DNA from: Thiomonas sp.
GTDB lineage: Bacteria > Pseudomonadota > Gammaproteobacteria > Burkholderiales > Burkholderiaceae_C
Length of the DNA stretch: 64,000 nucleotides
Assembly (NCBI GenBank): GCA_027311065.1
Contig: DAICZP010000007.1
Span: forward strand, 1-64,000
Reading direction: 5' to 3'
The notes under the pieces were generated by a model that saw nothing but the letters and a program-made list of their open reading frames with translations, had not been told where the DNA came from and ran no database searches. Position 1 is the first letter of the stretch. Each line of letters begins with the position of its first letter. Position numbers and translations under genes: made by a program. Positions 1 through 64,000 of this stretch are shown piece after piece.

Positions 1-158
1 TCATGGCGCAAGCCGCTGTACGGGGACGCCGCGTGGTTCTGGTCGACGATGTGATGACCAGCGGGTGTACGCTCGACGCCGCCGCGCGCGCATTGTTGCG
101 TGCCGGCGCCGTCGAAGTCTGCGCGGCCGTGGCATTTCGCACGCCACCACCGCATTGA
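1..158 (+). CDS. comF: ComF family phosphoribosyltransferase, C-terminal fragment
   Basis: Only the last ~52 codons are inside the window; the gene starts to the left. The fragment contains VVLVDDVMTSGCTL, the PRPP-binding loop of type I phosphoribosyltransferases, followed by a short alpha/beta tail as in ComF/GntX proteins. ComF is linked to DNA uptake or use of external DNA as nutrient; the exact reaction is unknown. The next gene, trmL, follows closely in the same direction, a common betaproteobacterial arrangement. The stop codon lies within a CATTGA hexamer repeat. Family assignment is good; the symbol rests on motif plus context. Confidence 0.8.
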   Translation, partial: MAQAAVRGRRVVLVDDVMTSGCTLDAAARALLRAGAVEVCAAVAFRTPPPH

Positions 159-175
159 CATTGACATTGACATTG
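153..175. repeat. CATTGA hexamer tandem repeat (3.8 copies)
   Basis: CATTGA is repeated three times and followed by CATTG. The repeat covers the comF stop codon and the spacer before trmL. Each in-frame copy supplies another TGA, so gain or loss of units would not extend ComF but would change the distance to trmL. It also creates three overlapping TTGACA hexamers. Confidence 0.9.
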
Positions 176-196
176 TCAGCACCTCCGCCCAGCGCC

Positions 197-685
197 ATGT
201 TCAATATCGTTCTGGTCCATCCGGAAATTCCCCCCAATACCGGCAACGTGATCCGCCTGGCCGCCAACACCGGCTGCGCCCTGCATCTGGTCGAGCCGCT
301 CGGCTACAGTCTCGACGATCGGCAGCTGCGCCGCGCCGGACTCGACTATCACGAGTACGCAACCCTGCGCGTGCACGCCTCCTGGAAAGCACTGCTGTGC
401 AACGCCGCGCCCGACCCGGCCCGGATGTTCGCGTTGACCACGCGTGGCAGCAGATCCCTTGCCGAGATCCGCTTCCAGCCCGGGGACTGGCTGGTGTTCG
501 GCGCTGAAACCGCCGGCCTGCCCGACCCTATCCGCACGAGCTTCCCCGGCGCACAACGGCTGCGCCTGCCGATGCGCGCCGGGCAGCGCAGCCTGAACCT
601 GTCCAACGCCGTGGCAGTGGCAGTGTTCGAGGCATGGCGCCAGCAAGGCTACGCCGGGTGTGCCGATGCAGACGTCGACGTTTGA
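197..685 (+). CDS. trmL: tRNA (cytidine(34)-2'-O)-methyltransferase TrmL
   Basis: A 162-residue SPOUT-class methyltransferase that 2'-O-methylates the wobble nucleotide of tRNA-Leu isoacceptors. The start at 197 gives MFNIVLVHPEIPPNTGN, the hallmark N-terminus of TrmL/YibK, and a length close to the usual 155-160. FGAETAGLP and LRLPMRAGQRSLNLSNAVAV form the SAM-binding trefoil knot near the C-terminus. An in-frame upstream extension exists but covers the repeat and comF end, so it is rejected. Probably co-transcribed with comF. Confidence 0.95.
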   Translation: MFNIVLVHPEIPPNTGNVIRLAANTGCALHLVEPLGYSLDDRQLRRAGLDYHEYATLRVHASWKALLCNAAPDPARMFALTTRGSRSLAEIRFQPGDWLVFGAETAGLPDPIRTSFPGAQRLRLPMRAGQRSLNLSNAVAVAVFEAWRQQGYAGCADADVDV

Positions 686-691
686 GCGGTC

Positions 692-1798
692 TCAGCGCCA
701 CATGTGCGCCGCGACGAACGCCGCCAACTCCTGCGCTTCCGCGAAGGAGCGCGACGCCGCGCCCGCGTTCTCGGCTTGACGGGTCTGCCGTTCGAGACTT
801 GCAAGGTCCTGGCGACGCGACGTGTCCTTGCCGAGCCGGGGCGGGGGCGTTTGCTCGACCAGCGAACGCCTCGCGGCGCCGCCGCCTTGCGTGCCTGGCT
901 GACTGGCGCGAATCATTTCCAACGGCGGGCGCTCGACACTGTGTGACGGGCGCACCACCGCGTCCATCTGCTGAATCCCCATGCGGTCTGCCGTGGTGAT
1001 CCTCGCTTGCGTGCCCCCGTGCACGTGCCGATAACCGTCGATGAATTGCATCAACGCCTCGATTCTCTCCGGAGGCCAGTGACCCCGCATCAGATCGCGC
1101 ATCACCGTGCCGCGGTCCACGTCGCCGAAGTCTCCCACGAGATCGTCTGCATCGCACTGTCGGACATACAACTGGATGAGTCCCGAAGTTCTGTTTTTTC
1201 TTGCATGTGTACACTCCATGCCATCCAGAAATATTGAATATATCGCACTCCACTCGGGATCGGAAATCGTCCACCGTGACGCCCCCTTGCTGCGCAACGA
1301 CTCCTTTCCCTGATTGACATAAAATTCCCGTGGATGATAATCAATGATCTTCAAATCATCCGTGCGCTTCTTGTTGAGCGTATCAATGACGGCCTTGATG
1401 ACCGCACCGCTCTTGGCGAACAATCTACCGTTTTGACGATTTAATTGGCTCTCACGTTCTGGAATCCCGAAATATTTGGTCGCCGCTGAAGCCGGCACCG
1501 CCGCCAGATACCGGTACAGCGCGGCGCTGATGACCTGCGGTCCACCGGGGATGGCAGAGACTCCACGCAAAGACTGGATGGCCTTCCACTCCGAGGGCTT
1601 GACCACCGATTGCAGGCGCGCCTTCTCTATGAAATCTGCATGCGACATCGGCACCGTCTGCGATCCAGCGCGGGGGTTGACGTACGCAGGGGCGAAGCGA
1701 GCGCGCGCGTCACCTTCATCGTTTTTGCTCTCCTCCTGGTCGGGTCGGTACTGGCGACGCGGGATGGGGTTTGAATGCATGCTGAACTGCGTTGACAT
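692..1798 (-). CDS. Hypothetical protein, orphan-like
   Basis: A 368-residue protein that I do not recognise. The start at 1798 is chosen because AGGAG lies 7 nt upstream; a longer frame to 1936 would add 46 basic residues across an AT-rich hairpin. The N-terminal ~45 residues are polar, Ser/Pro/Gln/Glu-rich and probably disordered. Residues ~50-240 look globular, with a mixture of Trp, Tyr and charged residues. The C-terminal ~80 are again low-complexity (Arg/Gln/Ala). There is no signal peptide or transmembrane segment. The disordered Ser-rich N-terminus, lone position and AT-rich upstream region resemble secreted effectors, but that is only a suggestion. It converges tail-to-tail with trmL (6 nt gap). 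Confidence 0.65.
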   Translation of the reverse strand: MSTQFSMHSNPIPRRQYRPDQEESKNDEGDARARFAPAYVNPRAGSQTVPMSHADFIEKARLQSVVKPSEWKAIQSLRGVSAIPGGPQVISAALYRYLAAVPASAATKYFGIPERESQLNRQNGRLFAKSGAVIKAVIDTLNKKRTDDLKIIDYHPREFYVNQGKESLRSKGASRWTISDPEWSAIYSIFLDGMECTHARKNRTSGLIQLYVRQCDADDLVGDFGDVDRGTVMRDLMRGHWPPERIEALMQFIDGYRHVHGGTQARITTADRMGIQQMDAVVRPSHSVERPPLEMIRASQPGTQGGGAARRSLVEQTPPPRLGKDTSRRQDLASLERQTRQAENAGAASRSFAEAQELAAFVAAHMWR

Positions 1799-1928
1799 GA
1801 TGCTGCTCCTGTTGAATTGGCGAATTGCGCCAGGTTGCAATCGAAGCCTCAGTCTACGCAGGAGTCGGGATAAAACGTGCAATACCTTGATGCGACCCTT
1901 TATTTTTACCCATTTGTTTTTGAAGAAA

Positions 1929-1955
1929 CCGAACAAAATATCTTATTTTGTTCGG
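1929..1955. repeat. Perfect 12-bp inverted repeat (terminator or operator)
   Basis: CCGAACAAAATA (1929-1940), a 3-nt loop, then TATTTTGTTCGG (1944-1955). It lies ~130 nt upstream of the orphan gene and ~135 nt downstream of the last beta-oxidation gene. On the minus strand the hairpin is followed by TTTCTTC, so it could end the fad operon. The stem is AT-rich and perfectly symmetrical, which fits a regulator-binding palindrome just as well. Confidence 0.6.
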
Positions 1956-2091
1956 TCTTTCAATTTATCTGAATAATTTTCTCAAGCTCCGAAGATCGAC
2001 CATCGACAATTCAACTGCATAACGTCAACTCTTCAAAACAAGATGCGAGCGGCACCCTCGGCGCCACGCCCGCAATGGCCGCGATGGCCCC

Positions 2092-2856
2092 TCAGCAACT
2101 GCTGAAGTCGGGCTTGCGCTTGGCCAGGAAGGCGCTGAATGCTTCCTTCGCAGCCGGGCCGCGGAGCAGGCGCTCGAACTCGGCGGCCTCGTTCGCGATG
2201 GCGGCGTGCACCGCCGGACGCTGGGGCGCTCGCAGCATGGCCTTGGTCGCGCGTAACGATGCCGCTGGCTTGCCGGCCAGCTTGCGCGCCTGCGCTTGCG
2301 CGAACGCGTTGACCTCGGCCGGCGGCAGCACGCGGTTGACCAGACCCAGGGCCTCGGCTTCGTCGGCGGCGAAAGCCTCGCCGAACAGCAACTTTTCCGC
2401 TGCAGCGGCAACGCCGATGCGCTGCGGCAGGAGCAGGCTCGATGCGGCCTCAGGACATAAGCCCAGATTTACAAAGGGCAGCGAGAACAACGCGTTGTCT
2501 CCGCAATAAACCAGATCACAGTGCAGCAGCAAGGTGGTCCCAATGCCGACCGCCGGGCCGCATACGGCGGCGATCAGCGGTTTGGAAAAATCCGCCAACG
2601 CGCGCAGGAACTGGAACACCGGGGCATCGGTGTCGGCAGGTGGCCGCTGGAGAAACTCCGTGACATCGTTCCCAGCGGTGAACAGCGCCTCCTGCCCCTG
2701 GATCACCACGACTCGCACCGCGCTGTCCGCATCGGCCGCGGCGAGTTGCGTGGCAAGCCGCGCATACATCGCCGAGGTCAAGGCGTTCTTTTTCCCGCTC
2801 CGGTTGAAGGTGATGGTCAGCACACCCCCTTCGTGCAGAAACAGGATCTCGTCCAT
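2092..2856 (-). CDS. Crotonase family protein, delta3,delta2-enoyl-CoA isomerase-like (ECI2 type)
   Basis: About 254 residues with a crotonase fold. Automated annotation would say enoyl-CoA hydratase, but the two hydratase glutamates are absent: the GGGCE position reads GIGTT and the PE position reads PF. Instead AGNDVTEF (oxyanion region) and LCPEAASS match the pattern of peroxisomal-type enoyl-CoA isomerases, whose single catalytic Glu sits in a (S/C)PE(G/A) motif. It would shift 3-enoyl to 2-trans-enoyl-CoA during oxidation of unsaturated fatty acids. The start at 2856 has GGAGG 5 nt upstream; an ATG at 2868, adjoining the thiolase stop, is the alternative. Last gene of the fad operon. Confidence 0.8.
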   Translation of the reverse strand: MDEILFLHEGGVLTITFNRSGKKNALTSAMYARLATQLAAADADSAVRVVVIQGQEALFTAGNDVTEFLQRPPADTDAPVFQFLRALADFSKPLIAAVCGPAVGIGTTLLLHCDLVYCGDNALFSLPFVNLGLCPEAASSLLLPQRIGVAAAAEKLLFGEAFAADEAEALGLVNRVLPPAEVNAFAQAQARKLAGKPAASLRATKAMLRAPQRPAVHAAIANEAAEFERLLRGPAAKEAFSAFLAKRKPDFSSC

Positions 2857-2869
2857 CGCCGCCTCCATG

Positions 2870-4099
2870 TCACAGCACCTCGAAGATGCCGGCCGCCCCT
2901 TGGCCGGTTCCTACGCACATCGTGACCATGCCATATTTCAACTTGCGCCGACGCAACCCTTGAATGGTGGTACAGGCACGGATGGCGCCGGTGGCACCCA
3001 GCGGGTGCCCGAGCGCAATCGCGCCACCGAGTGGATTGACGCGCGCTGGGTCGAGCCCGCAAGTCTTGATCACCGCCAGCGACTGCGCGGCAAACGCCTC
3101 GTTGAGTTCGATCCAGCCCAGGTCCTCCTGGCGCAGGCCGGCTGCCTTCAGCGCCGCCGGGATGGCCTCGATCGGTCCGATCCCCATGATGTCGGGTGGT
3201 ACGCCGCGCGATGCGAAACTGACGAAGCGTGCCAGCGGCTGCAGGTTGAACCGCTTGACCGCCGCCTCCGACGCCAGAATCAGCGCACCGGCACCATCGG
3301 ACGTCTGCGAGCTGTTGCCAGCGGTCACCGACCCCATGCCAGTGGCGCGGCCACTCGGATCCTTGGGCGATGCGAATGCCGGTCGCAGCTTCGCCAATGC
3401 TTCCAAGGTGGTGTCGGCCCGCGGACCTTCGTCAACAGCCACCAGGCGACGACGCTCGGTCACCCTTCCTGCGACCAGGTCAGGGATGCGATCCATGACC
3501 TCGACTGGCACGATTTCGTCGGCGAACTCGCCACCGGCGATGCCAGCCAGCGCGCGGCGATGCGACTCCAGCGCGAACGCATCCTGGGCTTCGCGGGAAA
3601 TTTTCCATTGCTGCGCGACTTTCTCGGCCGTCAATCCCATGCCGTAGGCAATGCCGACGTTCTCGTCGCGGAGGAAGATCGCCGGGTTGAATGCCGGCTT
3701 GTTCCCGCTCATCGGCACCATGCTCATGCTCTCGGCGCCGCCGGCCAGCATCACCTCGGCCTCGCCGACGCGAATGCGGTCGGCGGCCATCTGGATGGCA
3801 GTGATACCCGAGGCGCAGAAGCGGTTCACAGTGACCCCCCCCACGCTATTGGGCAGACCTGCGAGCAACGCGGCCACGCGGGCCATGTTCATTCCCTGCT
3901 CGGCTTCGGGAAAAGCGCACCCGATCACCGCGTCCTCGATCGCGGCGGGGTCCAGGCCGGGCGCCTGCTTGAGGGCGGCATGGATCGCAGCGACGAGAAG
4001 ATCGTCGGGGCGGGTGTTGCGGAATGCACCGCGACCGGATTTTCCGATCGGGGTGCGCGCCGCGGCGACGATATAGGCTTCCTGCACTTGCTTGGCCAT
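2870..4099 (-). CDS. Acetyl-CoA C-acyltransferase (thiolase, FadA-type)
   Basis: A 409-residue thiolase that cleaves 3-ketoacyl-CoA to acetyl-CoA and a shortened acyl-CoA, the last step of beta-oxidation. The nucleophilic Cys is C95 in VNRFCASGIT. GGAIALGHPLGATGAI holds the catalytic His and CVGTGQGAAGIFE the second Cys near the C-terminus. Length is in the normal 390-410 range. The start has GGAG 6 nt upstream. It sits between the bifunctional FadB-like enzyme (34 nt gap) and the isomerase-like crotonase, so the three act together. Confidence 0.95.
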   Translation of the reverse strand: MAKQVQEAYIVAAARTPIGKSGRGAFRNTRPDDLLVAAIHAALKQAPGLDPAAIEDAVIGCAFPEAEQGMNMARVAALLAGLPNSVGGVTVNRFCASGITAIQMAADRIRVGEAEVMLAGGAESMSMVPMSGNKPAFNPAIFLRDENVGIAYGMGLTAEKVAQQWKISREAQDAFALESHRRALAGIAGGEFADEIVPVEVMDRIPDLVAGRVTERRRLVAVDEGPRADTTLEALAKLRPAFASPKDPSGRATGMGSVTAGNSSQTSDGAGALILASEAAVKRFNLQPLARFVSFASRGVPPDIMGIGPIEAIPAALKAAGLRQEDLGWIELNEAFAAQSLAVIKTCGLDPARVNPLGGAIALGHPLGATGAIRACTTIQGLRRRKLKYGMVTMCVGTGQGAAGIFEVL

Positions 4100-4133
4100 C
4101 TGGATCTCCGTGTTCAGGTTGATGGGCGCGGGG

Positions 4134-6533
4134 TCAATTCCGCACCGGTTTGCCGCCGCCCTGCAGCAGGCTCATGATGCGTTCCTGGGTCTTGGGATGG
4201 TCGAGCAGCTTGCAAAAGCGCTCGCGCTCGAGACGCATCAGCCAATGCTCGTCAACCAGGCTTCCGGCATCGACGTCACCCCCGCACATCACCTCGGCAA
4301 CCATTGAAGCCAGCAGGAAATCGTGCGCGGTGATCTGGCCACCGTCACGCATGTTGACCAGCTGGGCCTGGATCGTGGCCACCCCACCGCGCCCCGCCAC
4401 CTTGATGGGCACGGGCATGGGAGGACGGTACCCGGCCTCGGCCATGCCCCGAACCTGGGCAATGGCGACGTGCAGCACCTCGTCCTTGTGCATGACGATC
4501 ACGTCGTCGGGCAGCAGATACCCCATCTCGCGCGCCTCGACCGCTGACCTGGAGACGGCCGCCATCGCCGGCTGCATGTACAGCGTCTTGAGAAAAGCCA
4601 TGACGTCGACGTTGGCCCCCGCCGATGCCGCCAGCTCGCTGGCGCGACGCGCCAGATAGCACAGGCCACCGCCACCGGGGATCAGGCCCACGCCGAGCTC
4701 GACCAACCCCATGTAGGTTTCCAGCGCGGCGACGCGGCGCGCGGCATGCACAGCGAGTTCGCAGCCGCCGCCGAGCGCCAGGCCCCGGATCGCGGCGACC
4801 ACTGGAACCTGTGCGTAACGCATGCGCAGCACCAGGTCCTGGAGGGCCTTTTCCACCGGCTCGATCGCCGCGGCTCCCCCTGCCATGAAGGCCGGAAGCA
4901 TGGCCTGCAGGTCGGCGCCGGCGCTGAATGGCTCACCGGTCTGCCACACCACGAGGCCCGCGTAGTCGCGCTCGGCGCGCTCGATGGCGCGGCCGAGTTG
5001 CTCGACGATACTGCCGCCAATGGTGTGCATCTTGGTCTTGAAGCTGGCGATCAACACGTCCGGCGCCGTCGGTGCCGTCCACAGCCGGATCGACGCGTCC
5101 TCGAATACGGTCTGCCCGGCATTGGCGGGGTCCGGCGCCGGCTCGCGACGCACTGTCTGGCCGAAGAGCGGGCGGTGCATCACCGGCAGCACATGGCGCG
5201 GCTTGTAGGCGCCGGCAGCTGCCGACCATGAACCTTGCGGTGTGTGCACGGCGTCGACCGCGGCCACCCAGGCCGGCAGCGGGGCCGCGCACAAAGCCCG
5301 ACCCGCGGCGATGTCCTCGCTGATCCAGTCGGCGATCTGGCGCCAGCCAGCGGCCTGCCAGGTCTCGAACGGACCCTCATTCCAGCCGAAACCCCAGCGG
5401 ATCGCGAAATCCACGTCGCGTGCGTTGTCGGCAATCTCGCCCAGATGCAAGGCTATGTAGTGCCAGACATCGCGGAAGACAGCCCACAGGAACTGCGCCT
5501 GCGGGTTGCTTGATTCGCGCAGCAGCTTGAAGCGCTCCGCGGGCGGCTTCTTCAGCATGCGCGCGACGATTTCATCAGCCTTGCCGCCGCCGGTGACGTA
5601 GGTTCCGGTGGCGGCGTCGAAACGCTGGATGTCCCGGCCAACCTTTTTGAAGAACCCCGCACCCGACTTTTGCCCCAGCTGGCCTTTGGCCACCAGGGTC
5701 GCGAGCATCGGGGGCGTGGCATAGAGCGCAGCGAACGGATCCTTGTCGGCCGGCAAGGTGTCACGCATGGTGCCGATGACGTGCGCCATGGTGTCAAGCC
5801 CCACCACATCCGCGGTGCGGAACGTGGCGCTCTTTGCCCGGCCCAGTTTGGCCCCGGTCAGGTCATCGACCACATCCTGGTGCAGACCGAACTTCTCGGC
5901 TTCGTGCATGACGGCCAGAACCGAAAACACGCCCACCCGATTCGCGACGAAATTCGGTGTATCCAATGCCCGCACCACACTCTTGCCCAGCGCAGTGGTG
6001 AGGAAGGTCTCGAGCTGGTCAATCACGTCGGGCCGGGTCGATGCCGTCGGAATCAGTTCCGCCAGCGGCATGTAGCGCGGCGGGTTGAAGAAATGCACGC
6101 CGCAAAAGCGCGCGCGCAGGTCGGGATCGAATCCTTCGCTGAGCTTGGTGATCGACAGGCCCGAGGTGTTGGTGGCGAACAGTGCGTGCGAGGCGAGATG
6201 CGGGGTGACGCGCTGGTAGAGAGCATGCTTCCAGTCCATGCGCTCGGCAATGGCCTCGATGACCAGGTCGCATTCGCGCAGCAGGGCAAGGTCATCGTCG
6301 TAATTGGCGATGCGGATCAAGTCGGCCTGTGCCGCCAGCCCCAGTGGAGCGGGACTGAGCTTCTTCAGGTTGGCGATGGCCTTGGCGACAACGCCATTCT
6401 TCGCGCCATCCTTCGCGGGCAGGTCGAACAGGATGACCGGAACGCGGGCGTTGATGCAGTGTGCGGCGATCTGGGCGCCCATGACGCCGGCGCCGAGCAC
6501 GGCAACCTGGCGGATCGGGAATCGTTGACTCAT
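4134..6533 (-). CDS. 3-hydroxyacyl-CoA dehydrogenase / enoyl-CoA hydratase (bifunctional)
   Basis: A 799-residue protein with domain order reversed relative to E. coli FadB. The NAD-binding hydroxyacyl-CoA dehydrogenase is first (Rossmann GAGVMG near residue 15), followed by its dimerisation domains to ~400. An enoyl-CoA hydratase domain occupies ~480-690. This hydratase keeps both catalytic glutamates (LGGGCELA and GLVELGVG), so it can hydrate 2-enoyl-CoA while the N-terminus oxidises the hydroxy product. The layout is typical of betaproteobacterial beta-oxidation. It lies downstream of the acyl-CoA dehydrogenase (72 nt) and upstream of thiolase in one leftward operon. Confidence 0.93.
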   Translation of the reverse strand: MSQRFPIRQVAVLGAGVMGAQIAAHCINARVPVILFDLPAKDGAKNGVVAKAIANLKKLSPAPLGLAAQADLIRIANYDDDLALLRECDLVIEAIAERMDWKHALYQRVTPHLASHALFATNTSGLSITKLSEGFDPDLRARFCGVHFFNPPRYMPLAELIPTASTRPDVIDQLETFLTTALGKSVVRALDTPNFVANRVGVFSVLAVMHEAEKFGLHQDVVDDLTGAKLGRAKSATFRTADVVGLDTMAHVIGTMRDTLPADKDPFAALYATPPMLATLVAKGQLGQKSGAGFFKKVGRDIQRFDAATGTYVTGGGKADEIVARMLKKPPAERFKLLRESSNPQAQFLWAVFRDVWHYIALHLGEIADNARDVDFAIRWGFGWNEGPFETWQAAGWRQIADWISEDIAAGRALCAAPLPAWVAAVDAVHTPQGSWSAAAGAYKPRHVLPVMHRPLFGQTVRREPAPDPANAGQTVFEDASIRLWTAPTAPDVLIASFKTKMHTIGGSIVEQLGRAIERAERDYAGLVVWQTGEPFSAGADLQAMLPAFMAGGAAAIEPVEKALQDLVLRMRYAQVPVVAAIRGLALGGGCELAVHAARRVAALETYMGLVELGVGLIPGGGGLCYLARRASELAASAGANVDVMAFLKTLYMQPAMAAVSRSAVEAREMGYLLPDDVIVMHKDEVLHVAIAQVRGMAEAGYRPPMPVPIKVAGRGGVATIQAQLVNMRDGGQITAHDFLLASMVAEVMCGGDVDAGSLVDEHWLMRLERERFCKLLDHPKTQERIMSLLQGGGKPVRN

Positions 6534-6605
6534 AGGTCGTGGTCCTTCGAAAGATGGATGGGTTGTGACATGTGAAACCGCTGCGGCATGCGCGACCGCT
6601 GGCGC

Positions 6606-8402
<1,797 letters not shown>

Positions 8403-8459
8403 GAGGAATCTCCTGGGTTGTCCGCGTCGCCGCGGGTTGGGAGCGGACCGCGCGGCGCG

Positions 8460-9161
8460 TCAATCGCAGGCGGTCATCGCGAGACTGTCGAGCAGGCGGG
8501 CGCCTTCGGGTGAGACCCACGCCCGCATCAGTCGCATGTAGGCGCGCTGTGCCACCGCAAGGCAGCCAGGGACCCGCAGCAGACGGGCATCGTGATGCAG
8601 CGCGAGAATGAGCCCATGCATTTCAAACACCAGTTGCTGCGCAGGCGTGTCAACGAGGAGATGACGCGCATCGATGGCCTGCTGCGCCGCGCGCTGCAGG
8701 GCCTCATGCCACGTCTGCACCATTTCGACCAGCGCGTCGCGCACCGGCCCCGGGCGGTCATCGAACTCGACGGCGCCTGAAATGTAGATGCAACCGGTCT
8801 CCACTTCGCGACTGACCTGCAGCAGCCAGCGGTCGAACAAGACATGCAGGCGGGGCAGGCCGCGCGTCTGCTCCAGGGCTGGATAGAACACCTCCTGCTC
8901 GAATAGGGCGTGATAGTGGCGGATCACCGAGATCTGCAATTCCTCACGCGACCCGAAGTGGGCGAAGACGCCCGACTTGCTCATGTCCATGCGGTCGGCC
9001 AGAACGCCGATGGACAGCCCCTCGAGCCCGATGCGTCCGGCCATTCGCAACGCACAATCGAGGATGGCATGCCGGGTCTGCTGCCCCTTGCCGAGATTCT
9101 CGGAAGCAGTTGAAGCGACGACCCGAAGCGGGGTGCCGAGCGAAGGAGGTTTGCGCGCCAT
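8460..9161 (-). CDS. TetR/AcrR family regulator of the beta-oxidation operon
   Basis: A 233-residue regulator. A helix-turn-helix lies at roughly residues 30-75 (LADRMDMSKSGVFAHFGSRE is the recognition region). The ligand-binding helical domain follows, with the family feature EVETGCIYISGAVEF. It is the first gene of the fad cluster, so it likely represses that cluster and itself and is released by acyl-CoA. A palindrome at 9180-9191 just upstream is a candidate operator. No clear Shine-Dalgarno precedes the chosen ATG; the N-terminal ~25 residues are Ser/Arg-rich and could be shorter. Confidence 0.88.
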   Translation of the reverse strand: MARKPPSLGTPLRVVASTASENLGKGQQTRHAILDCALRMAGRIGLEGLSIGVLADRMDMSKSGVFAHFGSREELQISVIRHYHALFEQEVFYPALEQTRGLPRLHVLFDRWLLQVSREVETGCIYISGAVEFDDRPGPVRDALVEMVQTWHEALQRAAQQAIDARHLLVDTPAQQLVFEMHGLILALHHDARLLRVPGCLAVAQRAYMRLMRAWVSPEGARLLDSLAMTACD

Positions 9162-9179
9162 GTGCGACCAGATTAAAAC

Positions 9180-9191
9180 GAACGATCGTAC
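9180..9191. promoter_or_regulatory. Candidate TetR operator
   Basis: GAACGATCGTAC contains the perfect palindrome ACGATCGT (9182-9189), with G and C matching at the outer ends. It lies 19-30 bp upstream of the TetR start codon in the short AT-rich stretch between the two TetR-type genes, a typical place for autoregulation. Inferred from position and symmetry only. Confidence 0.45.
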
Positions 9192-9243
9192 TATTTATGA
9201 ATCCGCGCGATTTGTCAACTACTGTTCGCGATCGTCAAAACGT

Positions 9244-9882
9244 TCAGCGCAACAAAGCGTGAAGAGCGGGATCGATGGTCGGCGACAGCGCGGGCGCCCC
9301 GGGCGAACGTGCGACGCGCAACACACCACCACAGACAAAGGTCAGCAGCCATTGGGCGCGTTGCCCGGGTTCGAAGCCGGCGCCCGTGTGCCCCTGCTCC
9401 ACCGCCAGGCGCAGGCATTGGCGCAACGTCGATTCGATCCGGGCGAAAAACTGGTCCACGCGCTGCCGCAACCTTGCGTGTTCCCCCACTAACGCGTCAC
9501 CCGCCATGACCCGGCACAAACCTGGATTGTGCTCGGCGAAGGCGAGCAGTGACTGCACGATACGTATCGCCTGCGTCAGGCCGGATGGCTCCCGCGCGGC
9601 GATCTGATTGACAAGGCCGTACACGCTGTGTTCGATGAAGTCGATCAGCCCCTCGAACATTTGCGCCTTGCTCGCGAAATGACGGTACAACGCCGCCTCC
9701 GATACCTGCAGGCGCTGCGCCAAGGCCGCCGTCGTCACACGCTCGGCACCAACCTCCTGGAGCATGCCCGCCAGGCATTGGAGGATCTGCAGCCGCCGCT
9801 CGCCCGGTCGCGCACGACGACGCGTCGCGACTGCAGGGGCGACTGGACCGGTCAGCGACGAATTGGCGGGCGCAAGTTCCAT
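9244..9882 (-). CDS. slmA: Nucleoid occlusion factor SlmA
   Basis: A 212-residue TetR-fold protein. The recognition helix region TTAALAQRLQVSEAALYRHF, then SKAQMFEGLIDFIE, EHNPGLCRVMAGDAL and the C-terminal LLTFVCGGVLRVARS align by eye with E. coli SlmA. SlmA binds SBS sites on the chromosome and blocks FtsZ assembly over unsegregated DNA. It overlaps the nucleotidase gene upstream by 31 nt, an arrangement seen with argB and a pyrimidine 5'-nucleotidase in many betaproteobacteria. No strong SD is seen, so the start could lie slightly downstream, after the low-complexity first ~20 residues. Confidence 0.9.
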   Translation of the reverse strand: MELAPANSSLTGPVAPAVATRRRARPGERRLQILQCLAGMLQEVGAERVTTAALAQRLQVSEAALYRHFASKAQMFEGLIDFIEHSVYGLVNQIAAREPSGLTQAIRIVQSLLAFAEHNPGLCRVMAGDALVGEHARLRQRVDQFFARIESTLRQCLRLAVEQGHTGAGFEPGQRAQWLLTFVCGGVLRVARSPGAPALSPTIDPALHALLR

Positions 9883-10553
9883 AGGGAGCGGATTTTCGCA
9901 TGCACGTAACGCGGACGGCCATGCATGTCGGCGCGTGCGGGCGGCCGGGCCTGCGCCGCGCGCAGGCTGTACCGGGTGTACCAGGTGCCGCGCATGCCGA
10001 TGCTCCGCGCCGCGCGCAAGTGCATCAAGGTATCTTCCACCAGCACGCAGTTGGCAGGGCGAAGACCATGCCGGCGCAACACATGGCGCAGCATGCGTGC
10101 GTCAGGCTTGGGGCGGAGATGCCCGAATTGCCGCATGTCCTCGATGCTGATCACCGATTCAAAGTAACGCAGCAAACCACATTGTCGAAGCACGCGCAGC
10201 GCGTATGCCCGGGGAGCGTTGGTCAGGACGAGCTTGCGCCCGGCAAGCCGGCGCAGCGCGGCAAGCTCGGCGGCATCGGCGCGCAGCATACGGTGCAGGT
10301 CCGGAAACCGATGCGTTTCAGCCAGGAAGTGCTCGGCGCGCACGCCATGCTCACGCATCAACCCCAGCAGCGTCGCCCCGTACCGCCGCCAGAAACACAA
10401 CCGCAGGCGATCCGCCTCGGCCGCATCCACCAGCAGCGTGCGCGCAATATAGCTCCGCATCTCCAGGTTCATAGCGGGGAACACCCGCCATGACGCATCA
10501 TGGAGCGTGTCATCCATGTCGAAGATCCACACCGGAGGGCCTGGGAACGTCAT
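9852..10553 (-). CDS. Pyrimidine 5'-nucleotidase (HAD family)
   Basis: A 233-residue HAD phosphatase of the SDT1/pyrimidine 5'-nucleotidase subfamily. Motif I is IFDMDDTLHD near residue 10, motif II is LVLTNAP and motif III/IV region is RPKPDARML followed by CVLVEDTLMHL. An alpha-helical cap lies between ~20 and 95. It would dephosphorylate pyrimidine nucleoside monophosphates or modified nucleotides. The C-terminal ~30 residues are basic and overlap slmA. The ancestral neighbour argB is now separated from it by an MFS gene and a rightward HD-GYP gene. Confidence 0.88.
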   Translation of the reverse strand: MTFPGPPVWIFDMDDTLHDASWRVFPAMNLEMRSYIARTLLVDAAEADRLRLCFWRRYGATLLGLMREHGVRAEHFLAETHRFPDLHRMLRADAAELAALRRLAGRKLVLTNAPRAYALRVLRQCGLLRYFESVISIEDMRQFGHLRPKPDARMLRHVLRRHGLRPANCVLVEDTLMHLRAARSIGMRGTWYTRYSLRAAQARPPARADMHGRPRYVHAKIRSLWNLRPPIRR

Positions 10554-10601
10554 AGCGCGAACTGTACGCCCTCTGCCCTGACGCGCGGCAGCGGCCGGGG
10601 G

Positions 10602-11876
10602 TCACCCACGAAGCAGACGGTCGCGCGCGCGCAAGCCGGGAAACCAGCGCATCCACAATCCGACCACCAGCAGCGTGCCGATGCCCCCGAGCGCCACGGC
10701 TGGCACCGTCCCGAGCCAGGCCGCGGTCACGCCTGACTCGAATTCACCGAGCTGATTCGACGCGCCGATGAACAGCGAATTCACCGCGCTCACCCTCCCA
10801 CGCAAGGCGTCGGGGGTTTCGAGCTGCACCAGGGTGCCACGAATCACCACGCTGACACTGTCGGCCGCGCCCAGAACCATCAAGGTTGCCAGAGAAAGCA
10901 TCAACGATGTCGATACGGCGAAGACCACGGTCGCCGCTCCGAACACGGCAACGCACCCGAACATCATCGCGCCAGCGCGACGCTCGATCGGGTGGTGCCC
11001 CAGCCAGACGGCCACTGCCAGCGCGCCGACCGCCGGCGCAGCCCGGAGCAGCCCAAGACCCCAGGGGCCGGTGTGGAGAATGTCGCGTGCGAACACAGGC
11101 AGCAAGGCCGTGGCGCCTCCCAGGAGCACCGCGAACAGATCCAGGGAAATGGCACCGAGAAGATCGCGCTCGCCCCGAATGTAGCGAATGCCCTCGAGCA
11201 TCGATGCCAGGCTCGGACGCGCTACCTGGCGCGTGACGGCGGGCACTGCCACCCCGAGCAGCAACACCAGCCCGACGATGTCGAGCAAGGCATTCAAGGC
11301 ATAGGCCGCGCCGGCACCGAACGCATAGACCAGGCCACCCAACGCCGGACCGACAATGATGGCTGCCTGCGTCGCCGAGGCGGACAGGCCGATCGCATGG
11401 GCCTGTTGCTCCTTTGGAACGAGCGCTGGCAGCAGCGCCTGCATGGCTGGCATGTCGAAGGCCCTGCACGCCCCAAGCAACACAGCGACCGCAAAAATCA
11501 ACGCGCGACTGGGTGCCAGTCCCCACCCCATGCTGGCTGCGCCCAGGAGCGCCGCTGCGAACGCCTGCAGGGCCATGCTGACGGCGGCGATGCTGCGACG
11601 ATCGAGGTGATCGGCCGCGGCCCCGGCGACCAGCACCAGGGCAATGCGGGGCAGGAATTGCAACAACCCCACAAGTCCGAGGTCGAACACACGCCCGCTG
11701 AGGGCGTAGATCTGCCATCCGATGGCGACACTGACGATCTGAAAGCCAGCGGTGAGCATGACCCGCGCCAGCCAGAAATGACGGAAGTCGCGCTGCAGGC
11801 GCAGCGGCTTGGGAATGTTGAGCATGGAGGTCAGCGCCAAACCTTCATTATCTTGCCGTCGCCGCCGCGCGACCAT
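10602..11876 (-). CDS. MFS transporter (EntS/DUF894-like exporter)
   Basis: About 424 residues with ~11-12 hydrophobic segments. The start at 11876 is chosen because GGAGG lies 6 nt upstream; another ATG at 11825 lacks an SD and a longer frame to 11996 is unlikely. RDFRHFWLARVMLTAG at the N-terminus, the motif-A-like loop DHLDRRSIAAVSM and LETPDALRGRVSAVNS are typical of the enterobactin-exporter-like branch of the major facilitator superfamily. The substrate is not predictable. It sits between argB and the HAD gene, apparently an insertion into an otherwise conserved cluster. Confidence 0.88.
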   Translation of the reverse strand: MVARRRRQDNEGLALTSMLNIPKPLRLQRDFRHFWLARVMLTAGFQIVSVAIGWQIYALSGRVFDLGLVGLLQFLPRIALVLVAGAAADHLDRRSIAAVSMALQAFAAALLGAASMGWGLAPSRALIFAVAVLLGACRAFDMPAMQALLPALVPKEQQAHAIGLSASATQAAIIVGPALGGLVYAFGAGAAYALNALLDIVGLVLLLGVAVPAVTRQVARPSLASMLEGIRYIRGERDLLGAISLDLFAVLLGGATALLPVFARDILHTGPWGLGLLRAAPAVGALAVAVWLGHHPIERRAGAMMFGCVAVFGAATVVFAVSTSLMLSLATLMVLGAADSVSVVIRGTLVQLETPDALRGRVSAVNSLFIGASNQLGEFESGVTAAWLGTVPAVALGGIGTLLVVGLWMRWFPGLRARDRLLRG

Positions 11877-12018
11877 CGCGTTCCTCCATATCCGGACGCC
11901 GCTCCTACTTGTAAGCTGCTCGCAAGGTTCAAGAGTCGTGCAACGCCCCGCGTCCACTGGCGCGTGAATCGAGGCCGTCGCCGAAACGCCGCGCATCCAA
12001 CCAACGCCGGGACATCAC

Positions 12019-12879
12019 GTGACTGACAGGGAACCCGCAACGCAAGCCCCCGCATTCGCTCCGCGCGCTGCCGCTCGCGTCGAGGCTCTGGATGCACAAC
12101 TACGCGAGGCGCAGGCCGGGCTCGAAAGCTTTGCCTGCGGCTTGGTCGACGCGTTCAACCCGCATCTCGGAGGCCACGGGCGCCGCGTCGCCGCACTGGT
12201 CGACGCCTTCGCCGCATTCCGGCAGCTCCCGGACGCGGGGCGCGAAGCAACCCGCAACGCCGCGCTTTATCACGACCTCGGCCTGCTTGGCGCCAGGCAC
12301 CGCGCCTCGTCGCTCCCCTCGGCCGCCCGCAGCGAAACGGATCGTACGCTGATCCTGCTCCACCCGGATGCGGGGGCAGCGCAGCTGCGCAACCTGCATT
12401 GGCTCGCGCCCGCGGCGCCGTTGGTCGCCGCCCACCACGAGCGCTGGGACGGCGGCGGCTACCCCCGCAAGCTTCGGGGCGAACAAATACCCATCGGTGC
12501 GCGCATTCTCGCCGTGTGCGACGCCTACGACGAAATGCTGAACAAGCCAGCTGACGCGCGCGTGCAATCGAGCGAGACCGACGTATTGACACACCTGCGC
12601 CAAGAGCGGGGGCGCCAGTTCGACCCCCGCGTGGTCGACCTCTTTTTCCGCATGCTGGACAACCGCCCGCCGCCCCGCGTCGGGACTTTCCATCCAGCGG
12701 AAGTCGCCATCACCGTGCGTCAACTCCGTCCCGGCCAACGGCTCGCACGCAACATCGTGAACGCCGTCGGGCTGACCATGCTGGCTAAAGGAGCGATCGT
12801 GCAGGACACGCATGTCTTGCGACTGCAGCGCCTGCGCGACACCCGCGCGGTCGTGGAACCGATTTACATCGAACCCTGA
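12019..12879 (+). CDS. HD-GYP domain protein (putative c-di-GMP phosphodiesterase)
   Basis: A 286-residue cytoplasmic protein starting at a GTG. LYHDLGLLG (~residues 88-96) carries the HD dyad, HHERWDGGGYP (~140-150) the HHExxDGxGYP signature and IPIGARILAVCDAYDEM the following helix, so the metal-binding residues of active HD-GYP enzymes are largely present. The C-terminal ~70 residues form a small beta domain (PAEVAITVRQLRPGQRLARN) found after many HD-GYP domains. No sensor or receiver domain is attached. Its divergent neighbour is the MFS gene and it converges on argB with only 6 nt between stops. Confidence 0.88.
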   Translation: MTDREPATQAPAFAPRAAARVEALDAQLREAQAGLESFACGLVDAFNPHLGGHGRRVAALVDAFAAFRQLPDAGREATRNAALYHDLGLLGARHRASSLPSAARSETDRTLILLHPDAGAAQLRNLHWLAPAAPLVAAHHERWDGGGYPRKLRGEQIPIGARILAVCDAYDEMLNKPADARVQSSETDVLTHLRQERGRQFDPRVVDLFFRMLDNRPPPRVGTFHPAEVAITVRQLRPGQRLARNIVNAVGLTMLAKGAIVQDTHVLRLQRLRDTRAVVEPIYIEP

Positions 12880-12885
12880 AAGGAC

Positions 12886-13794
12886 TCAATGCGACCGGAT
12901 CATGGTGCCAAACGCCTGCTCAGTCAAAATTTCCAACAGCATGGCATGCGGGATGCGCCCGTCGATGATGTGCACCGAGTTGACACCGGAGCGCGCCGCA
13001 TCGAGGGCCGATGAGATCTTTGGCAACATCCCACCGGAGATGCTGCCATCGGCAAACATTTCATCAATTTCGCGCGCGCTCAGATCAGTGAGCAATTCAC
13101 CCGCCTTGTTCAACACGCCTGGTGTGTTGGTCAGCAAAACGAGCTTTTCAGCCTTGAGCACCTCGGCAAGCTTGCCCGCCACCACATCCGCGTTGATGTT
13201 GTAGTTCTCGTTGTCCGCGCCAAAACCCAAGGGCGAGATCACCGGGATGAATTGGTCATCCTGCAGCGCCTTGACCACGCTGGGATCAATGGCCACGATT
13301 TCTCCAACCTGCCCGACGTCGTGCTCGAGCTCGGGGTTTTCGCGATCGCGCATGCGCAGCTTGCGCGCTCGGATCATGCCGCCATCGCGCCCCGTCAACC
13401 CGACCGCCTTGCCGCCGGCGACGTTGATCAGACCGACGATATCCTGCTGGACCTGGCCTGCCAGCACCCACTCGACAACTTCCATGGTTTCGTCGTCGGT
13501 GACACGCATGCCCTGGATGAAAGTGCCTTTTTTCCCGATTTTTGCCAAGGCCTCGTCGATCTGCGGCCCACCGCCGTGGACGACGACCGGATTCATCCCC
13601 ACGAGCTTGAGCAGGACGATGTCCTCCGCGAAATCCTGCTGCAGATCCGGATCGGTCATGGCGTTGCCGCCGTACTTGATGACCAGGGTCTTGCCGTGGA
13701 ACTTGCGGATGTAGGGAAGCGCCTGCGCCAGGATCTCGGCCTTGTCCCGTGGCGAAATATGCGTCAGGGCGGGGATGTCAGGGGTGTCTTGCAT
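12886..13794 (-). CDS. argB: Acetylglutamate kinase
   Basis: A 302-residue amino-acid kinase for the second step of arginine synthesis (N-acetylglutamate + ATP). VIKYGGNAM is the ATP phosphate loop, [10 protein letters not shown] binds substrate, and [15 protein letters not shown] with LLTNTPGVL form the nucleotide site. The ~25-residue N-terminal helix before the first strand ([20 protein letters not shown]) is the extension seen in arginine-inhibited enzymes, so feedback inhibition is likely. The start at 13794 gives the standard length; a GTG 45 nt upstream is in frame but would add an unusual hydrophobic head. Confidence 0.97.
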
Positions 13795-13868
13795 CGGAAT
13801 GGAGCGCAGGTCGAAGGATGGTGCGAAGCACAAACCCACTGATTCTATGAATAACCATGCCGTTTGGG

Positions 13869-15041
13869 TCAGAATGCAGCAATGCCGGTGATCGCCCTGC
13901 CGAGGATGAGCGCATGGATGTCGTGGGTTCCCTCGTAGGTATTGACGACTTCGAGGTTCACAAGGTGTCGCGCAATCCCGTATTCATCGGATATGCCGTT
14001 ACCGCCGAGCATGTCTCGCGCATTGCGTGCGATGTCCAGCGCCTTGCCACAGCTGTTGCGCTTCATGATCGAGGTCATTTCGGGCCGCGCTTGGCCAGCC
14101 TCCTTGAGGCGTCCAAGGCGCAGACATCCCTGCAGCGCAAGCGCAATGTCGCTCATCATGTCGGCGAGCTTGCGCTGGACGAGTTGATTCGCCGCGAGCG
14201 GCCGACCGAATTGCGTACGCCCCATCACGTAGTCCCGCGCGCGGGCGTAACAGTCTTCCGCCGCCCCCAAGGCGCCCCAGGCAATACCAAAACGTGCGCT
14301 ATCGAGGCAAGTGAAAGGCCCTTTGAGACCGCGCACATCCGCAAACGCATGATCCGCTGGACAGAACACCGCATCCAGCATGACGCGCCCGGTGATTGAC
14401 GTCCGCAGGCCGACCTTCCCATGAATGGGCGCTGTGGACAACCCCTTGGCACCCTTCCCGACGACAAAGCCTCGAATGTCTCCCGCGTCATCCTTGGCCC
14501 AGACAACGAATACATCCGCGATCGGGGCGTTGGAAATCCAGGTTTTCTCCCCCGTGATCTCCCAGCCACCAGGCACCTCGCGAGCGCGCGAGCGCATACT
14601 TCCGGGATCCGAGCCATGGTCGGGTTCGGTCAGGCAGAAACAGCCGATACGCTCGCCCCGCGCCAGCAGGGGAAGCCAGGTCTGGCGGACGATGTCGCTG
14701 CCGAAAACGTGCATGGGCAGCATCACCAACGAGCTTTGGACGCTCATCATGGATCGGAACCCGGAGTCGACACGCTCGATCTCACGCGCGATCAGCCCAT
14801 AGGCAACCGCGCCGAGGCCGGCGCCACCGAATTTGGCAGGAATCGTGGGCCCGAGGAAGCCCATGGCACCCAATTCCCGGAACAGACCGGGGTCGGTCAC
14901 CTCGTCGCGAAATGCCTGCAGCACACGTGGCCGCAGGCTCTCGCGGCACCACAGGTTCGCTGCATCGCGCACCGCGCGCTCGTCGGCATCGAGTTGACCG
15001 TCGAGCACGAGCGGGTCAAGCGGATCGAATGGTGCATGCAT
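13869..15041 (-). CDS. gcdH: Glutaryl-CoA dehydrogenase
   Basis: A 390-residue acyl-CoA dehydrogenase that oxidises and decarboxylates glutaryl-CoA to crotonyl-CoA in lysine, tryptophan and aromatic degradation. [13 protein letters not shown] carries the Arg that binds the glutaryl carboxylate. The catalytic Glu lies in [20 protein letters not shown] at the C-terminus, which is diagnostic for this enzyme. [15 protein letters not shown] is the FAD/substrate loop. GGAG lies 8 nt before the ATG. Crotonyl-CoA produced here could feed the beta-oxidation enzymes encoded at 2-8 kb. No regulator is adjacent. Confidence 0.95.
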
Positions 15042-15294
15042 CGGAGGTGCTCCAAGGTGTAAGAGGCGCGAAAGCGGCGACCGCCGTGCGCATCAGCGCA
15101 ACGATAACGCAATGCCTGCCTCCACCACGACTGCCGCAACTGGCGTGTGGCTCACGGTGCCGACCATGAGTTACGAATTATTTCAAATAACTTGCGCTGT
15201 AACACGGATTTTGCGCGTCAAAATCCCGATACTTCTGGGCATACGCAAGCAGCGACAAGCCATGTATGGTCATGGCTGCACGGAGAGGCGAACC

Positions 15295-16062
15295 ATGCCG
15301 GCACTCGATCACACGCAACGCGGGAGACCTGAACCCAGCGAGCACACAGCCGCGCTCAAACGCTTCGATGCTCTGGCCATCGGACTCCAGCGCAAGGCCG
15401 ATGGCGATGATGAAGGTGCCTTCGAGTGGCTCACGCGCGCAGCCGCCGATGGCTACGCCGTCGCCCAATACCATCTCGGCTGCATGACCCGCAGAGGCCG
15501 TGGCGTGTTGAGGGACGCCCGGGAAGCGGCCAACTGGTTCATGAAAGCCGCGCTGGGCGGGTACCCGCGCGCGCAAGCAGCGCTGGGGATCATGTACAAG
15601 AATGGCGAGGGAGTCCCCCAGGACGACGCCATCGCCGCGCGCTGGCTCGGCGATGCCGCCGCGCACGATGTCGTCTGCGCGCAATATCACCTCGGCTTGC
15701 TGCTTCTGGAAGGTCGCGGCGTTGCCCAGGACGACACCGAAGCATTCCGGTGGCTGCTGCGCGCGGCCGAGCGGAATCACTGCGCCTCGCAGTACTACGT
15801 TGGCCTGATGTTCCGGGCTGGATGTGGAACAGCGGCGGATCTCGCGCAGGCACAGGCGTGGCTGCGCAGCGCCGCCAACCAGGGTTGCGCTCCTGCGCAA
15901 CAGGCCATGGCCGAACTTTACAAGCGCGGCACTGGCGTGTCGCGCCGAGACGACGGGTCGGCTGAATGGCTCCGCAGGACGGTGGCTCGCAGCATGGTGC
16001 AAATCGACGCCCATTCCATCGCTGACGAGGATGATATTGATCCGATCGAGTCAGGCTGTTGA
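15295..16062 (+). CDS. Sel1-like repeat protein
   Basis: A 255-residue protein of about five consecutive Sel1/TPR-like repeats (~36 residues each, between residues ~35 and 230) with the family pattern A-x-Y-x-LG-x-M/L-Y-x-x-G-x-G-V. Such repeats form a superhelical protein-binding scaffold. The start at 15295 has GGAGAGG just upstream; an in-frame extension back to 15112 is possible but lacks an SD. No signal peptide is present with the chosen start, so it is probably cytoplasmic. The partner is unknown. cfa follows after 33 nt. Confidence 0.85.
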   Translation: MPALDHTQRGRPEPSEHTAALKRFDALAIGLQRKADGDDEGAFEWLTRAAADGYAVAQYHLGCMTRRGRGVLRDAREAANWFMKAALGGYPRAQAALGIMYKNGEGVPQDDAIAARWLGDAAAHDVVCAQYHLGLLLLEGRGVAQDDTEAFRWLLRAAERNHCASQYYVGLMFRAGCGTAADLAQAQAWLRSAANQGCAPAQQAMAELYKRGTGVSRRDDGSAEWLRRTVARSMVQIDAHSIADEDDIDPIESGC

Positions 16063-16095
16063 AATCGATGGGGAGAAAGCTGAAGGAGGACTGCC

Positions 16096-17328
16096 ATGCC
16101 GATGATGCCGGCGCGCTTTTTTCTCCAGGCTGCCGCGGCCAGGCTTCAGGCGCTTCCGCTTCCCTGTGCGCTGCAACTTCCCGACGGCCAGCGCATTGGC
16201 GCCGAACGCCCGAGGCTGGCCTTGATCACCCGCGACCTGCGGACCCTGGCCCATTTGGCCCAAGGCGCCATCGGCAGGTTGGCGGAAGACTACGTCGAAG
16301 GTCGCCTGGAGATCGAGGGTCGACTTCGCGACCTCATGGTGGCTGCCCCGGCATTGCTGGCGCGTGATCCGACGTCGCAACCAGGCGGGGTGCTGCGGCG
16401 CGCCATGCGCGGCGCGTGGGAGCGCACACATCACAGCCGCCGACGCGACGCGGCGCAGATTCGACACCACTACGACGTTGGCGACGCTTTCTACGCCATC
16501 TGGCTCGATCCCCGCCGCGTCTATTCGTGCGCCTACTTTGCGTCGCCGTCGATGTCTTTGGCGCAGGCGCAAGAGGCCAAGCTTGAACTCATCTGCCGCA
16601 AGCTGCAGCTGACGCCGGGTGAACGCTTTCTCGACATCGGCGCCGGCTGGGGCGCTTTGATCCTGTGGGCCGCCGAGCATCACGGGGTGGAGGCCACGGG
16701 CATCACACTGTCCATGAACCAGCATCGCCACGTCACCGAGCAGATCGCCCGCAGGGGGCTTACCGGTCGGGTACGCATCCTGCTCCAGGACTATCGCGAC
16801 GTCGACGCGTCCGAACCCTTCGACAAAATCGCATCCGTGGGCATGTGCGAGCACGTCGGTCGCACGAATCTGGGCGCCTACTTCCAGAAAATCCGCAGCC
16901 TCTTGCGTCCCGGAGGACTGCTGCTCAACCACGCCATAGCCGCAGGCGGCACGGACAACATCGATCTGGCCGGAGGTATCGGCGATTTCATCGAACGCTA
17001 CATTTTCCCCGGCGGTCAACTTGTGCACATCAGCCACCTCGTCGACAAGCTTTCGCGCAGCGGCCTGGAGCTGCTGGACGTCGAGTCCTGGCGACCCCAT
17101 TACGCCCGGACCTTGTGGCATTGGGCGGACGCACTCGAGAGCAATCTCGAGCGCGCGCGTGCCGCGCTGGGTGCGCGCGCGGATCCCGTGCTGCGAGCCT
17201 ACCGCCTGTACCTCGCAGGGTCCGCGATGGGGTTTGAGCAAGGATGGATGTCCATCTTCCAGGTCCTCGCGTCGACGCCGGGCAGCACATCCGCGTACCC
17301 GTACAACCGTGCCTACATGTATCGCTAA
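16096..17328 (+). CDS. cfa: Cyclopropane-fatty-acyl-phospholipid synthase family methyltransferase
   Basis: A 410-residue SAM-dependent enzyme that adds a methylene bridge to unsaturated acyl chains of membrane phospholipids. The N-terminal ~130 residues form the lipid-binding domain. IRHHYDVGDAFYAIWLD begins the catalytic part, FLDIGAGWGAL is the SAM-binding loop, ASVGMCEHVG carries the active-site Glu and His, and the C-terminus contains the typical HWADALESN and Y-rich tail. GAAGGAGG lies before the ATG. Membrane cyclopropanation usually protects against acid and desiccation. Confidence 0.92.
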   Translation: MPMMPARFFLQAAAARLQALPLPCALQLPDGQRIGAERPRLALITRDLRTLAHLAQGAIGRLAEDYVEGRLEIEGRLRDLMVAAPALLARDPTSQPGGVLRRAMRGAWERTHHSRRRDAAQIRHHYDVGDAFYAIWLDPRRVYSCAYFASPSMSLAQAQEAKLELICRKLQLTPGERFLDIGAGWGALILWAAEHHGVEATGITLSMNQHRHVTEQIARRGLTGRVRILLQDYRDVDASEPFDKIASVGMCEHVGRTNLGAYFQKIRSLLRPGGLLLNHAIAAGGTDNIDLAGGIGDFIERYIFPGGQLVHISHLVDKLSRSGLELLDVESWRPHYARTLWHWADALESNLERARAALGARADPVLRAYRLYLAGSAMGFEQGWMSIFQVLASTPGSTSAYPYNRAYMYR

Positions 17329-17561
17329 ACTTGTGCGACACGACGTCCCACCGCATCGACCGCTACTATCGCACTGTCAGATAGAGATTTTCGCTAGCTG
17401 AAATCGTTAACGCCACTGCCTGGATGAATATGGCCGCGGGTCTTGGCGTTGCATTCCCGGTTGCAAACACTGCCGCGTCCCGCCCGAAGGGCATCGAGGT
17501 CGAGGCTGAACGATCATCCCGCCGGGGCAAGCCCGCGGCGGAACCCGACGAGGAGAATGGC

Positions 17562-17927
17562 ATGCGCAAATTCATCGCAATTCTGTCCTTGCTGGCCGCG
17601 TCCGGCATCGCCTGCGCGCAAGCGGACACCGGCCCGGCACATCTGTGCGGCGGCATCGGCAAGGAAGGACGATCCGAGATGCTGACCCACCGGAAGGATT
17701 TTGACCTCGGATTCTGGTTGACCGAAGGGAAGACCGACCGCTATCTGGCCGCCGTCCCCATCACCATCGAGCACGACGGCACCACGGTGGCGTCGTTCCT
17801 GTCGGACGGACCCGTGTGCTACGTCAAGCTCCCAGCTGGGACTTACACCGTGATTGGCACCCGCAAGGGTGAAACGCGCAAGGCCGAGATCAAGACCGGA
17901 TCGTTCGGGACATACCTGCGCTGGTAA
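17562..17927 (+). CDS. Small exported protein of unknown function
   Basis: A 121-residue protein with a clear signal peptide (MRKFIAILSLLAASGIACAQA; predicted cleavage after AQA). The mature ~100-residue domain has alternating hydrophobic strands and ends in LPAGTYTVIGTRKGETRKAE, resembling small beta-sandwich (carboxypeptidase-regulatory-like) periplasmic proteins. Two Cys residues in the mature part could form a disulphide. The start at 17562 has AGGAG 6 nt upstream. No neighbour suggests a role. Confidence 0.75.
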   Translation: MRKFIAILSLLAASGIACAQADTGPAHLCGGIGKEGRSEMLTHRKDFDLGFWLTEGKTDRYLAAVPITIEHDGTTVASFLSDGPVCYVKLPAGTYTVIGTRKGETRKAEIKTGSFGTYLRW

Positions 17928-17938
17928 GCCGCATCCAC

Positions 17939-17977
17939 GCGCAGGCTGTGCGGGCTTCATCACCCGCCACCCTGCGC
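17939..17977. terminator. Stem-loop between convergent genes
   Basis: GCGCAGG (17939-17945) pairs with CCTGCGC (17971-17977), and CGGG/CCCG pair inside. It occupies the 60-bp gap between two convergent genes, so it may act as a bidirectional terminator. No T-run follows on either strand, so intrinsic termination is uncertain. Confidence 0.4.
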
Positions 17978-17987
17978 ACGATGCGTA

Positions 17988-18854
17988 TCAACCGAGTCGA
18001 CCCGCGCGAAAATCGGCGACCGCTTGATAGATCTCCTGCTGCGTGTTCATCACGAACGGGCCATATTGGGTAATGGGCTCACCCAACGGCTTCCCGGCAA
18101 TGAGGAGAAATCGCGCCGCGTCGTGAGCCTGCACGCGCACCCCATCGCAGTGGGGATCTGTGGCAAGCACCGCCATGCATCCGGCGTCGATTTCCTGCCC
18201 TTCGACCGTGACCGTGCCGCGATAGACATACAGGAATGCGTTGTTTTCCGGCGTCAGTGGCTGCTCGAGAACACCACCTCCCGCCGGAATGTTCACGTCG
18301 AGGTACACCACGTCGGTGGCGTCGCGCGTCACCGCTCCCTGCACCCCATGGCTGGCACCAGCGATCACGGTGATGTCGACCCCGCCGGGAGCAAGCACGT
18401 GCGCGAGCTCCGCGGCGCTGAAGTCGCGGTACCAGGGCGCGCACAGCTTGTCGCGCGCGGGCAGATTCACCCAGAGCTGGAACCCTTCCATCACCCCGGA
18501 TTCCTGCTCTGGAATTTCGGAATGCACCAGGCCACGGCCTGCGGTCATCCATTGCACGCCGCCGCTGTCAAGAAGGCCTTCATGGCCGGCGCTGTCGCGA
18601 TGGCGCATGCGCCCGGCGATCATGTACGTCACGGTCTCGAAACCTCGATGCGGATGATCGGGGAAACCAGCGATGTAATCGTCCGGGTTATCGCTGCCGA
18701 ATGCATCGAGCATCAGGAACGGATCGAGGCGACGCTGCAGGTCCTGGGTCAGCACGCGGGTCAGGCGCACACCCGCGCCATCCGAGGTCGCGCGTCCCGT
18801 CACGCGTCGCTCCACGGATCGGGACGCAGCGACGTGGGTCGGCACGGAATCCAT
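17988..18854 (-). CDS. Pirin family protein
   Basis: A 288-residue bicupin. The metal-binding His residues are in FPDHPHRGFETV (~55-66) and GRGLVHSE (~100-107); the C-terminal cupin has LYVYRGTV. Bacterial pirins are iron proteins, some with quercetin 2,3-dioxygenase activity. The ATG at 18854 follows the azoR stop by two bases with GGGAG 7 nt upstream, so translation is coupled to azoR; a GTG at 18860 overlapping the stop is also possible. With azoR and the divergent LysR gene it forms a redox or electrophile-stress module. Confidence 0.9.
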   Translation of the reverse strand: MDSVPTHVAASRSVERRVTGRATSDGAGVRLTRVLTQDLQRRLDPFLMLDAFGSDNPDDYIAGFPDHPHRGFETVTYMIAGRMRHRDSAGHEGLLDSGGVQWMTAGRGLVHSEIPEQESGVMEGFQLWVNLPARDKLCAPWYRDFSAAELAHVLAPGGVDITVIAGASHGVQGAVTRDATDVVYLDVNIPAGGGVLEQPLTPENNAFLYVYRGTVTVEGQEIDAGCMAVLATDPHCDGVRVQAHDAARFLLIAGKPLGEPITQYGPFVMNTQQEIYQAVADFRAGRLG

Positions 18855-18856
18855 GA

Positions 18857-19459
18857 TCACGCTCCCAGGGCGACGTCGAGATCGGCGGCAGCCTGCTCAA
18901 GCGCCTGCGCGGCGGCTTCCGGGCCCATCGCGAAACCTTCCGCATAAATGCAATGCAGATCTGTCATCCCGAGGAAACCGAGGACCGTCCTGAGATACGG
19001 CACCTGGCTATCGGCCGGCGTATCGCGGTAGCGACCGCCACGTGCGAGCGCCAGAAAGACGCGGCGCCCCCCGAGCAAGCCTTCGGGGCCCGACGCGGTA
19101 TAGCGAAAGGTCACCCCGGCGCGGGCAATGGCGTCAATCCAGTTTTTCAACTGCACCGGAACACCGAAGTTGTACATCGGCACCCCGAGCACCAACGTGT
19201 CGTGCGCTTGCACTTCACGGATCAAGGCGTCGTCGAGCGCGACCCGCGCGGCCTGCTCGGGGCTGCGCTGCTCGGGCGGTGTGAACAATGCGCCCAGCGC
19301 CGCCTCATCCAGGTTGGGATGAGGCGTGCGCCCAAGATCCCGAACTGTCAAGGTGGCATTTGGATTGGCGGCACGCAGTCGCTCCACCACGGCATTGGCA
19401 ATGCGGGTGGAATTCGCAGCATCACCGCGCGCGCTGGCATTGATTTGCAGAATTTTCAT
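18857..19459 (-). CDS. azoR: FMN-dependent NADH:quinone oxidoreductase / azoreductase
   Basis: A 200-residue flavodoxin-fold enzyme. [10 protein letters not shown] at the N-terminus binds FMN phosphate, [19 protein letters not shown] is the flavin/dimer signature, and ALARGGRY is the isoalloxazine-contact loop. AzoR reduces quinones and azo dyes with NADH in two-electron steps and protects against thiol stress. GGGAG lies 6 nt before the ATG. It is the first gene after the divergent LysR regulator and is coupled to the pirin gene. Confidence 0.93.
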
Positions 19460-19549
19460 GGATATCTCCCGAGGTGGAATGGATATTCACACTGTATACG
19501 TTCCAAAATATTTGATAAAGATCTACAAATTGATATCATTCATCCATCC
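19460..19549. promoter_or_regulatory. Divergent azoR / lysR control region
   Basis: A 90-bp AT-rich region between the divergent azoR and LysR genes. It contains GTATAC and TGATATCA palindromes, plausible LysR-regulator contact points, and must hold both promoters. No confident -35/-10 pair was assigned. Confidence 0.5.
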
Positions 19550-20479
19550 ATGGAACAATCGAAACCACTTGCGTACACCGATCCGAACGATTTGTTGATC
19601 TTCGCCCGTGTCGCCGACCTGGGGAGCCTGAGCAGTGCGGCGCGCAGCCTGGGGCTGCCGAAATCGACGGTATCGCGCCGGCTGGCCGCGTTGGAACAGC
19701 GCATGGGAGAGCGTGCGCTGCAGCGCACCACCCGGCGGCAAAGTCTGACCGAATTCGGCACGCAACTCCTCGAACACGCGCGTCAGATCGCCGCCGAAGT
19801 CGATGCGGCCGACGCCCTCGGTGCCCACCGCCAAGCCGTGCCGGGCGGTCGGCTGCGGGTCTCCATGCCCAGCGATCTCGCCAACCTTCTGCTTGCCGAC
19901 ATGCTGGCCGCTTTCGTGGGGATGCATCCGCGCATCCAGCTCGAACTCGATCTTTCGCCACGACGCGTCGACCTGCTTGGTGAAGGCTTCGACCTTGCGG
20001 TTCGCATGGGCACGCTGCCCGATGATGCCTACCTGGCTGCGCGCCGCCTGGCGTCGTTTTCAAATAACCTGTACGCGGCGCCAGCGTATCTCGCCGAGCG
20101 CGGTGATCCGCGTTGTCCCGACGACCTCGTGCACCACGAATGCGTGCGGCTGCTGGGAAGCGATCGCGAGCCGGCCACATGGACCCTGCTTCACGGCGAC
20201 GCGCGCTGGGTCGGACTACCACCCGGGAGAACAAGCGCCAATTCGCCGGAACTGCTGCTGCGTCTCGCACGCGCGGGGGTGGGGATCGCCGCGCTGCCTG
20301 ACTACTTCGCTCGACCCGCTGTCAAAACGGGCGCACTGCGCAAGGTCCTTCCCACGTGGAACCTGCCGGCGCACGTCGCCTGGGCGGTATTCCCGGGCCG
20401 TCGCCTGCTGCCCGCGCGAACCCGGTTGTTCATCGACATGCTGCAGGGTGCGCTCGCGGCATTGCGTACGACGCCCTGA
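19550..20479 (+). CDS. LysR family transcriptional regulator
   Basis: A 309-residue regulator with an N-terminal winged HTH (residues ~12-70, GSLSSAARSLGLPKSTVSRR) and a periplasmic-binding-protein-like effector domain (~100-300). It is transcribed away from azoR-pirin and very probably controls them. Sequence style (PNDLLIFARVADLGSLS, RLRVSMPSDLAN) is that of the large CrgA/AaeR-like branch that responds to quinones, aromatics or electrophiles. No SD is visible before the ATG at 19550. Confidence 0.88.
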   Translation: MEQSKPLAYTDPNDLLIFARVADLGSLSSAARSLGLPKSTVSRRLAALEQRMGERALQRTTRRQSLTEFGTQLLEHARQIAAEVDAADALGAHRQAVPGGRLRVSMPSDLANLLLADMLAAFVGMHPRIQLELDLSPRRVDLLGEGFDLAVRMGTLPDDAYLAARRLASFSNNLYAAPAYLAERGDPRCPDDLVHHECVRLLGSDREPATWTLLHGDARWVGLPPGRTSANSPELLLRLARAGVGIAALPDYFARPAVKTGALRKVLPTWNLPAHVAWAVFPGRRLLPARTRLFIDMLQGALAALRTTP

Positions 20480-20533
20480 GCATGGTGTGCGCCTGTTCCG
20501 GGTCCCGAACCGGCGGTGGCGTGATGCATTGCA

Positions 20534-21391
20534 TCAGCGCGGCGCAGAAACACTGTCAAAATCGGAGTCATCGTGACGCTCTGGCAGCTGTTCATGCGCT
20601 TCACCCGACGTCCGATTGACCATGCGACCCCGTCGCACCGCGGGGCGAGCAGCCAGTTCGGTGGCCCAGCGCAACACGTGGCGATAGTCCTGGACCTGCA
20701 GAAACTCCGCCGCGCCGTAGAGCGCGCCGAGCACAAGCTGGCCATACCATGGCCAGATCGCCATGTCGGCAATGGTGTACGCATCGCCGGCGACGTACGG
20801 TGATTCGGCCAGCCGGCGATCGAGCACATCCAGCTGGCGCTTGACTTCCATCGTGTAGCGATCGATCGCGTATTCGATTTTCACAGGCGCGTAGGCATAA
20901 AAATGCCCGAAACCGCCCCCGAGATAGGGGGCGCTGCCCATTTGCCAGAACAGCCACGACAGGCATTCCGCCCGCGCAGCGGCCTCGGCGGGCACAAAGG
21001 CATCGAACTTCTCGGCAAGATAGAGCAGGATCGCACCCGATTCGAACACCCGGATCGGCTGCGTCCCGCTGTGGTCGACCAATGCAGGAATCTTCGAATT
21101 CGGATTGGCCGCAACGAAACCACTTCCAAACTGTTCTCCATCCTGGATACGAATCAACCAGGCGTCGTACTCGGCGCCGCGATGCCCCAGCGCGAGGAGC
21201 TCCTCGAGCAGCATCGTCACCTTCACGCCGTTGGGTGTCGCCAGCGAGTAGAGCTGCAAGGGATGCCTGCCGACCGGCAGTGCCTTGTCATGGGTGGCGC
21301 CGGCAACGGGACGATTGATGTTGGCGAAACGTCCGCCGTTGCCAGCGGTCCAGGTCCAGATCCGCGGCGGGGTGTAATGGGCTTCAGTCAT
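20534..21391 (-). CDS. yghU: Glutathione-dependent disulfide-bond oxidoreductase (YghU-type GST)
   Basis: A 285-residue glutathione transferase of the Nu/YghU class. The N-terminal ~45-residue extension, LYSLATPNGVKVTMLLEEL (thioredoxin-like domain with the TPNG active-site loop), NPNSKIPALVD, and the C-terminal helical domain with YVAGDAYTIADMAIWPWYG are diagnostic. These enzymes have disulfide reductase and peroxidase activity with bound GSH. The start at 21391 has GGAG upstream and matches family length. It converges with the LysR gene. Confidence 0.92.
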   Translation of the reverse strand: MTEAHYTPPRIWTWTAGNGGRFANINRPVAGATHDKALPVGRHPLQLYSLATPNGVKVTMLLEELLALGHRGAEYDAWLIRIQDGEQFGSGFVAANPNSKIPALVDHSGTQPIRVFESGAILLYLAEKFDAFVPAEAAARAECLSWLFWQMGSAPYLGGGFGHFYAYAPVKIEYAIDRYTMEVKRQLDVLDRRLAESPYVAGDAYTIADMAIWPWYGQLVLGALYGAAEFLQVQDYRHVLRWATELAARPAVRRGRMVNRTSGEAHEQLPERHDDSDFDSVSAPR

Positions 21392-21506
21392 CGTGACATG
21401 CTCCGAGGAAGACAAGAACACATTGTTCTATAAACAATGCGTTCCTGCCGGGGCTTCGACGTGCCTTGCCGCACCCGCACATCAACATTCCCGACTGACG
21501 TGGCTC

Positions 21507-21534
21507 CTTGAATTTCATGTCCCTGTCCGCAAAT
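21507..21534 (+). promoter_or_regulatory. Possible sigma-32 (heat-shock) promoter for the hsp20 pair
   Basis: CTTGAA at 21507-21512, a 14-bp spacer, then CCGCAAAT at 21527-21534, compared with the consensus CTTGAAA-N11-16-CCCCATNT. It is ~95 bp upstream of the first hsp20 gene, as expected for class I small heat-shock genes. Two mismatches in the -10 keep this tentative. Confidence 0.45.
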
Positions 21535-21629
21535 GCGCGGTGTGAAGGCGAACGGTGGCACGGCGCAATTGGTGTCCGTCCCGTCGCCAGGCCCACCGCG
21601 GGTGATCCCGCACCTTTCAGGAGTCTCCC

Positions 21630-22076
21630 ATGACAGCAACCTTGATGCGAACCCCGACGAGTTGGCTCGCCGACATCGCGCGCGTCCAGCGCGAACTCGA
21701 CCGGACCTTCAGCAGTTTCGGCTTGCCAGCGAGCATACGCGCCGCCAGCGGCCCGGCATTTCCAGCGATCAATATCGGCTCCACACCTGAGGCGGTGGAT
21801 GTCTATGCCTTTGCCCCGGGGCTGGACGCATCGCGTCTCGAGGTCACCGTCGATCACAATCTGCTGACCATTGCCGGCGAACGCCCGCTCGCGCGTCCCG
21901 CGGCGCAAAGCGCCGTCTACGCCGACGAGCGGTTCGACGGCACCTTTCGCCGTGTCGTGAACCTTCCTGACGATGTCGATGCCACGCGCGTCGAGGCAGC
22001 GTACCGTGACGGCGTGCTTCACGTGCGCGTCGGCCGCCGTGTCGCCATGCAACCCCGCCGCATCACCGTCAACTGA
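21630..22076 (+). CDS. Hsp20/alpha-crystallin small heat-shock protein
   Basis: A 148-residue ATP-independent holdase. The alpha-crystallin domain spans ~48-140 (VDVYAFAPGLDASRLEVTVD, FRRVVNLPDDVDATRVEA). YRDGVLHVRVGRR near the end is the family GVL motif; the short C-terminal IxI/V tail reads RRITVN. AGGAG lies 6 nt before the ATG. The second hsp20 follows after 18 nt, so the pair probably forms mixed oligomers that hold unfolding proteins for DnaK/ClpB. Confidence 0.93.
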   Translation: MTATLMRTPTSWLADIARVQRELDRTFSSFGLPASIRAASGPAFPAINIGSTPEAVDVYAFAPGLDASRLEVTVDHNLLTIAGERPLARPAAQSAVYADERFDGTFRRVVNLPDDVDATRVEAAYRDGVLHVRVGRRVAMQPRRITVN

Positions 22077-22094
22077 ACCACGCAGGAGGCAATC

Positions 22095-22499
22095 ATGAGC
22101 AACGACATGACCCAAGCGACAAGCACGACCACTGGCCACAGCGCCAGGACCGACAACCCGACCAGGGTGCAGGTCCTGGCACCGGCGGTGGATATCGTCG
22201 AGGACGCGGATGGCATCACCGTGCATGCAGACATGCCGGGCGTGCCGAAAGACAATCTGCAGGTGCAGGTCAACGGCGACACCCTGACGCTTCGGGGCGA
22301 AATGAAGATCTCGCTGCCGCAAGGCACCGAGCCTTTCTACGCTGAACTCCGGCACGGTGCCTGGGAGCGCAGCTTCACGCTTTCGCGTGAGCTCGACAGC
22401 GGCAATATCCAGGCCGCGATGAAGGACGGCGTCCTCAGCCTTCGCATCCCCAAGGCCGAGCACGCGAAGCCGCGCAAGGTCGAGGTTCGCATCGGTTGA
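22095..22499 (+). CDS. Hsp20/alpha-crystallin small heat-shock protein, second copy
   Basis: A 134-residue paralogue of the preceding gene. After a polar Thr-rich N-terminus (~30 residues) comes the crystallin domain (VDIVEDADGITVHADMPGVP, WERSFTLSRELD) and MKDGVLSLRIPKAE with a Lys-rich tail. The N-terminal arm is shorter than in its neighbour, a common division between class A and class B small heat-shock proteins that co-assemble. AGGAGG lies 5 nt before the ATG. Co-transcribed with the first copy. Confidence 0.93.
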   Translation: MSNDMTQATSTTTGHSARTDNPTRVQVLAPAVDIVEDADGITVHADMPGVPKDNLQVQVNGDTLTLRGEMKISLPQGTEPFYAELRHGAWERSFTLSRELDSGNIQAAMKDGVLSLRIPKAEHAKPRKVEVRIG

Positions 22500-22515
22500 T
22501 CGCGGTCTGCCGATC

Positions 22516-22534
22516 CCGGGGGCCTTGCCCCCGG
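22516..22534 (+). terminator. GC-rich hairpin after hsp20 pair
   Basis: CCGGGGGC (22516-22523), loop CTT, GCCCCCGG (22527-22534): a strong 8-bp stem 17 nt after the second hsp20 stop. There is no T-run behind it, so it is either a weak terminator or an mRNA 3'-end stabiliser. Confidence 0.5.
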
Positions 22535-22545
22535 TGATTCAGGAT

Positions 22546-22568
22546 AAAAAAAGGGCGCCGAAGCGCCC
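22546..22568 (-). terminator. Rho-independent terminator of the cytochrome-porin gene
   Basis: Read on the minus strand: GGGCGC, loop TTCG, GCGCCC, then seven T (the A-run at 22546-22552). A classic UUCG tetraloop terminator, 36 nt after the stop of the leftward gene at 22605. Confidence 0.88.
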
Positions 22569-22604
22569 CCAATTCACGATGAACGATTGACAGGAATGGC
22601 GACC

Positions 22605-23960
22605 TCAGATCGCGGTCCAGACATAGAGGAACAGCGAGTTGTTGCCACTGGCCCCAGACGTCGAGCCTTGGTACTTGTTGTAAGTGGTGTATTGCAACCC
22701 GATGCGGAGATTCTTCTCCGGATTCACCCAACTCTTCCCAAAGGGATTCCAGTCAAGTTCCCAGACAACCCCATTCGTATTCGGGCTCAGGGGCGCTCCG
22801 CTGGTCGGATCCGTTCCGTAAAGAGTGGCGTCACCGCTGCCGGTGACATTGAAGAACTGAGCCGTCGCGCCGTAGGTATTCTGATACCAGTATGCGGCGT
22901 TGATGTTCATGAAGTTCAACGTATCGCTGGCGTTGCTCACACTGCCACCCGCGACGTAGCCACTCGTGTAGCTCTGGTTCTCATGCATGTAGAGACCATT
23001 GATGGTTACCGAGGCCTGGCCACCGTCAATGAACTGGTAGGAACCATCAAGGCCGACATCCCGGTAGGCATTGTTCGCGCCCACGCCCAGCCCGTCGTCT
23101 ACCTTGGTGTTCATGCCCACCAGGCCGACTTCGTAGTTGGATTCACCACTGTACCCCGAGTAATTGATGCGCCAGTAGGGGTTATAGCCCGACACCGCGT
23201 CGGCGCCTCCGCCCTTCAATTGCTGGTTCCACCAGTTCGAGATACCGTGGTAGAGCCCTGCTTCGACGTACCAATGATTGTCAATCAGGGTATACGCGGT
23301 CGTGCCGATCACCTGCTGACCCAGGCCCGCGATTTTCGGGCTTGCCGGTACCGCACCGATGATCGGATTGGTCATGAAACCAAACTGCCATGCCGGAACG
23401 GTGTTCCAGACGTCCGACACTGTCGGATTGTTGTTCACCGACACCCCGAAAATCCCCTGGGTCGATCCGAACTGGTAGTTGCGCGCGTAACGCACATCGG
23501 TATTGTCCCAGCCGAACGCGGTGTTGGCAGGACTCTTGGTCTGCGCATAGGTCACTTGACCGAGCACCCCGACATGATCGGTGACGCGACCTGCCAGGAA
23601 GACCGAAGCCTGCTGCAAGGCCACCAGGTTATCGTTGGCATGCATGCCGTTGAAGGCTGGCGTCTGGTCGGCGGTCGTATGCGTGAACGACGACACCAGC
23701 ATGGCGGAAAGCGGAATGTGGTGCTTTTCCGATCCGCCTTGCAGCGTATAGCCGCCGAGCTTGAAGGCGCGACCGAATGGCGTCAGTTGGGGTCCGAAGC
23801 CGCCGACGTGGCAGGCCACGCAGTCCTGGCCTGTCTGTCGTGCGAATGCCGGAACGGCCTGCGCTGGAGTTGCGGCGAAGCCCGCCACGATCACGACGGC
23901 AAACGCCGTGACCCATTGCCGCATCCCGAGCGGCCGGTGATTCGAGATCTTGTCTGCCAT
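22605..23960 (-). CDS. Fused monoheme c-type cytochrome / outer-membrane porin, Cyc2-like
   Basis: A 451-residue exported protein. The signal peptide ends at TPAQA (~residue 35). The heme motif CVACH (C47, C50, H51) follows in FARQTGQDCVACH, and then PQLTPFGRAFKLGGY. That N-terminal pattern is shared with the Cyc2 family of iron oxidisers, where one heme plugs a beta-barrel. The remaining ~380 residues are rich in Tyr, Asn, Gly and aromatic-alternating strands, as in a 14-16-stranded barrel. It could pass electrons across the outer membrane; substrate (Fe(II) or other) is not proven and many relatives are in non-iron-oxidisers. AAGGGA precedes the ATG at 23960. A perfect FNR box lies upstream. 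Confidence 0.72.
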   Translation of the reverse strand: MADKISNHRPLGMRQWVTAFAVVIVAGFAATPAQAVPAFARQTGQDCVACHVGGFGPQLTPFGRAFKLGGYTLQGGSEKHHIPLSAMLVSSFTHTTADQTPAFNGMHANDNLVALQQASVFLAGRVTDHVGVLGQVTYAQTKSPANTAFGWDNTDVRYARNYQFGSTQGIFGVSVNNNPTVSDVWNTVPAWQFGFMTNPIIGAVPASPKIAGLGQQVIGTTAYTLIDNHWYVEAGLYHGISNWWNQQLKGGGADAVSGYNPYWRINYSGYSGESNYEVGLVGMNTKVDDGLGVGANNAYRDVGLDGSYQFIDGGQASVTINGLYMHENQSYTSGYVAGGSVSNASDTLNFMNINAAYWYQNTYGATAQFFNVTGSGDATLYGTDPTSGAPLSPNTNGVVWELDWNPFGKSWVNPEKNLRIGLQYTTYNKYQGSTSGASGNNSLFLYVWTAI

Positions 23961-24034
23961 GATTGATTCCCTTTGAAAGCCCTGCGGTACCGGGGCCATG
24001 TGCACAGACTACGGCCGACCCAAAACAGTCGCAC

Positions 24035-24048
24035 TTGATCGACATCAA
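24035..24048 (-). promoter_or_regulatory. FNR/ANR binding site upstream of the cytochrome-porin gene
   Basis: TTGATCGACATCAA is a perfect match to TTGAT-N4-ATCAA. Its centre (24041.5) is ~82 bp upstream of the leftward start codon at 23960. If it acts as a class II activator site, transcription would start near 24000, with TAGTCT around 24006-24011 (minus strand) as a weak -10. The symporter gene on the other side is 296 bp away. Confidence 0.75.
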
Positions 24049-24204
24049 TCAACACAAAACAACATGAGAATTGCGATCTGGCAAGGGCGGATGCTCGAGG
24101 CACATGTTGCCGCATCGCAACAATTCAGCTTTGGATCCGATGCCGGGAATCAACCTCGATGTGCTCCAGAAAAACAGAACTCATGTAACTTCTGAATTAC
24201 ACAA

Positions 24205-24216
24205 CGAAATATTTCG
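24205..24216. repeat. Perfect 12-bp palindrome
   Basis: CGAAATATTTCG, inside an AT-rich stretch ~130 bp upstream of the symporter gene. Possible operator; no regulator can be assigned. The rest of 24049-24343 shows no gene. Confidence 0.5.
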
Positions 24217-24343
24217 CAATATACCGTCGACAACCGCACGAACATGGGATTTCAGGGCGGCGGTGTCGGCAGCCAAACGCTCCGCGGGCGGTCGAGTCCA
24301 ATTCCCTGGTAGCACGCGTTTCGTACCTTCCGGGAGTCCGCCG

Positions 24344-25591
24344 ATGATGAACCAACGTTTGACCCTGTACATCGCTGCCGGCATGGTGCTCGGCCTCGCC
24401 GCCGGCGCACTGGGCCACCTCTGGGCAGCCGACCCGCAGGCAGCGCAGGCCCTCGCCGGTCGCTTCGCGATTCTCACCGAGATTTTTTTGCGACTGATCA
24501 AGATGATCATCGCGCCCCTGGTGTTTTCGATCCTCGTCTCCGGTCTTGCCGGCATGCATGGACATCGCGAGATCGGCCGTATCGGCCTGCGGTCGATCGC
24601 ATGGTTCATCGGCGCGTCCGTGGTTTCCCTCACACTGGGTCTGGTTCTGGCCAACATCCTGCAACCGGGGGCGGGGATGCACCTCCATGCCGGCAAGGAT
24701 GCCGTCGATCCGGGCATCCAGGCCGCCGGCCTCAACCTGCGCGACGTCATTGTCAAGGCGTTTCCCACCAGTCTGCTCGATGCCATGTCGCGCAACGACA
24801 TGATCGAAATCGTCGTCTTCTCGCTGTTTTTCGGTCTGGCGCTCAACGCATGCAAAGGCCAGCGTACGGTGGACACCGTCATCGCGGTGATCGACGGTCT
24901 GGTTCCGGTGATGCTCAGGCTCACGAATACCGTGATGTTGTTCGCGCCCATCGGCGTCTTCGGCGCTCTGGCGGCGACAGTCACCGTCAATGGACTCGGG
25001 GTTGTGCTCACCTATGGTCGCCTGATCGGCGCGTTCTATCTCGGACTCGCAATCCTGTGGGCCATCATGCTCATCGCCGGTGGTGCGGTACTCGGTCGGC
25101 GTGTCCTTGCGTTGCTCAGGGCGATTCGCGAACCTGCGCTCATTGCGTTTTCCACGGCTTCCAGCGAGGCCGCATTCCCTCGGTTGACAGAAAAGCTCGA
25201 GACGTTTGGGGTCGACAACAAGGTTGTCGGGCTCACATTGCCCTTGGGTTATGCATTCAACCTTGACGGCTCGATGATGTATGTGAGCTTCGCGTCGATT
25301 TTCATCGCCCAGGCCTACGGCATCGAAATGTCGGTCTGGCAACAGGTCGCCATGCTTCTTGTCCTCATGATCAGCAGCAAGGGCATCGCAGGGGTACCGA
25401 GAGGCGCCGTGGTCGTGATCGCCGCGATCGCACCGATGTTCGGACTTCCGATCGAGGGCGTTGCACTCATTCTCGCCGTGGACCAGATCCTCGACATGGG
25501 TCGCACGGTTACGAACGTCCTGGGAAACAGCATCGCCACCGCTGCGGTCGCGCGCTGGGAAACATCCGACGCGACTGCGGGTTATAGTTGA
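24344..25591 (+). CDS. Dicarboxylate/amino acid:cation symporter (DAACS family)
   Basis: A 415-residue inner-membrane transporter of the GltP/DctA family with eight transmembrane helices and two re-entrant hairpins. Family motifs: FSTASSEAAFPRL (HP1 serine-rich), YAFNLDGSMMY (TM7, usual NLDGT changed to NLDGS), SSKGIAGVPRGAVV (HP2) and DQILDMGRTVTNVLGN (TM8). The TM8 Arg/Asp residues contact acidic substrates, so dicarboxylate or glutamate/aspartate uptake is likely. GGGAG lies 7 nt before the ATG. The DsrE-like gene follows after 98 nt. Confidence 0.92.
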   Translation: MMNQRLTLYIAAGMVLGLAAGALGHLWAADPQAAQALAGRFAILTEIFLRLIKMIIAPLVFSILVSGLAGMHGHREIGRIGLRSIAWFIGASVVSLTLGLVLANILQPGAGMHLHAGKDAVDPGIQAAGLNLRDVIVKAFPTSLLDAMSRNDMIEIVVFSLFFGLALNACKGQRTVDTVIAVIDGLVPVMLRLTNTVMLFAPIGVFGALAATVTVNGLGVVLTYGRLIGAFYLGLAILWAIMLIAGGAVLGRRVLALLRAIREPALIAFSTASSEAAFPRLTEKLETFGVDNKVVGLTLPLGYAFNLDGSMMYVSFASIFIAQAYGIEMSVWQQVAMLLVLMISSKGIAGVPRGAVVVIAAIAPMFGLPIEGVALILAVDQILDMGRTVTNVLGNSIATAAVARWETSDATAGYS

Positions 25592-25689
25592 ACGTGCATA
25601 TCCGGCCTGCCGCGTGTTCACCGTTGCCGACACGATCCGTCCCCCAGCCACGCAAGTGGCGACCTTCTCAACGTCACATCGGATTCAGG

Positions 25690-26277
25690 ATGCTCCAATC
25701 GACCAAACCAAGCGCGCTGACAGCCCGAACAATCCACCGATGGGGTATCCGCCTGGCTGCATGCGCGTGTGCCGTTGCGACCACGCTGGCCACGGCGATC
25801 CCGGCCGCCGCGCAAGCACCAGAGTCGTCGGACGCGGTGCCGCAGTTTCCCGGTGTTCGCCCCGCGCCCGATCCCGGCAATCTCAACTATGGCGGATGGT
25901 TCAAGACGCATCAGCCCGTGAAAATCGTGTTCGGGGTCGGCTCCCCCGGCATGTCGGGGCTCAAGGAGTCACTCCATAATGCGGCTTTGAGCATCCAGTA
26001 TCTGCGCCTGAAGCACATCACCTACAAGATCGAATTCGTCCTCTACGGCAACGCCGTCAAGGCTGCCGATCCGCTCAACCAGGAGTATGCGAATCTGGGT
26101 GACCTGATGGAGTCACTGCATGAGGCCGGCGTCGAATTCGTCGTCTGCTACAACTCGATGCACGACGTCGGCATGCACCGTGGCGATGTGTATTCCTACA
26201 TGTCGCTGGTGCCTGCCGGAGTCCTGGAGATCGTGCGACGTGAAAACGAAGGCTATGCGTACATCCGCAACTTTTGA
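25690..26277 (+). CDS. Exported DsrE-like protein
   Basis: A 195-residue protein with an N-terminal export signal (hydrophobic segment ~18-38 ending AIPAAAQA) and a mature DsrE/DsrF-like domain (~55-195). KIVFGVGSPGMSG, YKIEFVLYGNAVKA and VEFVVCYNSMHDVGM follow the fold's strand pattern, with one Cys at the position of the DsrE active-site thiol. Periplasmic DsrE-like proteins are widespread; roles in sulfur relay or metal/redox handling are assumed rather than shown. The start at 25690 is chosen over a TTG at 25588 because the signal peptide then begins normally. Confidence 0.78.
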   Translation: MLQSTKPSALTARTIHRWGIRLAACACAVATTLATAIPAAAQAPESSDAVPQFPGVRPAPDPGNLNYGGWFKTHQPVKIVFGVGSPGMSGLKESLHNAALSIQYLRLKHITYKIEFVLYGNAVKAADPLNQEYANLGDLMESLHEAGVEFVVCYNSMHDVGMHRGDVYSYMSLVPAGVLEIVRRENEGYAYIRNF

Positions 26278-26284
26278 GCTGCGC

Positions 26285-29200
26285 TCATTCCGGGTCGTCG
26301 TCTGGCTGCCGCAATGAAGCCGCCGACACATCGTAGGCATCTCTGACACGCTGCGCCAGCCAGGTGAGCAGCGCATCGGCAGCATTGTGACAAGCTTCGG
26401 AACCGTCGCCGGCTCGCGCCGTTTCCAGCCAGCGCAGCGGCGTGGAATCGTCCACTCCGTGACGTTGCAGAAAACGTGCGAAGGATCCCGCATCACGCGG
26501 CACCTGGGCAGCCAACCCATGAAGCGTGACCCAGGCATGCGCCAAGGCACCAGGCCATGTCGCCAGTTCTCGCGTATCCGCCAACGCGTCAACCGCGCGC
26601 TGCCTCCATTCCGGAAACACGTCCGTTGGCATGGGACGCGCCAAGGCAAAGCCCTGCGCAAACTTCGCGCCGAGAATCCGCGCCGCCTCGACAAAACCAT
26701 CGTCTTCCAACCCCTCGACCACGGTGCTGGGCGCGAATTCTTCGCCGATGCGAAGCAAGGTCGCCAACAAACGCACCGTCTTGACCGGATCACGTGGTAA
26801 TTCACGGATCAACCCCTGATCAATCTTGACGATATCGATGGGCAACGATGCAAGGCGGGTAAGGCTGCTGTAACCGGAGCCAAGATCATCGAGCGCGAGC
26901 CGCACACCCAGTGCGCTGATGGCGTGGATGGCTTCGTCGCTACGCGCATCCACGAGCTCACCAGACTCCAGGATTTCCAAGGTCAAGTGCGCGGGAGCAA
27001 CCTCCGCCTCCCGCAGCGCGCTCTCGATCCACATCCGGCAGTCAGGATGGTTCAGCGTGGTCGGGGGAAGGTTGACGGCGATGTCGACCTGCAACGACTG
27101 CTCACGCCACGCCTGGACGCATGCCAGTGCCTGTTCAAGCGCTTGTCGAAACAGGGCATGGAGTTCCTGCTCGCCAAAGGCAGGAAGGAACTGCCCCGGG
27201 TTGAAGACCGTCCCATCGGGCGCCTGCAGCCGCGCCAGCGCCTCGACCCGGGAAACCGTTCCCGTGCGCAGATCGACGATCGGCTGCACCCACATGCGCA
27301 GTCCACCGCTGTACAGCAAAGCGCGAAAGGTTCGCAACAGATCAGGGGCGATCGCATGGTACGCCGCCGAGGTGGCGGCAAAGTCGGCGGTTATCCTGCT
27401 GTGCACGAGCTCGAGCCAGGACCGTGCCCAACTCGATGAAAACTGGTGGGGATAGGCGCCAAAAAGCATCAGCACGCTGTCGGCGTTACCAGCACTTCCA
27501 ATCGGGATCGTTGCTGCACTGCGCCAACCAGCCGCCTGCGCAATGGCGTGCCAACGCGTCAGCCGCGGATCGAGCATGTACGCGTCGACAACGTGGACCT
27601 GGCGCGTGAACCATGCCAGCGACAGCGGCCCTGGTGTCATGTCGGGTGCCGGATTGAGATTCGGATAGAGGTCGCCGGCGCGCAAGGCGGCGCTGATGGC
27701 GTCGACGGCATGACCCGCTCCCAGCTCGTCGAGCATCCGGCCACGCGCATCCGGTCGAAACACGATGGCATGCACGATGCCGGGCAGCGCGCTGAGGGAG
27801 GTGAGCGCGGCGGGCAGGATGTCCACCCAGCGTGTGCTGTGGACCGCGGGCTTTTTCAGAATCTCGAAATACTGGGCGGTCGTCTCGTCGATGGCGTTGA
27901 GCTGGGTTTGCACGTCCAGACGCAAACGCGCGGTCGCGACGCGCAGAATGCGGTAGCGCTGTTGTGACGAAATCAGCGTGCTTTCCAGTTGCGCGCGCAG
28001 CAGTTCCTCGTACAGGGCGAACGCCTGCTCCATGCCCGCACCGGAAACACCGACGAGCGCGTGAACCCGCCCGAGCACCGAAGCCCTGGCGAGCAGGGCT
28101 TCGCGCGTCGTATCCGGGCTCAGCAGGTGCAACAGATGCTCGGCCTGTGCGCGCTTCAACGCAAGGAATTCGTCCTCGCGCAAACCATGTAAAGCGCGAC
28201 CCAGTTCAGGATGCTGCCGTATGGCGTCGTAGAACGCGCCCGCGAAAGCCAGCGCGACGCTGTTGAGCAATGGGCGTCCAAGACCCTGTAACAGCGTGGT
28301 CGACTTGATCCCGAACATCTCGAAATCGTCCTCACCCGAATCGTCTTCAGCGGCGTCCGCCCCCAGTGCGCCGATCCGCCACCATTGGATGCGATCAGCT
28401 TTGCGCATCTTGCAGGCATACATCGCAGCGTCCGCCAGGCGCAGCAAGGTGTCCGGTTCGTCGGCATCCTCTGGGTAGCGCGCGAGCCCCATCGTCATGC
28501 CGACACGCGCAAGACGACCTTCGCCGAGGTCGAACGGCGCATCCACCGCAGTATGAAGGCGCTCCAAGGCGACCTTCAGCTCAACCATGCACTGTTCCGC
28601 CTCCAATCCCTCGAACACGACGACGAATTCGTCTCCGCCGACGCGCGCGAGAAAGTCGGCGTCGCGCATGGTCGCGCGCAGGGCCTGCGCCAGTCTCTGC
28701 AGCAGCACGTCGCCGACGGCATGGCCAAAGTGATCATTGACCGGCTTGAAATCGTCGAGGTCGAGCATGCCAACCGCCATGACCGCGCCCCGGCGCCTGG
28801 CACGCGACAATGCGCCGGGAAGATACTCATCGAGTGCGAAGCGGTTCGGAAGACCGGTCAGCGCATCGGTACGTGCACGCCGACTTTCAGCGTCTTGAAG
28901 CATTTGCAACGCCGACTTGCGATCAAGTTCGTCAAGGCCATGCCCGAGCAGGGCGGCCACCTGTTCACACGCCATGCGCGCCGTATCATCGAAAAAATGC
29001 GACTGACGGGTTGCGAACAGCAAGACTGCCCAGGTCACTCCGGCGCGTCGTACCGGCAAGGCAAACACCGAGTCCCAGTCCAGCTGGGCGAGCAGTTCCG
29101 CATCGCATGGCTCCAGGGGTGCCTCTCCGTGCCGTTCGCGCAATACGGGCTCTTGCGCGCGCCATGCCCGCGCAACCGCGCATCCGTCATCATCGAGCGC

Positions 29201-31351
29201 GAGGCGACCGGCGTCCAGCGCGTCGGCGCCCTCTCCCCGGTCACTGACAACGGCCAGGGGAGCGAAACGCCCTGCGTCGTCGGGGCGCGTCAGCCAGACA
29301 GCGGCAAAATCAGCACCATCAACCAGACTCTGGCACAGCCGCGCGATCATTCCCGCTTCACTGCCGCTTTGCAGCAGCGAGTCGGCGGCGGCCGCGAGTG
29401 CGCGGTACACCCCTTGGCTGCGCTGCAGGCGCATTGCCTGACGCGAACGTTCGGTCACGTCGATTTGCGTCCACAAGATCCGTGTCGCACCATCACCGAG
29501 ATCGATGCGTACGCCGGATACATCGACCCGAATCGACGCCCCATCGAGCCGGCGGTAGGACACGTCCGGCACCGCACCGCGGCCGGTCTGCAGAATCTGG
29601 TCCGCGAGCGCGCGCACCCGCGTGAAGTCATCCAGGTTGCCATAAAACGCGGATAACTCACGCGCCTTGAGGTCCTCGATGGAACGCGCTCCCGCCATTT
29701 CCAGCAAACGCGCGTTCACATGCTCGAACGTACGTTCCGGATACCGCATGACATTGACGCCAACGTCCACATTCGACAGTAACGCCGCGTTCAGCAAGGA
29801 CTGCTCACGCTCGCGTCGAATCACGTCCAGCCGATCCAGGCCGGTGGAAATATCAGCGGCGATTTCTGCGGCGACTTTCTGAAGCGCGGCGTCGAAGCCC
29901 TCAGCAAAAGTCAGATAGAGGTTGAATGTCGCCCAGATCGTTCCGCCTCGAAATAGCGGCATGCCAGCGGCAGCATGAATCCCGATCTTTGCCAACGCCT
30001 CGCTCCAAAGCGCGTGCGCGGGATCGCCCTGGACATCGTGGACGAAGACCGCGCGCTCCGAGCGCCAGACCTCCACTGCCGGCCCCTGCCCGAGCAATGC
30101 CGATGCATCGATGTCACCCTGCCAATCATGCAGATGAGCAACCGCCGTTCCTGCCTTGGCGAGAACGACGAAATGCCCCTTCGCGTCGGGTTTGCCGATC
30201 CACGCCAGCGCCACCCCCTGCAAGCCGACGATCAACTCGCAAAACCGCTGCAGCAACCCAGCCTCATCCTGGGCGTTGGTAATGATCTGGTTGATGGTCG
30301 AAAGCATGGTGGTGAGGCTCGACAGCCTCCCGAACTCGGTTTGAAACTGGGTGTGCTGGTGCACAATGGTTTTCGTCTGCTCGCGCGCGAGGATTTCGAG
30401 CCGAGCCGACTGCTCGGCAATTTGCTGCGTGGCCTTGCGGTGCGCCTGTTGCAGCGCCATTGCAAACAAAATCGCCCCGCCGACCGCGACCAGAAGAAAC
30501 TGCAGCGCAACGATCGTCTCGATTTCGAACGCCGCCAACTCGCGCGGAATTCCGAGCACGGCGGATCCGACGAGCAGCATGAAAGTCATGGCCAACAGGC
30601 CGGTCGTCACCGTGACGTCGAGTGCAAACACCGACCAGATCAGTGGAAACATCGACAAGGCCAAGACCCCGCCACGCTGGACGCCGATCAACCCAGGGTC
30701 ACAGACGGCGAAAGTCCACAAGCACAGCACGACGCCGAAGACTCCGGCTACTTGCGGCCATGTGCCGCGAAGACGTGCGAGCAGCGGATGCGCGCGCGGC
30801 ATCAGCACCAGCTGGAACAAGGGCGTCATCGTCACCACGGCGCAGGTGTCCGCGACAGACCACGCGACGAAGGCGCCGATGGGGTCAACGTGCAAGCCAC
30901 CGAAGAACGCGATACCGGCGATGCCGAGGGCTGCTGACAACATCGACTGTCCCAAGCCCATGGAAGCGATGAAAGCAAGCGCGCCGCGGGGATGCTCCCA
31001 CCAGCTGTCAACTCTTCCGCCCAAGCGTTCCAGGACCATTCGTCCGAGCATGGGCGCCAGGGCATTGCCGATCGAAGCCACCAGCGCAGGACCAACCCCC
31101 AGCCTGGAACTGAGAATATTGCCGAGCAGGGACCCGATGAACAAGCCCGGAGCCCCGCCCCAGCCCGCACGCAACGCAACGATGGCTGCCAGCGCGGCCG
31201 GCGGCCAAAATGGAGATACGCCTGGAAATTCACGCGCAGACATCGCCGCGAGCAACAGATACGCGAATGCAATCGCCAAGTTGCGCGAACCTGCCAACAA
31301 GAATTCCTTCAGTCGTGGGTGATCGAGCGTCTGATGAGGCATGAGCAGCAT
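26285..31351 (-). CDS. MASE1-GAF-PAS-GAF-GGDEF-globin-GAF-EAL signalling protein
   Basis: A 1688-residue c-di-GMP enzyme. Eight hydrophobic segments at ~20-300 form a MASE1 sensor, followed by a coiled coil (~300-345). GAF-like domains lie at ~345-510 and ~655-810, with a PAS-like domain (~520-640) between them. GGDEF is at 905-909 with an intact I-site RDAD at 896-899. Residues ~1010-1125 match a globin-coupled-sensor globin: FYDAIRQHPELG, QAEHLLHLL and GRVHALVGV, where H1097 is the likely proximal heme ligand. A third GAF-like region is at ~1150-1330, and an EAL domain at ~1340-1590 (E1370-A-L, LDDLGSGYSS, DIVKIDQ, VEGLE) appears complete. A ~90-residue helical tail of unknown nature ends it. 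Both enzyme halves look active, so oxygen bound to the globin, placed between them, may set the balance. Confidence 0.88.
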   Translation of the reverse strand: MLLMPHQTLDHPRLKEFLLAGSRNLAIAFAYLLLAAMSAREFPGVSPFWPPAALAAIVALRAGWGGAPGLFIGSLLGNILSSRLGVGPALVASIGNALAPMLGRMVLERLGGRVDSWWEHPRGALAFIASMGLGQSMLSAALGIAGIAFFGGLHVDPIGAFVAWSVADTCAVVTMTPLFQLVLMPRAHPLLARLRGTWPQVAGVFGVVLCLWTFAVCDPGLIGVQRGGVLALSMFPLIWSVFALDVTVTTGLLAMTFMLLVGSAVLGIPRELAAFEIETIVALQFLLVAVGGAILFAMALQQAHRKATQQIAEQSARLEILAREQTKTIVHQHTQFQTEFGRLSSLTTMLSTINQIITNAQDEAGLLQRFCELIVGLQGVALAWIGKPDAKGHFVVLAKAGTAVAHLHDWQGDIDASALLGQGPAVEVWRSERAVFVHDVQGDPAHALWSEALAKIGIHAAAGMPLFRGGTIWATFNLYLTFAEGFDAALQKVAAEIAADISTGLDRLDVIRREREQSLLNAALLSNVDVGVNVMRYPERTFEHVNARLLEMAGARSIEDLKARELSAFYGNLDDFTRVRALADQILQTGRGAVPDVSYRRLDGASIRVDVSGVRIDLGDGATRILWTQIDVTERSRQAMRLQRSQGVYRALAAAADSLLQSGSEAGMIARLCQSLVDGADFAAVWLTRPDDAGRFAPLAVVSDRGEGADALDAGRLALDDDGCAVARAWRAQEPVLRERHGEAPLEPCDAELLAQLDWDSVFALPVRRAGVTWAVLLFATRQSHFFDDTARMACEQVAALLGHGLDELDRKSALQMLQDAESRRARTDALTGLPNRFALDEYLPGALSRARRRGAVMAVGMLDLDDFKPVNDHFGHAVGDVLLQRLAQALRATMRDADFLARVGGDEFVVVFEGLEAEQCMVELKVALERLHTAVDAPFDLGEGRLARVGMTMGLARYPEDADEPDTLLRLADAAMYACKMRKADRIQWWRIGALGADAAEDDSGEDDFEMFGIKSTTLLQGLGRPLLNSVALAFAGAFYDAIRQHPELGRALHGLREDEFLALKRAQAEHLLHLLSPDTTREALLARASVLGRVHALVGVSGAGMEQAFALYEELLRAQLESTLISSQQRYRILRVATARLRLDVQTQLNAIDETTAQYFEILKKPAVHSTRWVDILPAALTSLSALPGIVHAIVFRPDARGRMLDELGAGHAVDAISAALRAGDLYPNLNPAPDMTPGPLSLAWFTRQVHVVDAYMLDPRLTRWHAIAQAAGWRSAATIPIGSAGNADSVLMLFGAYPHQFSSSWARSWLELVHSRITADFAATSAAYHAIAPDLLRTFRALLYSGGLRMWVQPIVDLRTGTVSRVEALARLQAPDGTVFNPGQFLPAFGEQELHALFRQALEQALACVQAWREQSLQVDIAVNLPPTTLNHPDCRMWIESALREAEVAPAHLTLEILESGELVDARSDEAIHAISALGVRLALDDLGSGYSSLTRLASLPIDIVKIDQGLIRELPRDPVKTVRLLATLLRIGEEFAPSTVVEGLEDDGFVEAARILGAKFAQGFALARPMPTDVFPEWRQRAVDALADTRELATWPGALAHAWVTLHGLAAQVPRDAGSFARFLQRHGVDDSTPLRWLETARAGDGSEACHNAADALLTWLAQRVRDAYDVSAASLRQPDDDPE

Positions 31352-31525
31352 TGCATACCCACGCTGCGCCTTGGCAACGCAGATGGAGCCTTCAAAGTTG
31401 AGCGATTGTCGCTGAACTGGACGTGCCGAGGCGAATCAGCCCGGATCGATGCGACGTGTCCGGCGCTCCGTGCCCACCTGGTTGGCGCAAAATGCCGTGA
31501 TGTCCTTTGCCTCATTTCCGCGCCA

Positions 31526-32494
31526 ATGCACGACCTCCGACATCCACTGAGCGCCCGTGCCGCGGCACTCATGACTGTGCTGTGCGTGATCTGGAGTTTG
31601 CAGCAGATTTCCCTGAAGGCTGCCGCGGTCGATGTCAGTCCGATGCTGATGATTGCGCTGCGCTCCGGTCTGGCGGCGCTCTGCGTCGCTTCACTCATGC
31701 GCACGCTCGGCCAGCCAGTTTCGCTCGCCAGTGGTCGCTGGCGCGCCGGCGTTGTCGTCGGTGCGTTGTTTGCGATCGAATATCTGCTGGTCGCAGAGGC
31801 CCTGCGACGGAGCTACGCATCACACGTGATCGTGTTTCTCTACACCGCGCCCATTTTTACCGCAATTGGCCTGCACGCGCGCCGGCCGGCCGAGCGCTTG
31901 AACGGTCTCCAGTGGCTCGGCGTCGCCATCGCCTTCGGCGGAATCGCACTCGCTTTTCTCGGACATGGCCAGCCGCCCACCGCGAACGCTCCGGACGTGC
32001 TCGCCGGAGATGCCCTTGCTCTGCTCGCCGGTGCGACCTGGGGCGCCACCACGGTCACGATCCGGCTTTCGAGCCTGTCGACAGCGGCGCCTGCGGAAAC
32101 GCTGCTGTATCAACTGCTGGGCGCGTTCATGCTGCTGCTGCCAGCAGCATGGCTGAGCGGACAGTTTCGCTTCGTACCCACCCATGCGGCATGGTTCCAT
32201 CTCGCATTCCAGGCCTTGATCGTTTCATTTGCCAGCTTTCTGGTCTGGTTCTGGCTCCTGCGTCATTACCTGGCATCACGCTTGAGCGTATTCTCGTTCC
32301 TGACGCCGATTTTTGGCGTTGTACTTGGCATCAAACTGCTGGGTGAACCGCTGCAACCCAGCTTTCTTGGCGGTAGCTTGCTGGTGCTGGCGGGAATCAT
32401 CCTTGTCAGCGTCCATGGCTTGTTGCGGCGGCCGGCGACGCCTGCGCTTCGCGAACAGGCACCTCGCAGGGACGGAATCAATGAAAAGTCATGA
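31526..32494 (+). CDS. EamA/DMT family transporter
   Basis: A 322-residue inner-membrane protein with ten predicted helices in two EamA repeats (~15-150 and ~165-300). CVIWSLQQISLKAAA starts the first repeat and LLGEPLQPSFLGGSLLVLAG ends the second, typical of the drug/metabolite transporter superfamily. The substrate is unknown. The start at 31526 gives the normal topology, but no SD is visible. It diverges from the GGDEF-EAL gene (174 bp shared upstream region), and its last 14 nt overlap the H-NS-like small gene. Confidence 0.85.
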   Translation: MHDLRHPLSARAAALMTVLCVIWSLQQISLKAAAVDVSPMLMIALRSGLAALCVASLMRTLGQPVSLASGRWRAGVVVGALFAIEYLLVAEALRRSYASHVIVFLYTAPIFTAIGLHARRPAERLNGLQWLGVAIAFGGIALAFLGHGQPPTANAPDVLAGDALALLAGATWGATTVTIRLSSLSTAAPAETLLYQLLGAFMLLLPAAWLSGQFRFVPTHAAWFHLAFQALIVSFASFLVWFWLLRHYLASRLSVFSFLTPIFGVVLGIKLLGEPLQPSFLGGSLLVLAGIILVSVHGLLRRPATPALREQAPRRDGINEKS

Positions 32495-32702
32495 CGACCT
32501 GAGTCGTGAGCTGGCAAGGCTGCTGCAACAAGCGGAGCAGACGCGCAAGGCCGAGCGTGACGCCGCAATCGCCGACATCCTGACAAAGATGGCGGATTAC
32601 GGTCTCACCGTCGAGGATCTTGCGCCCCGTTCTCCAGAGCCCGCGGGCACGGACGGCGCGAGCCGACCCAAGGACGGTCACCCTGACAACGACGAAACCT
32701 GA
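32481..32702 (+). CDS. H-NS-like oligomerisation domain only (truncated H-NS paralogue)
   Basis: A 73-residue protein. The helical N-terminus contains ADILTKMADYGLTVEDL, which resembles the linker after the first dimerisation helices of H-NS/MvaT-like proteins (KMAEYGLTxEDL). The C-terminal DNA-binding domain (KYRDP...TWSGRGRxPxW) is absent: after residue 50 there is only an acidic/polar tail (PKDGHPDNDET). The downstream 120 nt in all three frames do not encode the missing domain. It may act as a dominant partner that modulates a full-length H-NS, or may be a decayed copy. The start overlaps the EamA gene by 14 nt, so translation is probably coupled. Confidence 0.65.
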   Translation: MKSHDDLSRELARLLQQAEQTRKAERDAAIADILTKMADYGLTVEDLAPRSPEPAGTDGASRPKDGHPDNDET

Positions 32703-32823
32703 ACCGGCCACGGCAGACAGCTGCGCCGGGTCAAGGTTCCAATCGCTGCAGGACAAATGCGCCAGGGCCTCGCGAAGGGGTTTTGCAACAACCGGGCGCT
32801 ACCACTGGCCGGCAGCGCCTGCG

Positions 32824-34539
32824 TCAGAAGCGCACGAAACCGTCGCTGTCCTGCGGGTGTGGCTTGGCTGGCTGGTGCAACTGCCTCGGGTTTGGCTGGG
32901 GTTTCAGCGTTCCGGCGCCCGAAACTCCCCGCGTTCCTGTCGGTGCTTCGGGAGCGGATCGGGTCTTGAACTGTGAGACCAGCTCGAGCAGGCGCGCGGC
33001 CTGCTCGCTCAAGGTCTGCGCTGTCGCCGCAAGTTGTTCGGACGATGCCGCGTTTTGTTGCGTGACCCCACTGAGCTGGCTGATCGCCTGATTGATTTGA
33101 ACCATTCCCGTGGCCTGCTCCTCGCTCGCCGCAGTAATCTCCTGCACGAGCTCCGAGGTCCGGGCAATCGAAGGCACGAGCTGCCGAAGCAGGTCGCCAG
33201 CACCCGCCGCCTGCTTGACGGAGCCCGCAGCAAGTTCCCCGATCTCCTTGGCGGCGACCTGAGCGCGTTCAGCCAATTTCCTGACTTCGGCGGCAACGAC
33301 AGCGAACCCCTTGCCATGCTGCCCGGCCCGCGCGGCCTCGATCGCCGCGTTCAACGCCAGCATATTGGTCTGGTAAGCGATGTCGTCGATGATGGAGATC
33401 CGGTCGGCAATCGACTGCATGTCGGTGAGGGTACGCTGGACTGCACTGCCGCCGGTTTCAGCCTGCTTGGCTGATGTCTGCGCGATCGTATCCGTGTGAC
33501 GGGCGTTCTGCGCGTTCTGCTGAATCGATGCGCTGGCCTGTTCAATCGTCGCCGAAGTCTCCTCGACCGACGATGCCTGCTCCGATGTCGCTTGCGACAG
33601 CGTCGCCGACGTCGACGACACCTGTCCAGCGGCATTGGCCAGGCCGTCGGCCGCAGCACGGACCTGCATGATGGCCTGCGCGAATCGATCGATCATCGAT
33701 TGCGCTGAGCCCAGAATGCGACTGATTTCGTCATCTCCGTCCTGATTCAGCCGCACCGTCAAGTCGCCGGCCTCGATGCGTGCGAATGCGCCCAGACTGG
33801 TGCTGAGCAAGCGGCTGGTACGCCGGATCATCAACACTGACAGGCCCAGCAGCAGCATGGCAATGGCCGCAGCAAAAATAATGCCATCGACGCTATTGCG
33901 CCAGGCAGCAGCATCGATGTCATCGGTGTACGCACCGGTGACGAGTTCCCAGTGCCAAGGGGCGAAATCGGCGACATAGGCAACTTTTGGATAAAAGGCT
34001 GCGGTTGTTCCGCCACCCGTCTTGGGCTTCGGGAAGCGATACGAGACGAAACCACCCGTGCCATCTCTCCCCAGGCGCGCGCACGCGGTGAACAGGTTCA
34101 TTTTGCCGTCGGTGCGAACCTCGGCCGCCCCATCTTCCTGGTAGGCAGTCGCCGTATCGAACTTTGCAATGTCGAGTCGCTTCCCATCCAGCGCGGGAAA
34201 ATAGGGATGCATCAACATCGTCGGCACTGGGTAAGCGTCGGTATTGACAGTGAAATAACCGGATTTTCCATACCGGATCGCCTTGATCCCCGCCAATGCC
34301 TCGGCCTGTGCCGACTGCAGCGATGTCGCCCCCTGATCGACCCGGTCCACGGCGCGATGCAGCACGGCCATCGCCGTCTCCGTGGCGTTGCGCAACATGG
34401 TCTTGCGCTCGCTGAGAATCGAAGCCCGGGCGAGCCGGAAATTGAGATACGTCGCGATTGCCATGCCTGCCACAAACAGAACGGTCAAGGCGATCAGGCC
34501 ACGGCGAATGTCAAGATGAAATCGGCGAGGTGTTGTCAT
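32824..34539 (-). CDS. Methyl-accepting chemotaxis protein with single Cache sensor
   Basis: A 571-residue membrane chemoreceptor. TM1 ~13-33; periplasmic sCache_2 domain ~40-215 ([16 protein letters not shown] and [15 protein letters not shown] are typical); TM2 ~219-239; HAMP ~240-290; methylation helices; signalling tip ~385-425 ([20 protein letters not shown]). sCache_2 receptors usually bind small carboxylates. The C-terminus is a Pro-rich linker ending DGFVRF, not the NWETF-type CheR tether. It is monocistronic and 8 kb from the soluble chemosensory operon, so it probably signals through another CheA. The start at 34539 avoids a 37-residue Arg-rich extension. Confidence 0.92.
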
Positions 34540-34979
34540 GGATTCCGCTTTTTTGATGGTGAATTGCCGTCGTCGCCGGTAAACGACCGGGCCTTGCGCG
34601 CCTGATCTGGAGCCGGGACTCGGTCGACGTGCCCGGTAGCGTTTCTGCATGCTACGACGCGCCGAAATTCATGGAAAAAAATTGCATTGCGTCACATTGT
34701 CGATGCAAGCCCTCGCCTGCGCGCTGCGCGCCTGGAGCCAACGAATGCTTGTGGGAACGCTGCGCCGCGCGTCAACGCTAGAATTTTGCACAGGGATCAG
34801 TCGCTCCCGTTTCGTTTGATGCGACGGCCTGCGCCAATTGTCTTCGAATGACCATGAATGCACCGAGCGGGATGCGCCCTCGTCGCCATTGTGTCTGCGC
34901 CTTGTACCGTCGACGCGCGTCGCGCGCGGTGGGGGGAAGCGCAGGCCACCCGGCAGGGTCATGCTGGTGCGCGTGATGC
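34540..34979. other. Gene-free divergent region between chemoreceptor and sigZ
   Basis: About 440 bp holding the leftward chemoreceptor promoter and the rightward sigma-factor promoter. I see a spaced inverted repeat TTGCAT (34682-34687) / ATGCAA (34703-34708) in an AT-rich stretch, and no convincing coding frame. Confidence 0.5.
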
Positions 34980-35564
34980 ATGGCGCTGTGTCGCGGCACC
35001 ACCATCGTGGCTGAGGCCAGCTCGCCATCATTCGATTGCGTGTTGCGCGCCTGGCGTGCACACGAAGCAGAACTGCAGGGCTTTCTCGCGCGCCAGCTGA
35101 CCGATCGGGATGCCGCCGACGACGTGCTGCAGGACGTTTTCGTCAAGGCGCTGCGCCAGGGGAAAGGTTTCTGTGACCTGGACAGCCCGCGCGCGTGGCT
35201 GTTCCAGGTCGCGCGCAATGCGCTGATCGATGCGGCGCGCGCCAGACGGCCCAGCGCCGATCTTCCGGAAGGCATCCCCGCGCCAGCGCCCGAGGAGCGC
35301 GCTGCCGTGGACGAACTCGACGGCTGCATTGCACGCAATCTGCCGCTTCTTGAACACGTTGACCGCGACATCCTGCAAGCGTGCGACCTCGGTGGCCAAA
35401 CCGTGCGCGCCTACGCCGTGGAGCAGGGAATCGGGCTTCCCGCCGCCAAATCGCGTCTGCTGCGCGCACGCCAACGCCTTCGGGAATCAGTCATCGCACA
35501 TTGCGGAGTGCGATTCGACCCCGGTGGCCAGGTCTGTTGTCACGTTCCGCAAGACCAACGCTGA
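34980..35564 (+). CDS. sigZ: ECF sigma factor, SigZ-like
   Basis: A 194-residue extracytoplasmic-function sigma factor. Region 2 is around residues 25-90 (DRDAADDVLQDVFVKAL, DSPRAWLFQVARNALID) and region 4 around 115-170 (LPAAKSRLLRARQRLRE). The C-terminal tail HCGVRFDPGGQVCCHVP carries three Cys and is characteristic of SigZ-type factors, suggesting thiol or metal sensing in place of a classical anti-sigma factor; none is encoded nearby. It precedes a permease and a small thioredoxin, which are its likely targets. The ATG at 34980 has a weak SD. Confidence 0.82.
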   Translation: MALCRGTTIVAEASSPSFDCVLRAWRAHEAELQGFLARQLTDRDAADDVLQDVFVKALRQGKGFCDLDSPRAWLFQVARNALIDAARARRPSADLPEGIPAPAPEERAAVDELDGCIARNLPLLEHVDRDILQACDLGGQTVRAYAVEQGIGLPAAKSRLLRARQRLRESVIAHCGVRFDPGGQVCCHVPQDQR

Positions 35565-35627
35565 AAGCCTGCATCCTTTTCGCCGACCGTCCGTCTTCTC
35601 TGCAAGATGACAACTTTCGAGGCGATC

Positions 35628-36692
35628 ATGCATGCTTCCACGTCGACTGAACCACCCGTCGCACCCTTGAACCCAGGCTGGAGGGCGTGGGTCACGCCCG
35701 TGGCGTTCGTCAGCGGCTGGCTCGTGCTCTACAACCGACTCCAGCCCACGACGGACGCGTTCATGCGCTCGCTCGTGACCTCGACCGGGCTGGACCCATC
35801 GGGGCATTTGGACGCAGCGCTGAGCTTCCTCACCTTCGAAGTCCCCAAAGTGCTGATGCTGCTGGCACTGATCGTGTTCATCGTCGGCGTTCTGCAGACG
35901 TTCTTCACTCCCGAGAAAACACGGGCCATCCTCGCCGGCAAACGCCAGGGCGTTGGCAACGTGCTCGCCGCCAGCCTCGGCATCGTCACGCCGTTCTGCT
36001 CATGCTCGGCAGTGCCCCTGTTCATCGGCTTCCTGACCGCCGGCGTGCCGCTGGGGGTGACTTTCTCCTTCCTGGTGTCAGCGCCCATGGTCAACGAGGT
36101 TGCCCTGGCGCTGCTCTACGGTATGTTCGGATGGAAAGTCGCGCTGCTCTACACGGGCATGGGACTGCTGGTGGCCATCAGTGCCGGCATGGTGATCGGT
36201 CGCATGAACGCGGTGCACCTGGTCGAGCCATGGGTGTTCGACATCCCGGCTGTCAGTGGGGTCGCGCAGCGACTCGATTGGGAGGCCCGTTTCGCCCAGG
36301 GCTGGCACCACGTGCGTGACATCGTGCTGAAGGTCATGCCCTACATCGTCGCAGGCGTCGGCGTCGGCGCCTGGATTCACGGCTATGTTCCGCAGGATTT
36401 CATGGCCCACCTCATGGGCAAGAGCGCCTGGTGGTCGGTGCCGCTGGCCGTGTTCATCGGCGTGCCCATGTACTCCAACGCCGCCGGCATCATTCCCGTG
36501 GTCCAGGCGCTGCTCGGCAAGGGTGCGGCACTCGGAACCACCCTGGCATTCATGATGTCGGTCACCGCATTGTCGGCGCCCGAGTTCATGATTCTGAAAA
36601 AGGTGATGAAGCCACGGCTGATCGCCCTGTTCGCAGGTGTGGTTGCGGTGGGGATCGTCGTCGTCGGATATGTCTTCAACGCTGTGATGTAA
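35628..36692 (+). CDS. YraQ/ArsP-family permease
   Basis: About 354 residues, 8-10 transmembrane helices. TPFCSCSAVPLFIGF, with its paired Cys, is the hallmark of the YraQ/ArsP permease family, some members of which export methylated or aromatic arsenicals. VPMYSNAAGIIPVVQALL marks the second repeat. The start at 35628 has GAGG 5 nt upstream; an ATG seven codons earlier is possible. With sigZ and the thioredoxin-like gene 18 nt downstream it makes a recurring cassette: the small CxxC protein may deliver or reduce the thiol-reactive substrate. Confidence 0.85.
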   Translation: MHASTSTEPPVAPLNPGWRAWVTPVAFVSGWLVLYNRLQPTTDAFMRSLVTSTGLDPSGHLDAALSFLTFEVPKVLMLLALIVFIVGVLQTFFTPEKTRAILAGKRQGVGNVLAASLGIVTPFCSCSAVPLFIGFLTAGVPLGVTFSFLVSAPMVNEVALALLYGMFGWKVALLYTGMGLLVAISAGMVIGRMNAVHLVEPWVFDIPAVSGVAQRLDWEARFAQGWHHVRDIVLKVMPYIVAGVGVGAWIHGYVPQDFMAHLMGKSAWWSVPLAVFIGVPMYSNAAGIIPVVQALLGKGAALGTTLAFMMSVTALSAPEFMILKKVMKPRLIALFAGVVAVGIVVVGYVFNAVM

Positions 36693-36710
36693 CGAGAAGG
36701 AAGCATCGAC

Positions 36711-36947
36711 ATGATCAACGTGAAAATCCTCGGCACCGGGTGTGCCAACTGCAAGTCGACACAAAAGCTGTTCGAAGACGTCGTCGCGGCACGTGGCCTG
36801 CAGGCCACGGTGGAGAAGATCGAGGACATTGCCTCGATCATGGGGTTTGGGGTGATGAGCACCCCGGGAGTCGTCATCGACGGAAGCGTGGTGCACGCAG
36901 GAGGTGTGCCGAGCCGCGCCCAGGTCGAACAGTGGCTGGCGCGTTGA
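36711..36947 (+). CDS. Thioredoxin-like redox-active disulfide protein (TIGR00412 type)
   Basis: A 78-residue minimal thioredoxin fold. GTGCANCKST near residue 10 supplies the CxxC (C11, C14), and STPGVVIDG has the cis-Pro loop. Proteins of this size commonly follow YraQ-type permeases. AAGGA lies 9 nt before the ATG. It is the last gene of the sigZ cassette. Confidence 0.9.
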   Translation: MINVKILGTGCANCKSTQKLFEDVVAARGLQATVEKIEDIASIMGFGVMSTPGVVIDGSVVHAGGVPSRAQVEQWLAR

Positions 36948-37102
36948 ATCCACGCTTTTTGTCCAACCTGATGGTCCGCCGCCTCATGCGCCCAGTGCGA
37001 GGTCTGCCGCGATTCGCCCCACCAACTTTGGAAGTTCCACCCACAAGAATGCAGGCGCGTAGCGACCACGGCTCTCGCCCGTGCAAGCCCCTGCTGGCGC
37101 GA

Positions 37103-37288
37103 TCAAAGCACGACGAGCAGTGCCACCACCGCAGAGCACCATGCCGCGATCGCCGCCGATGACGTATCGGTGGCGGTCTCGAACAGCGCCCCGCACCCGC
37201 ACCACAACGCCAGTCCGCCCCAAAGGGACATCTGATGACCGGCAATCACGATCACCATCAACGACGCCAGAAGCGTGAGCTTGCGCAT
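37103..37288 (-). CDS. Small membrane protein of unknown function
   Basis: A 61-residue hydrophobic protein: a basic start (MRKLTLLASLMVIVIAG), a short loop with WCGCG, then a second hydrophobic helix ending AVVALLVVL. GGGAG lies 6 nt before the ATG at 37288, which is the main reason to call it real. Convergent with the thioredoxin-like gene. No homologue recognised. Confidence 0.55.
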   Translation of the reverse strand: MRKLTLLASLMVIVIAGHQMSLWGGLALWCGCGALFETATDTSSAAIAAWCSAVVALLVVL

Positions 37289-37448
37289 GCCGGTCTCCCT
37301 CCCGCCGTCTGGCCATGTCCAGTGGATGCATCGCATCCCGGTTCCCAAGCACTCAACGACACATTGTTGCCGATGCTGGAGTGCAACCATCGCACCTTAC
37401 CGGGAGGCATTCGCGCAAAACAGTCGCGTCGGACGTACGATTCTGCGC

Positions 37449-37862
37449 ATGCCTGCGTTGTTCACCATTGTCCCCGAAGAAGTGGAGTTCAAGGCGATTC
37501 GCGCCCAGGGTCCGGGGGGGCAGAACGTCAACAAACTCTCCAGTGCAATCCAGTTGCGTTTTGACGTGGTGGCCTCGTCACTGCCCGAAGCGGTCAAGGA
37601 TCGGCTGCGGGCATTGGCGGATCATCGCATCACCGACGAGGGCGTGGTGGTCATCAAGGCCCAGTCGCACCGCAGTCAGGAAAAAAATCGCGGCGATGCG
37701 ATGCGGCGCCTGGAAGAGCTTGTGCATTCGGTGGCCCGCGCCCCCAAGGCGCGTCGGGCCACGAAGCCCACGCACGCGTCCCGATTGCGGCGACGCAGGG
37801 GCAAGGCCGAACGCTCGGACGTCAAGGCCGCGCGCGCCAAGGTCGATGGCGGCGCATGGTGA
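37449..37862 (+). CDS. arfB: Alternative ribosome-rescue factor ArfB (peptidyl-tRNA hydrolase)
   Basis: A 137-residue release-factor homologue. AQGPGGQNVNK (~residues 19-29) carries the catalytic GGQ. The basic tail (SRLRRRRGKAERSDVKAAR) is the part that enters the empty mRNA channel of stalled ribosomes. It frees non-stop peptidyl-tRNA without a stop codon. The start at 37449 matches the family; longer in-frame extensions upstream are not conserved-looking. Convergent with lrp (21 nt). Confidence 0.94.
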   Translation: MPALFTIVPEEVEFKAIRAQGPGGQNVNKLSSAIQLRFDVVASSLPEAVKDRLRALADHRITDEGVVVIKAQSHRSQEKNRGDAMRRLEELVHSVARAPKARRATKPTHASRLRRRRGKAERSDVKAARAKVDGGAW

Positions 37863-37883
37863 TGCTGGACCTCTGCTGGAACC

Positions 37884-38372
37884 TCAACGATCGAGAGGCA
37901 ACTCCATGCCGTCCTTGATGACCTCCATGACGACATAGCTTTGCGATGCTGCGGGCACGGGCAGGCGCTTGAGCACCTCGCCGAGCTGGTGCCGATATTC
38001 CGCCATACCACGCAGACGAAATTTCACGAGATAGTCGAACCCGCCAGAGACGAGGTGACACTCGAGGACCTCGGGCATGTTTTGCAACTCATCGCGTATG
38101 GCGTCGAACACCTCGTCCGACTTGGTCGAAAGGGTGATTTCGACGAACACGACCAGTTCGCGTCCAATTGTTTCCGGGGCCAGGCGCGCGTGATAGCCGG
38201 TGATGATGCCCGCACGCTCCATGCGCTTGACCCGTTCGGTACAGGGCGATGCCGACAGGCCCACCCGCTGTGCGAGCTCGGTCATCGAAATGCGTCCCTC
38301 GCGCTGCAACACGTCGAGGATGCGCCGATCCATGCGGTCGAGCTCAGGGGTTTCCACTGCCGAGGCCCTCAC
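37884..38372 (-). CDS. Lrp/AsnC family regulator, DadR-like
   Basis: About 162 residues: N-terminal HTH (LDVLQREGRISMTELAQRVG, then SASPCTERVKRME) and a C-terminal RAM ligand-binding domain (~75-150). It is divergent from dadA, as DadR is in Pseudomonas, so it probably senses L-alanine and activates dadA. The start is uncertain: GTG at 38372 gives normal Lrp length, GTG at 38357 has GAGG upstream, and a longer ATG frame to 38483 would cross the promoter and is unlikely. Confidence 0.85.
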   Translation of the reverse strand: MRASAVETPELDRMDRRILDVLQREGRISMTELAQRVGLSASPCTERVKRMERAGIITGYHARLAPETIGRELVVFVEITLSTKSDEVFDAIRDELQNMPEVLECHLVSGGFDYLVKFRLRGMAEYRHQLGEVLKRLPVPAASQSYVVMEVIKDGMELPLDR

Positions 38373-38482
38373 CGCCGATTTTCTTTGACATCTTTCACTC
38401 CGATCTACCCAATTTTTGGTGAAATTTACTTCAAAAAACCGCCTATATTTCAAATTATACAAACATAACCGGGTGTTTTCCA
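38373..38482. promoter_or_regulatory. AT-rich divergent lrp-dadA control region
   Basis: About 110 bp, far more AT-rich than its surroundings, with A/T tracts and partly symmetrical AATTT/AAATT elements of the kind Lrp-family octamers wrap. Probably holds both promoters. Confidence 0.55.
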
Positions 38483-39781
38483 ATGAAAGCCATTGTCTTG
38501 GGCGCTGGGGTCATCGGCACGACGACCGCCTACTATCTCGCCAAGTCAGGCGTGGATGTCACCGTCATCGACCGCCAGAGCCAGCCCGGGCAGGAAACCA
38601 GCTTCGCGAACGCGGGGCAAGTATCCCCCGGCTATGCCACACCGTGGGCGGCACCGGGAATCCCGTTCAAGGCATTGAAATGGATGTTTCAGCGCCACGC
38701 ACCGCTGTCCATTCGCCCGGATGCAACGCTGTGGCAGCTTCGCTGGATGGCAGGCATGCTGCGCAACTGCACCCAGGACCGCTATGCACGCAACAAAGAG
38801 CGGATGATGCGTTTGGCGGAGTACAGCCGCGACTGCCTCCGCGACTTGCGCGCCGACACCGCACTGACCTATGAGCATCGCAGCGCAGGGACGCTGCAGG
38901 TCTTCCGCAGTCAGGCCCAGTTCGATGCCGCACGGCGCGACATCGAGGTGCTGGAGAAATGCGGTGTTGCCTACGAACTGCTGCGTGCGGACGAACTCGC
39001 CTCGGTCGAGCCCGCCCTGGATCGCGCGCGCGACCGCTTGTGCGGGGGCCTGCGTCTCCCCAACGACGAGACGGGCGATTGCCAGCTCTTCACCTCCCGA
39101 CTTGCGACATTGGCAGCGAACATCGGGGCCCGCTTCCGGATGGATGAAACCATTCAGGGGTTTGTCAAGGGCGCCCGAGGTTCGATCGCCGGCGTGCGGA
39201 CCGCATCAGGCGTTCTGACAGCCGACCGTTACGTCGTCGCCTGCGGTAGTTATTCGCGTGATCTTCTGCTCCCCCTTGGCATTGACCTCCCGGTTTATCC
39301 GGTCAAGGGCTACTCCCTGACCGCTCCCATCGTCGACGCCACGCTGGCGCCCCGCTCCACGGTGCTGGACGAGACCTACAAAATTGCCTTGACCCGATTC
39401 GATGACCGGATCCGGGTTGGGGGCATGGCCGAGTTGCGGGGGTACGATCTGCGACTCGATCCGCGCCGACGCGCCACCCTCGAAATGGTAACCCGCGACC
39501 TGTTTCCCGGTGGTGACCTCCCCGCCGCCGAATTCTGGACCGGTCTGCGCCCCATGACGCCGGATGGGACCCCGATCGTGGGGCCGACACGGCATCCCAA
39601 TCTGACCCTCAACACGGGCCATGGAACGCTCGGCTGGACCATGGCGTGCGGGTCAGCAAAGCTGGTTGCCGACCAGTTGCTCGGCCGGCGCACGGACATC
39701 GAAGCTGAGGATCTCGCCCTCGACCGCGGCGTCGCGTCGCCGCGCCCGGCAGGCCGCTTGGTCGGTGCAGGCGCCGCGTAG
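38483..39781 (+). CDS. dadA: D-amino acid dehydrogenase, small subunit
   Basis: A 432-residue FAD enzyme that oxidises D-alanine and other D-amino acids to 2-oxo acids, passing electrons to the quinone pool. [19 protein letters not shown] is the FAD Rossmann loop, [20 protein letters not shown] the family signature, and [15 protein letters not shown] near the C-terminus closes the FAD site. Full length. With alanine racemase (not in the window) it catabolises L-alanine. The divergent Lrp-type gene is its probable regulator. Confidence 0.95.
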
Positions 39782-39806
39782 TTTTACCGGGGCGGGCAGC
39801 GCGGTC

Positions 39807-40973
39807 CTACTTGGAGGGTAGGCGCTGGCGCGCGGTGGAGCGCGCGACGGCTTGCCGCGGAACTCCGGTCAGGCATGGTGCGCTGACCATGTGTCCGTGC
39901 CACAGCCCGTGCGCACTTCGTATGAGCACGTAAGCCCAGGCGCCGACGAGAAAGACCACCAGCATTGCGCCGAATGTGGTGAAAAACTCCAATCCGGTGT
40001 TGCGCCCCAAAGCCAGGGTCGCGGCGATGTAAACACCCAGCGGGAAGGTGAACCCCCACCACCCGAGGTTGAAAGGAAGCTCGTTGCGTGCCTGGCGCAC
40101 GGTCAATGCCAGCGCAGTGACCATCCACCACAAGCCGAGCCCCCACAGAATGAGGGCACCCAGCGTGCCAATCGGAGCGGCAATCCCGGCCAGCGCATGC
40201 AACGGGCCATTGATCAGCGCATGCGGAGCCGCGGCCCCGAGGGTCTGCAACGCGAAGGCGCCGGTCCCGATCGGCCCCAGGCTGAGCCAGGTCGAGACCC
40301 CGAGCTCCTTGGGCGGAAGCTTGTGCACCGCCAGCCGAAGGTAAAGGATCGTCAGCAGTCCCAGCGCAATGGGGACGGAAACCCCCCAAAGACAGTAGCC
40401 CGCAATGACCATGGTCTGCGCGTCGGCAGCGGGCAGATGAAGCGCCAGGATTCCGCCGCTCGAGGCGGCAACCTCGGCGGGAACGATCGGCAGTAACCAT
40501 ACTCCGGACATCCGTGCCAGATCGTGCTCCTGATTCAGGAACTGCTGCCATGGAACGAGCCATCCTGAGATGAGCGACAGCGCGACGTCGACCCACCAAA
40601 GCCCCGCAGCCAGAGCGACCGCCTGGGGGCTGTGCGGATAAAACACGACCAAGCCGTTGACCAGAGGAATCATGGCCATCGGCAGGGCGCCAATGAACAT
40701 CGATTGCACCGGATGGCGCAATAACGGCATCGCATCCTCGAAAAAGAAAATCCACCGCGAGGCGAACAACGCCAGGAACGCCAGGAAAATCAGAGCGTCG
40801 ACCCAGAACAGGACCTCGGCCACCGTCCTGATCCCTTCGATCGGATAGGGGAACTGCATGAGCATGAGGAACACGATGCCCGTGCCCATGTTGACCGTGA
40901 ACCAGTTGGGCGTGAACTGTCTCACGAGTTCGCGAGGATGCGCCAGATGGCGCAGCGGGATCAGACGATCCAT
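39807..40973 (-). CDS. TDT family transporter (TehA/SSU1-like)
   Basis: A 388-residue inner-membrane protein with ~10 helices. FTPNWFTVNMGTGIVFLML is the N-terminal signature of the tellurite-resistance/dicarboxylate transporter family, which includes sulfite exporters and the SLAC1 channel. The pore Phe cannot be assigned by eye. AGGAG lies 6 nt before the ATG. Convergent with dadA (25 nt). Sulfite or dicarboxylate/malate efflux are the best guesses. The 133-bp upstream region has a direct repeat. Confidence 0.85.
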   Translation of the reverse strand: MDRLIPLRHLAHPRELVRQFTPNWFTVNMGTGIVFLMLMQFPYPIEGIRTVAEVLFWVDALIFLAFLALFASRWIFFFEDAMPLLRHPVQSMFIGALPMAMIPLVNGLVVFYPHSPQAVALAAGLWWVDVALSLISGWLVPWQQFLNQEHDLARMSGVWLLPIVPAEVAASSGGILALHLPAADAQTMVIAGYCLWGVSVPIALGLLTILYLRLAVHKLPPKELGVSTWLSLGPIGTGAFALQTLGAAAPHALINGPLHALAGIAAPIGTLGALILWGLGLWWMVTALALTVRQARNELPFNLGWWGFTFPLGVYIAATLALGRNTGLEFFTTFGAMLVVFLVGAWAYVLIRSAHGLWHGHMVSAPCLTGVPRQAVARSTARQRLPSK

Positions 40974-41054
40974 GGAAAGCTCCTGTTCGGCATGTGCGCG
41001 AGAGAACAGGATAGGTACTTTTACAAACCCAGAAAAACGGTTTATTGCTCTTTA

Positions 41055-41075
41055 ATCGATCACTAATATCGATCA
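41055..41075. repeat. ATCGATCA direct repeat upstream of the TDT transporter
   Basis: ATCGATCA occurs at 41055-41062 and 41068-41075, 13 bp apart start to start, in an AT-rich region ~85 bp upstream of the TDT start codon. Possible tandem regulator sites; no regulator gene is adjacent. Confidence 0.5.
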
Positions 41076-41106
41076 ATCGTTTGCGATGAAACCCCGCAAG
41101 CCAAGG

Positions 41107-41949
41107 CTAGAACGACGCGCGTGCCAGCACCACGATCGCCACGCAGGCCAACGCGATCGACGCGCGATTGCCCGCGGTCGTGCGCTCGCCGAAAACGCCG
41201 ATGCCGACCAGCGCCGCCAGCACCACCACGCCGATGTTCATGGTCGCGAACACCATCGCCGGACTGCCCGCCAAAGTCTGGTGCGCGCGGATATAGAAGT
41301 CGATGTTGCCAAAGTTCAACAATCCCAGCGCCAACCCGGCCGTCGCATCGGGCACGCGCCGCGCCACCGCGCGATCCTTGCGGCGCATCTGTGCCAGCAG
41401 CATGCACAACAGCGCCACAGCGAACGAGAACTGCAGCGTTGTTGGAAAATTCGCGCCTTCGATGGCCAGTTGCTTGAGCAATACATCGACCGCTGCGTAG
41501 CCCACCCACAGCGCTGCCAGCCAGCCCACGCCACCACCGGAGCCACGCGCCCCCCGCGGCCGCGCCAGGATGCCGGCCATCGCCACCAGACCCAGCGACA
41601 ACCCCACAAGTTTCCAAACAGTCGGTCGGTCATGAAACAACCAGAACGCGGCCAGCGACGACAGCACCAGCGACAAGCGCTGCGCGATGTCCGCGCGCAC
41701 GATGCCGGCGCCGCCGACGGCCCGCCCGGTGGCAAGGAACAATCCTGGTAACAACACCCCCAGAGCGAGGGCGAGCGGATGCACATTGGCAGGATTCAGG
41801 GATGGGCGCAGAACCAGCAGGCATAGTGCGCCCGCGGCAACATAATTCCAAAGGATCATCGCGCCCAGATCGAGGCCAGCGCGCAGCGCGAGCTTCAGCA
41901 GAACTGCGACCGAGACGCTGCATAGAACAGCAAGAGCAATCAGGAGCAT
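41107..41949 (-). CDS. EamA/EmrE-like DMT transporter
   Basis: A 280-residue membrane protein with about ten helices. The N-terminal VLCSVSVAVLLKLALRAG and the second-half YAAVDVLLKQLA share the SMR/EamA pattern of a helix with a Lys/Gln pair. Substrate unknown. No strong SD before the ATG. Upstream lies the leftward Srx-like gene after a 71-nt gap, so the two may be co-transcribed. Confidence 0.78.
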   Translation of the reverse strand: MLLIALAVLCSVSVAVLLKLALRAGLDLGAMILWNYVAAGALCLLVLRPSLNPANVHPLALALGVLLPGLFLATGRAVGGAGIVRADIAQRLSLVLSSLAAFWLFHDRPTVWKLVGLSLGLVAMAGILARPRGARGSGGGVGWLAALWVGYAAVDVLLKQLAIEGANFPTTLQFSFAVALLCMLLAQMRRKDRAVARRVPDATAGLALGLLNFGNIDFYIRAHQTLAGSPAMVFATMNIGVVVLAALVGIGVFGERTTAGNRASIALACVAIVVLARASF

Positions 41950-42020
41950 GGAGGCTGGGAAGCATGGAAGCCGAGGCGGCGGGTAGGACAGCGCTGCACG
42001 CTGCCCGGATCCGGACGCGC

Positions 42021-42395
42021 TCAGACGAGCTTGCAGGGCACGAGCGCGTCCTCATCGAAGGAATAGACGGCGCACAGGCGGTGGTAGCCGTCTGCGATAA
42101 CAACCTTGCCATGCACCGGGTCGCGCACCAGCAGAATCGGTGACAGTGCCGTGCCTTTGGTGATTTTCCCACGGTCCCGTTCGACATGCCCATTGCTGAC
42201 GCCAAGTAGCGAGAGCGCGGAGGCGCGAAAAATATCCTTGGCCTTGAAACGCATCATCGCCGCGCGCCTGAGCTCGCTGACACGCGCCGCCGCGGTCGCG
42301 TCGTCGAGCAGCAGGCTCAGATAGGACAACGCCGCCGGGTAGTTGTGCTCCTCCGGTGCATCCAGCCAGTGAATCTCCAGGGTGGTCTGCTTCAT
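42021..42395 (-). CDS. Conserved hypothetical protein with ParB/sulfiredoxin-like motif
   Basis: A 124-residue cytoplasmic protein. The C-terminal half reads GTALSPILLVRD...VIADGYHRLCAVY...VPCKLV, which resembles the ParB/Srx fold where (D/E)GxxRxxA binds nucleotide (here DGYHRLCA). The N-terminal half (LDAPEEHNYPAALSYLSLL) is helical and I do not recognise it. The start at 42395 is one of three nearby ATGs; SD evidence is weak. Function unknown. Confidence 0.65.
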   Translation of the reverse strand: MKQTTLEIHWLDAPEEHNYPAALSYLSLLLDDATAAARVSELRRAAMMRFKAKDIFRASALSLLGVSNGHVERDRGKITKGTALSPILLVRDPVHGKVVIADGYHRLCAVYSFDEDALVPCKLV

Positions 42396-42900
42396 GCCGT
42401 GTCTCATCTCCAACAGCCCCGGCCGCCGCCGGTATCGCGCCAAGCATAGCCCCCTGCCCGCTCGACATCGGCTCGCGCCCGCGACGCAGTGTCGGGACTC
42501 GGATGGAATCAGGCTTGCCCATCAAGTTAGTGGCAAAAGTGTCGTCAAAAGAGCAGGGACACTGTGCGCTTTGAAGTCTGCATCAAGCGTCTGGAGTGCG
42601 TGCCGACCCTATCTTTTCTACCGTGCAAGCGCGCAGGTTCTGTGAATAAGTTGGCATACCGTGCGGAACAATTTTGCCCAGGTGCTGTCGGTTGACCTGG
42701 ATCAATTTGAAAAAACCGACGGGCTCGGATAGTGCATACGCCACGTCGTCTGGCGCCGCCGACATGGCAATCGAGCCTGCCGGTCCTGCCGGAAGCATGC
42801 GGGGCTGGTAGCGCAGCAAGCCGGAGCCCGGCATGCACCATGTGTGTTCATGCTGGCGCTGCGATCGGCACTTTGGATAGGCGAACTAAGGAGTCTGGAC
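42396..42900. other. 505-bp gene-free region upstream of the chemosensory operon
   Basis: No credible coding frame. It contains the FNR-type promoter at 42692-42733 and a ~160-nt leader before the first gene of the operon. The left part holds the divergent promoter of the Srx-like gene. Confidence 0.7.
42692..42733 (+). promoter_or_regulatory. FNR/ANR box and -10 element, class II spacing
   Basis: TTGACCTGGATCAA (42692-42705) matches TTGAT-N4-ATCAA at 9 of 10 positions. GATAGT at 42728-42733 is a plausible -10. A start near 42740 would put the box centre at -41.5, the canonical class II position for FNR activators. The first ATG is at 42901. Confidence 0.65.
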
Positions 42901-44814
42901 ATGGCACTGGTGAAGAAAGCGGCACCCTCGAGTCTTCCTGCAACTGCCGGGAAGGCGATCGCCCCGACCACGCGCGACGTCGAAGCGCAGCGCAAGCGGG
43001 CCCGGACGTTGGCGAAGCAGCAGCAAGCCGCGGAGCGGATCGCTGCTGCCACCGGCCAACTGTCGGCTGGTATCAGCGAGTCGGCCTCTGCCGCCGAGGA
43101 GCTGAAGCGGGCGGCCGAACAGATCGCGGCGGGGTCGGAACAGGCAGCCAATGCCGCCCAGGAAGCGGCGACAAGCATCAAGGACATGGTTGTCGGCGTC
43201 GACAAGGTTGATCACAACGCGAACATCACCTTGCAAAAAGGCGGAACGCTGATCGCCGCAGCACAACGCGTGACCGAAGAGGTCTCGCAAATGGTGAACA
43301 ACGTGATTCAAGCGGCACGGCGCCAGGTCGATTCAGTCAAGATGGTGACCGGTCTGGAAAAACAGGCCTCCGATATCGGTGACATCGTCAAGGCGGTTGC
43401 GCGCATTGCCGATCAGACGAACCTCCTCGCGCTCAATGCCGCGATCGAAGCGGCCAGGGCCGGCAAGCACGGGAAAGGCTTTGCCGTGGTCGCCGATGAA
43501 GTCCGCTCACTCGCGGAGACCTCGGAGAAGAGTGCCAAGCAGATTTCCGACCTGATCACGAAAATCCAGACCGACGTCAAGTCCGTCGCAAGCGGTGTCA
43601 ACGAATCCACGCGTACGGTACAAGCTGAAGCCGACAAGGGCGAAGCGGTGAACGAATCCTTGGCGCGCATCGGATCGGCGTCCACCGAAGTGGTCGAAGC
43701 ATCGAAGATCGTGGTCGGTGTGGCGCGTGAAGCCACGCAGGCGACCCAGAGAATGACCAAGGTGTCCGAGACCATCGCGGCCGCGGCCGCCGAGCAGGCT
43801 GCCGCCGCCGAAGAGTCGAACAAGACCATCGCCGAGCAGGCGGTGGCGCTGAACGCTTGCGAGCAGATTGCGCGGGAACTAAGTGAAACAGCCGAGGACT
43901 TGAAGAACTCGACGGACGTGTCGAAAAGCGCAGAAGAAGTTGCGGCCTCGGCGGAGGAACTCTCAACCGCGGTCAAGGAAATCACGCGCGCATCGACGCA
44001 GATCTTGTCAGCAATCAACGAGATCCGACGTGGAGCGAAGGATCAGACCGAAGCCAGTAATGTGGCCATCGCGACCATCAAACAGGTGGAAATCAACGTC
44101 CTGGATTCAAAGAAGGGCGGCAACCTCGGGCTTGAAAAAGCTGAATTCGGCAAGCGCGTGATCGGCGAGATCAAGTCCACGATCGAAGCCATGCTGGCTG
44201 GCACCTTGAAGGCGATCGAGATCACACAGACTTGTGCACGCCAGGTGGGTGACTTGCAGAACGTCGCACGCGACGTTGACAAGATTGTCGAGGCGATCGC
44301 CATGGTGTCGGTGCAAACCAACATGCTGGCTGTGAATGGTGCGATCGAAGCCGCGCGCGCTGGAGAGTTCGGCAAGGGCTTCATCGTCGTGTCGACCGAT
44401 ATCCGGAATCTTTCGCACGACTCGGCACAAAACGCAGACCGTATTCGAGACATGGTGAAGTCGATCCAGGATCAGATCCTGATGGTGGGTTCGGACCTGC
44501 GCGAAATCATCTCCGGTGCGACCGCCGAGACCGAAAAAGCCAAGGGCATTCTCAAGCACATCGAAACATCCGAGGTCGAAGTCGAAGGGGTGCGCGCCGC
44601 CGCCGCAGAAATCGTGACCGGCGCGGATATCGTGACCGAAGCGATTCTCAAGGTCAAAAACGGTGTCGAGCAAATCGCGAACGCGACCCTTGAGGCCGAG
44701 GCAGCCGCAAGCCAGGCCTCGACGGCGGCCGAACAGCAGTCGCGTGGCGCTGAAGAACTGTCTACCGCCATCGAGGAGATCGCGGCGCTGGCAGACGAAC
44801 TCCAAAGCGCTTGA
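42901..44814 (+). CDS. Soluble chemoreceptor with two tandem signalling tips
   Basis: A 637-residue cytoplasmic methyl-accepting protein without transmembrane or ligand-binding domain. It has two full hairpin tips: [18 protein letters not shown] at 171-188 and [18 protein letters not shown] at 471-488, exactly 300 residues apart, each flanked by long Ala/Glu-rich coiled coil. Tip 1 is canonical ([14 protein letters not shown]). Tip 2 is drifted ([14 protein letters not shown]), so only the first may bind CheA/CheW normally. The N-terminal ~45 residues are basic and disordered ([23 protein letters not shown]), a possible ParA contact. AAGGAG lies 7 nt before the ATG. First gene of the operon; the sensory input may come through partner proteins. 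Confidence 0.9.
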
Positions 44815-44828
44815 CCCGGGAGATCGCG

Positions 44829-46373
44829 ATGAGCACAGAAATCGAGGAAACACGTCGCGCCGGCGACAGCGTGGCGACTGACAGCCGGGTCGAGACCCAG
44901 CAGTTCGTCACGTTCATCGTCGGCGACGAAGTCTTCGGTGTCAGCATGGCCCCGGTGCAGGAAATCATCCGCATGCCCGACATCGTTCGCGTACCGCTGG
45001 CACCGCGTTCGCTGAATGGCCTGGCAAATCTTCGCGGACGCGTCCTGCCGATCATTTCGCTGCGGCGCATTTTCAACATCGCTGATGAGCCGAACAACGA
45101 GTCGACGCGAGCACTGGTCATCGATATCGGGCAGCCTCTGGGGTTCGTGGTCGACCGCATCGCCAGTGTCATCAGTGTCGAGCCTGGCAAGATCGAGAGC
45201 GTGGCGGGGGTGCGGGCGGCGATTGACAGCAAATTGCTGAGCGGAGTTTTGAAAGACGTCGGTGGCTTCTCGATGGTGATGGTGCTGGATTTCGAGCGAC
45301 TCATCGCCATCGAGTTCGCTGAAATCGCCTCCCTGGTGCGCGGCGGCCAGCACATCGCGGATACGCGAGCAGACACTGTCAGCGAGGACGCCGAAGATTC
45401 AGGCGAGTTGCAGTTGGTCAGCTTCTCGGTGGAGAGCCAGGAGTACGCGATCGACATCGCCAGCGTTCAGGAAATCGTTCAGATTCCCGCGACGATTGCG
45501 CATGTCCCCAATGCGCCCGAGCAGGTTCTCGGGCTCATGACGTTGCGCGAACGCCTGCTTCCGCTGGTCTCGCTGCGCAGTCTTTTCCATTTGCCGGCAC
45601 GCGCCCTCGATGAGCGCAGCCGGGTCGTGGTGATTACCCTGGGGGCAGCCGCAGTCGGCTTGGTGACGGATAGCGTGTCCGAGGTCTTGCGGGTACCCAA
45701 GGAGTCGGTCGATGCCATGCCCCCGATGTTGGCACGTGACAAGGACATGGCCGACATCACCCAGATCTGCCGGCTGGATGGGGGAAAGCGCCTGGTCTCC
45801 ATCATTGCGCCGGACAGCCTGGCCAGCCGCGCGGCCGTCTCTGATGTTCTCCATGAGGTGTCCACCATGAATGAAGCGCAAGTTGACGCAGTCGATGACA
45901 GCGATGTCAACGACGAAGAGGAACAGGTTGTCGTGTTTCGCCTCGCCGATGGAGAGTTCGGCGTGCCGATCAGCAGTGTGCAGGAGATCGTGCGGATTCC
46001 AGACCAGCTATCCCGTGTTCCGAAAACGCCAGACTTCGTCGAGGGCGTCATCAACCTGCGTGGATCTGTGCTACCGGTGATTGATCAGCGCAAGCGCCTT
46101 GGCCTGCCCGACATCGCGCGCAATGACCGACAGCGCATCATGGTCTTCCTGCTCGACGGCGTCCGTACCGGCTTCATCGTCGATGCTGTGACCGAGGTGC
46201 TCAAGCTCCACCAGCGTCAGATCGAGCCGGCGCCGCGTCTGTCAGGTGAGCAAGCGCGATTGTTGGGAAGAGTCGCCAACCTCGAAAAAGCCAAGCGCAT
46301 GATTCAACTGATTGATCCGGACCACCTCATCGACGAGAAAGACCGCTCCGATCTGGCCAAGCTGGAAGGCTGA
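44829..46373 (+). CDS. Triple CheW-domain coupling protein
   Basis: A 514-residue protein of three CheW domains in series (~25-165, ~197-340, ~370-505), joined by acidic linkers. Each has the CheW core pattern: VxVFxxxxxxFGVPISSVQEIVRIP, then INLRGSVLPVIDQR or equivalents (ANLRGRVLPIISLR, MTLRERLLPLVSLR). Single CheW domains join receptors to CheA; a three-fold fusion could crosslink receptor hairpins in an array, perhaps matching the two tips of the upstream receptor. GGGAG lies 6 nt before the ATG at 44829, 14 nt after the receptor stop. Confidence 0.92.
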   Translation: MSTEIEETRRAGDSVATDSRVETQQFVTFIVGDEVFGVSMAPVQEIIRMPDIVRVPLAPRSLNGLANLRGRVLPIISLRRIFNIADEPNNESTRALVIDIGQPLGFVVDRIASVISVEPGKIESVAGVRAAIDSKLLSGVLKDVGGFSMVMVLDFERLIAIEFAEIASLVRGGQHIADTRADTVSEDAEDSGELQLVSFSVESQEYAIDIASVQEIVQIPATIAHVPNAPEQVLGLMTLRERLLPLVSLRSLFHLPARALDERSRVVVITLGAAAVGLVTDSVSEVLRVPKESVDAMPPMLARDKDMADITQICRLDGGKRLVSIIAPDSLASRAAVSDVLHEVSTMNEAQVDAVDDSDVNDEEEQVVVFRLADGEFGVPISSVQEIVRIPDQLSRVPKTPDFVEGVINLRGSVLPVIDQRKRLGLPDIARNDRQRIMVFLLDGVRTGFIVDAVTEVLKLHQRQIEPAPRLSGEQARLLGRVANLEKAKRMIQLIDPDHLIDEKDRSDLAKLEG

Positions 46374-46386
46374 GGCCGTCTCCGTC

Positions 46387-47442
46387 ATGCGCAACAAGCT
46401 CCTCATCGTCGACGATTCGGCACTCATGCGGGGGCACCTGACGCGCACCTTCACCGCCGAGGGGGATTTTCAGATCCGGCTTGCCCGGAATGGCCAGGAA
46501 GCTGTGGAGGAGAACCTGGAATTCGAGCCTGATGTCGTGACCCTGGACATCAACATGCCGGTGCTTGACGGGCTCGGTGCGCTGGCGCAGATCATGGCCA
46601 CACGGCCGGTGCCCGTCGTCATGGTCTCGTCACTGACCGAGCGTGGCGCACTGACGACGTTTGAAGCGCTGGCGCTCGGGGCCGTGGATTATGTCGCCAA
46701 GCCAGACGGCACCATTTCCCTCTCGATCGAGGCCATCAGCGCGGAACTGGTCCGCAAGGTTCGCGCCGCCTTGCGCGCAAAGCCACATGCCCGGGCCCGG
46801 GCGTTGCCGCGGGCTCGCGAGGAGCGCATCCGGCCCGCGGTGCCGCCGCGGCGGCGTGCGAGCCCGGAGCTGGTGCTGGTGGGCGTATCAACCGGCGGAC
46901 CTTCGACCCTTGAAGAGATCTTGCTCGGGTTACCGGTCGATTTTCGACTGCCAATCATCGTCGCCCAGCACATGCCAGGATCTTTTACCGGTCCATTCGC
47001 GCAGCGCCTGAACGGCCTGTGCGAACTGCAGGTCCTGGAAGTCACACGGCCATCCCCGCTCGAGGGAGGTACGGTCTACATTGGCAAGGGCGGCGCCGAT
47101 GTGATTGTCGCGGAACGCAACGGCAGGCACGTTGTACTGCCCAAGCCCGAATCCAAGCAGCACCTCTGGCATCCCTCGGTCGAATTGCTTGGATTGTCGG
47201 CACTCGAGCACTGCGATGCAACCGGCCTGATTGCGGTCATGCTGACCGGCATGGGGCATGACGGCGCGGATGCATTCACCGAAATTGCCCGCCGTGGCGG
47301 CCGCACGATCGCCGAATCGGAGGAATCCGCCGTGGTGTTCGGCATGCCCAAGGAATTGATTGCCCGAGGTGGCGCGCAGGTCGTTCTGCCGAGTCACCGC
47401 ATCGCCGGACAGTTGATCGACTGGGTTGGCGAGGCAGCATAA
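46387..47442 (+). CDS. cheB: Chemotaxis response regulator / protein-glutamate methylesterase
   Basis: A 351-residue CheB. The receiver domain spans ~1-125 with phospho-acceptor D54 (TLDINMP) and acidic pocket D9/D10; an Arg/Ala-rich linker covers ~130-160. The methylesterase domain has catalytic S168 (GVSTGGPS), H195 (VAQHMPGS) and D292 (TGMGHDGA), all present. It demethylates or deamidates receptor glutamates when phosphorylated by CheA. The double-tip receptor and the receptor-CheZ hybrid in the same operon are the obvious substrates. Confidence 0.95.
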   Translation: MRNKLLIVDDSALMRGHLTRTFTAEGDFQIRLARNGQEAVEENLEFEPDVVTLDINMPVLDGLGALAQIMATRPVPVVMVSSLTERGALTTFEALALGAVDYVAKPDGTISLSIEAISAELVRKVRAALRAKPHARARALPRAREERIRPAVPPRRRASPELVLVGVSTGGPSTLEEILLGLPVDFRLPIIVAQHMPGSFTGPFAQRLNGLCELQVLEVTRPSPLEGGTVYIGKGGADVIVAERNGRHVVLPKPESKQHLWHPSVELLGLSALEHCDATGLIAVMLTGMGHDGADAFTEIARRGGRTIAESEESAVVFGMPKELIARGGAQVVLPSHRIAGQLIDWVGEAA

Positions 47443-47451
47443 GGAAAGGCC

Positions 47452-48075
47452 ATGGGACTGACAAAAAAACCCGCGCACGCGGCCCGGCACGACGGCGCCC
47501 GCACCTACGCACGCGAATTGCCCGGCTTGCTCGCCGCGCTTGCCGATCCAAGCGCCACCGTCCGGCGCTGGGCCGCGCGTGACCTCGCGACACATGCTGA
47601 CGCAGCGCCCGACCTGCTGCGTCAACTCGCCACTGAACCCGACCGCAGCGTGCGCGAAGCGCTGCTGACCAGTCTGGTCCTGATCGGAAACCCGGTCGCG
47701 GTACAGGGATTGATTGCCTGCCTGCGCAGTGAAGATGCGAATTTGCGCAATGAATCGGTTGAAGCGTTGAAAAGCATGCCGGCGGCGCTGGCCGAATTCA
47801 TGCCGGCGATGCTGGCAGATGCTGATCAGGATATGCGGATCTTTGCCGTCAACATCCTGGAATCGTTACGGCATCCCGACGTCGAGCAGTGGTTGATCAA
47901 CGTCATCAGCAGGGATCCCGGCGTCAATGCCTGCGCGACCGCCGTTGACCTGCTCAGCGAAGTCGGGACGATGGCGTCGGCGCAGGCATTGGAAAATCTG
48001 AAGTCGCGGTTTCCGGATGAACCCTATATCGCGTTCGCGGCCGATCTGGCCCTCAAGAGAATCCGAGAGGACTGA
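47452..48075 (+). CDS. HEAT-repeat protein of the chemosensory operon
   Basis: A 207-residue all-helical protein with about four to five HEAT/armadillo-like repeats between ~30 and 200 (ALADPSATVRRWAARDLATH, EPDRSVREALLTSLVLIGNP, LRSEDANLRNESVEALKS and a degenerate C-terminal pair). The N-terminus is basic (MGLTKKPAHAARHDGAR). It probably provides a binding surface for another Che protein. Placement between cheB and cheR hints at control of receptor methylation or scaffolding. AAGGA lies 6 nt before the ATG; 9 nt after cheB. Confidence 0.82.
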   Translation: MGLTKKPAHAARHDGARTYARELPGLLAALADPSATVRRWAARDLATHADAAPDLLRQLATEPDRSVREALLTSLVLIGNPVAVQGLIACLRSEDANLRNESVEALKSMPAALAEFMPAMLADADQDMRIFAVNILESLRHPDVEQWLINVISRDPGVNACATAVDLLSEVGTMASAQALENLKSRFPDEPYIAFAADLALKRIRED

Positions 48076-48078
48076 GCC

Positions 48079-48921
48079 GTGGGCGATCCGGTCATCACCG
48101 TCGAGGATTTCCGTCAGTTCCAGGAATTTTTCTACCGGAAGACGGGAATCTATTTCGATGAAAGCAAGCGATATTTTGTCGATCGGCGCCTCATCGATCG
48201 CATCAGGGACACCGACACGACGAATTTCCGTCGATACTTCTGGTTTGTCAGGTTCCAGGCTGGTGGCGAGGAACTGCAGAAATTGACCAACGTGATGACG
48301 GTCAACGAGACCTACTTTTTCCGGGAGGAATATCAGTTCAAATGTCTTGTGCGCTCGATGCTTCCGGAAATCGTGAAGCGAAAGGCACTGGGCTCGCCGA
48401 TTCGCATCTGGTGCGTTCCCTCCTCGTCTGGCGAAGAGCCCTACTCGATCGCCCTCTACCTGCTCGAGAGTTGGCCCGACCTCGATCGATGGGACGTCGA
48501 GATCACGGCATCGGACATCGATACCGATGTGCTGGCCTCGGCAGCCAGTGGAAAATTTTCGAAGCGCTCGGTGAGCAATTTGCCGGCGGCGGTTTTGAGC
48601 AAGTATTTCAGCAAATCGGATACTGACGAATATCAGCTGTGCGACGACGTACGTCATGCCGTCGACTTTACGCGTGTCAATATCGTCGATCGCGAGGAGA
48701 CACGACCATATCGCGGCTTTGACATCATTTTTTGTCGAAACCTTCTGATCTACTTCGACGACCTGTCGCGAAGGCAGGCAGCAGAAATGTTCTTTGACGC
48801 ATTGAACCCGGGGGGCTACATCTGCCTTGGGCATTCCGAGTCGATGAGCAGGATCGTGCCGATATTCAAAATCCGCAAGTTCCCTGACACCATCGCCTAC
48901 CAGAAGCCGGAGGAGACATGA
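48079..48921 (+). CDS. cheR: Chemotaxis protein methyltransferase
   Basis: A 280-residue CheR. The helical N-terminal domain (~1-75) ends with TVNETYFFRE, which holds the active-site Arg. The SAM-binding domain has IWCVPSSSGEEPYSIA, ASDIDTDVL and FDIIFCRNLLIYFD. The GTG start at 48079 has GAGAGGA 7 nt upstream. No TPR extension. It methylates receptor glutamates with SAM and opposes CheB. The downstream cheY start overlaps its stop (ATGA). Confidence 0.95.
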   Translation: MGDPVITVEDFRQFQEFFYRKTGIYFDESKRYFVDRRLIDRIRDTDTTNFRRYFWFVRFQAGGEELQKLTNVMTVNETYFFREEYQFKCLVRSMLPEIVKRKALGSPIRIWCVPSSSGEEPYSIALYLLESWPDLDRWDVEITASDIDTDVLASAASGKFSKRSVSNLPAAVLSKYFSKSDTDEYQLCDDVRHAVDFTRVNIVDREETRPYRGFDIIFCRNLLIYFDDLSRRQAAEMFFDALNPGGYICLGHSESMSRIVPIFKIRKFPDTIAYQKPEET

Positions 48922-49301
48922 GCGAAAAACGAATTCTTATCGTCGACGACGCAGCGACCGTCAGACTGTTCAATCGCACATTGCTGGAAGCGCAGGGCTG
49001 GCGCGTGGATGAGGCGGTGAACGGCATGGAGGCACTGGAGAAAGTCCTCGGCGAACAGGCATTCGATTTGTATATCGTCGACGTTAATATGCCAAAGCTG
49101 GATGGGTACGGCTTCCTGCAGCAATTGCGCGAGTTCGACATCGTCCAGGCGCCGGCCGTGATGGTCTCGACCGAGGCGCAGAGCAGCGATCGCGCGCGCG
49201 CTCTCGAGGCCGGCGCCAATTTCTATTTGATCAAGCCGATCAAGCCAGACGCACTGATCGCCTGCTGCCGATGCCTGTTGGGGCTGGAGCCGAAGCCATG
49301 A
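48918..49301 (+). CDS. cheY: Single-domain response regulator (CheY-like), first copy
   Basis: A 127-residue receiver with acidic pocket D10/D11, phospho-acceptor D55 (YIVDVNMPK), switch Ser in MVSTEAQ and Lys in LIKPI. Overlaps cheR and cheA by 4 nt each, so it is translated in step with CheA. Its output may be the flagellar motor, another target or phosphate-sink function with the second CheY at 52222. Confidence 0.92.
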   Translation: MSEKRILIVDDAATVRLFNRTLLEAQGWRVDEAVNGMEALEKVLGEQAFDLYIVDVNMPKLDGYGFLQQLREFDIVQAPAVMVSTEAQSSDRARALEAGANFYLIKPIKPDALIACCRCLLGLEPKP

Positions 49302-51964
49302 ACGCCTTGCTGCAACAGTTCATTCTCGAAGCGCGCGATTTTCTAGACGGCATCGGCGACAAGTTGATCGCCATGGAAGATCGGCCCGACGATACCGATC
49401 TGATGAACGAGCTTTTTCGCATCGTTCATACCCTCAAAGGTAACAGCGGGTTGTTTGAGTTTCCCGCGATGACGCGCGTTCTGCACGCCAGCGAGGACCT
49501 GATGGATGCCGTGCGCGCCCTGCGTGTGGCCTATTCGCGGGATCTTGCCGACGCCTTGCTCGAGGCAATGGACTTCGTGGGCCGCCTGCTCGATGAGATC
49601 GAGCAGACCGGCGCGCTGGACCAGGACCACACCCCGGAGGCAACGGCCCTGGCCGCGACACTGCGCAGCTGGATTGGTGACACGGTACCCGTCGCCGCGC
49701 CCGCACCGCCCATGCCCTCGCAGTCTCGACCTGATGCCACGCCATTGTTCGCACTGGCCGATGTGCCGGATGCGATCCGGCTCGACGCCCATACCCGCGC
49801 CAGGCGCGACGGCACCCCCGTGTTCCAGGTGCTTTACCAGCCGGAAGATGCGTGCTTCTTCAAGGGCGAGGATCCATTTTATCAAGCGCGCCTCATCCCC
49901 GGCATCGTCTGGGGACGCGCGGTTTCACGGCAAACACCCGCAGAGCAACAGGATTTTGATTGCTATCGATGCCTGATCGATTTCCAGGCGCTGGTGATTG
50001 CTGAACCCGCTGCGCTGGAGGAGCATTTTCGCTATGTTCCCGAGCAGGTGGTTGTGCGACGCGTCGACAGCCTGGAATTGGTGATCCCGCAAGGCGAGCG
50101 TCACGACGTTCCGGTCTATGGCGATTTCGTCGAGGAAGCGCTGCGCACCCTCGATCGACATGATCGGGGGGCGATGGTGGCGGCAGCGCAGACCCTGCTC
50201 GAGTGGTCCGCTCCTGACTTGTGGCAGGCTTCGGCCTTGCGTTGGCTGCTGGCGCTGCTGGATGATCCCCATACCCGCGATGATGACCTGCGCAGCCTGC
50301 TGCATGCACTGCGGCTGCAGCAACCACCAACCTGGACCGCGGCCGACGCCACGCCGACAGCGGATGACACGCCCGACGCAGTGGAGCCAGCGCTCGCTCC
50401 TCGCAGCGGTGACGTCGCCGACGGGAACAGCCTCGCCGAGACGATCATGCGCGCCCAGCGTGAGATTCTCGACCTCGCCGACGGTGCACCATGGTTGCGT
50501 GGCCGCCTCAAGAGTTGCGCCGCGACGCTTCGCGCTTGCGGCCACCTGGACGCAGCAGCGTCCGCAGGGCTGGACGCGGCACTGGAGGAATCACTCCGTA
50601 CCAGCACCGCCGGCCCACTACGGACGTGGCTCGATGCGTCCGGTCTGTTGCGTGTCGACGCCAGCCCGGCATCCGCGGCGGCGCTGAAAGCAGCATCGCC
50701 GCGACAGGCCAATGCGGCGCCAACGCCGGCCGCCGCCTCCGAGAGCGAGGCGAAACTCATGGGTCGGCGCAGCGACGACGCGATGAGCAGCAAGATTCTC
50801 AAGGTCGACCAGGTCAAGGTCGACTATCTGATGAATCTGATTGGCGAGATGGTTGTCGCCAAGAATGCGCTTCCATTTCTTGCCAACCGGGCCGAACGCC
50901 AGGGTGGCGGTCGCGATCTTGCGCGCGAGATCAAGGCCCAATACGCAGTCATCAACCGCATCGCGGAAGAAATGCAGGACGCCATCATGCAGGTGCGGAT
51001 GATGCCGGTCTCGGTGGTATTCCAGCGGTTTCCCCGTCTGGTGCGCGACATTGCGCACAAGCTGGGCAAAGACATCCACCTGCAACTCATGGGCGATCAC
51101 ACCGAGGCCGACAAGAACGTCGTCGAGGCACTCGCCGATCCGCTGATTCACCTGGTCCGGAACAGCCTCGACCATGGCATCGAGGACCCCGCCACCCGAC
51201 TTGCCGCAGGCAAGCCGGCAGCTGGCAAACTGACCATTGCGGCGACCCAGGAATCGGATCGCGTGGTCATCGAGGTCAGTGACGACGGACGTGGCATCGA
51301 CCCTCTGGTCATCAAGCGCAAGGCGTACAGCAAAGGACTGATCGACGAAGCGGAGTTGGAAAAACTCAGCGATCAGGACGCCATCAACCTGGTGTTCGCG
51401 GCCGGCTTTTCGACCATGGAGACTGTGAGTGATCTCTCCGGGCGAGGTGTTGGCATGGACGTGGTGCGTAGCGCCATGGAGAAGGTTGGTGGTACGGTTG
51501 AGTTGCGCAGTACACCCGGACAGGGGAGCACGGTGCGCCTCTCGCTGCCATTGTCCATGGCTGTATCCAACGTCATGATCGTCGAATCGGATCGCCAGAT
51601 TTTCGGCATTCCCATGGATGCTGTGGTCGAGACGGTGCGCATCGCGCGAGACCGCATACGGGTCATCAAGTCGCGTCAAACCATCGTGCTGCGTGATCGC
51701 GTCGTGCCACTGTTTGCATTGAACCGTCTGCTCGAACTGGACTCTCCTCCCCTTGCCAACGATGATGGCGAGCTCGCGGCGCTGCTCGTTCGCATCGGTG
51801 GCAGCACGATCGGACTGCTGGTGGACGGCTTTCGTGGCGTCTCTGACGTCATCCTCAAGCCGCTGCCGGGGGATCTCTCCAAACTGGGGGTCTACGCCGG
51901 CTCCGCGCTGCTTGGTGATGGCTCGGTGCTGATGGTCCTGAATGCGAAGGAGCTGTTCAAATGA
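49298..51964 (+). CDS. cheA: Chemotaxis histidine kinase CheA with extra middle region
   Basis: An 888-residue CheA. The HPt domain spans ~1-105 with phosphorylatable H44 (VHTLKGNSG). Residues ~150-490 are unusually long: a region ~170-265 of unknown type (FQVLYQPEDACFFKGEDP) and an Ala-rich helical part with Pro linkers. Dimerisation helices follow at ~498-560. The ATP-binding domain has an N box near 617 (HLVRNSLDHG), a G1 box near 662 (DDGRGID) and a G2 box near 714 (SGRGVGMD). The C-terminal CheW-like regulatory domain covers ~735-888. All catalytic motifs look intact. It overlaps cheY by 4 nt and the STAS-like gene by 4 nt. Confidence 0.94.
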   Translation: MNALLQQFILEARDFLDGIGDKLIAMEDRPDDTDLMNELFRIVHTLKGNSGLFEFPAMTRVLHASEDLMDAVRALRVAYSRDLADALLEAMDFVGRLLDEIEQTGALDQDHTPEATALAATLRSWIGDTVPVAAPAPPMPSQSRPDATPLFALADVPDAIRLDAHTRARRDGTPVFQVLYQPEDACFFKGEDPFYQARLIPGIVWGRAVSRQTPAEQQDFDCYRCLIDFQALVIAEPAALEEHFRYVPEQVVVRRVDSLELVIPQGERHDVPVYGDFVEEALRTLDRHDRGAMVAAAQTLLEWSAPDLWQASALRWLLALLDDPHTRDDDLRSLLHALRLQQPPTWTAADATPTADDTPDAVEPALAPRSGDVADGNSLAETIMRAQREILDLADGAPWLRGRLKSCAATLRACGHLDAAASAGLDAALEESLRTSTAGPLRTWLDASGLLRVDASPASAAALKAASPRQANAAPTPAAASESEAKLMGRRSDDAMSSKILKVDQVKVDYLMNLIGEMVVAKNALPFLANRAERQGGGRDLAREIKAQYAVINRIAEEMQDAIMQVRMMPVSVVFQRFPRLVRDIAHKLGKDIHLQLMGDHTEADKNVVEALADPLIHLVRNSLDHGIEDPATRLAAGKPAAGKLTIAATQESDRVVIEVSDDGRGIDPLVIKRKAYSKGLIDEAELEKLSDQDAINLVFAAGFSTMETVSDLSGRGVGMDVVRSAMEKVGGTVELRSTPGQGSTVRLSLPLSMAVSNVMIVESDRQIFGIPMDAVVETVRIARDRIRVIKSRQTIVLRDRVVPLFALNRLLELDSPPLANDDGELAALLVRIGGSTIGLLVDGFRGVSDVILKPLPGDLSKLGVYAGSALLGDGSVLMVLNAKELFK

Positions 51965-52209
51965 GCATCGAATACAAACGCAATGTCGCGCGATTGCAGG
52001 GCGTGGTGACGGTGGATGAAGCTGAATCCATGCTTGCCTGGATTCAGGGACACAAGACACCCAAGATCGACTTGTCGGAATGTACGCATCTTCATTGCGC
52101 CGAACTGCTGATCATGCTGGCATTCAGGCCTGCCGTCACCGCCTGGCCGGCTGACCAGGCATTCGGAAACTGGGTGAAAACATCGCTGCAATTCACCAAC
52201 CCTGCCTGA
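51961..52209 (+). CDS. Small STAS-like protein of the chemosensory operon
   Basis: An 82-residue protein. The pattern of short strands and helices (VARLQGVVTVDEAESMLAWI, then KIDLSECTHLHCAELLIML) resembles a minimal STAS/anti-sigma-antagonist fold, where a Ser/Thr next to the DLS..xH loop is often phosphorylated. The usual phospho-Ser position here is occupied by His/Cys. AAGGAG lies 8 nt before the ATG, which overlaps the cheA stop. It is rarely found in che operons; the role is unknown. Confidence 0.65.
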   Translation: MSIEYKRNVARLQGVVTVDEAESMLAWIQGHKTPKIDLSECTHLHCAELLIMLAFRPAVTAWPADQAFGNWVKTSLQFTNPA

Positions 52210-52221
52210 GGAGAAGGTTGC

Positions 52222-52590
52222 ATGTCGAAAGTCATCCTCATCGTTGACGACTCCGCCGTGATGCTGATGAGCGTCAAGGAGACCCTGGAAATTGCAAAGT
52301 TCGTCGTCCACACCGCGAAGGACGGCGTTGAGGCGCTGGCCGCGTTGCAAGGCGGACTGCGACCTGATCTCGTGATTACCGATATCAACATGCCCAACAT
52401 GAATGGCCTGGACCTCATCAAGCATGCCCGCACGATTCTGCGTTTCACACCGATTCTGGCCTTGACGACAGAAAGCCAGACCAGCAAGCGCGACGAAGCC
52501 AAGAAGCTGGGCGCCACCGGGTGGCTGGTCAAGCCCATCTCCGGGCCGGACTTGTTGCGTGTGATCAAGCAAGTGCTGCCCGGAGCCTGA
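52222..52590 (+). CDS. cheY: Single-domain response regulator (CheY-like), second copy
   Basis: A 122-residue receiver with D9/D10, phospho-acceptor D54 (ITDINMPNM), switch Thr in ALTTESQ and Lys in LVKPIS, closer to flagellar-type CheY than the first copy. A GAGGAGAAGG stretch precedes the ATG. It is one base upstream of the receptor-CheZ hybrid gene, which may be its phosphatase. Confidence 0.93.
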
Positions 52591-52591
52591 C

Positions 52592-53677
52592 ATGGCAAAC
52601 TGGACCGCCGACAACGGCAGCGACAGCGAACGCGCAGGCGACGCGCATGCCAGTCTTGTGGCAATGCCGGCTTCGCGCGCACTGTCCGACGACGAACGCG
52701 CACAATTGATCGGCGATCTCGACCGCATTCCAAAGCTGGTCGAAATTCTGAAGCTGCACCTGACGGACGCCAATTCCAGCACCGAAGCAGGCTCTCTGGA
52801 AATCATCGGGGCACTCCGCAAAATCCGTCAGGGTAGCCAGGAGCTCCTGGACAGCCTGCAGGATCAGCGCGGTCAGGCGGAGGCGATCTCGATCGCGCAG
52901 GCAAACCGTCTGGTCCACAATGAAAGCGTCATCAACAAGCTGATTGCCTATGCCGCGGAACGCATGGCCATCACCTATGACGAATCCGAGCGGATCAAGA
53001 CGACGGTCAACCACGTCAAAGGCCTCAGCGGCCTGACCAGTCTGATTCTGAATATCGCCAAGCAAACAAACATGCTTGCACTCAATGCCGCAATCGAAGC
53101 CGCGCGCGCTGGCAGTGCGGGGCGTGGGTTTGCGGTCGTCGCCGACGAGGTGCGCAAGCTCGCCAAGGCGACTGAAGAAGTCACGACGGAAATTGACCGG
53201 AAAATCACGGCGATCGCTGAACACGTTTCCGTCAATCTTGCCGGGATGGCGCAAGGGGCCCGCGCCGAGGCGGAAGGGACGATGCTGCGCGAGATCGCGC
53301 AGGACTTCGAATCCATGAGCGCCGCATTCAACGCCCTGAGCAGTTATCTCAACGATACCACGGCGCGCTCCAGGCAGATGGGTGAAGGCGTGCATGCGGA
53401 CATCCTCACGGCGCTTTCGAACATGCAATACCAGGACGTGTCACGTCAGCAGATCGAACAGGTGATTCGCGGGCTGGATGGATTGACCACCTATTTCGGT
53501 GCCGTCAAATCCACGCTCGATGGTCGCAGCCAGGGAGAGCGTTTGCCGCAGTTGCAAGATCGTATCGATGGCCTCCGTGACGGCTATGTGATGCAAAGCC
53601 AGCATTCCGCGCACGATTTAGCGATGGGGGCTGACGTCAAGGATGACGAAAACCTGCCGGACATCGAGCTGTTCTGA
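52592..53677 (+). CDS. Soluble receptor-tip / CheZ-like hybrid protein
   Basis: A 361-residue cytoplasmic protein. Residues ~40-215 form a short receptor hairpin with a canonical tip ([19 protein letters not shown], 156-174; [13 protein letters not shown]). The C-terminal half contains [14 protein letters not shown], where D282 and Q286 reproduce the DxxxQ catalytic pair of CheZ (DLTGQ in E. coli). The last residues ([10 protein letters not shown]) resemble the acidic-hydrophobic C-terminal peptide by which CheZ binds CheY. It could thus be a CheY phosphatase that docks into the array through its own receptor tip. GGAG lies 6 nt before the ATG. Confidence 0.78.
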
Positions 53678-53685
53678 GTTTTCCA

Positions 53686-54453
53686 ATGCACGTGATCGCC
53701 GTCTCAAACCGAAAGGGTGGAACTGGCAAGACCACCGTTTGCGTGAATCTTGCGAGCGAACTGGCGGCGCGCGGCCATCGCGTATTGCTGATCGATCTGG
53801 ATTCTCAGGGCCATTGCGCCGTCGGCCTCGGCATAGCGGCGTCCGCGGAATGGTCGACCATTCACCACGTCCTCGCAACTGGCGGCAATCTCGATGACGC
53901 GATCAGGCCGACGCCGCAGCAGAACCTCTGGTTGGCGGCCGCGGATCCTCAATTTGAGCACGGACGACTCGGCGGCGATGCGCAGGCCCTGCGGCGCGCC
54001 ATGCTTTCCGCCATGCTCGGCAATCGCTTCGATTTTGTTTTCATCGATACTCCGCCGTCGCTCGACTCACTGTTGATCAACGGACTGACTGCAGCCGACC
54101 GTCTTCTTATTCCATTTGTACCTCACCCATTATCATTCCACGGGATACGACAACTGGCGAAATTGTTGTTCTCGGTGATCTCCCGCGACAACGCATCGCT
54201 GAAGATTCTAGGTTTTCTGCCTGTCATGGCGGCCGAGCATGTACGGCAGCATCGTGCGATGTCGGTGCAGGTTGCCCGTGAGTTCGGCGCGGCCCGCATG
54301 CTCCCGCCCATTCGTATGGACATTCGCCTGGCTGAGGCGTTTGGCGCCGGCGTCCCGATTCGCGCGTACGCGCCGGCATGCCGTAGCAATGAAGATTTTC
54401 AATCGTTGGCTGGAGATGTTGTGGGCCGGTTGGAATGCCCTGCTGTAACATAG
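53686..54453 (+). CDS. ParA-family ATPase of the chemosensory operon
   Basis: A 255-residue ParA/MinD-type ATPase. The deviant Walker A is NRKGGTGKTT near residue 9, switch I LIDLDSQGH, and Walker B FIDTPPS. There is no HTH extension and no ParB gene. Comparable enzymes (PpfA in Rhodobacter with TlpT; ParC in Vibrio) are encoded beside che genes and position receptor clusters. Here it most likely spaces the soluble array over the nucleoid before division. The start is 8 nt after the hybrid gene, with no clear SD. Confidence 0.88.
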   Translation: MHVIAVSNRKGGTGKTTVCVNLASELAARGHRVLLIDLDSQGHCAVGLGIAASAEWSTIHHVLATGGNLDDAIRPTPQQNLWLAAADPQFEHGRLGGDAQALRRAMLSAMLGNRFDFVFIDTPPSLDSLLINGLTAADRLLIPFVPHPLSFHGIRQLAKLLFSVISRDNASLKILGFLPVMAAEHVRQHRAMSVQVAREFGAARMLPPIRMDIRLAEAFGAGVPIRAYAPACRSNEDFQSLAGDVVGRLECPAVT

Positions 54454-54556
54454 GCCGCGCTGCGTCGCTACCTGTGCAGCGCCCGCCAGCTGCCGCCGTC
54501 ACGGTTTTCAGCCCGTTCGTGGCTCTCGGTGGCAAATCGGGATGACGAGGTATTTG

Positions 54557-54988
54557 ATGCCGTTCACAAACTGGCGCGACACCATGGAAATCGGCGTCGG
54601 CAAGCTGGATGCCGATCACAAGGGATTGCTCGACATCATGAACTTGTTGTATGACGCGATTCAGGACCATCGCGGGCAAGATGTCCTCGGCCCGCTGATC
54701 GATCGATTGGTCGATGCTTACAACGTGCATTTTGCACATGAAGATAAATTGTTCCAGCGTACGCGCTATCCGTTGGCGAGACAGCATCGCGCGGAGCATG
54801 ACTTGCTCCGGGATCGTCTGGGCGCGATTCGCGATCAGCATCGAGTCAAACCCGATGCATCGATTTCCTTGTCGACGCTGGCATTCCTGCGCGACTATCT
54901 GGTCGGGCATATCCAGGGGTTCGATACGCAATTCGCGGAATTTGTGCGCACCGCAGGCAGCACCAAAGAGCGACCAGACCCGCGCTGA
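54557..54988 (+). CDS. Bacteriohemerythrin
   Basis: A 143-residue four-helix diiron O2-binding protein. All seven ligands are visible: H21, H58, E62, H77, H81, H118 and D123 (HKGLLD, HFAHE, HRAEH, HIQGFD). The start at 54557 has GAGG upstream; an ATG five codons earlier (54542) is possible. As a free-standing hemerythrin it may supply or buffer O2, or report O2 to the soluble receptors of the same operon. It is the last gene before a hairpin. Confidence 0.9.
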   Translation: MPFTNWRDTMEIGVGKLDADHKGLLDIMNLLYDAIQDHRGQDVLGPLIDRLVDAYNVHFAHEDKLFQRTRYPLARQHRAEHDLLRDRLGAIRDQHRVKPDASISLSTLAFLRDYLVGHIQGFDTQFAEFVRTAGSTKERPDPR

Positions 54989-55012
54989 CCGCGGCGCAGC
55001 GCCGTAAGACGC

Positions 55013-55029
55013 GGCAGTCTCAGACTGCC
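55013..55029 (+). terminator. Hairpin after the chemosensory operon
   Basis: GGCAGTCT (55013-55020) and AGACTGCC (55022-55029) form a perfect inverted repeat 24 nt after the hemerythrin stop. No T-run follows. Marks the probable end of the operon. Confidence 0.45.
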
Positions 55030-55118
55030 CCGCACCCGACAGATTGGGTCTGGACGCCGAGAAGCACGTGCAGGTCACCGGCGGTGCGATCGACGCCGCG
55101 CTTCCCAACCATCAGCCC

Positions 55119-55997
55119 ATGCCATTCCTCGAACTGCTTTTTCTTGCCGCCATCTGGGGGGCGTCCTTTTTGTTCCTGCGCCTCGCCGTCCCCGACTTCG
55201 GGCCGGTACCCCTGATCGCGCTCCGCGTAGGCGTCGCCTCACTGGTGTTGCTCCCGATCCTGCGCACCACCGCGGCGCGCTCCGAGTTTCGTCGCCATCT
55301 CTGGCCGCTGCTGGTGGTCGGAATCACCAACTCCGCGTTGCCATTCACCTTGTTTGCCGCGGCAGCGCTCCAACTGGGCGCCGGCTTCGAAGCCATCATC
55401 AATGCCACGACTCCACTGTGGGCAGCAGTACTGGGTGTGACATTGTTCGGCGCCTCGATTCGTCGGGCACAGATCGTGGGGCTCAGCGTCGGCCTGCTTG
55501 GCGTCATCGTTCTCGTGGACAAGCAGCCTGGCCTTTCGCTCAACGCCGACCACTGGGCTGTCGCCGCTGCAATGCTGGCTCCCATGTCTTATGGCTATGC
55601 CGCGCATTACGCCCGCCGCCACCTCGTCGGTGTCGATCCCGTCATCACCGCCCTCGGCAGCCAGTTGACCGCCGCCGTGCTGCTGGCCTTGCCGGCAGCA
55701 CTCGCGTGGCCCGCGCACGCGATCCACGGTGGCATCTGGGCCGCCGTGCTGGCGCTCGGCGTGCTGTGCACCGGCCTGGCCTACGTCATGTACTTTCGCC
55801 TCGTGGCACGTGTGGGGGCAGCCCATGCGGCTTCGGTCACATTTCTCATCCCGGCTTTTGGCATGCTCTGGGGGGCGCTGTTCCTGCACGAAGCCATCAC
55901 TGGCGCCATGCTGGCAAGTTGCGCCATCATCCTGGCGGGAACCGGCCTGGCGAGCGGCCAGTGGCGGCGACGATCGGATCCGCGGGCGAGGGCATGA
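55119..55997 (+). CDS. EamA/DMT family transporter
   Basis: A 292-residue protein with ten predicted helices in two EamA repeats (FLELLFLAAIWGASFLFLRL at the start, FLIPAFGMLWGALFLHE in the second). The ATG at 55119 is chosen because the first helix begins right there; an upstream TTG at 55044 would add 25 polar residues. The substrate is unknown. It stands alone between the che operon and the polysaccharide locus. Confidence 0.85.
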   Translation: MPFLELLFLAAIWGASFLFLRLAVPDFGPVPLIALRVGVASLVLLPILRTTAARSEFRRHLWPLLVVGITNSALPFTLFAAAALQLGAGFEAIINATTPLWAAVLGVTLFGASIRRAQIVGLSVGLLGVIVLVDKQPGLSLNADHWAVAAAMLAPMSYGYAAHYARRHLVGVDPVITALGSQLTAAVLLALPAALAWPAHAIHGGIWAAVLALGVLCTGLAYVMYFRLVARVGAAHAASVTFLIPAFGMLWGALFLHEAITGAMLASCAIILAGTGLASGQWRRRSDPRARA

Positions 55998-56367
55998 CGC
56001 TGAACAACAGACCGGAACGCAGCGCTTGAAAATACGCGCTTGCTCGGCAGGTGGTCAGGCACCTTCGTTGTTCAGCTGCGCCGTGCCGCTGAGAGCTCGC
56101 GCGCGGAAAACCTTGCATGCGTGCTCGCCGCGCCGCGCGTCACAACTTTTCTACGTATATGCGCAACACTTCGTTCAACGACCATCAAAAAACTGTTTTT
56201 CGAAGGATCGGCTGCAAAAAATTAAGATGCATTTCATTATCCATTGAAATTTTTTGCTACTGCGATACATCGCCTGCTTTCGCTCCATGTAACGCACCAT
56301 CTGGAGCCTTACCTACTCCATGTCAATTCAGTGACCGGATTTATGGGAGCACGCTTGTGGTTTTGCT
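55998..56367. other. 370-bp AT-rich gene-free region before the polysaccharide locus
   Basis: No credible gene. Base composition falls well below the surroundings, especially 56130-56290. It probably holds the promoter of the surface-polysaccharide operon; no JUMPstart/ops-like element was recognised. Confidence 0.6.
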
Positions 56368-57195
56368 ATGATCGCGGCCATTCCTGCCTCGGGTCCGAAC
56401 ACCTTGTCTTCGCTGAGTTGCGCCGTTGCTGATTTGCTGGAGAGTCTGCAAGCCTGGCGCCTGTGGTCGCTGCTCGGCTGGCTCGAGATCCGCCAGCGCT
56501 ACTCCCGCTCCAAGCTGGGACCGTTATGGCTGACCATCAGCATGGGGGTTATGGTCGGAACGCTGGGCTTGGTGTACGGCACCCTGTTCGGGCAAAAACT
56601 TGGCAATTACCTGCCACTGATCGCGACGGGACTTGTGATCTGGACTCTGTTCTCCACGACGGTCAGCGAAGGCGGTCGTGCCTACATTTCCAGTGCCAAC
56701 TACATCCGTCAGGTCCGCACGCCACGGCTGCTCTACATCCTCCAGGTGGGGTGGCGCAATGGAGTGATTTTCGCGCACAACTTCGTGATCGTCGTCGTCG
56801 TTCTGGCCATCTTCGGCGTCAAGTCCTGGGCCGCGTTCCCGCTGTTCATTCCCGGCCTCGTGCTATTGATGCTGAATGCGCTGTGGATCGCGGCGTTCGT
56901 GGGCTTGCTTGCGGCACGTTTTCGTGACCTCCCACAGATTGTCGAAGCATTGTTGCAAGTTTCCTTTTATGTCACACCCATCCTCTTCAGTGGCCAGATG
57001 CTGAGCGGCAAGCACCACTGGATCGTCGAGTTCAATCCTCTGGCATACCTCATCGACGTCGTGCGCGAGCCGCTCCTCGGTCTCAGCCCGTCGACGACGA
57101 CCTGGGGCGTGAGCGCGGGGATGGCCGCGGCGGGCTGGCTGCTCGCCCTGGCGGTGACCGGGCGCTATCACAAGCGCATCCCCTATTGGGTCTGA
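56368..57195 (+). CDS. Polysaccharide ABC exporter, membrane subunit (Wzm-like)
   Basis: A 275-residue ABC-2 permease with six transmembrane helices. The amphipathic N-terminal interface (LWSLLGWLEIRQRYSRSKLGPLW) and the C-terminal EFNPLAYLIDVVREPLLG are the standard Wzm/KpsM-type signatures. With the ATPase 30 nt downstream it exports lipid-linked polysaccharide across the inner membrane, so the glycan is probably made by the ABC-transporter-dependent route rather than Wzx/Wzy. No good SD before this ATG (GGGAG is 19 nt away). Confidence 0.9.
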   Translation: MIAAIPASGPNTLSSLSCAVADLLESLQAWRLWSLLGWLEIRQRYSRSKLGPLWLTISMGVMVGTLGLVYGTLFGQKLGNYLPLIATGLVIWTLFSTTVSEGGRAYISSANYIRQVRTPRLLYILQVGWRNGVIFAHNFVIVVVVLAIFGVKSWAAFPLFIPGLVLLMLNALWIAAFVGLLAARFRDLPQIVEALLQVSFYVTPILFSGQMLSGKHHWIVEFNPLAYLIDVVREPLLGLSPSTTTWGVSAGMAAAGWLLALAVTGRYHKRIPYWV

Positions 57196-57224
57196 CGCCA
57201 ATACTGCCAAGAGGCCCACTGCCG

Positions 57225-58007
57225 ATGTCCGCCAGCGTCACCCTGACCAATGTTCACCTCGATCTGCCAATTTTCGATGTGTCCGCACAATCGCTCAAAA
57301 AACGCGTCATGCGGCTAGGCCGGCGCAACCGCATCGCGGAAGACAACACCGGGGTCGTGATCGTCAAGGCCATCGACGACCTCACGCTCAAGCTTGAGAG
57401 CGGCGACCGCCTCGGGCTGATTGGCCACAATGGTGCGGGCAAAAGCACCTTGCTGCGCGTCATGGCAGGCATCTATCCACCAACCGCGGGGGCGATCGAG
57501 GTCCGAGGCAAAGCGGTTCCGCTGCTCGACATCGCACTTGGCATGGATGACCAGTCGACCGGGCGGCAAAACATCCGGTTGCGCGGCTTGCTGCTCGGCA
57601 TGACAGACGCCGAAATTCGCCGCAAGGCCGAAGAAATCGCCGAGTTCACGGAACTGGGCGACTACCTCGACTTGCCGCTACGCACCTATTCGAGCGGTAT
57701 GCGTGTAAGGCTGGCGTTCGCGATTTCGACAGCCGTCGAAGCAGAGATCCTGTTGCTCGACGAAGTGCTCGGAGTCGGCGACGCCAGCTTCCAGGAAAAA
57801 GCAAACCGGCGACTGCAAGGGCTTCATGATCGCGCCGAAATCGTCGTGCTTGCGATCCACTCCAGCGAAGCCATCCGCAGGACGTGCAACAAGGCACTGT
57901 GGATGGAGCGGGGCCGGATGCGGATGTTCGGGGGTGTGGACGAGGTGCTGGAGGCATACGATGGTGCGACAAACGCCAGCGCGCTGGCGCCAGACGGGGT
58001 GCAGTGA
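57225..58007 (+). CDS. Polysaccharide ABC exporter, ATPase subunit (Wzt-like)
   Basis: A 260-residue ATPase: Walker A GHNGAGKST, signature YSSGMRVRL, Walker B LLLDEVLGVGD, H-loop AIHSS. It ends soon after the ATPase fold and lacks the C-terminal carbohydrate-binding domain that long Wzt proteins use to recognise a capped chain end, so chain recognition must differ. The N-terminal insertion (SLKKRVMRLGRRNRI) before the first strand is normal for this family. The ATG at 57225 fits. Confidence 0.92.
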   Translation: MSASVTLTNVHLDLPIFDVSAQSLKKRVMRLGRRNRIAEDNTGVVIVKAIDDLTLKLESGDRLGLIGHNGAGKSTLLRVMAGIYPPTAGAIEVRGKAVPLLDIALGMDDQSTGRQNIRLRGLLLGMTDAEIRRKAEEIAEFTELGDYLDLPLRTYSSGMRVRLAFAISTAVEAEILLLDEVLGVGDASFQEKANRRLQGLHDRAEIVVLAIHSSEAIRRTCNKALWMERGRMRMFGGVDEVLEAYDGATNASALAPDGVQ

Positions 58008-58118
58008 TGTCCAGTCGTCAGGTTGGCGCCTGCGTGCTCAGTTTTTCCGGCATTTGATCATGGTGTATTGAACCTGCCTGCCACCCAGACGACGAAAGCC
58101 AAATGTAAAGGATTCGAA

Positions 58119-58889
58119 TTGAAAGCCGTTATTCTTGCGGGTGGACTCGGAACCCGTTTAGCCGAGGAAACTGATCAACGACCGAAGCCAATGGTGGAAA
58201 TTGGCGGAAATCCGATCATCTGGCATATCATGAAAATCTACGCAGCGCATGGAATCAATGATTTCGTGGTTTGCTGCGGTTATAAGGGTTATGTGATCAA
58301 GGAGTACTTCGCAAACTACTTCCTGCACACATCGGACGTGACATTCGATCTGGCGTCGAACCGGATGGAAGTGCTGCAGCGCAAGGCTGAGAATTGGCGC
58401 GTGACCCTGGTTGACACCGGGGAACTGACGCAGACAGGAGGTCGTCTCAAGCGCGTCGCTCCCTACCTGGGTGACGCAGACTTCTGCATGACCTATGGCG
58501 ACGGGGTCGGCAACATTGACATCACCGCACTGCTGGCGTTCCACCAAGCCCATGGGCGACACGCCACGATGACGGCCACCCAGCCCCCAGGACGCTTCGG
58601 TGCCATTGAACTGCATGGCACGGCCGTTTCCAGATTCCTGGAGAAACCGCATGGCGATGGCGGTTGGATCAATGGCGGCTTCTTCGTTCTTTCCCCGAAG
58701 GTGATCGAACTCATCGACGGTGACGACACACCCTGGGAGCGCACACCGCTGGAGCGACTGGCTGCGGCGGGGCAGCTGGAAGCCTTTTTTCACAAGGGTT
58801 TCTGGCAGCCAATGGACACACTGAGAGATAAAAAGCATCTTGAATCCTTGTGGGCCGAGGGCACTGCGCCCTGGAAGGTCTGGCCATGA
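58119..58889 (+). CDS. rfbF: Glucose-1-phosphate cytidylyltransferase
   Basis: A 256-residue enzyme making CDP-glucose from glucose-1-phosphate and [14 protein letters not shown] at the very N-terminus, [10 protein letters not shown] and MTYGDGVGN are the nucleotide and metal-binding motifs. A TTG start at 58119 is chosen: AAGGA lies 6 nt upstream and the length matches the usual 257; longer in-frame starts add an unrelated segment. The rfbG start overlaps its stop (ATGA). Confidence 0.94.
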
Positions 58890-59932
58890 CCTCGGGTTTC
58901 TGGCATGGGCGCCGCGTGTTCCTCACCGGACACACCGGATTCAAGGGCAGTTGGATGACGCTGTGGCTGCAGTCGCTCGGCGCCTCGATCACCGGCTATG
59001 CACTGGAGCCGCCAACCCGGCCCAGTCTGTTCGAACGTGCGAGTGTGGCGCAAGGCATCACATCGCACATCGCCGATGTCCGCGACGCGGAAACGCTCAG
59101 CGCGCACCTGGCCGCCGCCGAACCGGAGGTCGTCATCCACATGGCGGCACAGCCACTGGTCCGTGCGTCCTACCGCGACCCGGTGCTGACCTATGCCACG
59201 AACGTCATGGGTACGGTGCACCTGCTCGAGGCGGTGCGTGCCACGCCGACGGTACGTGCCGTGGTTGTCGTGACCAGCGACAAATGCTACGAGAATCGCG
59301 AGTGGGTCTGGGGCTACCGTGAAGACGAGGCCATGGGTGGGTTCGATCCTTACAGCAGCAGCAAGGCTTGCGCCGAACTTGTCACTTCCGCGTGGCGGCG
59401 CTCGTATCTTGCGCCTGAGGTCGGCGTTGCCTCGGCGCGAGCTGGCAACGTCATCGGCGGTGGCGACTGGGCCGCTGAGCGCCTGATTCCAGACATGATC
59501 CGCGCCTTCGGTGCGTCACGGCCCGCACACATCCGCAACCCACAGGCGATCCGCCCCTGGCAGCACGTGCTGGAGCCCATCAGCGGCTACCTGCAGCTGG
59601 CTGAACGGCTCTACCACGCCCCTGCCCAGTACGCCGGAGGCTGGAACTTCGGGCCGGCCGAAGAAGACGCGCGGCAGGTGCAATGGATCGCGCAACGCCT
59701 GGTTGAACTCTGGGGTCAAGGTGCGGCCTGGGCACGCGACGCACTGCCGCAATTGCATGAGGCGCATCACCTCAAGCTCGACTGCGCCAAAGCCCGCAGC
59801 GCGCTCAACTGGCAGCCCAGATGGACGCTTGCCACGGCCCTGCAACGCATCGTTGAATGGCACAAGGCCGAAAGCACGGGCGCCGACATGCGCGCCTTCA
59901 CGCTCAAACAAATCGAGGACTATGCACAATGA
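58886..59932 (+). CDS. rfbG: CDP-glucose 4,6-dehydratase
   Basis: A 348-residue extended short-chain dehydrogenase. [10 protein letters not shown] is the NAD-binding loop, the catalytic Thr lies in [10 protein letters not shown], and [12 protein letters not shown] holds YxxxK. It converts CDP-glucose to CDP-4-keto-6-deoxyglucose. Overlaps rfbF and rfbH by 4 nt at each end, so the three are translated together. Confidence 0.94.
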
Positions 59933-61278
59933 GCCAAGCAATCGCGATGGACGGCAATGCATCGGACAAGCAGCGTCTGCGCACGCAGATCCTGGAGTTG
60001 GTCGATCGCTACGCAAAGCTGGAATTTGCGCCTCGGGAGTTCAAGCCCGGCCATGACGCCGTGCCACCCTCGGGCAAGGTGCTGGGCGCGGCTGAGTTGC
60101 GCAACATGGTGGAAGCGTCGCTTGATGGATGGCTGACTGCCGGCCGCTTCAACACAATGTTCGAGGCTCGTCTGGCCGACTTTCTTGGCGTCAAACATGT
60201 GTCGACCGTGAACTCGGGCTCATCCGCCAATCTGGTGGCGTTCTCGGCACTGACCTCGCCAAGACTTGGCGCGCGAGCAATCAAACCCGGTGACGAGGTG
60301 ATCGGCGTCGCCGCCGGTTTTCCGACGACAGTCAACCCGATCATTCAATTCGGCGCCGTACCTGTTTTCGTCGACGTCGAACTCGGCACCTACAACGTGC
60401 AGGCAGATTTGATCGAAGCGGCAATCTCGCCGAAAACCCGCGCCATCATGCTGGCCCACACGTTGGGCAACCCCTACAACCTGGAGGTTGTCGCTGCGCT
60501 TTGTAAAAAACATGATCTCTGGCTGATCGAGGACTGTTGCGACGCTCTCGGCGCGACCTACCAGGGACGCAAGGTCGGAACGTTCGGAGATATAGGAACG
60601 TTGAGTTTCTATCCGGCGCACCATATCACGATGGGCGAAGGCGGCGCAGTATTCACCAACAATGACGAACTCAAGGTCATCATGGACTCGTTCCGTGACT
60701 GGGGCCGGGACTGTTATTGCGCCCCTGGAAAAGATAATACATGCAATAAACGCTTCTGCTGGCAACTCGGCGACCTTCCCTACGGCTACGACCACAAATA
60801 TACATATTCCCATCTTGGTTATAATCTGAAAATATCCGACATGCAGGCTGCCTGCGCACTGGCGCAGATGGACCGACTGGATGCGTTCATCGCGGCGCGA
60901 CGCGCCAACTTCGATCACCTGCATGAACGCCTTGCGAGCTGCGAGGAATTCCTGATCCTGCCCGAGGCCACCGCGCAGTCCAAACCATCGTGGTTCGGTT
61001 TTCCAATCACGCTGCGCGCCGACGCGCCCGTATCGCGCGTTGATCTGCTGACTTATCTCGATCAAAAAAAGGTCGGCACGCGTCTGCTGTTTGCAGGTAA
61101 TTTGTTGCGCCAACCCTACATGCGGGGGCGCAACGTTCGCGTGGCATCTGAACTGGCAAACACTGACATCGTGATGAACCGGACTTTCTGGATCGGTGTA
61201 TACCCGGGGCTGGATGGCGCCATGCTCGACCATGCCGCCGACTGCATCGAAACCTTTCTCGGGGTCCGTTTCGAATGA
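59929..61278 (+). CDS. rfbH: CDP-6-deoxy-4-keto-glucose 3-dehydrase (E1, PMP/[2Fe-2S])
   Basis: A 449-residue aminotransferase-fold enzyme that removes the C-3 hydroxyl. The usual PLP Lys is replaced by His in [13 protein letters not shown] (near residue 230), the E1 hallmark. A Cys cluster at ~262-278 ([17 protein letters not shown]) binds the [2Fe-2S] centre. It needs a reductase partner (E3/AscD type), which is not in the window. The product is a CDP-3,6-dideoxy-4-keto sugar, precursor of abequose, paratose, tyvelose, ascarylose or yersiniose. Confidence 0.94.
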
Positions 61279-61985
61279 ACGCATCCGTTCGCCCCCAGCG
61301 ACTGCTGCTGTTCGGCGGCACCGGCGCGATCGGGAGTGCCATCGCGGCGCGCTTCGCCGCCGAAAGCTGGAACGTCGTTGTCGCCACACGTGGCGCCCCA
61401 CGCAGCGAAGAGCAGTCGCGCTGGGATCCGCTGACCCAACCCCAGGCCCCCGCGGAGGTGGCAGCGAAGGGCCCGTTTGATGCCGTGTGCTGGGCCCAGG
61501 GTGCCAACCGCAACGACAGTGTGTACGACGTCGATCTCGATGCGCATCTGGATCTGTACCGCGCCAACTGCCTGTTCATCGTCGCCGCGTTGCGCGCGCT
61601 GCTTGACGGCGGGCTTCTCGCACGCCCGGCACGGCTGTGCGTGATCAGTTCGATCTGGCAGGACATCGCGCGTCAGTCCAAGCTGTCCTATGGCATGACC
61701 AAGGCGGCGCTGCGCGGGCTGGTGCTGTCGGCCGCCAACGACCTCGCGCGGGACGGCCATCTGGTCAACGCTGTGCTGCCCGGCGCACTGGATACCCCAA
61801 TGACCCATGCCAATCTTTCCCCGACGCAACTCGGCAGACTGGTTGCTGGCACCCAGTTCGGGCACCTTGCCGGGCTTGGCGACGTCGCCTCGACCGTGCA
61901 TTTCCTGTGTTCGGCCGCCAATACCGGCGTCACCGGGCAATTCATCAAAGTCGATTTGGGCTACTCAGATGTCCGTATCGTTTGA
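61275..61985 (+). CDS. Short-chain dehydrogenase/reductase of the dideoxysugar locus
   Basis: A 236-residue classical SDR. The Rossmann loop is [11 protein letters not shown], the catalytic Ser lies in VISSIWQ, and [11 protein letters not shown] holds YxxxK. It overlaps rfbH by 4 nt and the next gene by 17 nt. It may reduce the 4-keto group or act on the product of the following enzymes. It is not clearly any of the known abequose, paratose or tyvelose reductases, which are extended SDRs of greater length. Confidence 0.85.
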
Positions 61986-63054
61986 TATTCGTTCAAGCTT
62001 GCGCAGCTACGGTGTGCGCATCGGCCACGGCACGCTGCGTACCCACCTGGCGGCGCAGCGCGACGCCTTCCTCCTTTGCGATGCGCGCATTGCGGCGGCG
62101 CAACCGGCGTTGAGAACCGAACGCTGCATCACCATCGAGGCGGATGAATCGCGCAAGACCCTGACCACGGTTGCCGAAGTGATCGAGCGCCTGCGTGAGC
62201 TCGGCGCCAACCGGCAGAGCACCCTGGTGGCCATCGGCGGTGGCATCGTGCAGGACGTGGCCACCTTCGTCGCCTCGACCTACATGCGTGGCATTCACTG
62301 GAGCTATCTGCCGACGACGCTGCTGGGGATGGTCGACTCCTGCCTCGGCGGGAAATCCTCGATCAACGTCGGCCGGTTCAAGAACATCGCGGGCAACTAT
62401 TTTCCGCCCTGGGAGATCGTGATCGACACCGCGTTCTGCGCCAGCCTGCCGTCCACGCAGCGTATCGCGGGGCTGTGTGAGGCCGCCAAGATCTGCTTCG
62501 CCGCCCGTACCGACGCCTTCGCGCGCTACCTCGAACTGGTTCCGGACGCTGGCGCGCTCGACGACACGGCGCGCCTGGGGGCGGTGATCGAACTGAGTCT
62601 GCGCACCAAGCAGACCTTCGTCGAGGATGACGAATTTGACCGCGGCGTGCGCCTGCTGCTGAACTTCGGCCACACTTTCGGTCACGCGCTGGAGGCTGCA
62701 AGCGGATTCGCCATCAGCCATGGCGTCGCGGTCGGGATCGGCACCCTGGCGGCGCTGGACCTTTCGACCCGCATCGGTCTGTTCAGCAACGTGCCCGACC
62801 GTGCGCGACTGCTGGCGCGGCACATGCTCGCCCTGCTGTCCCAGGTCCCCGATCTGCCCGCCGCGCTGGCCACATTTGACGTGAACGCCGCCATGCGCGC
62901 CTTCAATGTCGACAAGAAACACCGCAGCGACGCCTATGCGTTGATCCTGATCGGTGCCGACGGTCACCTCGTGCGCCACCTCCTGCCCCGCGACCACGCC
63001 ACCGTGACACAGCTCGAGGCAACGTTCGCGCAACTGAAGGACTCCCTCCAATGA
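61969..63054 (+). CDS. 3-dehydroquinate synthase-like sugar cyclase
   Basis: A 361-residue AroB-fold enzyme. The NAD loop is GGGIVQDVATFVASTYMRG; GGKSSINVGRFKN is the substrate loop. The three metal ligands appear retained: Glu in GLCEAAK, His in GHTFGHALE and His in SHGVAVGIG. The substrate loop and the HGxAV motif differ from true dehydroquinate synthases (GGKTGxN, HGEAV), so it is probably a secondary-metabolism cyclase or a sugar-modifying relative. The ATG at 61969 lies inside the SDR gene; the stop overlaps the next start. Confidence 0.82.
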   Translation: MSVSFDIRSSLRSYGVRIGHGTLRTHLAAQRDAFLLCDARIAAAQPALRTERCITIEADESRKTLTTVAEVIERLRELGANRQSTLVAIGGGIVQDVATFVASTYMRGIHWSYLPTTLLGMVDSCLGGKSSINVGRFKNIAGNYFPPWEIVIDTAFCASLPSTQRIAGLCEAAKICFAARTDAFARYLELVPDAGALDDTARLGAVIELSLRTKQTFVEDDEFDRGVRLLLNFGHTFGHALEAASGFAISHGVAVGIGTLAALDLSTRIGLFSNVPDRARLLARHMLALLSQVPDLPAALATFDVNAAMRAFNVDKKHRSDAYALILIGADGHLVRHLLPRDHATVTQLEATFAQLKDSLQ

Positions 63055-64000
63055 AATACAGCGACCGCATTGCCGACTGGCTGGTGGAGCTCGGCTACAC
63101 GCATTGCTTCTACGTCGGTGGCGGCAACATCATGCACCTGCTGGAAAGCCTGAGCAGGCGCCTGGACTGCCGCGCCGTGATTCACGAGGTGGCCGCCGGT
63201 ATCGCCGCCGAATACTTCAATGAAAGCGGTCACGGGGGCAAGGCGCTGGCCCTGGTCACCGCCGGCCCGGGTCTGACCAATGTTGTCACGGCGCTCGGAG
63301 GCGCGTGGCTGGAGAGCCGCGAATTGCTGCTGATCGGTGGCCAGGTCAAGACCACCGATCTGTCGCGCGGCACGCTGCGCCAGCGCGGCATTCAGGAAAT
63401 CGACGGTGTGGCTGTGGCCAAGCCACTGTGCAAGGCCTCGGTGCTTGTCGACACTCCGCTGCCGTTCGCCGCGTTCGCAGCCCTGGTGCACAGCGCCGGC
63501 GAACCGCGCAAGGGCCCTGTGTTTCTCGAGATCCCGCTCGACGTGCAGGCTCGCGATGTCGATTTTGTCGACGAGCCGGTGACGTGGTCAGCACCCACGC
63601 GCGTCGCCGAGCCCGATCTGACCCGCGTCGCCGCGATGGCGCGCGCGGCGCGGCGACCGTTGTTGCTGCTGGGCGGCGGCGTGTCGCGTCAGGTGGCACG
63701 AAACCTCGCAGCGCGGCTTACCGCCAGCGGTCTGCCCGTCGCCACGACCTGGAACGCGGCCGACCGCGTCGATGCCTCCAGCCCCTGTTACGTCGGCCGC
63801 CCCAACACATGGGGACAGCGCAGCGCCAATCTCGTGCTTCAGCAAGCCGACCTGCTGATCGCGCTGGGGACGCGATTGGGCATGCAGCAGACGGGTTTCA
63901 ACTGGCAGGCCTTCGTCTCCAACGGCAAGGTGGTGCAGGTGGACATCGACCCGGCGGAGCTGACCAAGGGACACCCCCGCGTCGACCTGGCGCTCTGCGG
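63051..64000 (+). CDS. Thiamine-diphosphate-dependent enzyme, acetolactate-synthase-like (partial)
   Basis: The first ~316 residues of a TPP enzyme; it runs off the right edge. The activating Glu is in VIHEVAAGIAAEY (~residues 44-56), LVTAGPGLTN follows, and the central FAD/NAD-like domain begins at ~185. The C-terminal GDG...N motif is outside. Related enzymes attach two-carbon units from pyruvate (YerE in yersiniose) or cleave cyclic diketones. Start and stop overlaps with the cyclase place it firmly in the same pathway. Confidence 0.85.
   Translation, partial: MKYSDRIADWLVELGYTHCFYVGGGNIMHLLESLSRRLDCRAVIHEVAAGIAAEYFNESGHGGKALALVTAGPGLTNVVTALGGAWLESRELLLIGGQVKTTDLSRGTLRQRGIQEIDGVAVAKPLCKASVLVDTPLPFAAFAALVHSAGEPRKGPVFLEIPLDVQARDVDFVDEPVTWSAPTRVAEPDLTRVAAMARAARRPLLLLGGGVSRQVARNLAARLTASGLPVATTWNAADRVDASSPCYVGRPNTWGQRSANLVLQQADLLIALGTRLGMQQTGFNWQAFVSNGKVVQVDIDPAELTKGHPRVDLALC

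What the first reader, a model, noticed from the sequence alone, without database searches (positions are those of the whole stretch)
42901..55029. Non-canonical cytoplasmic chemosensory operon with its own positioning ATPase and hemerythrin
Twelve tightly packed same-strand genes: double-tip soluble receptor, triple CheW, CheB, HEAT protein, CheR, CheY, CheA, STAS-like protein, CheY, receptor-CheZ hybrid, ParA, hemerythrin. Neither receptor has a transmembrane helix. Several parts (two-tip receptor, three-CheW fusion, receptor-phosphatase hybrid, HEAT and STAS proteins) are unusual singly; together they look like a complete, self-contained cytoplasmic array. The output, whether taxis or another process, is unknown.
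Basis: partly seen in the sequence, partly recalled or inferred. Interest (0 to 1): 0.85.

Follow-up and report, generated by a model that had tools for sequence, protein, structure and literature searches.

The report
Cytoplasmic chemosensory operon with receptor-phosphatase
This is a complete copy of an already described kind of bacterial sensing array that sits inside the cell (the F9 class), and its second receptor appears to carry a built-in switch-off enzyme, which could be the missing part of several such arrays whose purpose is still unknown.

Summary
The operon is real: eleven packed genes (42901-54453), plus a hemerythrin 88 bp further on. It is not a new kind of system. Double-tip receptor (DosM) plus triple CheW are the published signatures of the F9 chemosensory class, which forms double-layered cytoplasmic arrays in Vibrio cholerae. 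The order DosM to CheA recurs in 22 of 22 F9 loci with enough flank; HEAT is regular (22 of 22), ParA occasional (6 of 22), hemerythrin not seen in the cluster (0 of 22).

The new content is the second receptor. Its C-terminal helix carries Q-x-Q-D-x-x-x-Q and it ends in IELF, resembling the active site and CheY-binding tail of the phosphatase CheZ. Profile comparison supports the link (score 41.4, P 8.9e-6; controls at most 23.4). 18 of 22 F9 loci have the motif, 15 fused to a receptor, 3 in a separate tip-less protein. The genome (92% complete) has no Pfam CheZ. Related hybrids sit beside CheY and CheA elsewhere, one in an F7-like cluster; in other genomes short CheZ-like proteins, or in one a true CheZ, sit beside the same CheY. 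I saw no report of such a hybrid in the papers searched.

I propose it is the phosphatase missing from F9 and early F7 systems. Activity is untested.

The parts
42901..44814 (+). DosM: soluble receptor with two signalling tips (residues 176 and 476), three methylation-type motifs
   Evidence: Pfam MCPsignal, 2 stretches; tips and motifs; 45-90% identical homologues in the 22 F9 loci
44811..46373 (+). CheW3: three concatenated CheW domains (ATG at 44829 also possible)
   Evidence: Pfam CheW, 3 stretches, E 2.2e-97
46378..47442 (+). CheB, receiver + methylesterase (start uncertain)
   Evidence: Pfam
47452..48075 (+). HEAT-repeat protein, regular F9 member
   Evidence: Pfam HEAT_2; 22 of 22 F9 loci
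48079..48921 (+). CheR
   Evidence: Pfam
48918..49301 (+). CheY (first; Tyr at the position of E. coli Y106, position recalled)
   Evidence: Pfam; sequence
49271..51964 (+). CheA
   Evidence: Pfam Hpt, H-kinase_dim, HATPase_c, CheW
51961..52206 (+). small STAS-like protein
   Evidence: 13 of 21 aligned members match STAS_2 at E<=0.1, the window copy does not
52222..52590 (+). CheY (second), 1 bp before the receptor-phosphatase
   Evidence: Pfam; spacing
52592..53677 (+). MCPz: soluble receptor with CheZ-like catalytic motif (Q279-x-Q281-D282-x-x-x-Q286) and CheZ-like C-terminal tail (IELF)
53686..54453 (+). ParA-family ATPase, probable array positioning
   Evidence: Pfam AAA_31 E 4.7e-38; 6 of 22 F9 loci
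54542..54988 (+). hemerythrin; association with the operon weak
   Evidence: Pfam Hemerythrin E 3.3e-13; 88-bp gap; not found in the clusters of 22 F9 loci

Best explanation
The operon encodes an F9-class chemosensory array. SHOWN: its gene content and order are those of the F9 class. INFERRED from V. cholerae: DosM spans two CheA/CheW3 base plates and holds a double-layered cytoplasmic array together; other soluble receptors give the input; CheR and CheB tune DosM, which has methylation-type motifs. PROPOSED HERE: the second receptor, MCPz, is the CheY-P phosphatase of the array. Its receptor tip docks it into a base plate. A CheZ-type Asp...Gln pair about 115 residues from the tip (about 17 nm as straight helix) lies in its own helical stalk, and the C-terminal tail captures CheY-P. 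CheY, whose gene is the immediate neighbour, would be phosphorylated at the base plate and dephosphorylated within the same array, keeping the signal short and local. ParA probably distributes the soluble array between daughter cells. The output is most likely a modulation of flagellar behaviour in stationary or low-oxygen conditions, but this last step is weak.
For: F9 class: DosM and CheW3, conserved order, class signatures and cryo-ET in print. CheZ-like part: Q279, Q281, D282, Q286, L360, F361 invariant over 16 fused F9 receptors; D and the last Q invariant over 24 rows that include four tip-less proteins, three plasmid copies and the C63 copy. Tip-to-D spacing 111-118, one of 130; last Q to C-terminus 60-98 in hybrids (the F7-like one 77, from the motif seen) against 68-80 in 30 canonical CheZ. 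Profile comparison with those 30 CheZ: 41.4, P 8.9e-6; second hybrid group of 12 alone 33.7, P 1.7e-4, same register; receptors from tip+40 on 38.5, and 26.2 still in register with the motif masked; four DosM segments and the N-helix at most 17.1, 100 column shuffles at most 22.2; 75 other receptors 19.1, a subset of 28 23.4. Pfam CheZ matches two hybrids weakly, L012 18.9 and L153 19.8 bits. Motif and tail go together: 37 of 39 receptors with the motif have the tail, 3 of 76 without. Slot: hybrid-CheY-CheA and short CheZ-like-CheY-CheA alternate; in L127 a protein over the Pfam CheZ cut-off (35.7 against 30.7 bits) lies between such a CheY and CheA. No Pfam CheZ in the window's genome. In L026 the receptor has Arg for the catalytic Gln next to a separate tip-less protein with an intact motif. 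PMC7184735 says P. aeruginosa McpA has Val at the second place of a C-terminal x-[HFYW]-x-x-[HFYW] tether, as a -VELF-type end would. Flagella: FliM, flagellin ORF on C24 read by eye.
Against: No activity is known for any hybrid. The window protein does not match Pfam CheZ; of 11 hybrid or tip-less proteins scanned only 2 do, both below the cut-off. Sub-cut-off CheZ matches are noisy: of seven fetched, four are hybrids or hybrid-like and three (L132, L134, L135) are not. The masked-motif score (26.2) is not far above the best control (23.4). Four tip-less alpha proteins align to CheZ only weakly (24.4, P 0.01), as do five short CheZ-like proteins (26.0, P 0.0027), and two of the latter have no Pfam hit. 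Structure searches list chemoreceptors, not CheZ; the model of a tip-less protein is too poor to use (mean pLDDT 51.9). 10 of 15 fused F9 hybrids have two transmembrane-like segments, hard to place inside a cytoplasmic sandwich; PMC7534058 suggests VC1394 may join F6 arrays instead. 4 of 22 F9 loci show no hybrid. The C63 copy in this genome has G for the second Q. A CheD in an F7-like cluster also ends in IELF, so the tail may bind something other than CheY.
Confidence: 0.66

Rival explanations
1. MCPz is an ordinary structural or sensory receptor of the F9 array; the Q-x-Q-D-x-x-x-Q and ELF tail are a packing motif and a tether for another protein, with no phosphatase activity.
For: Fold and tip are those of a receptor; an F7-like CheD shares the IELF end; Pfam CheZ cut-off not reached.
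Against: The catalytic-type D and Q are invariant while most of the stalk is not; the segment aligns in register with CheZ above all controls; it neighbours CheY, and short CheZ-like proteins or a true CheZ sit by the same CheY elsewhere; no methylation-type motif was found in MCPz.
Confidence: 0.22
2. MCPz is a phosphatase but not part of the F9 array: the receptor-like hairpin has become a scaffold, and in the membrane-anchored relatives it acts at the membrane or in another array.
For: Two transmembrane-like segments in 10 of 15 fused relatives; tip-less separate forms exist (L023, L024, L026, L032); McpA-like receptors are dispensable for F7 arrays and McpA associates with F6 arrays (PMC7184735 and PMC7534058).
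Against: The tip is as strictly conserved as the motif in the 16 fused F9 receptors, which a scaffold would not need; the window lineage (window, L009, L010) has no transmembrane-like segment.
Confidence: 0.3
3. The operon controls a non-flagellar process (type IV pili, c-di-GMP, stress physiology) rather than taxis.
For: F9 CheA deletion in V. cholerae has no detectable phenotype under standard conditions and the arrays were seen in late stationary phase or low oxygen (PMC7534058 passages); the genome has two other chemosensory systems.
Against: 97% of species with F9 have a complete flagellar gene set (PMC9321776 passage); FliM is present here; no output gene of another kind is in the conserved operon.
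Confidence: 0.4

Closest known systems
F9 class chemosensory system (V. cholerae cluster I; DosM VC1403, triple CheW VC1402, CheA VC1397)
   Same: Double-tip soluble receptor, triple CheW, CheA, a 24H receptor gene in the cluster (VC1394); cytoplasmic double-layer array expected
   Different: The second receptor is soluble here (VC1394 is reported with a transmembrane region); ParA and hemerythrin are appended
McpA-like (CttP/PA0180, VCA1088) receptors of stage 1-2 F7 systems
   Same: One McpA-like receptor at the end of an F7-like cluster (L133/L153) has the same motif, spacing (115) and IELF tail; the McpA-like C-terminus is described in print as highly conserved with an unclear role (PMC7184735)
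   Different: Transmembrane receptor, F7 rather than F9; the named PA0180 and VCA1088 sequences themselves were not examined
CheZ phosphatase (PF04344)
   Same: Asp-x-x-x-Gln active-site motif preceded by F/Y-Q, long helical hairpin, linker, C-terminal tail ending in Phe, gene next to CheY
   Different: Embedded in a receptor with a signalling tip; below the Pfam cut-off; tail is IELF rather than the DDLLSSLGF type of the 30 CheZ used
PpfA/TlpT positioning of cytoplasmic clusters in Rhodobacter sphaeroides (recalled, no call)
   Same: ParA ATPase encoded next to soluble receptors
   Different: Different chemosensory class; no partner region tested here

Membership tests
F9 chemosensory class | DosM: receptor with two signalling domains in tandem | tested here: met
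   Two MCPsignal stretches, tips at 176 and 476
F9 chemosensory class | CheW with three concatenated CheW domains | tested here: met
   Three CheW stretches
F9 chemosensory class | Full set with CheA, CheB, CheR, CheY in the cluster | tested here: met
   order as in 22 other loci
F9 chemosensory class | Double-layered cytoplasmic array in cells | not testable with these tools
   Needs cryo-ET
F9 chemosensory class | CheA placed in the F9 clade by phylogeny | not tested
   No class-labelled CheA set was at hand
CheZ (PF04344) | Pfam match over the curated cut-off | tested here: not met
   No match for the window protein; best relatives L012 18.9 and L153 19.8 bits against 30.7
CheZ (PF04344) | Catalytic D-x-x-x-Q preceded by F/Y-Q | tested here: met
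   QYQDVSRQ; invariant D and Q; motif definition from PMC7750401 passages
CheZ (PF04344) | C-terminal CheY-binding tail after a linker | tested here: inconclusive
   Conserved ELF/TFF-type tail at a similar distance; binding not testable; a CheD shares the tail
CheZ (PF04344) | CheZ fold among structure matches | tested here: inconclusive
   Receptors and long coiled coils fill the lists
CheZ (PF04344) | Dephosphorylates CheY-P | not testable with these tools
   -
Chemoreceptor (MCP) | Signalling tip and MCPsignal domain | tested here: met
   E 1e-28; tip invariant at most positions; receptor folds rank first

The most novel reading that the evidence does not exclude
The McpA/VC1394-like receptors that accompany F9 and early F7 chemosensory systems are receptor-embedded CheY phosphatases. 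They are the 'missing CheZ' of these systems: they dock by their tip into an array, carry the CheZ active site in their own stalk, and explain the conserved C-terminus of McpA-like receptors noted as unexplained in print. If the stalk transmits signals, receptor state could gate phosphatase activity, so that one molecule would control both formation and decay of CheY-P.
Probability: 0.55. Interest if true: 0.75.

Novelty: new variant of a known kind. Interest (0 to 1): 0.56.

Why it matters
F9 and ancestral F7 arrays are structurally described but have no known function, and F7 stages 1-2 are reported to have cheY while only the F6 cluster has cheZ (PMC7184735). A phosphatase built into the neighbouring receptor would give these systems a complete phosphorylation cycle. 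It also turns an unexplained conserved C-terminus into a simple biochemical prediction and provides a handle (two residues) for finding the output.

Tried and rejected
PDB sequence search with the hybrid C-terminal profile: 246 sequences at E<=10, of which the 60 shown are coiled-coil noise (viral fusion proteins, designed bundles) without CheZ; discarded. Structure comparison is filled by receptors and long coiled coils; CheZ is not in the rows shown, which is not evidence either way. STAS profile against PDB: nothing at E<=1. Promoter and terminator scan: counts below the shuffle means (1 against 3.1; 10 against 11.0), not used. A link between a soluble hybrid and ParA was considered: 3 of 5 soluble fused hybrids have ParA (L009, L010, L017) against 1 of 10 anchored ones (L015), but L024 and L026 (split forms), L149 and L150 have ParA with anchored proteins; too few, not claimed. 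The idea that F9 is the only motility system here was dropped: a second CheA with its own receptor hybrid lies on C63, and a pili-type cluster (read by eye) is split over C31/C94. An invariant Glu (E65 of the 16-row alignment) lies roughly opposite the motif in the hairpin, but indels blur it in the wider set; not used. Hydropathy as a transmembrane test is crude: CheW3, HEAT and a CheA reach 1.75-2.02 with the same measure.

Paper searches that could show a receptor-CheZ fusion: 18 papers; 0; 7; 0; 12; 7; 2. Briegel 2016 is not held, and supplements and most subscription papers were not seen, so precedence in print is not excluded.
Full report
WHAT IS THERE. The window holds an unbroken run of + strand genes: double receptor 42901-44814, CheW3, CheB, HEAT, CheR, CheY, CheA, STAS-like, CheY, second receptor 52592-53677, ParA to 54453, then hemerythrin 54542-54988 after an 88-bp gap. 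The gaps before that lie between -31 and +15 bp.

WHAT IT IS. A receptor with two signalling domains and a CheW with three domains are the two signatures of the F9 chemosensory class (PMC9321776, passages). V. [quoted passage not shown] Full F9 sets were reported in 64 of 2781 species. My sample of 398 genomes of the phylum gave 8 with a triple CheW, the window's included.

CONSERVATION. A triple-CheW search of genome contigs gave 30 loci. Four archaeal loci (L035-L038) match a stretch of only about 110-155 residues and were set aside; L018, L028, L029 and L033 end too early; 22 remain that can be read past CheA. In all 22 the order DosM-CheW3-CheB-HEAT-CheR-CheY-CheA holds, in Chromatiaceae, other beta/gamma lineages, alpha lineages (Azospirillum, Magnetospirillum, Roseomonas) and Planobispora. 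STAS is seen by tblastn in 17 of 22 and as an ORF in one more (L021), ParA in 6 of 22. Hemerythrin was found in none of the 22 clusters; one weak match lies upstream on the other strand in L021. Plasmid records also carry relatives of the triple CheW (24 records); three plasmid regions were fetched, two by CheW3 and one by the hybrid, and all three have the hybrid motif.

TESTS OF THE CHEZ LINK. Thirty CheZ proteins were taken from the class search. Against their profile, the C-terminal segment of 24 hybrids and tip-less forms scores 41.4 (P 8.9e-6, probability 83%); without the C63 copy (23 rows) 41.6; a second group of 12 that includes the C63 copy scores 33.7 (P 1.7e-4), on the same CheZ stretch (about 134-202). 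With only the receptors that have a tip, from tip+40 on, the score is 38.5, and 26.2 (P 0.0027) with the eight motif residues masked, still in register. Controls: four DosM segments and the N-terminal helix 12.0-17.1, 100 column shuffles at most 22.2, 75 other receptors 19.1 and a subset of 28 of these 23.4, in another register. Weak points: four tip-less alpha proteins alone score 24.4 (P 0.01) and five short CheZ-like proteins 26.0 (P 0.0027), although the latter match the hybrids at 42.9 (P 1e-6). Pfam CheZ matches 2 of 11 hybrid or tip-less proteins scanned, both under the cut-off. Among 115 distinct receptor tips in everything fetched by then, 37 of 39 receptors with the motif also have the tail, against 3 of 76 without it (Fisher P 3.6e-24, to be discounted for relatedness and because some loci were fetched with a profile of this region). 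The three exceptions are the C63 copy (QFGDRVSQ), L105 (QFYDVMRQ, so D and Q are intact) and L026, where the receptor has R for the catalytic Gln.

FUSED AND SPLIT FORMS. Of the 22 loci, 15 have the fused hybrid (10 with two transmembrane-like segments; L009, L010, L017, L020 and L031 without), 3 have the intact motif only in a tip-less protein (L023, L024, L026), and 4 show none (L021, L022, L025, L034). L032 has both. Of five further F9 genomes in the phylum sample that could be read, L148, L149 and L150 have it; L151 and L152 do not show it (L152 has an ORF ending in DEIELF without the motif); L146 and L147 end too early. L149 and L150 keep ParA between STAS and CheY.

BEYOND F9. The window's genome has a second system on C63: CheW-receiver (CheV-type) gene, a hybrid with QFGDRVSQ and DITFF end, CheY, CheA, CheW. 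A profile of the hybrid C-terminus rings in 29 of 100 family genomes. Their best loci are F9-type or similar in 7 (the window's, L100-L105), this second group (QFQDRxxQ...FF, tip-to-D 113 where the tip pattern matches) in 13 (L106-L118), short proteins in 8 (L119-L122, L124-L127) and unclear in 1 (L123). The second group stands in the order hybrid-CheY-CheA. In L121, L122, L124, L125 and L126 a protein of 139-189 aa with QFQDMATQ, QFQDMASQ or QFQDLSTQ and a DAGS(I/V)ELF end takes that slot. In L127 the protein between CheY and CheA passes the Pfam CheZ cut-off (35.7 against 30.7 bits): a true CheZ by the same CheY. In G007 a cluster of CheY, CheA (49% identical to the C63 CheA over most of its length), receptor, CheW, CheR, CheB, CheD and hemerythrin ends with a McpA-like receptor carrying QFQDITRQ and NIELF, with a sub-cut-off Pfam CheZ match (19.8 bits). 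I call it F7-like from its gene content; its order is not exactly the published stage 1 order. In a FastTree tree a split with support 0.963 parts the hybrids from five ordinary receptors and the two DosM tips (the F7-like segment was cut short there by a wrong motif match).

WHY THIS FITS AN OPEN POINT. Ortega et al. [quoted passage not shown] P. aeruginosa McpA has Val at the second place of the tether motif, as a -VELF-type end would. The Vibrio review (PMC7534058, section 14) groups VC1394 of F9 with McpA as 24H transmembrane receptors. The window receptor appears to occupy the VC1394 place (V. cholerae gene order partly recalled). I saw no description of a receptor-CheZ hybrid in the searches.

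MECHANISM. F9 CheA would phosphorylate the two CheYs; MCPz, docked by its tip, would remove the phosphate. The D lies 115 residues from the tip, about 17 nm as straight helix, comparable to half of the 35-nm array height, so the active site may sit near the array's mid-plane; the same arithmetic gives 45 nm between the DosM tips, so this ruler is rough. The membrane-anchored relatives do not fit the sandwich easily, which is the main structural doubt. ParA positioning is by analogy only.

VERDICT. The operon is a new member of F9, well conserved and partly understood. The receptor-embedded CheZ is the part worth attention: sequence support is good, function untested.

Noticed in passing
L133:4520-5122 (same as L153:9520-10122): The CheD (Pfam) of an F7-like cluster ends in SNIELF, the same tail as the McpA-like receptor two genes on; either CheD also docks on CheY or the tail binds a different partner.
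   Followed up: partly
L133:5138-5557: A hemerythrin (Pfam 34.2 bits) lies directly before the McpA-like receptor of an F7-like cluster, as a hemerythrin follows the F9 cluster in the window.
   Followed up: partly
L055:1295-2275 (own genome contig C63): Second receptor-CheZ-like hybrid of the same genome, with G for the second Q of the motif (QFGDRVSQ), next to CheV-, CheA- and CheW-type genes and an EAL-like protein (the last by eye).
   Followed up: partly
L026:15113-17037: Tip-less CheZ-like protein beside a receptor that kept the tail but has Arg in place of the catalytic Gln: a natural split of the hybrid.
   Followed up: partly
L031: A full F9 cluster with hybrid in Planobispora takensis, an actinobacterium, far from the other carriers.
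   Followed up: no
window 26285-31351 (-): A 1688-aa protein with MASE1, two GAF, GGDEF, protoglobin and EAL domains (Pfam): a c-di-GMP enzyme with a possible haem oxygen sensor in the middle.
   Followed up: partly
window 32824-34650 (-): Receptor ending in DGFVRF; two other receptors of this genome also end in FVRF, which resembles a CheR-docking pentapeptide (recalled).
   Followed up: no
L066 (Methylosinus pOB3b1): The plasmid F9 triple CheW matches in three pieces in one record (H9) but in one piece in another record of the same strain (H6).
   Followed up: no
own genome contigs C31 and C94: A pili-type CheA appears (by eye) split over two contig ends, so the count of two CheA kinases in this assembly is a lower bound.
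   Followed up: partly
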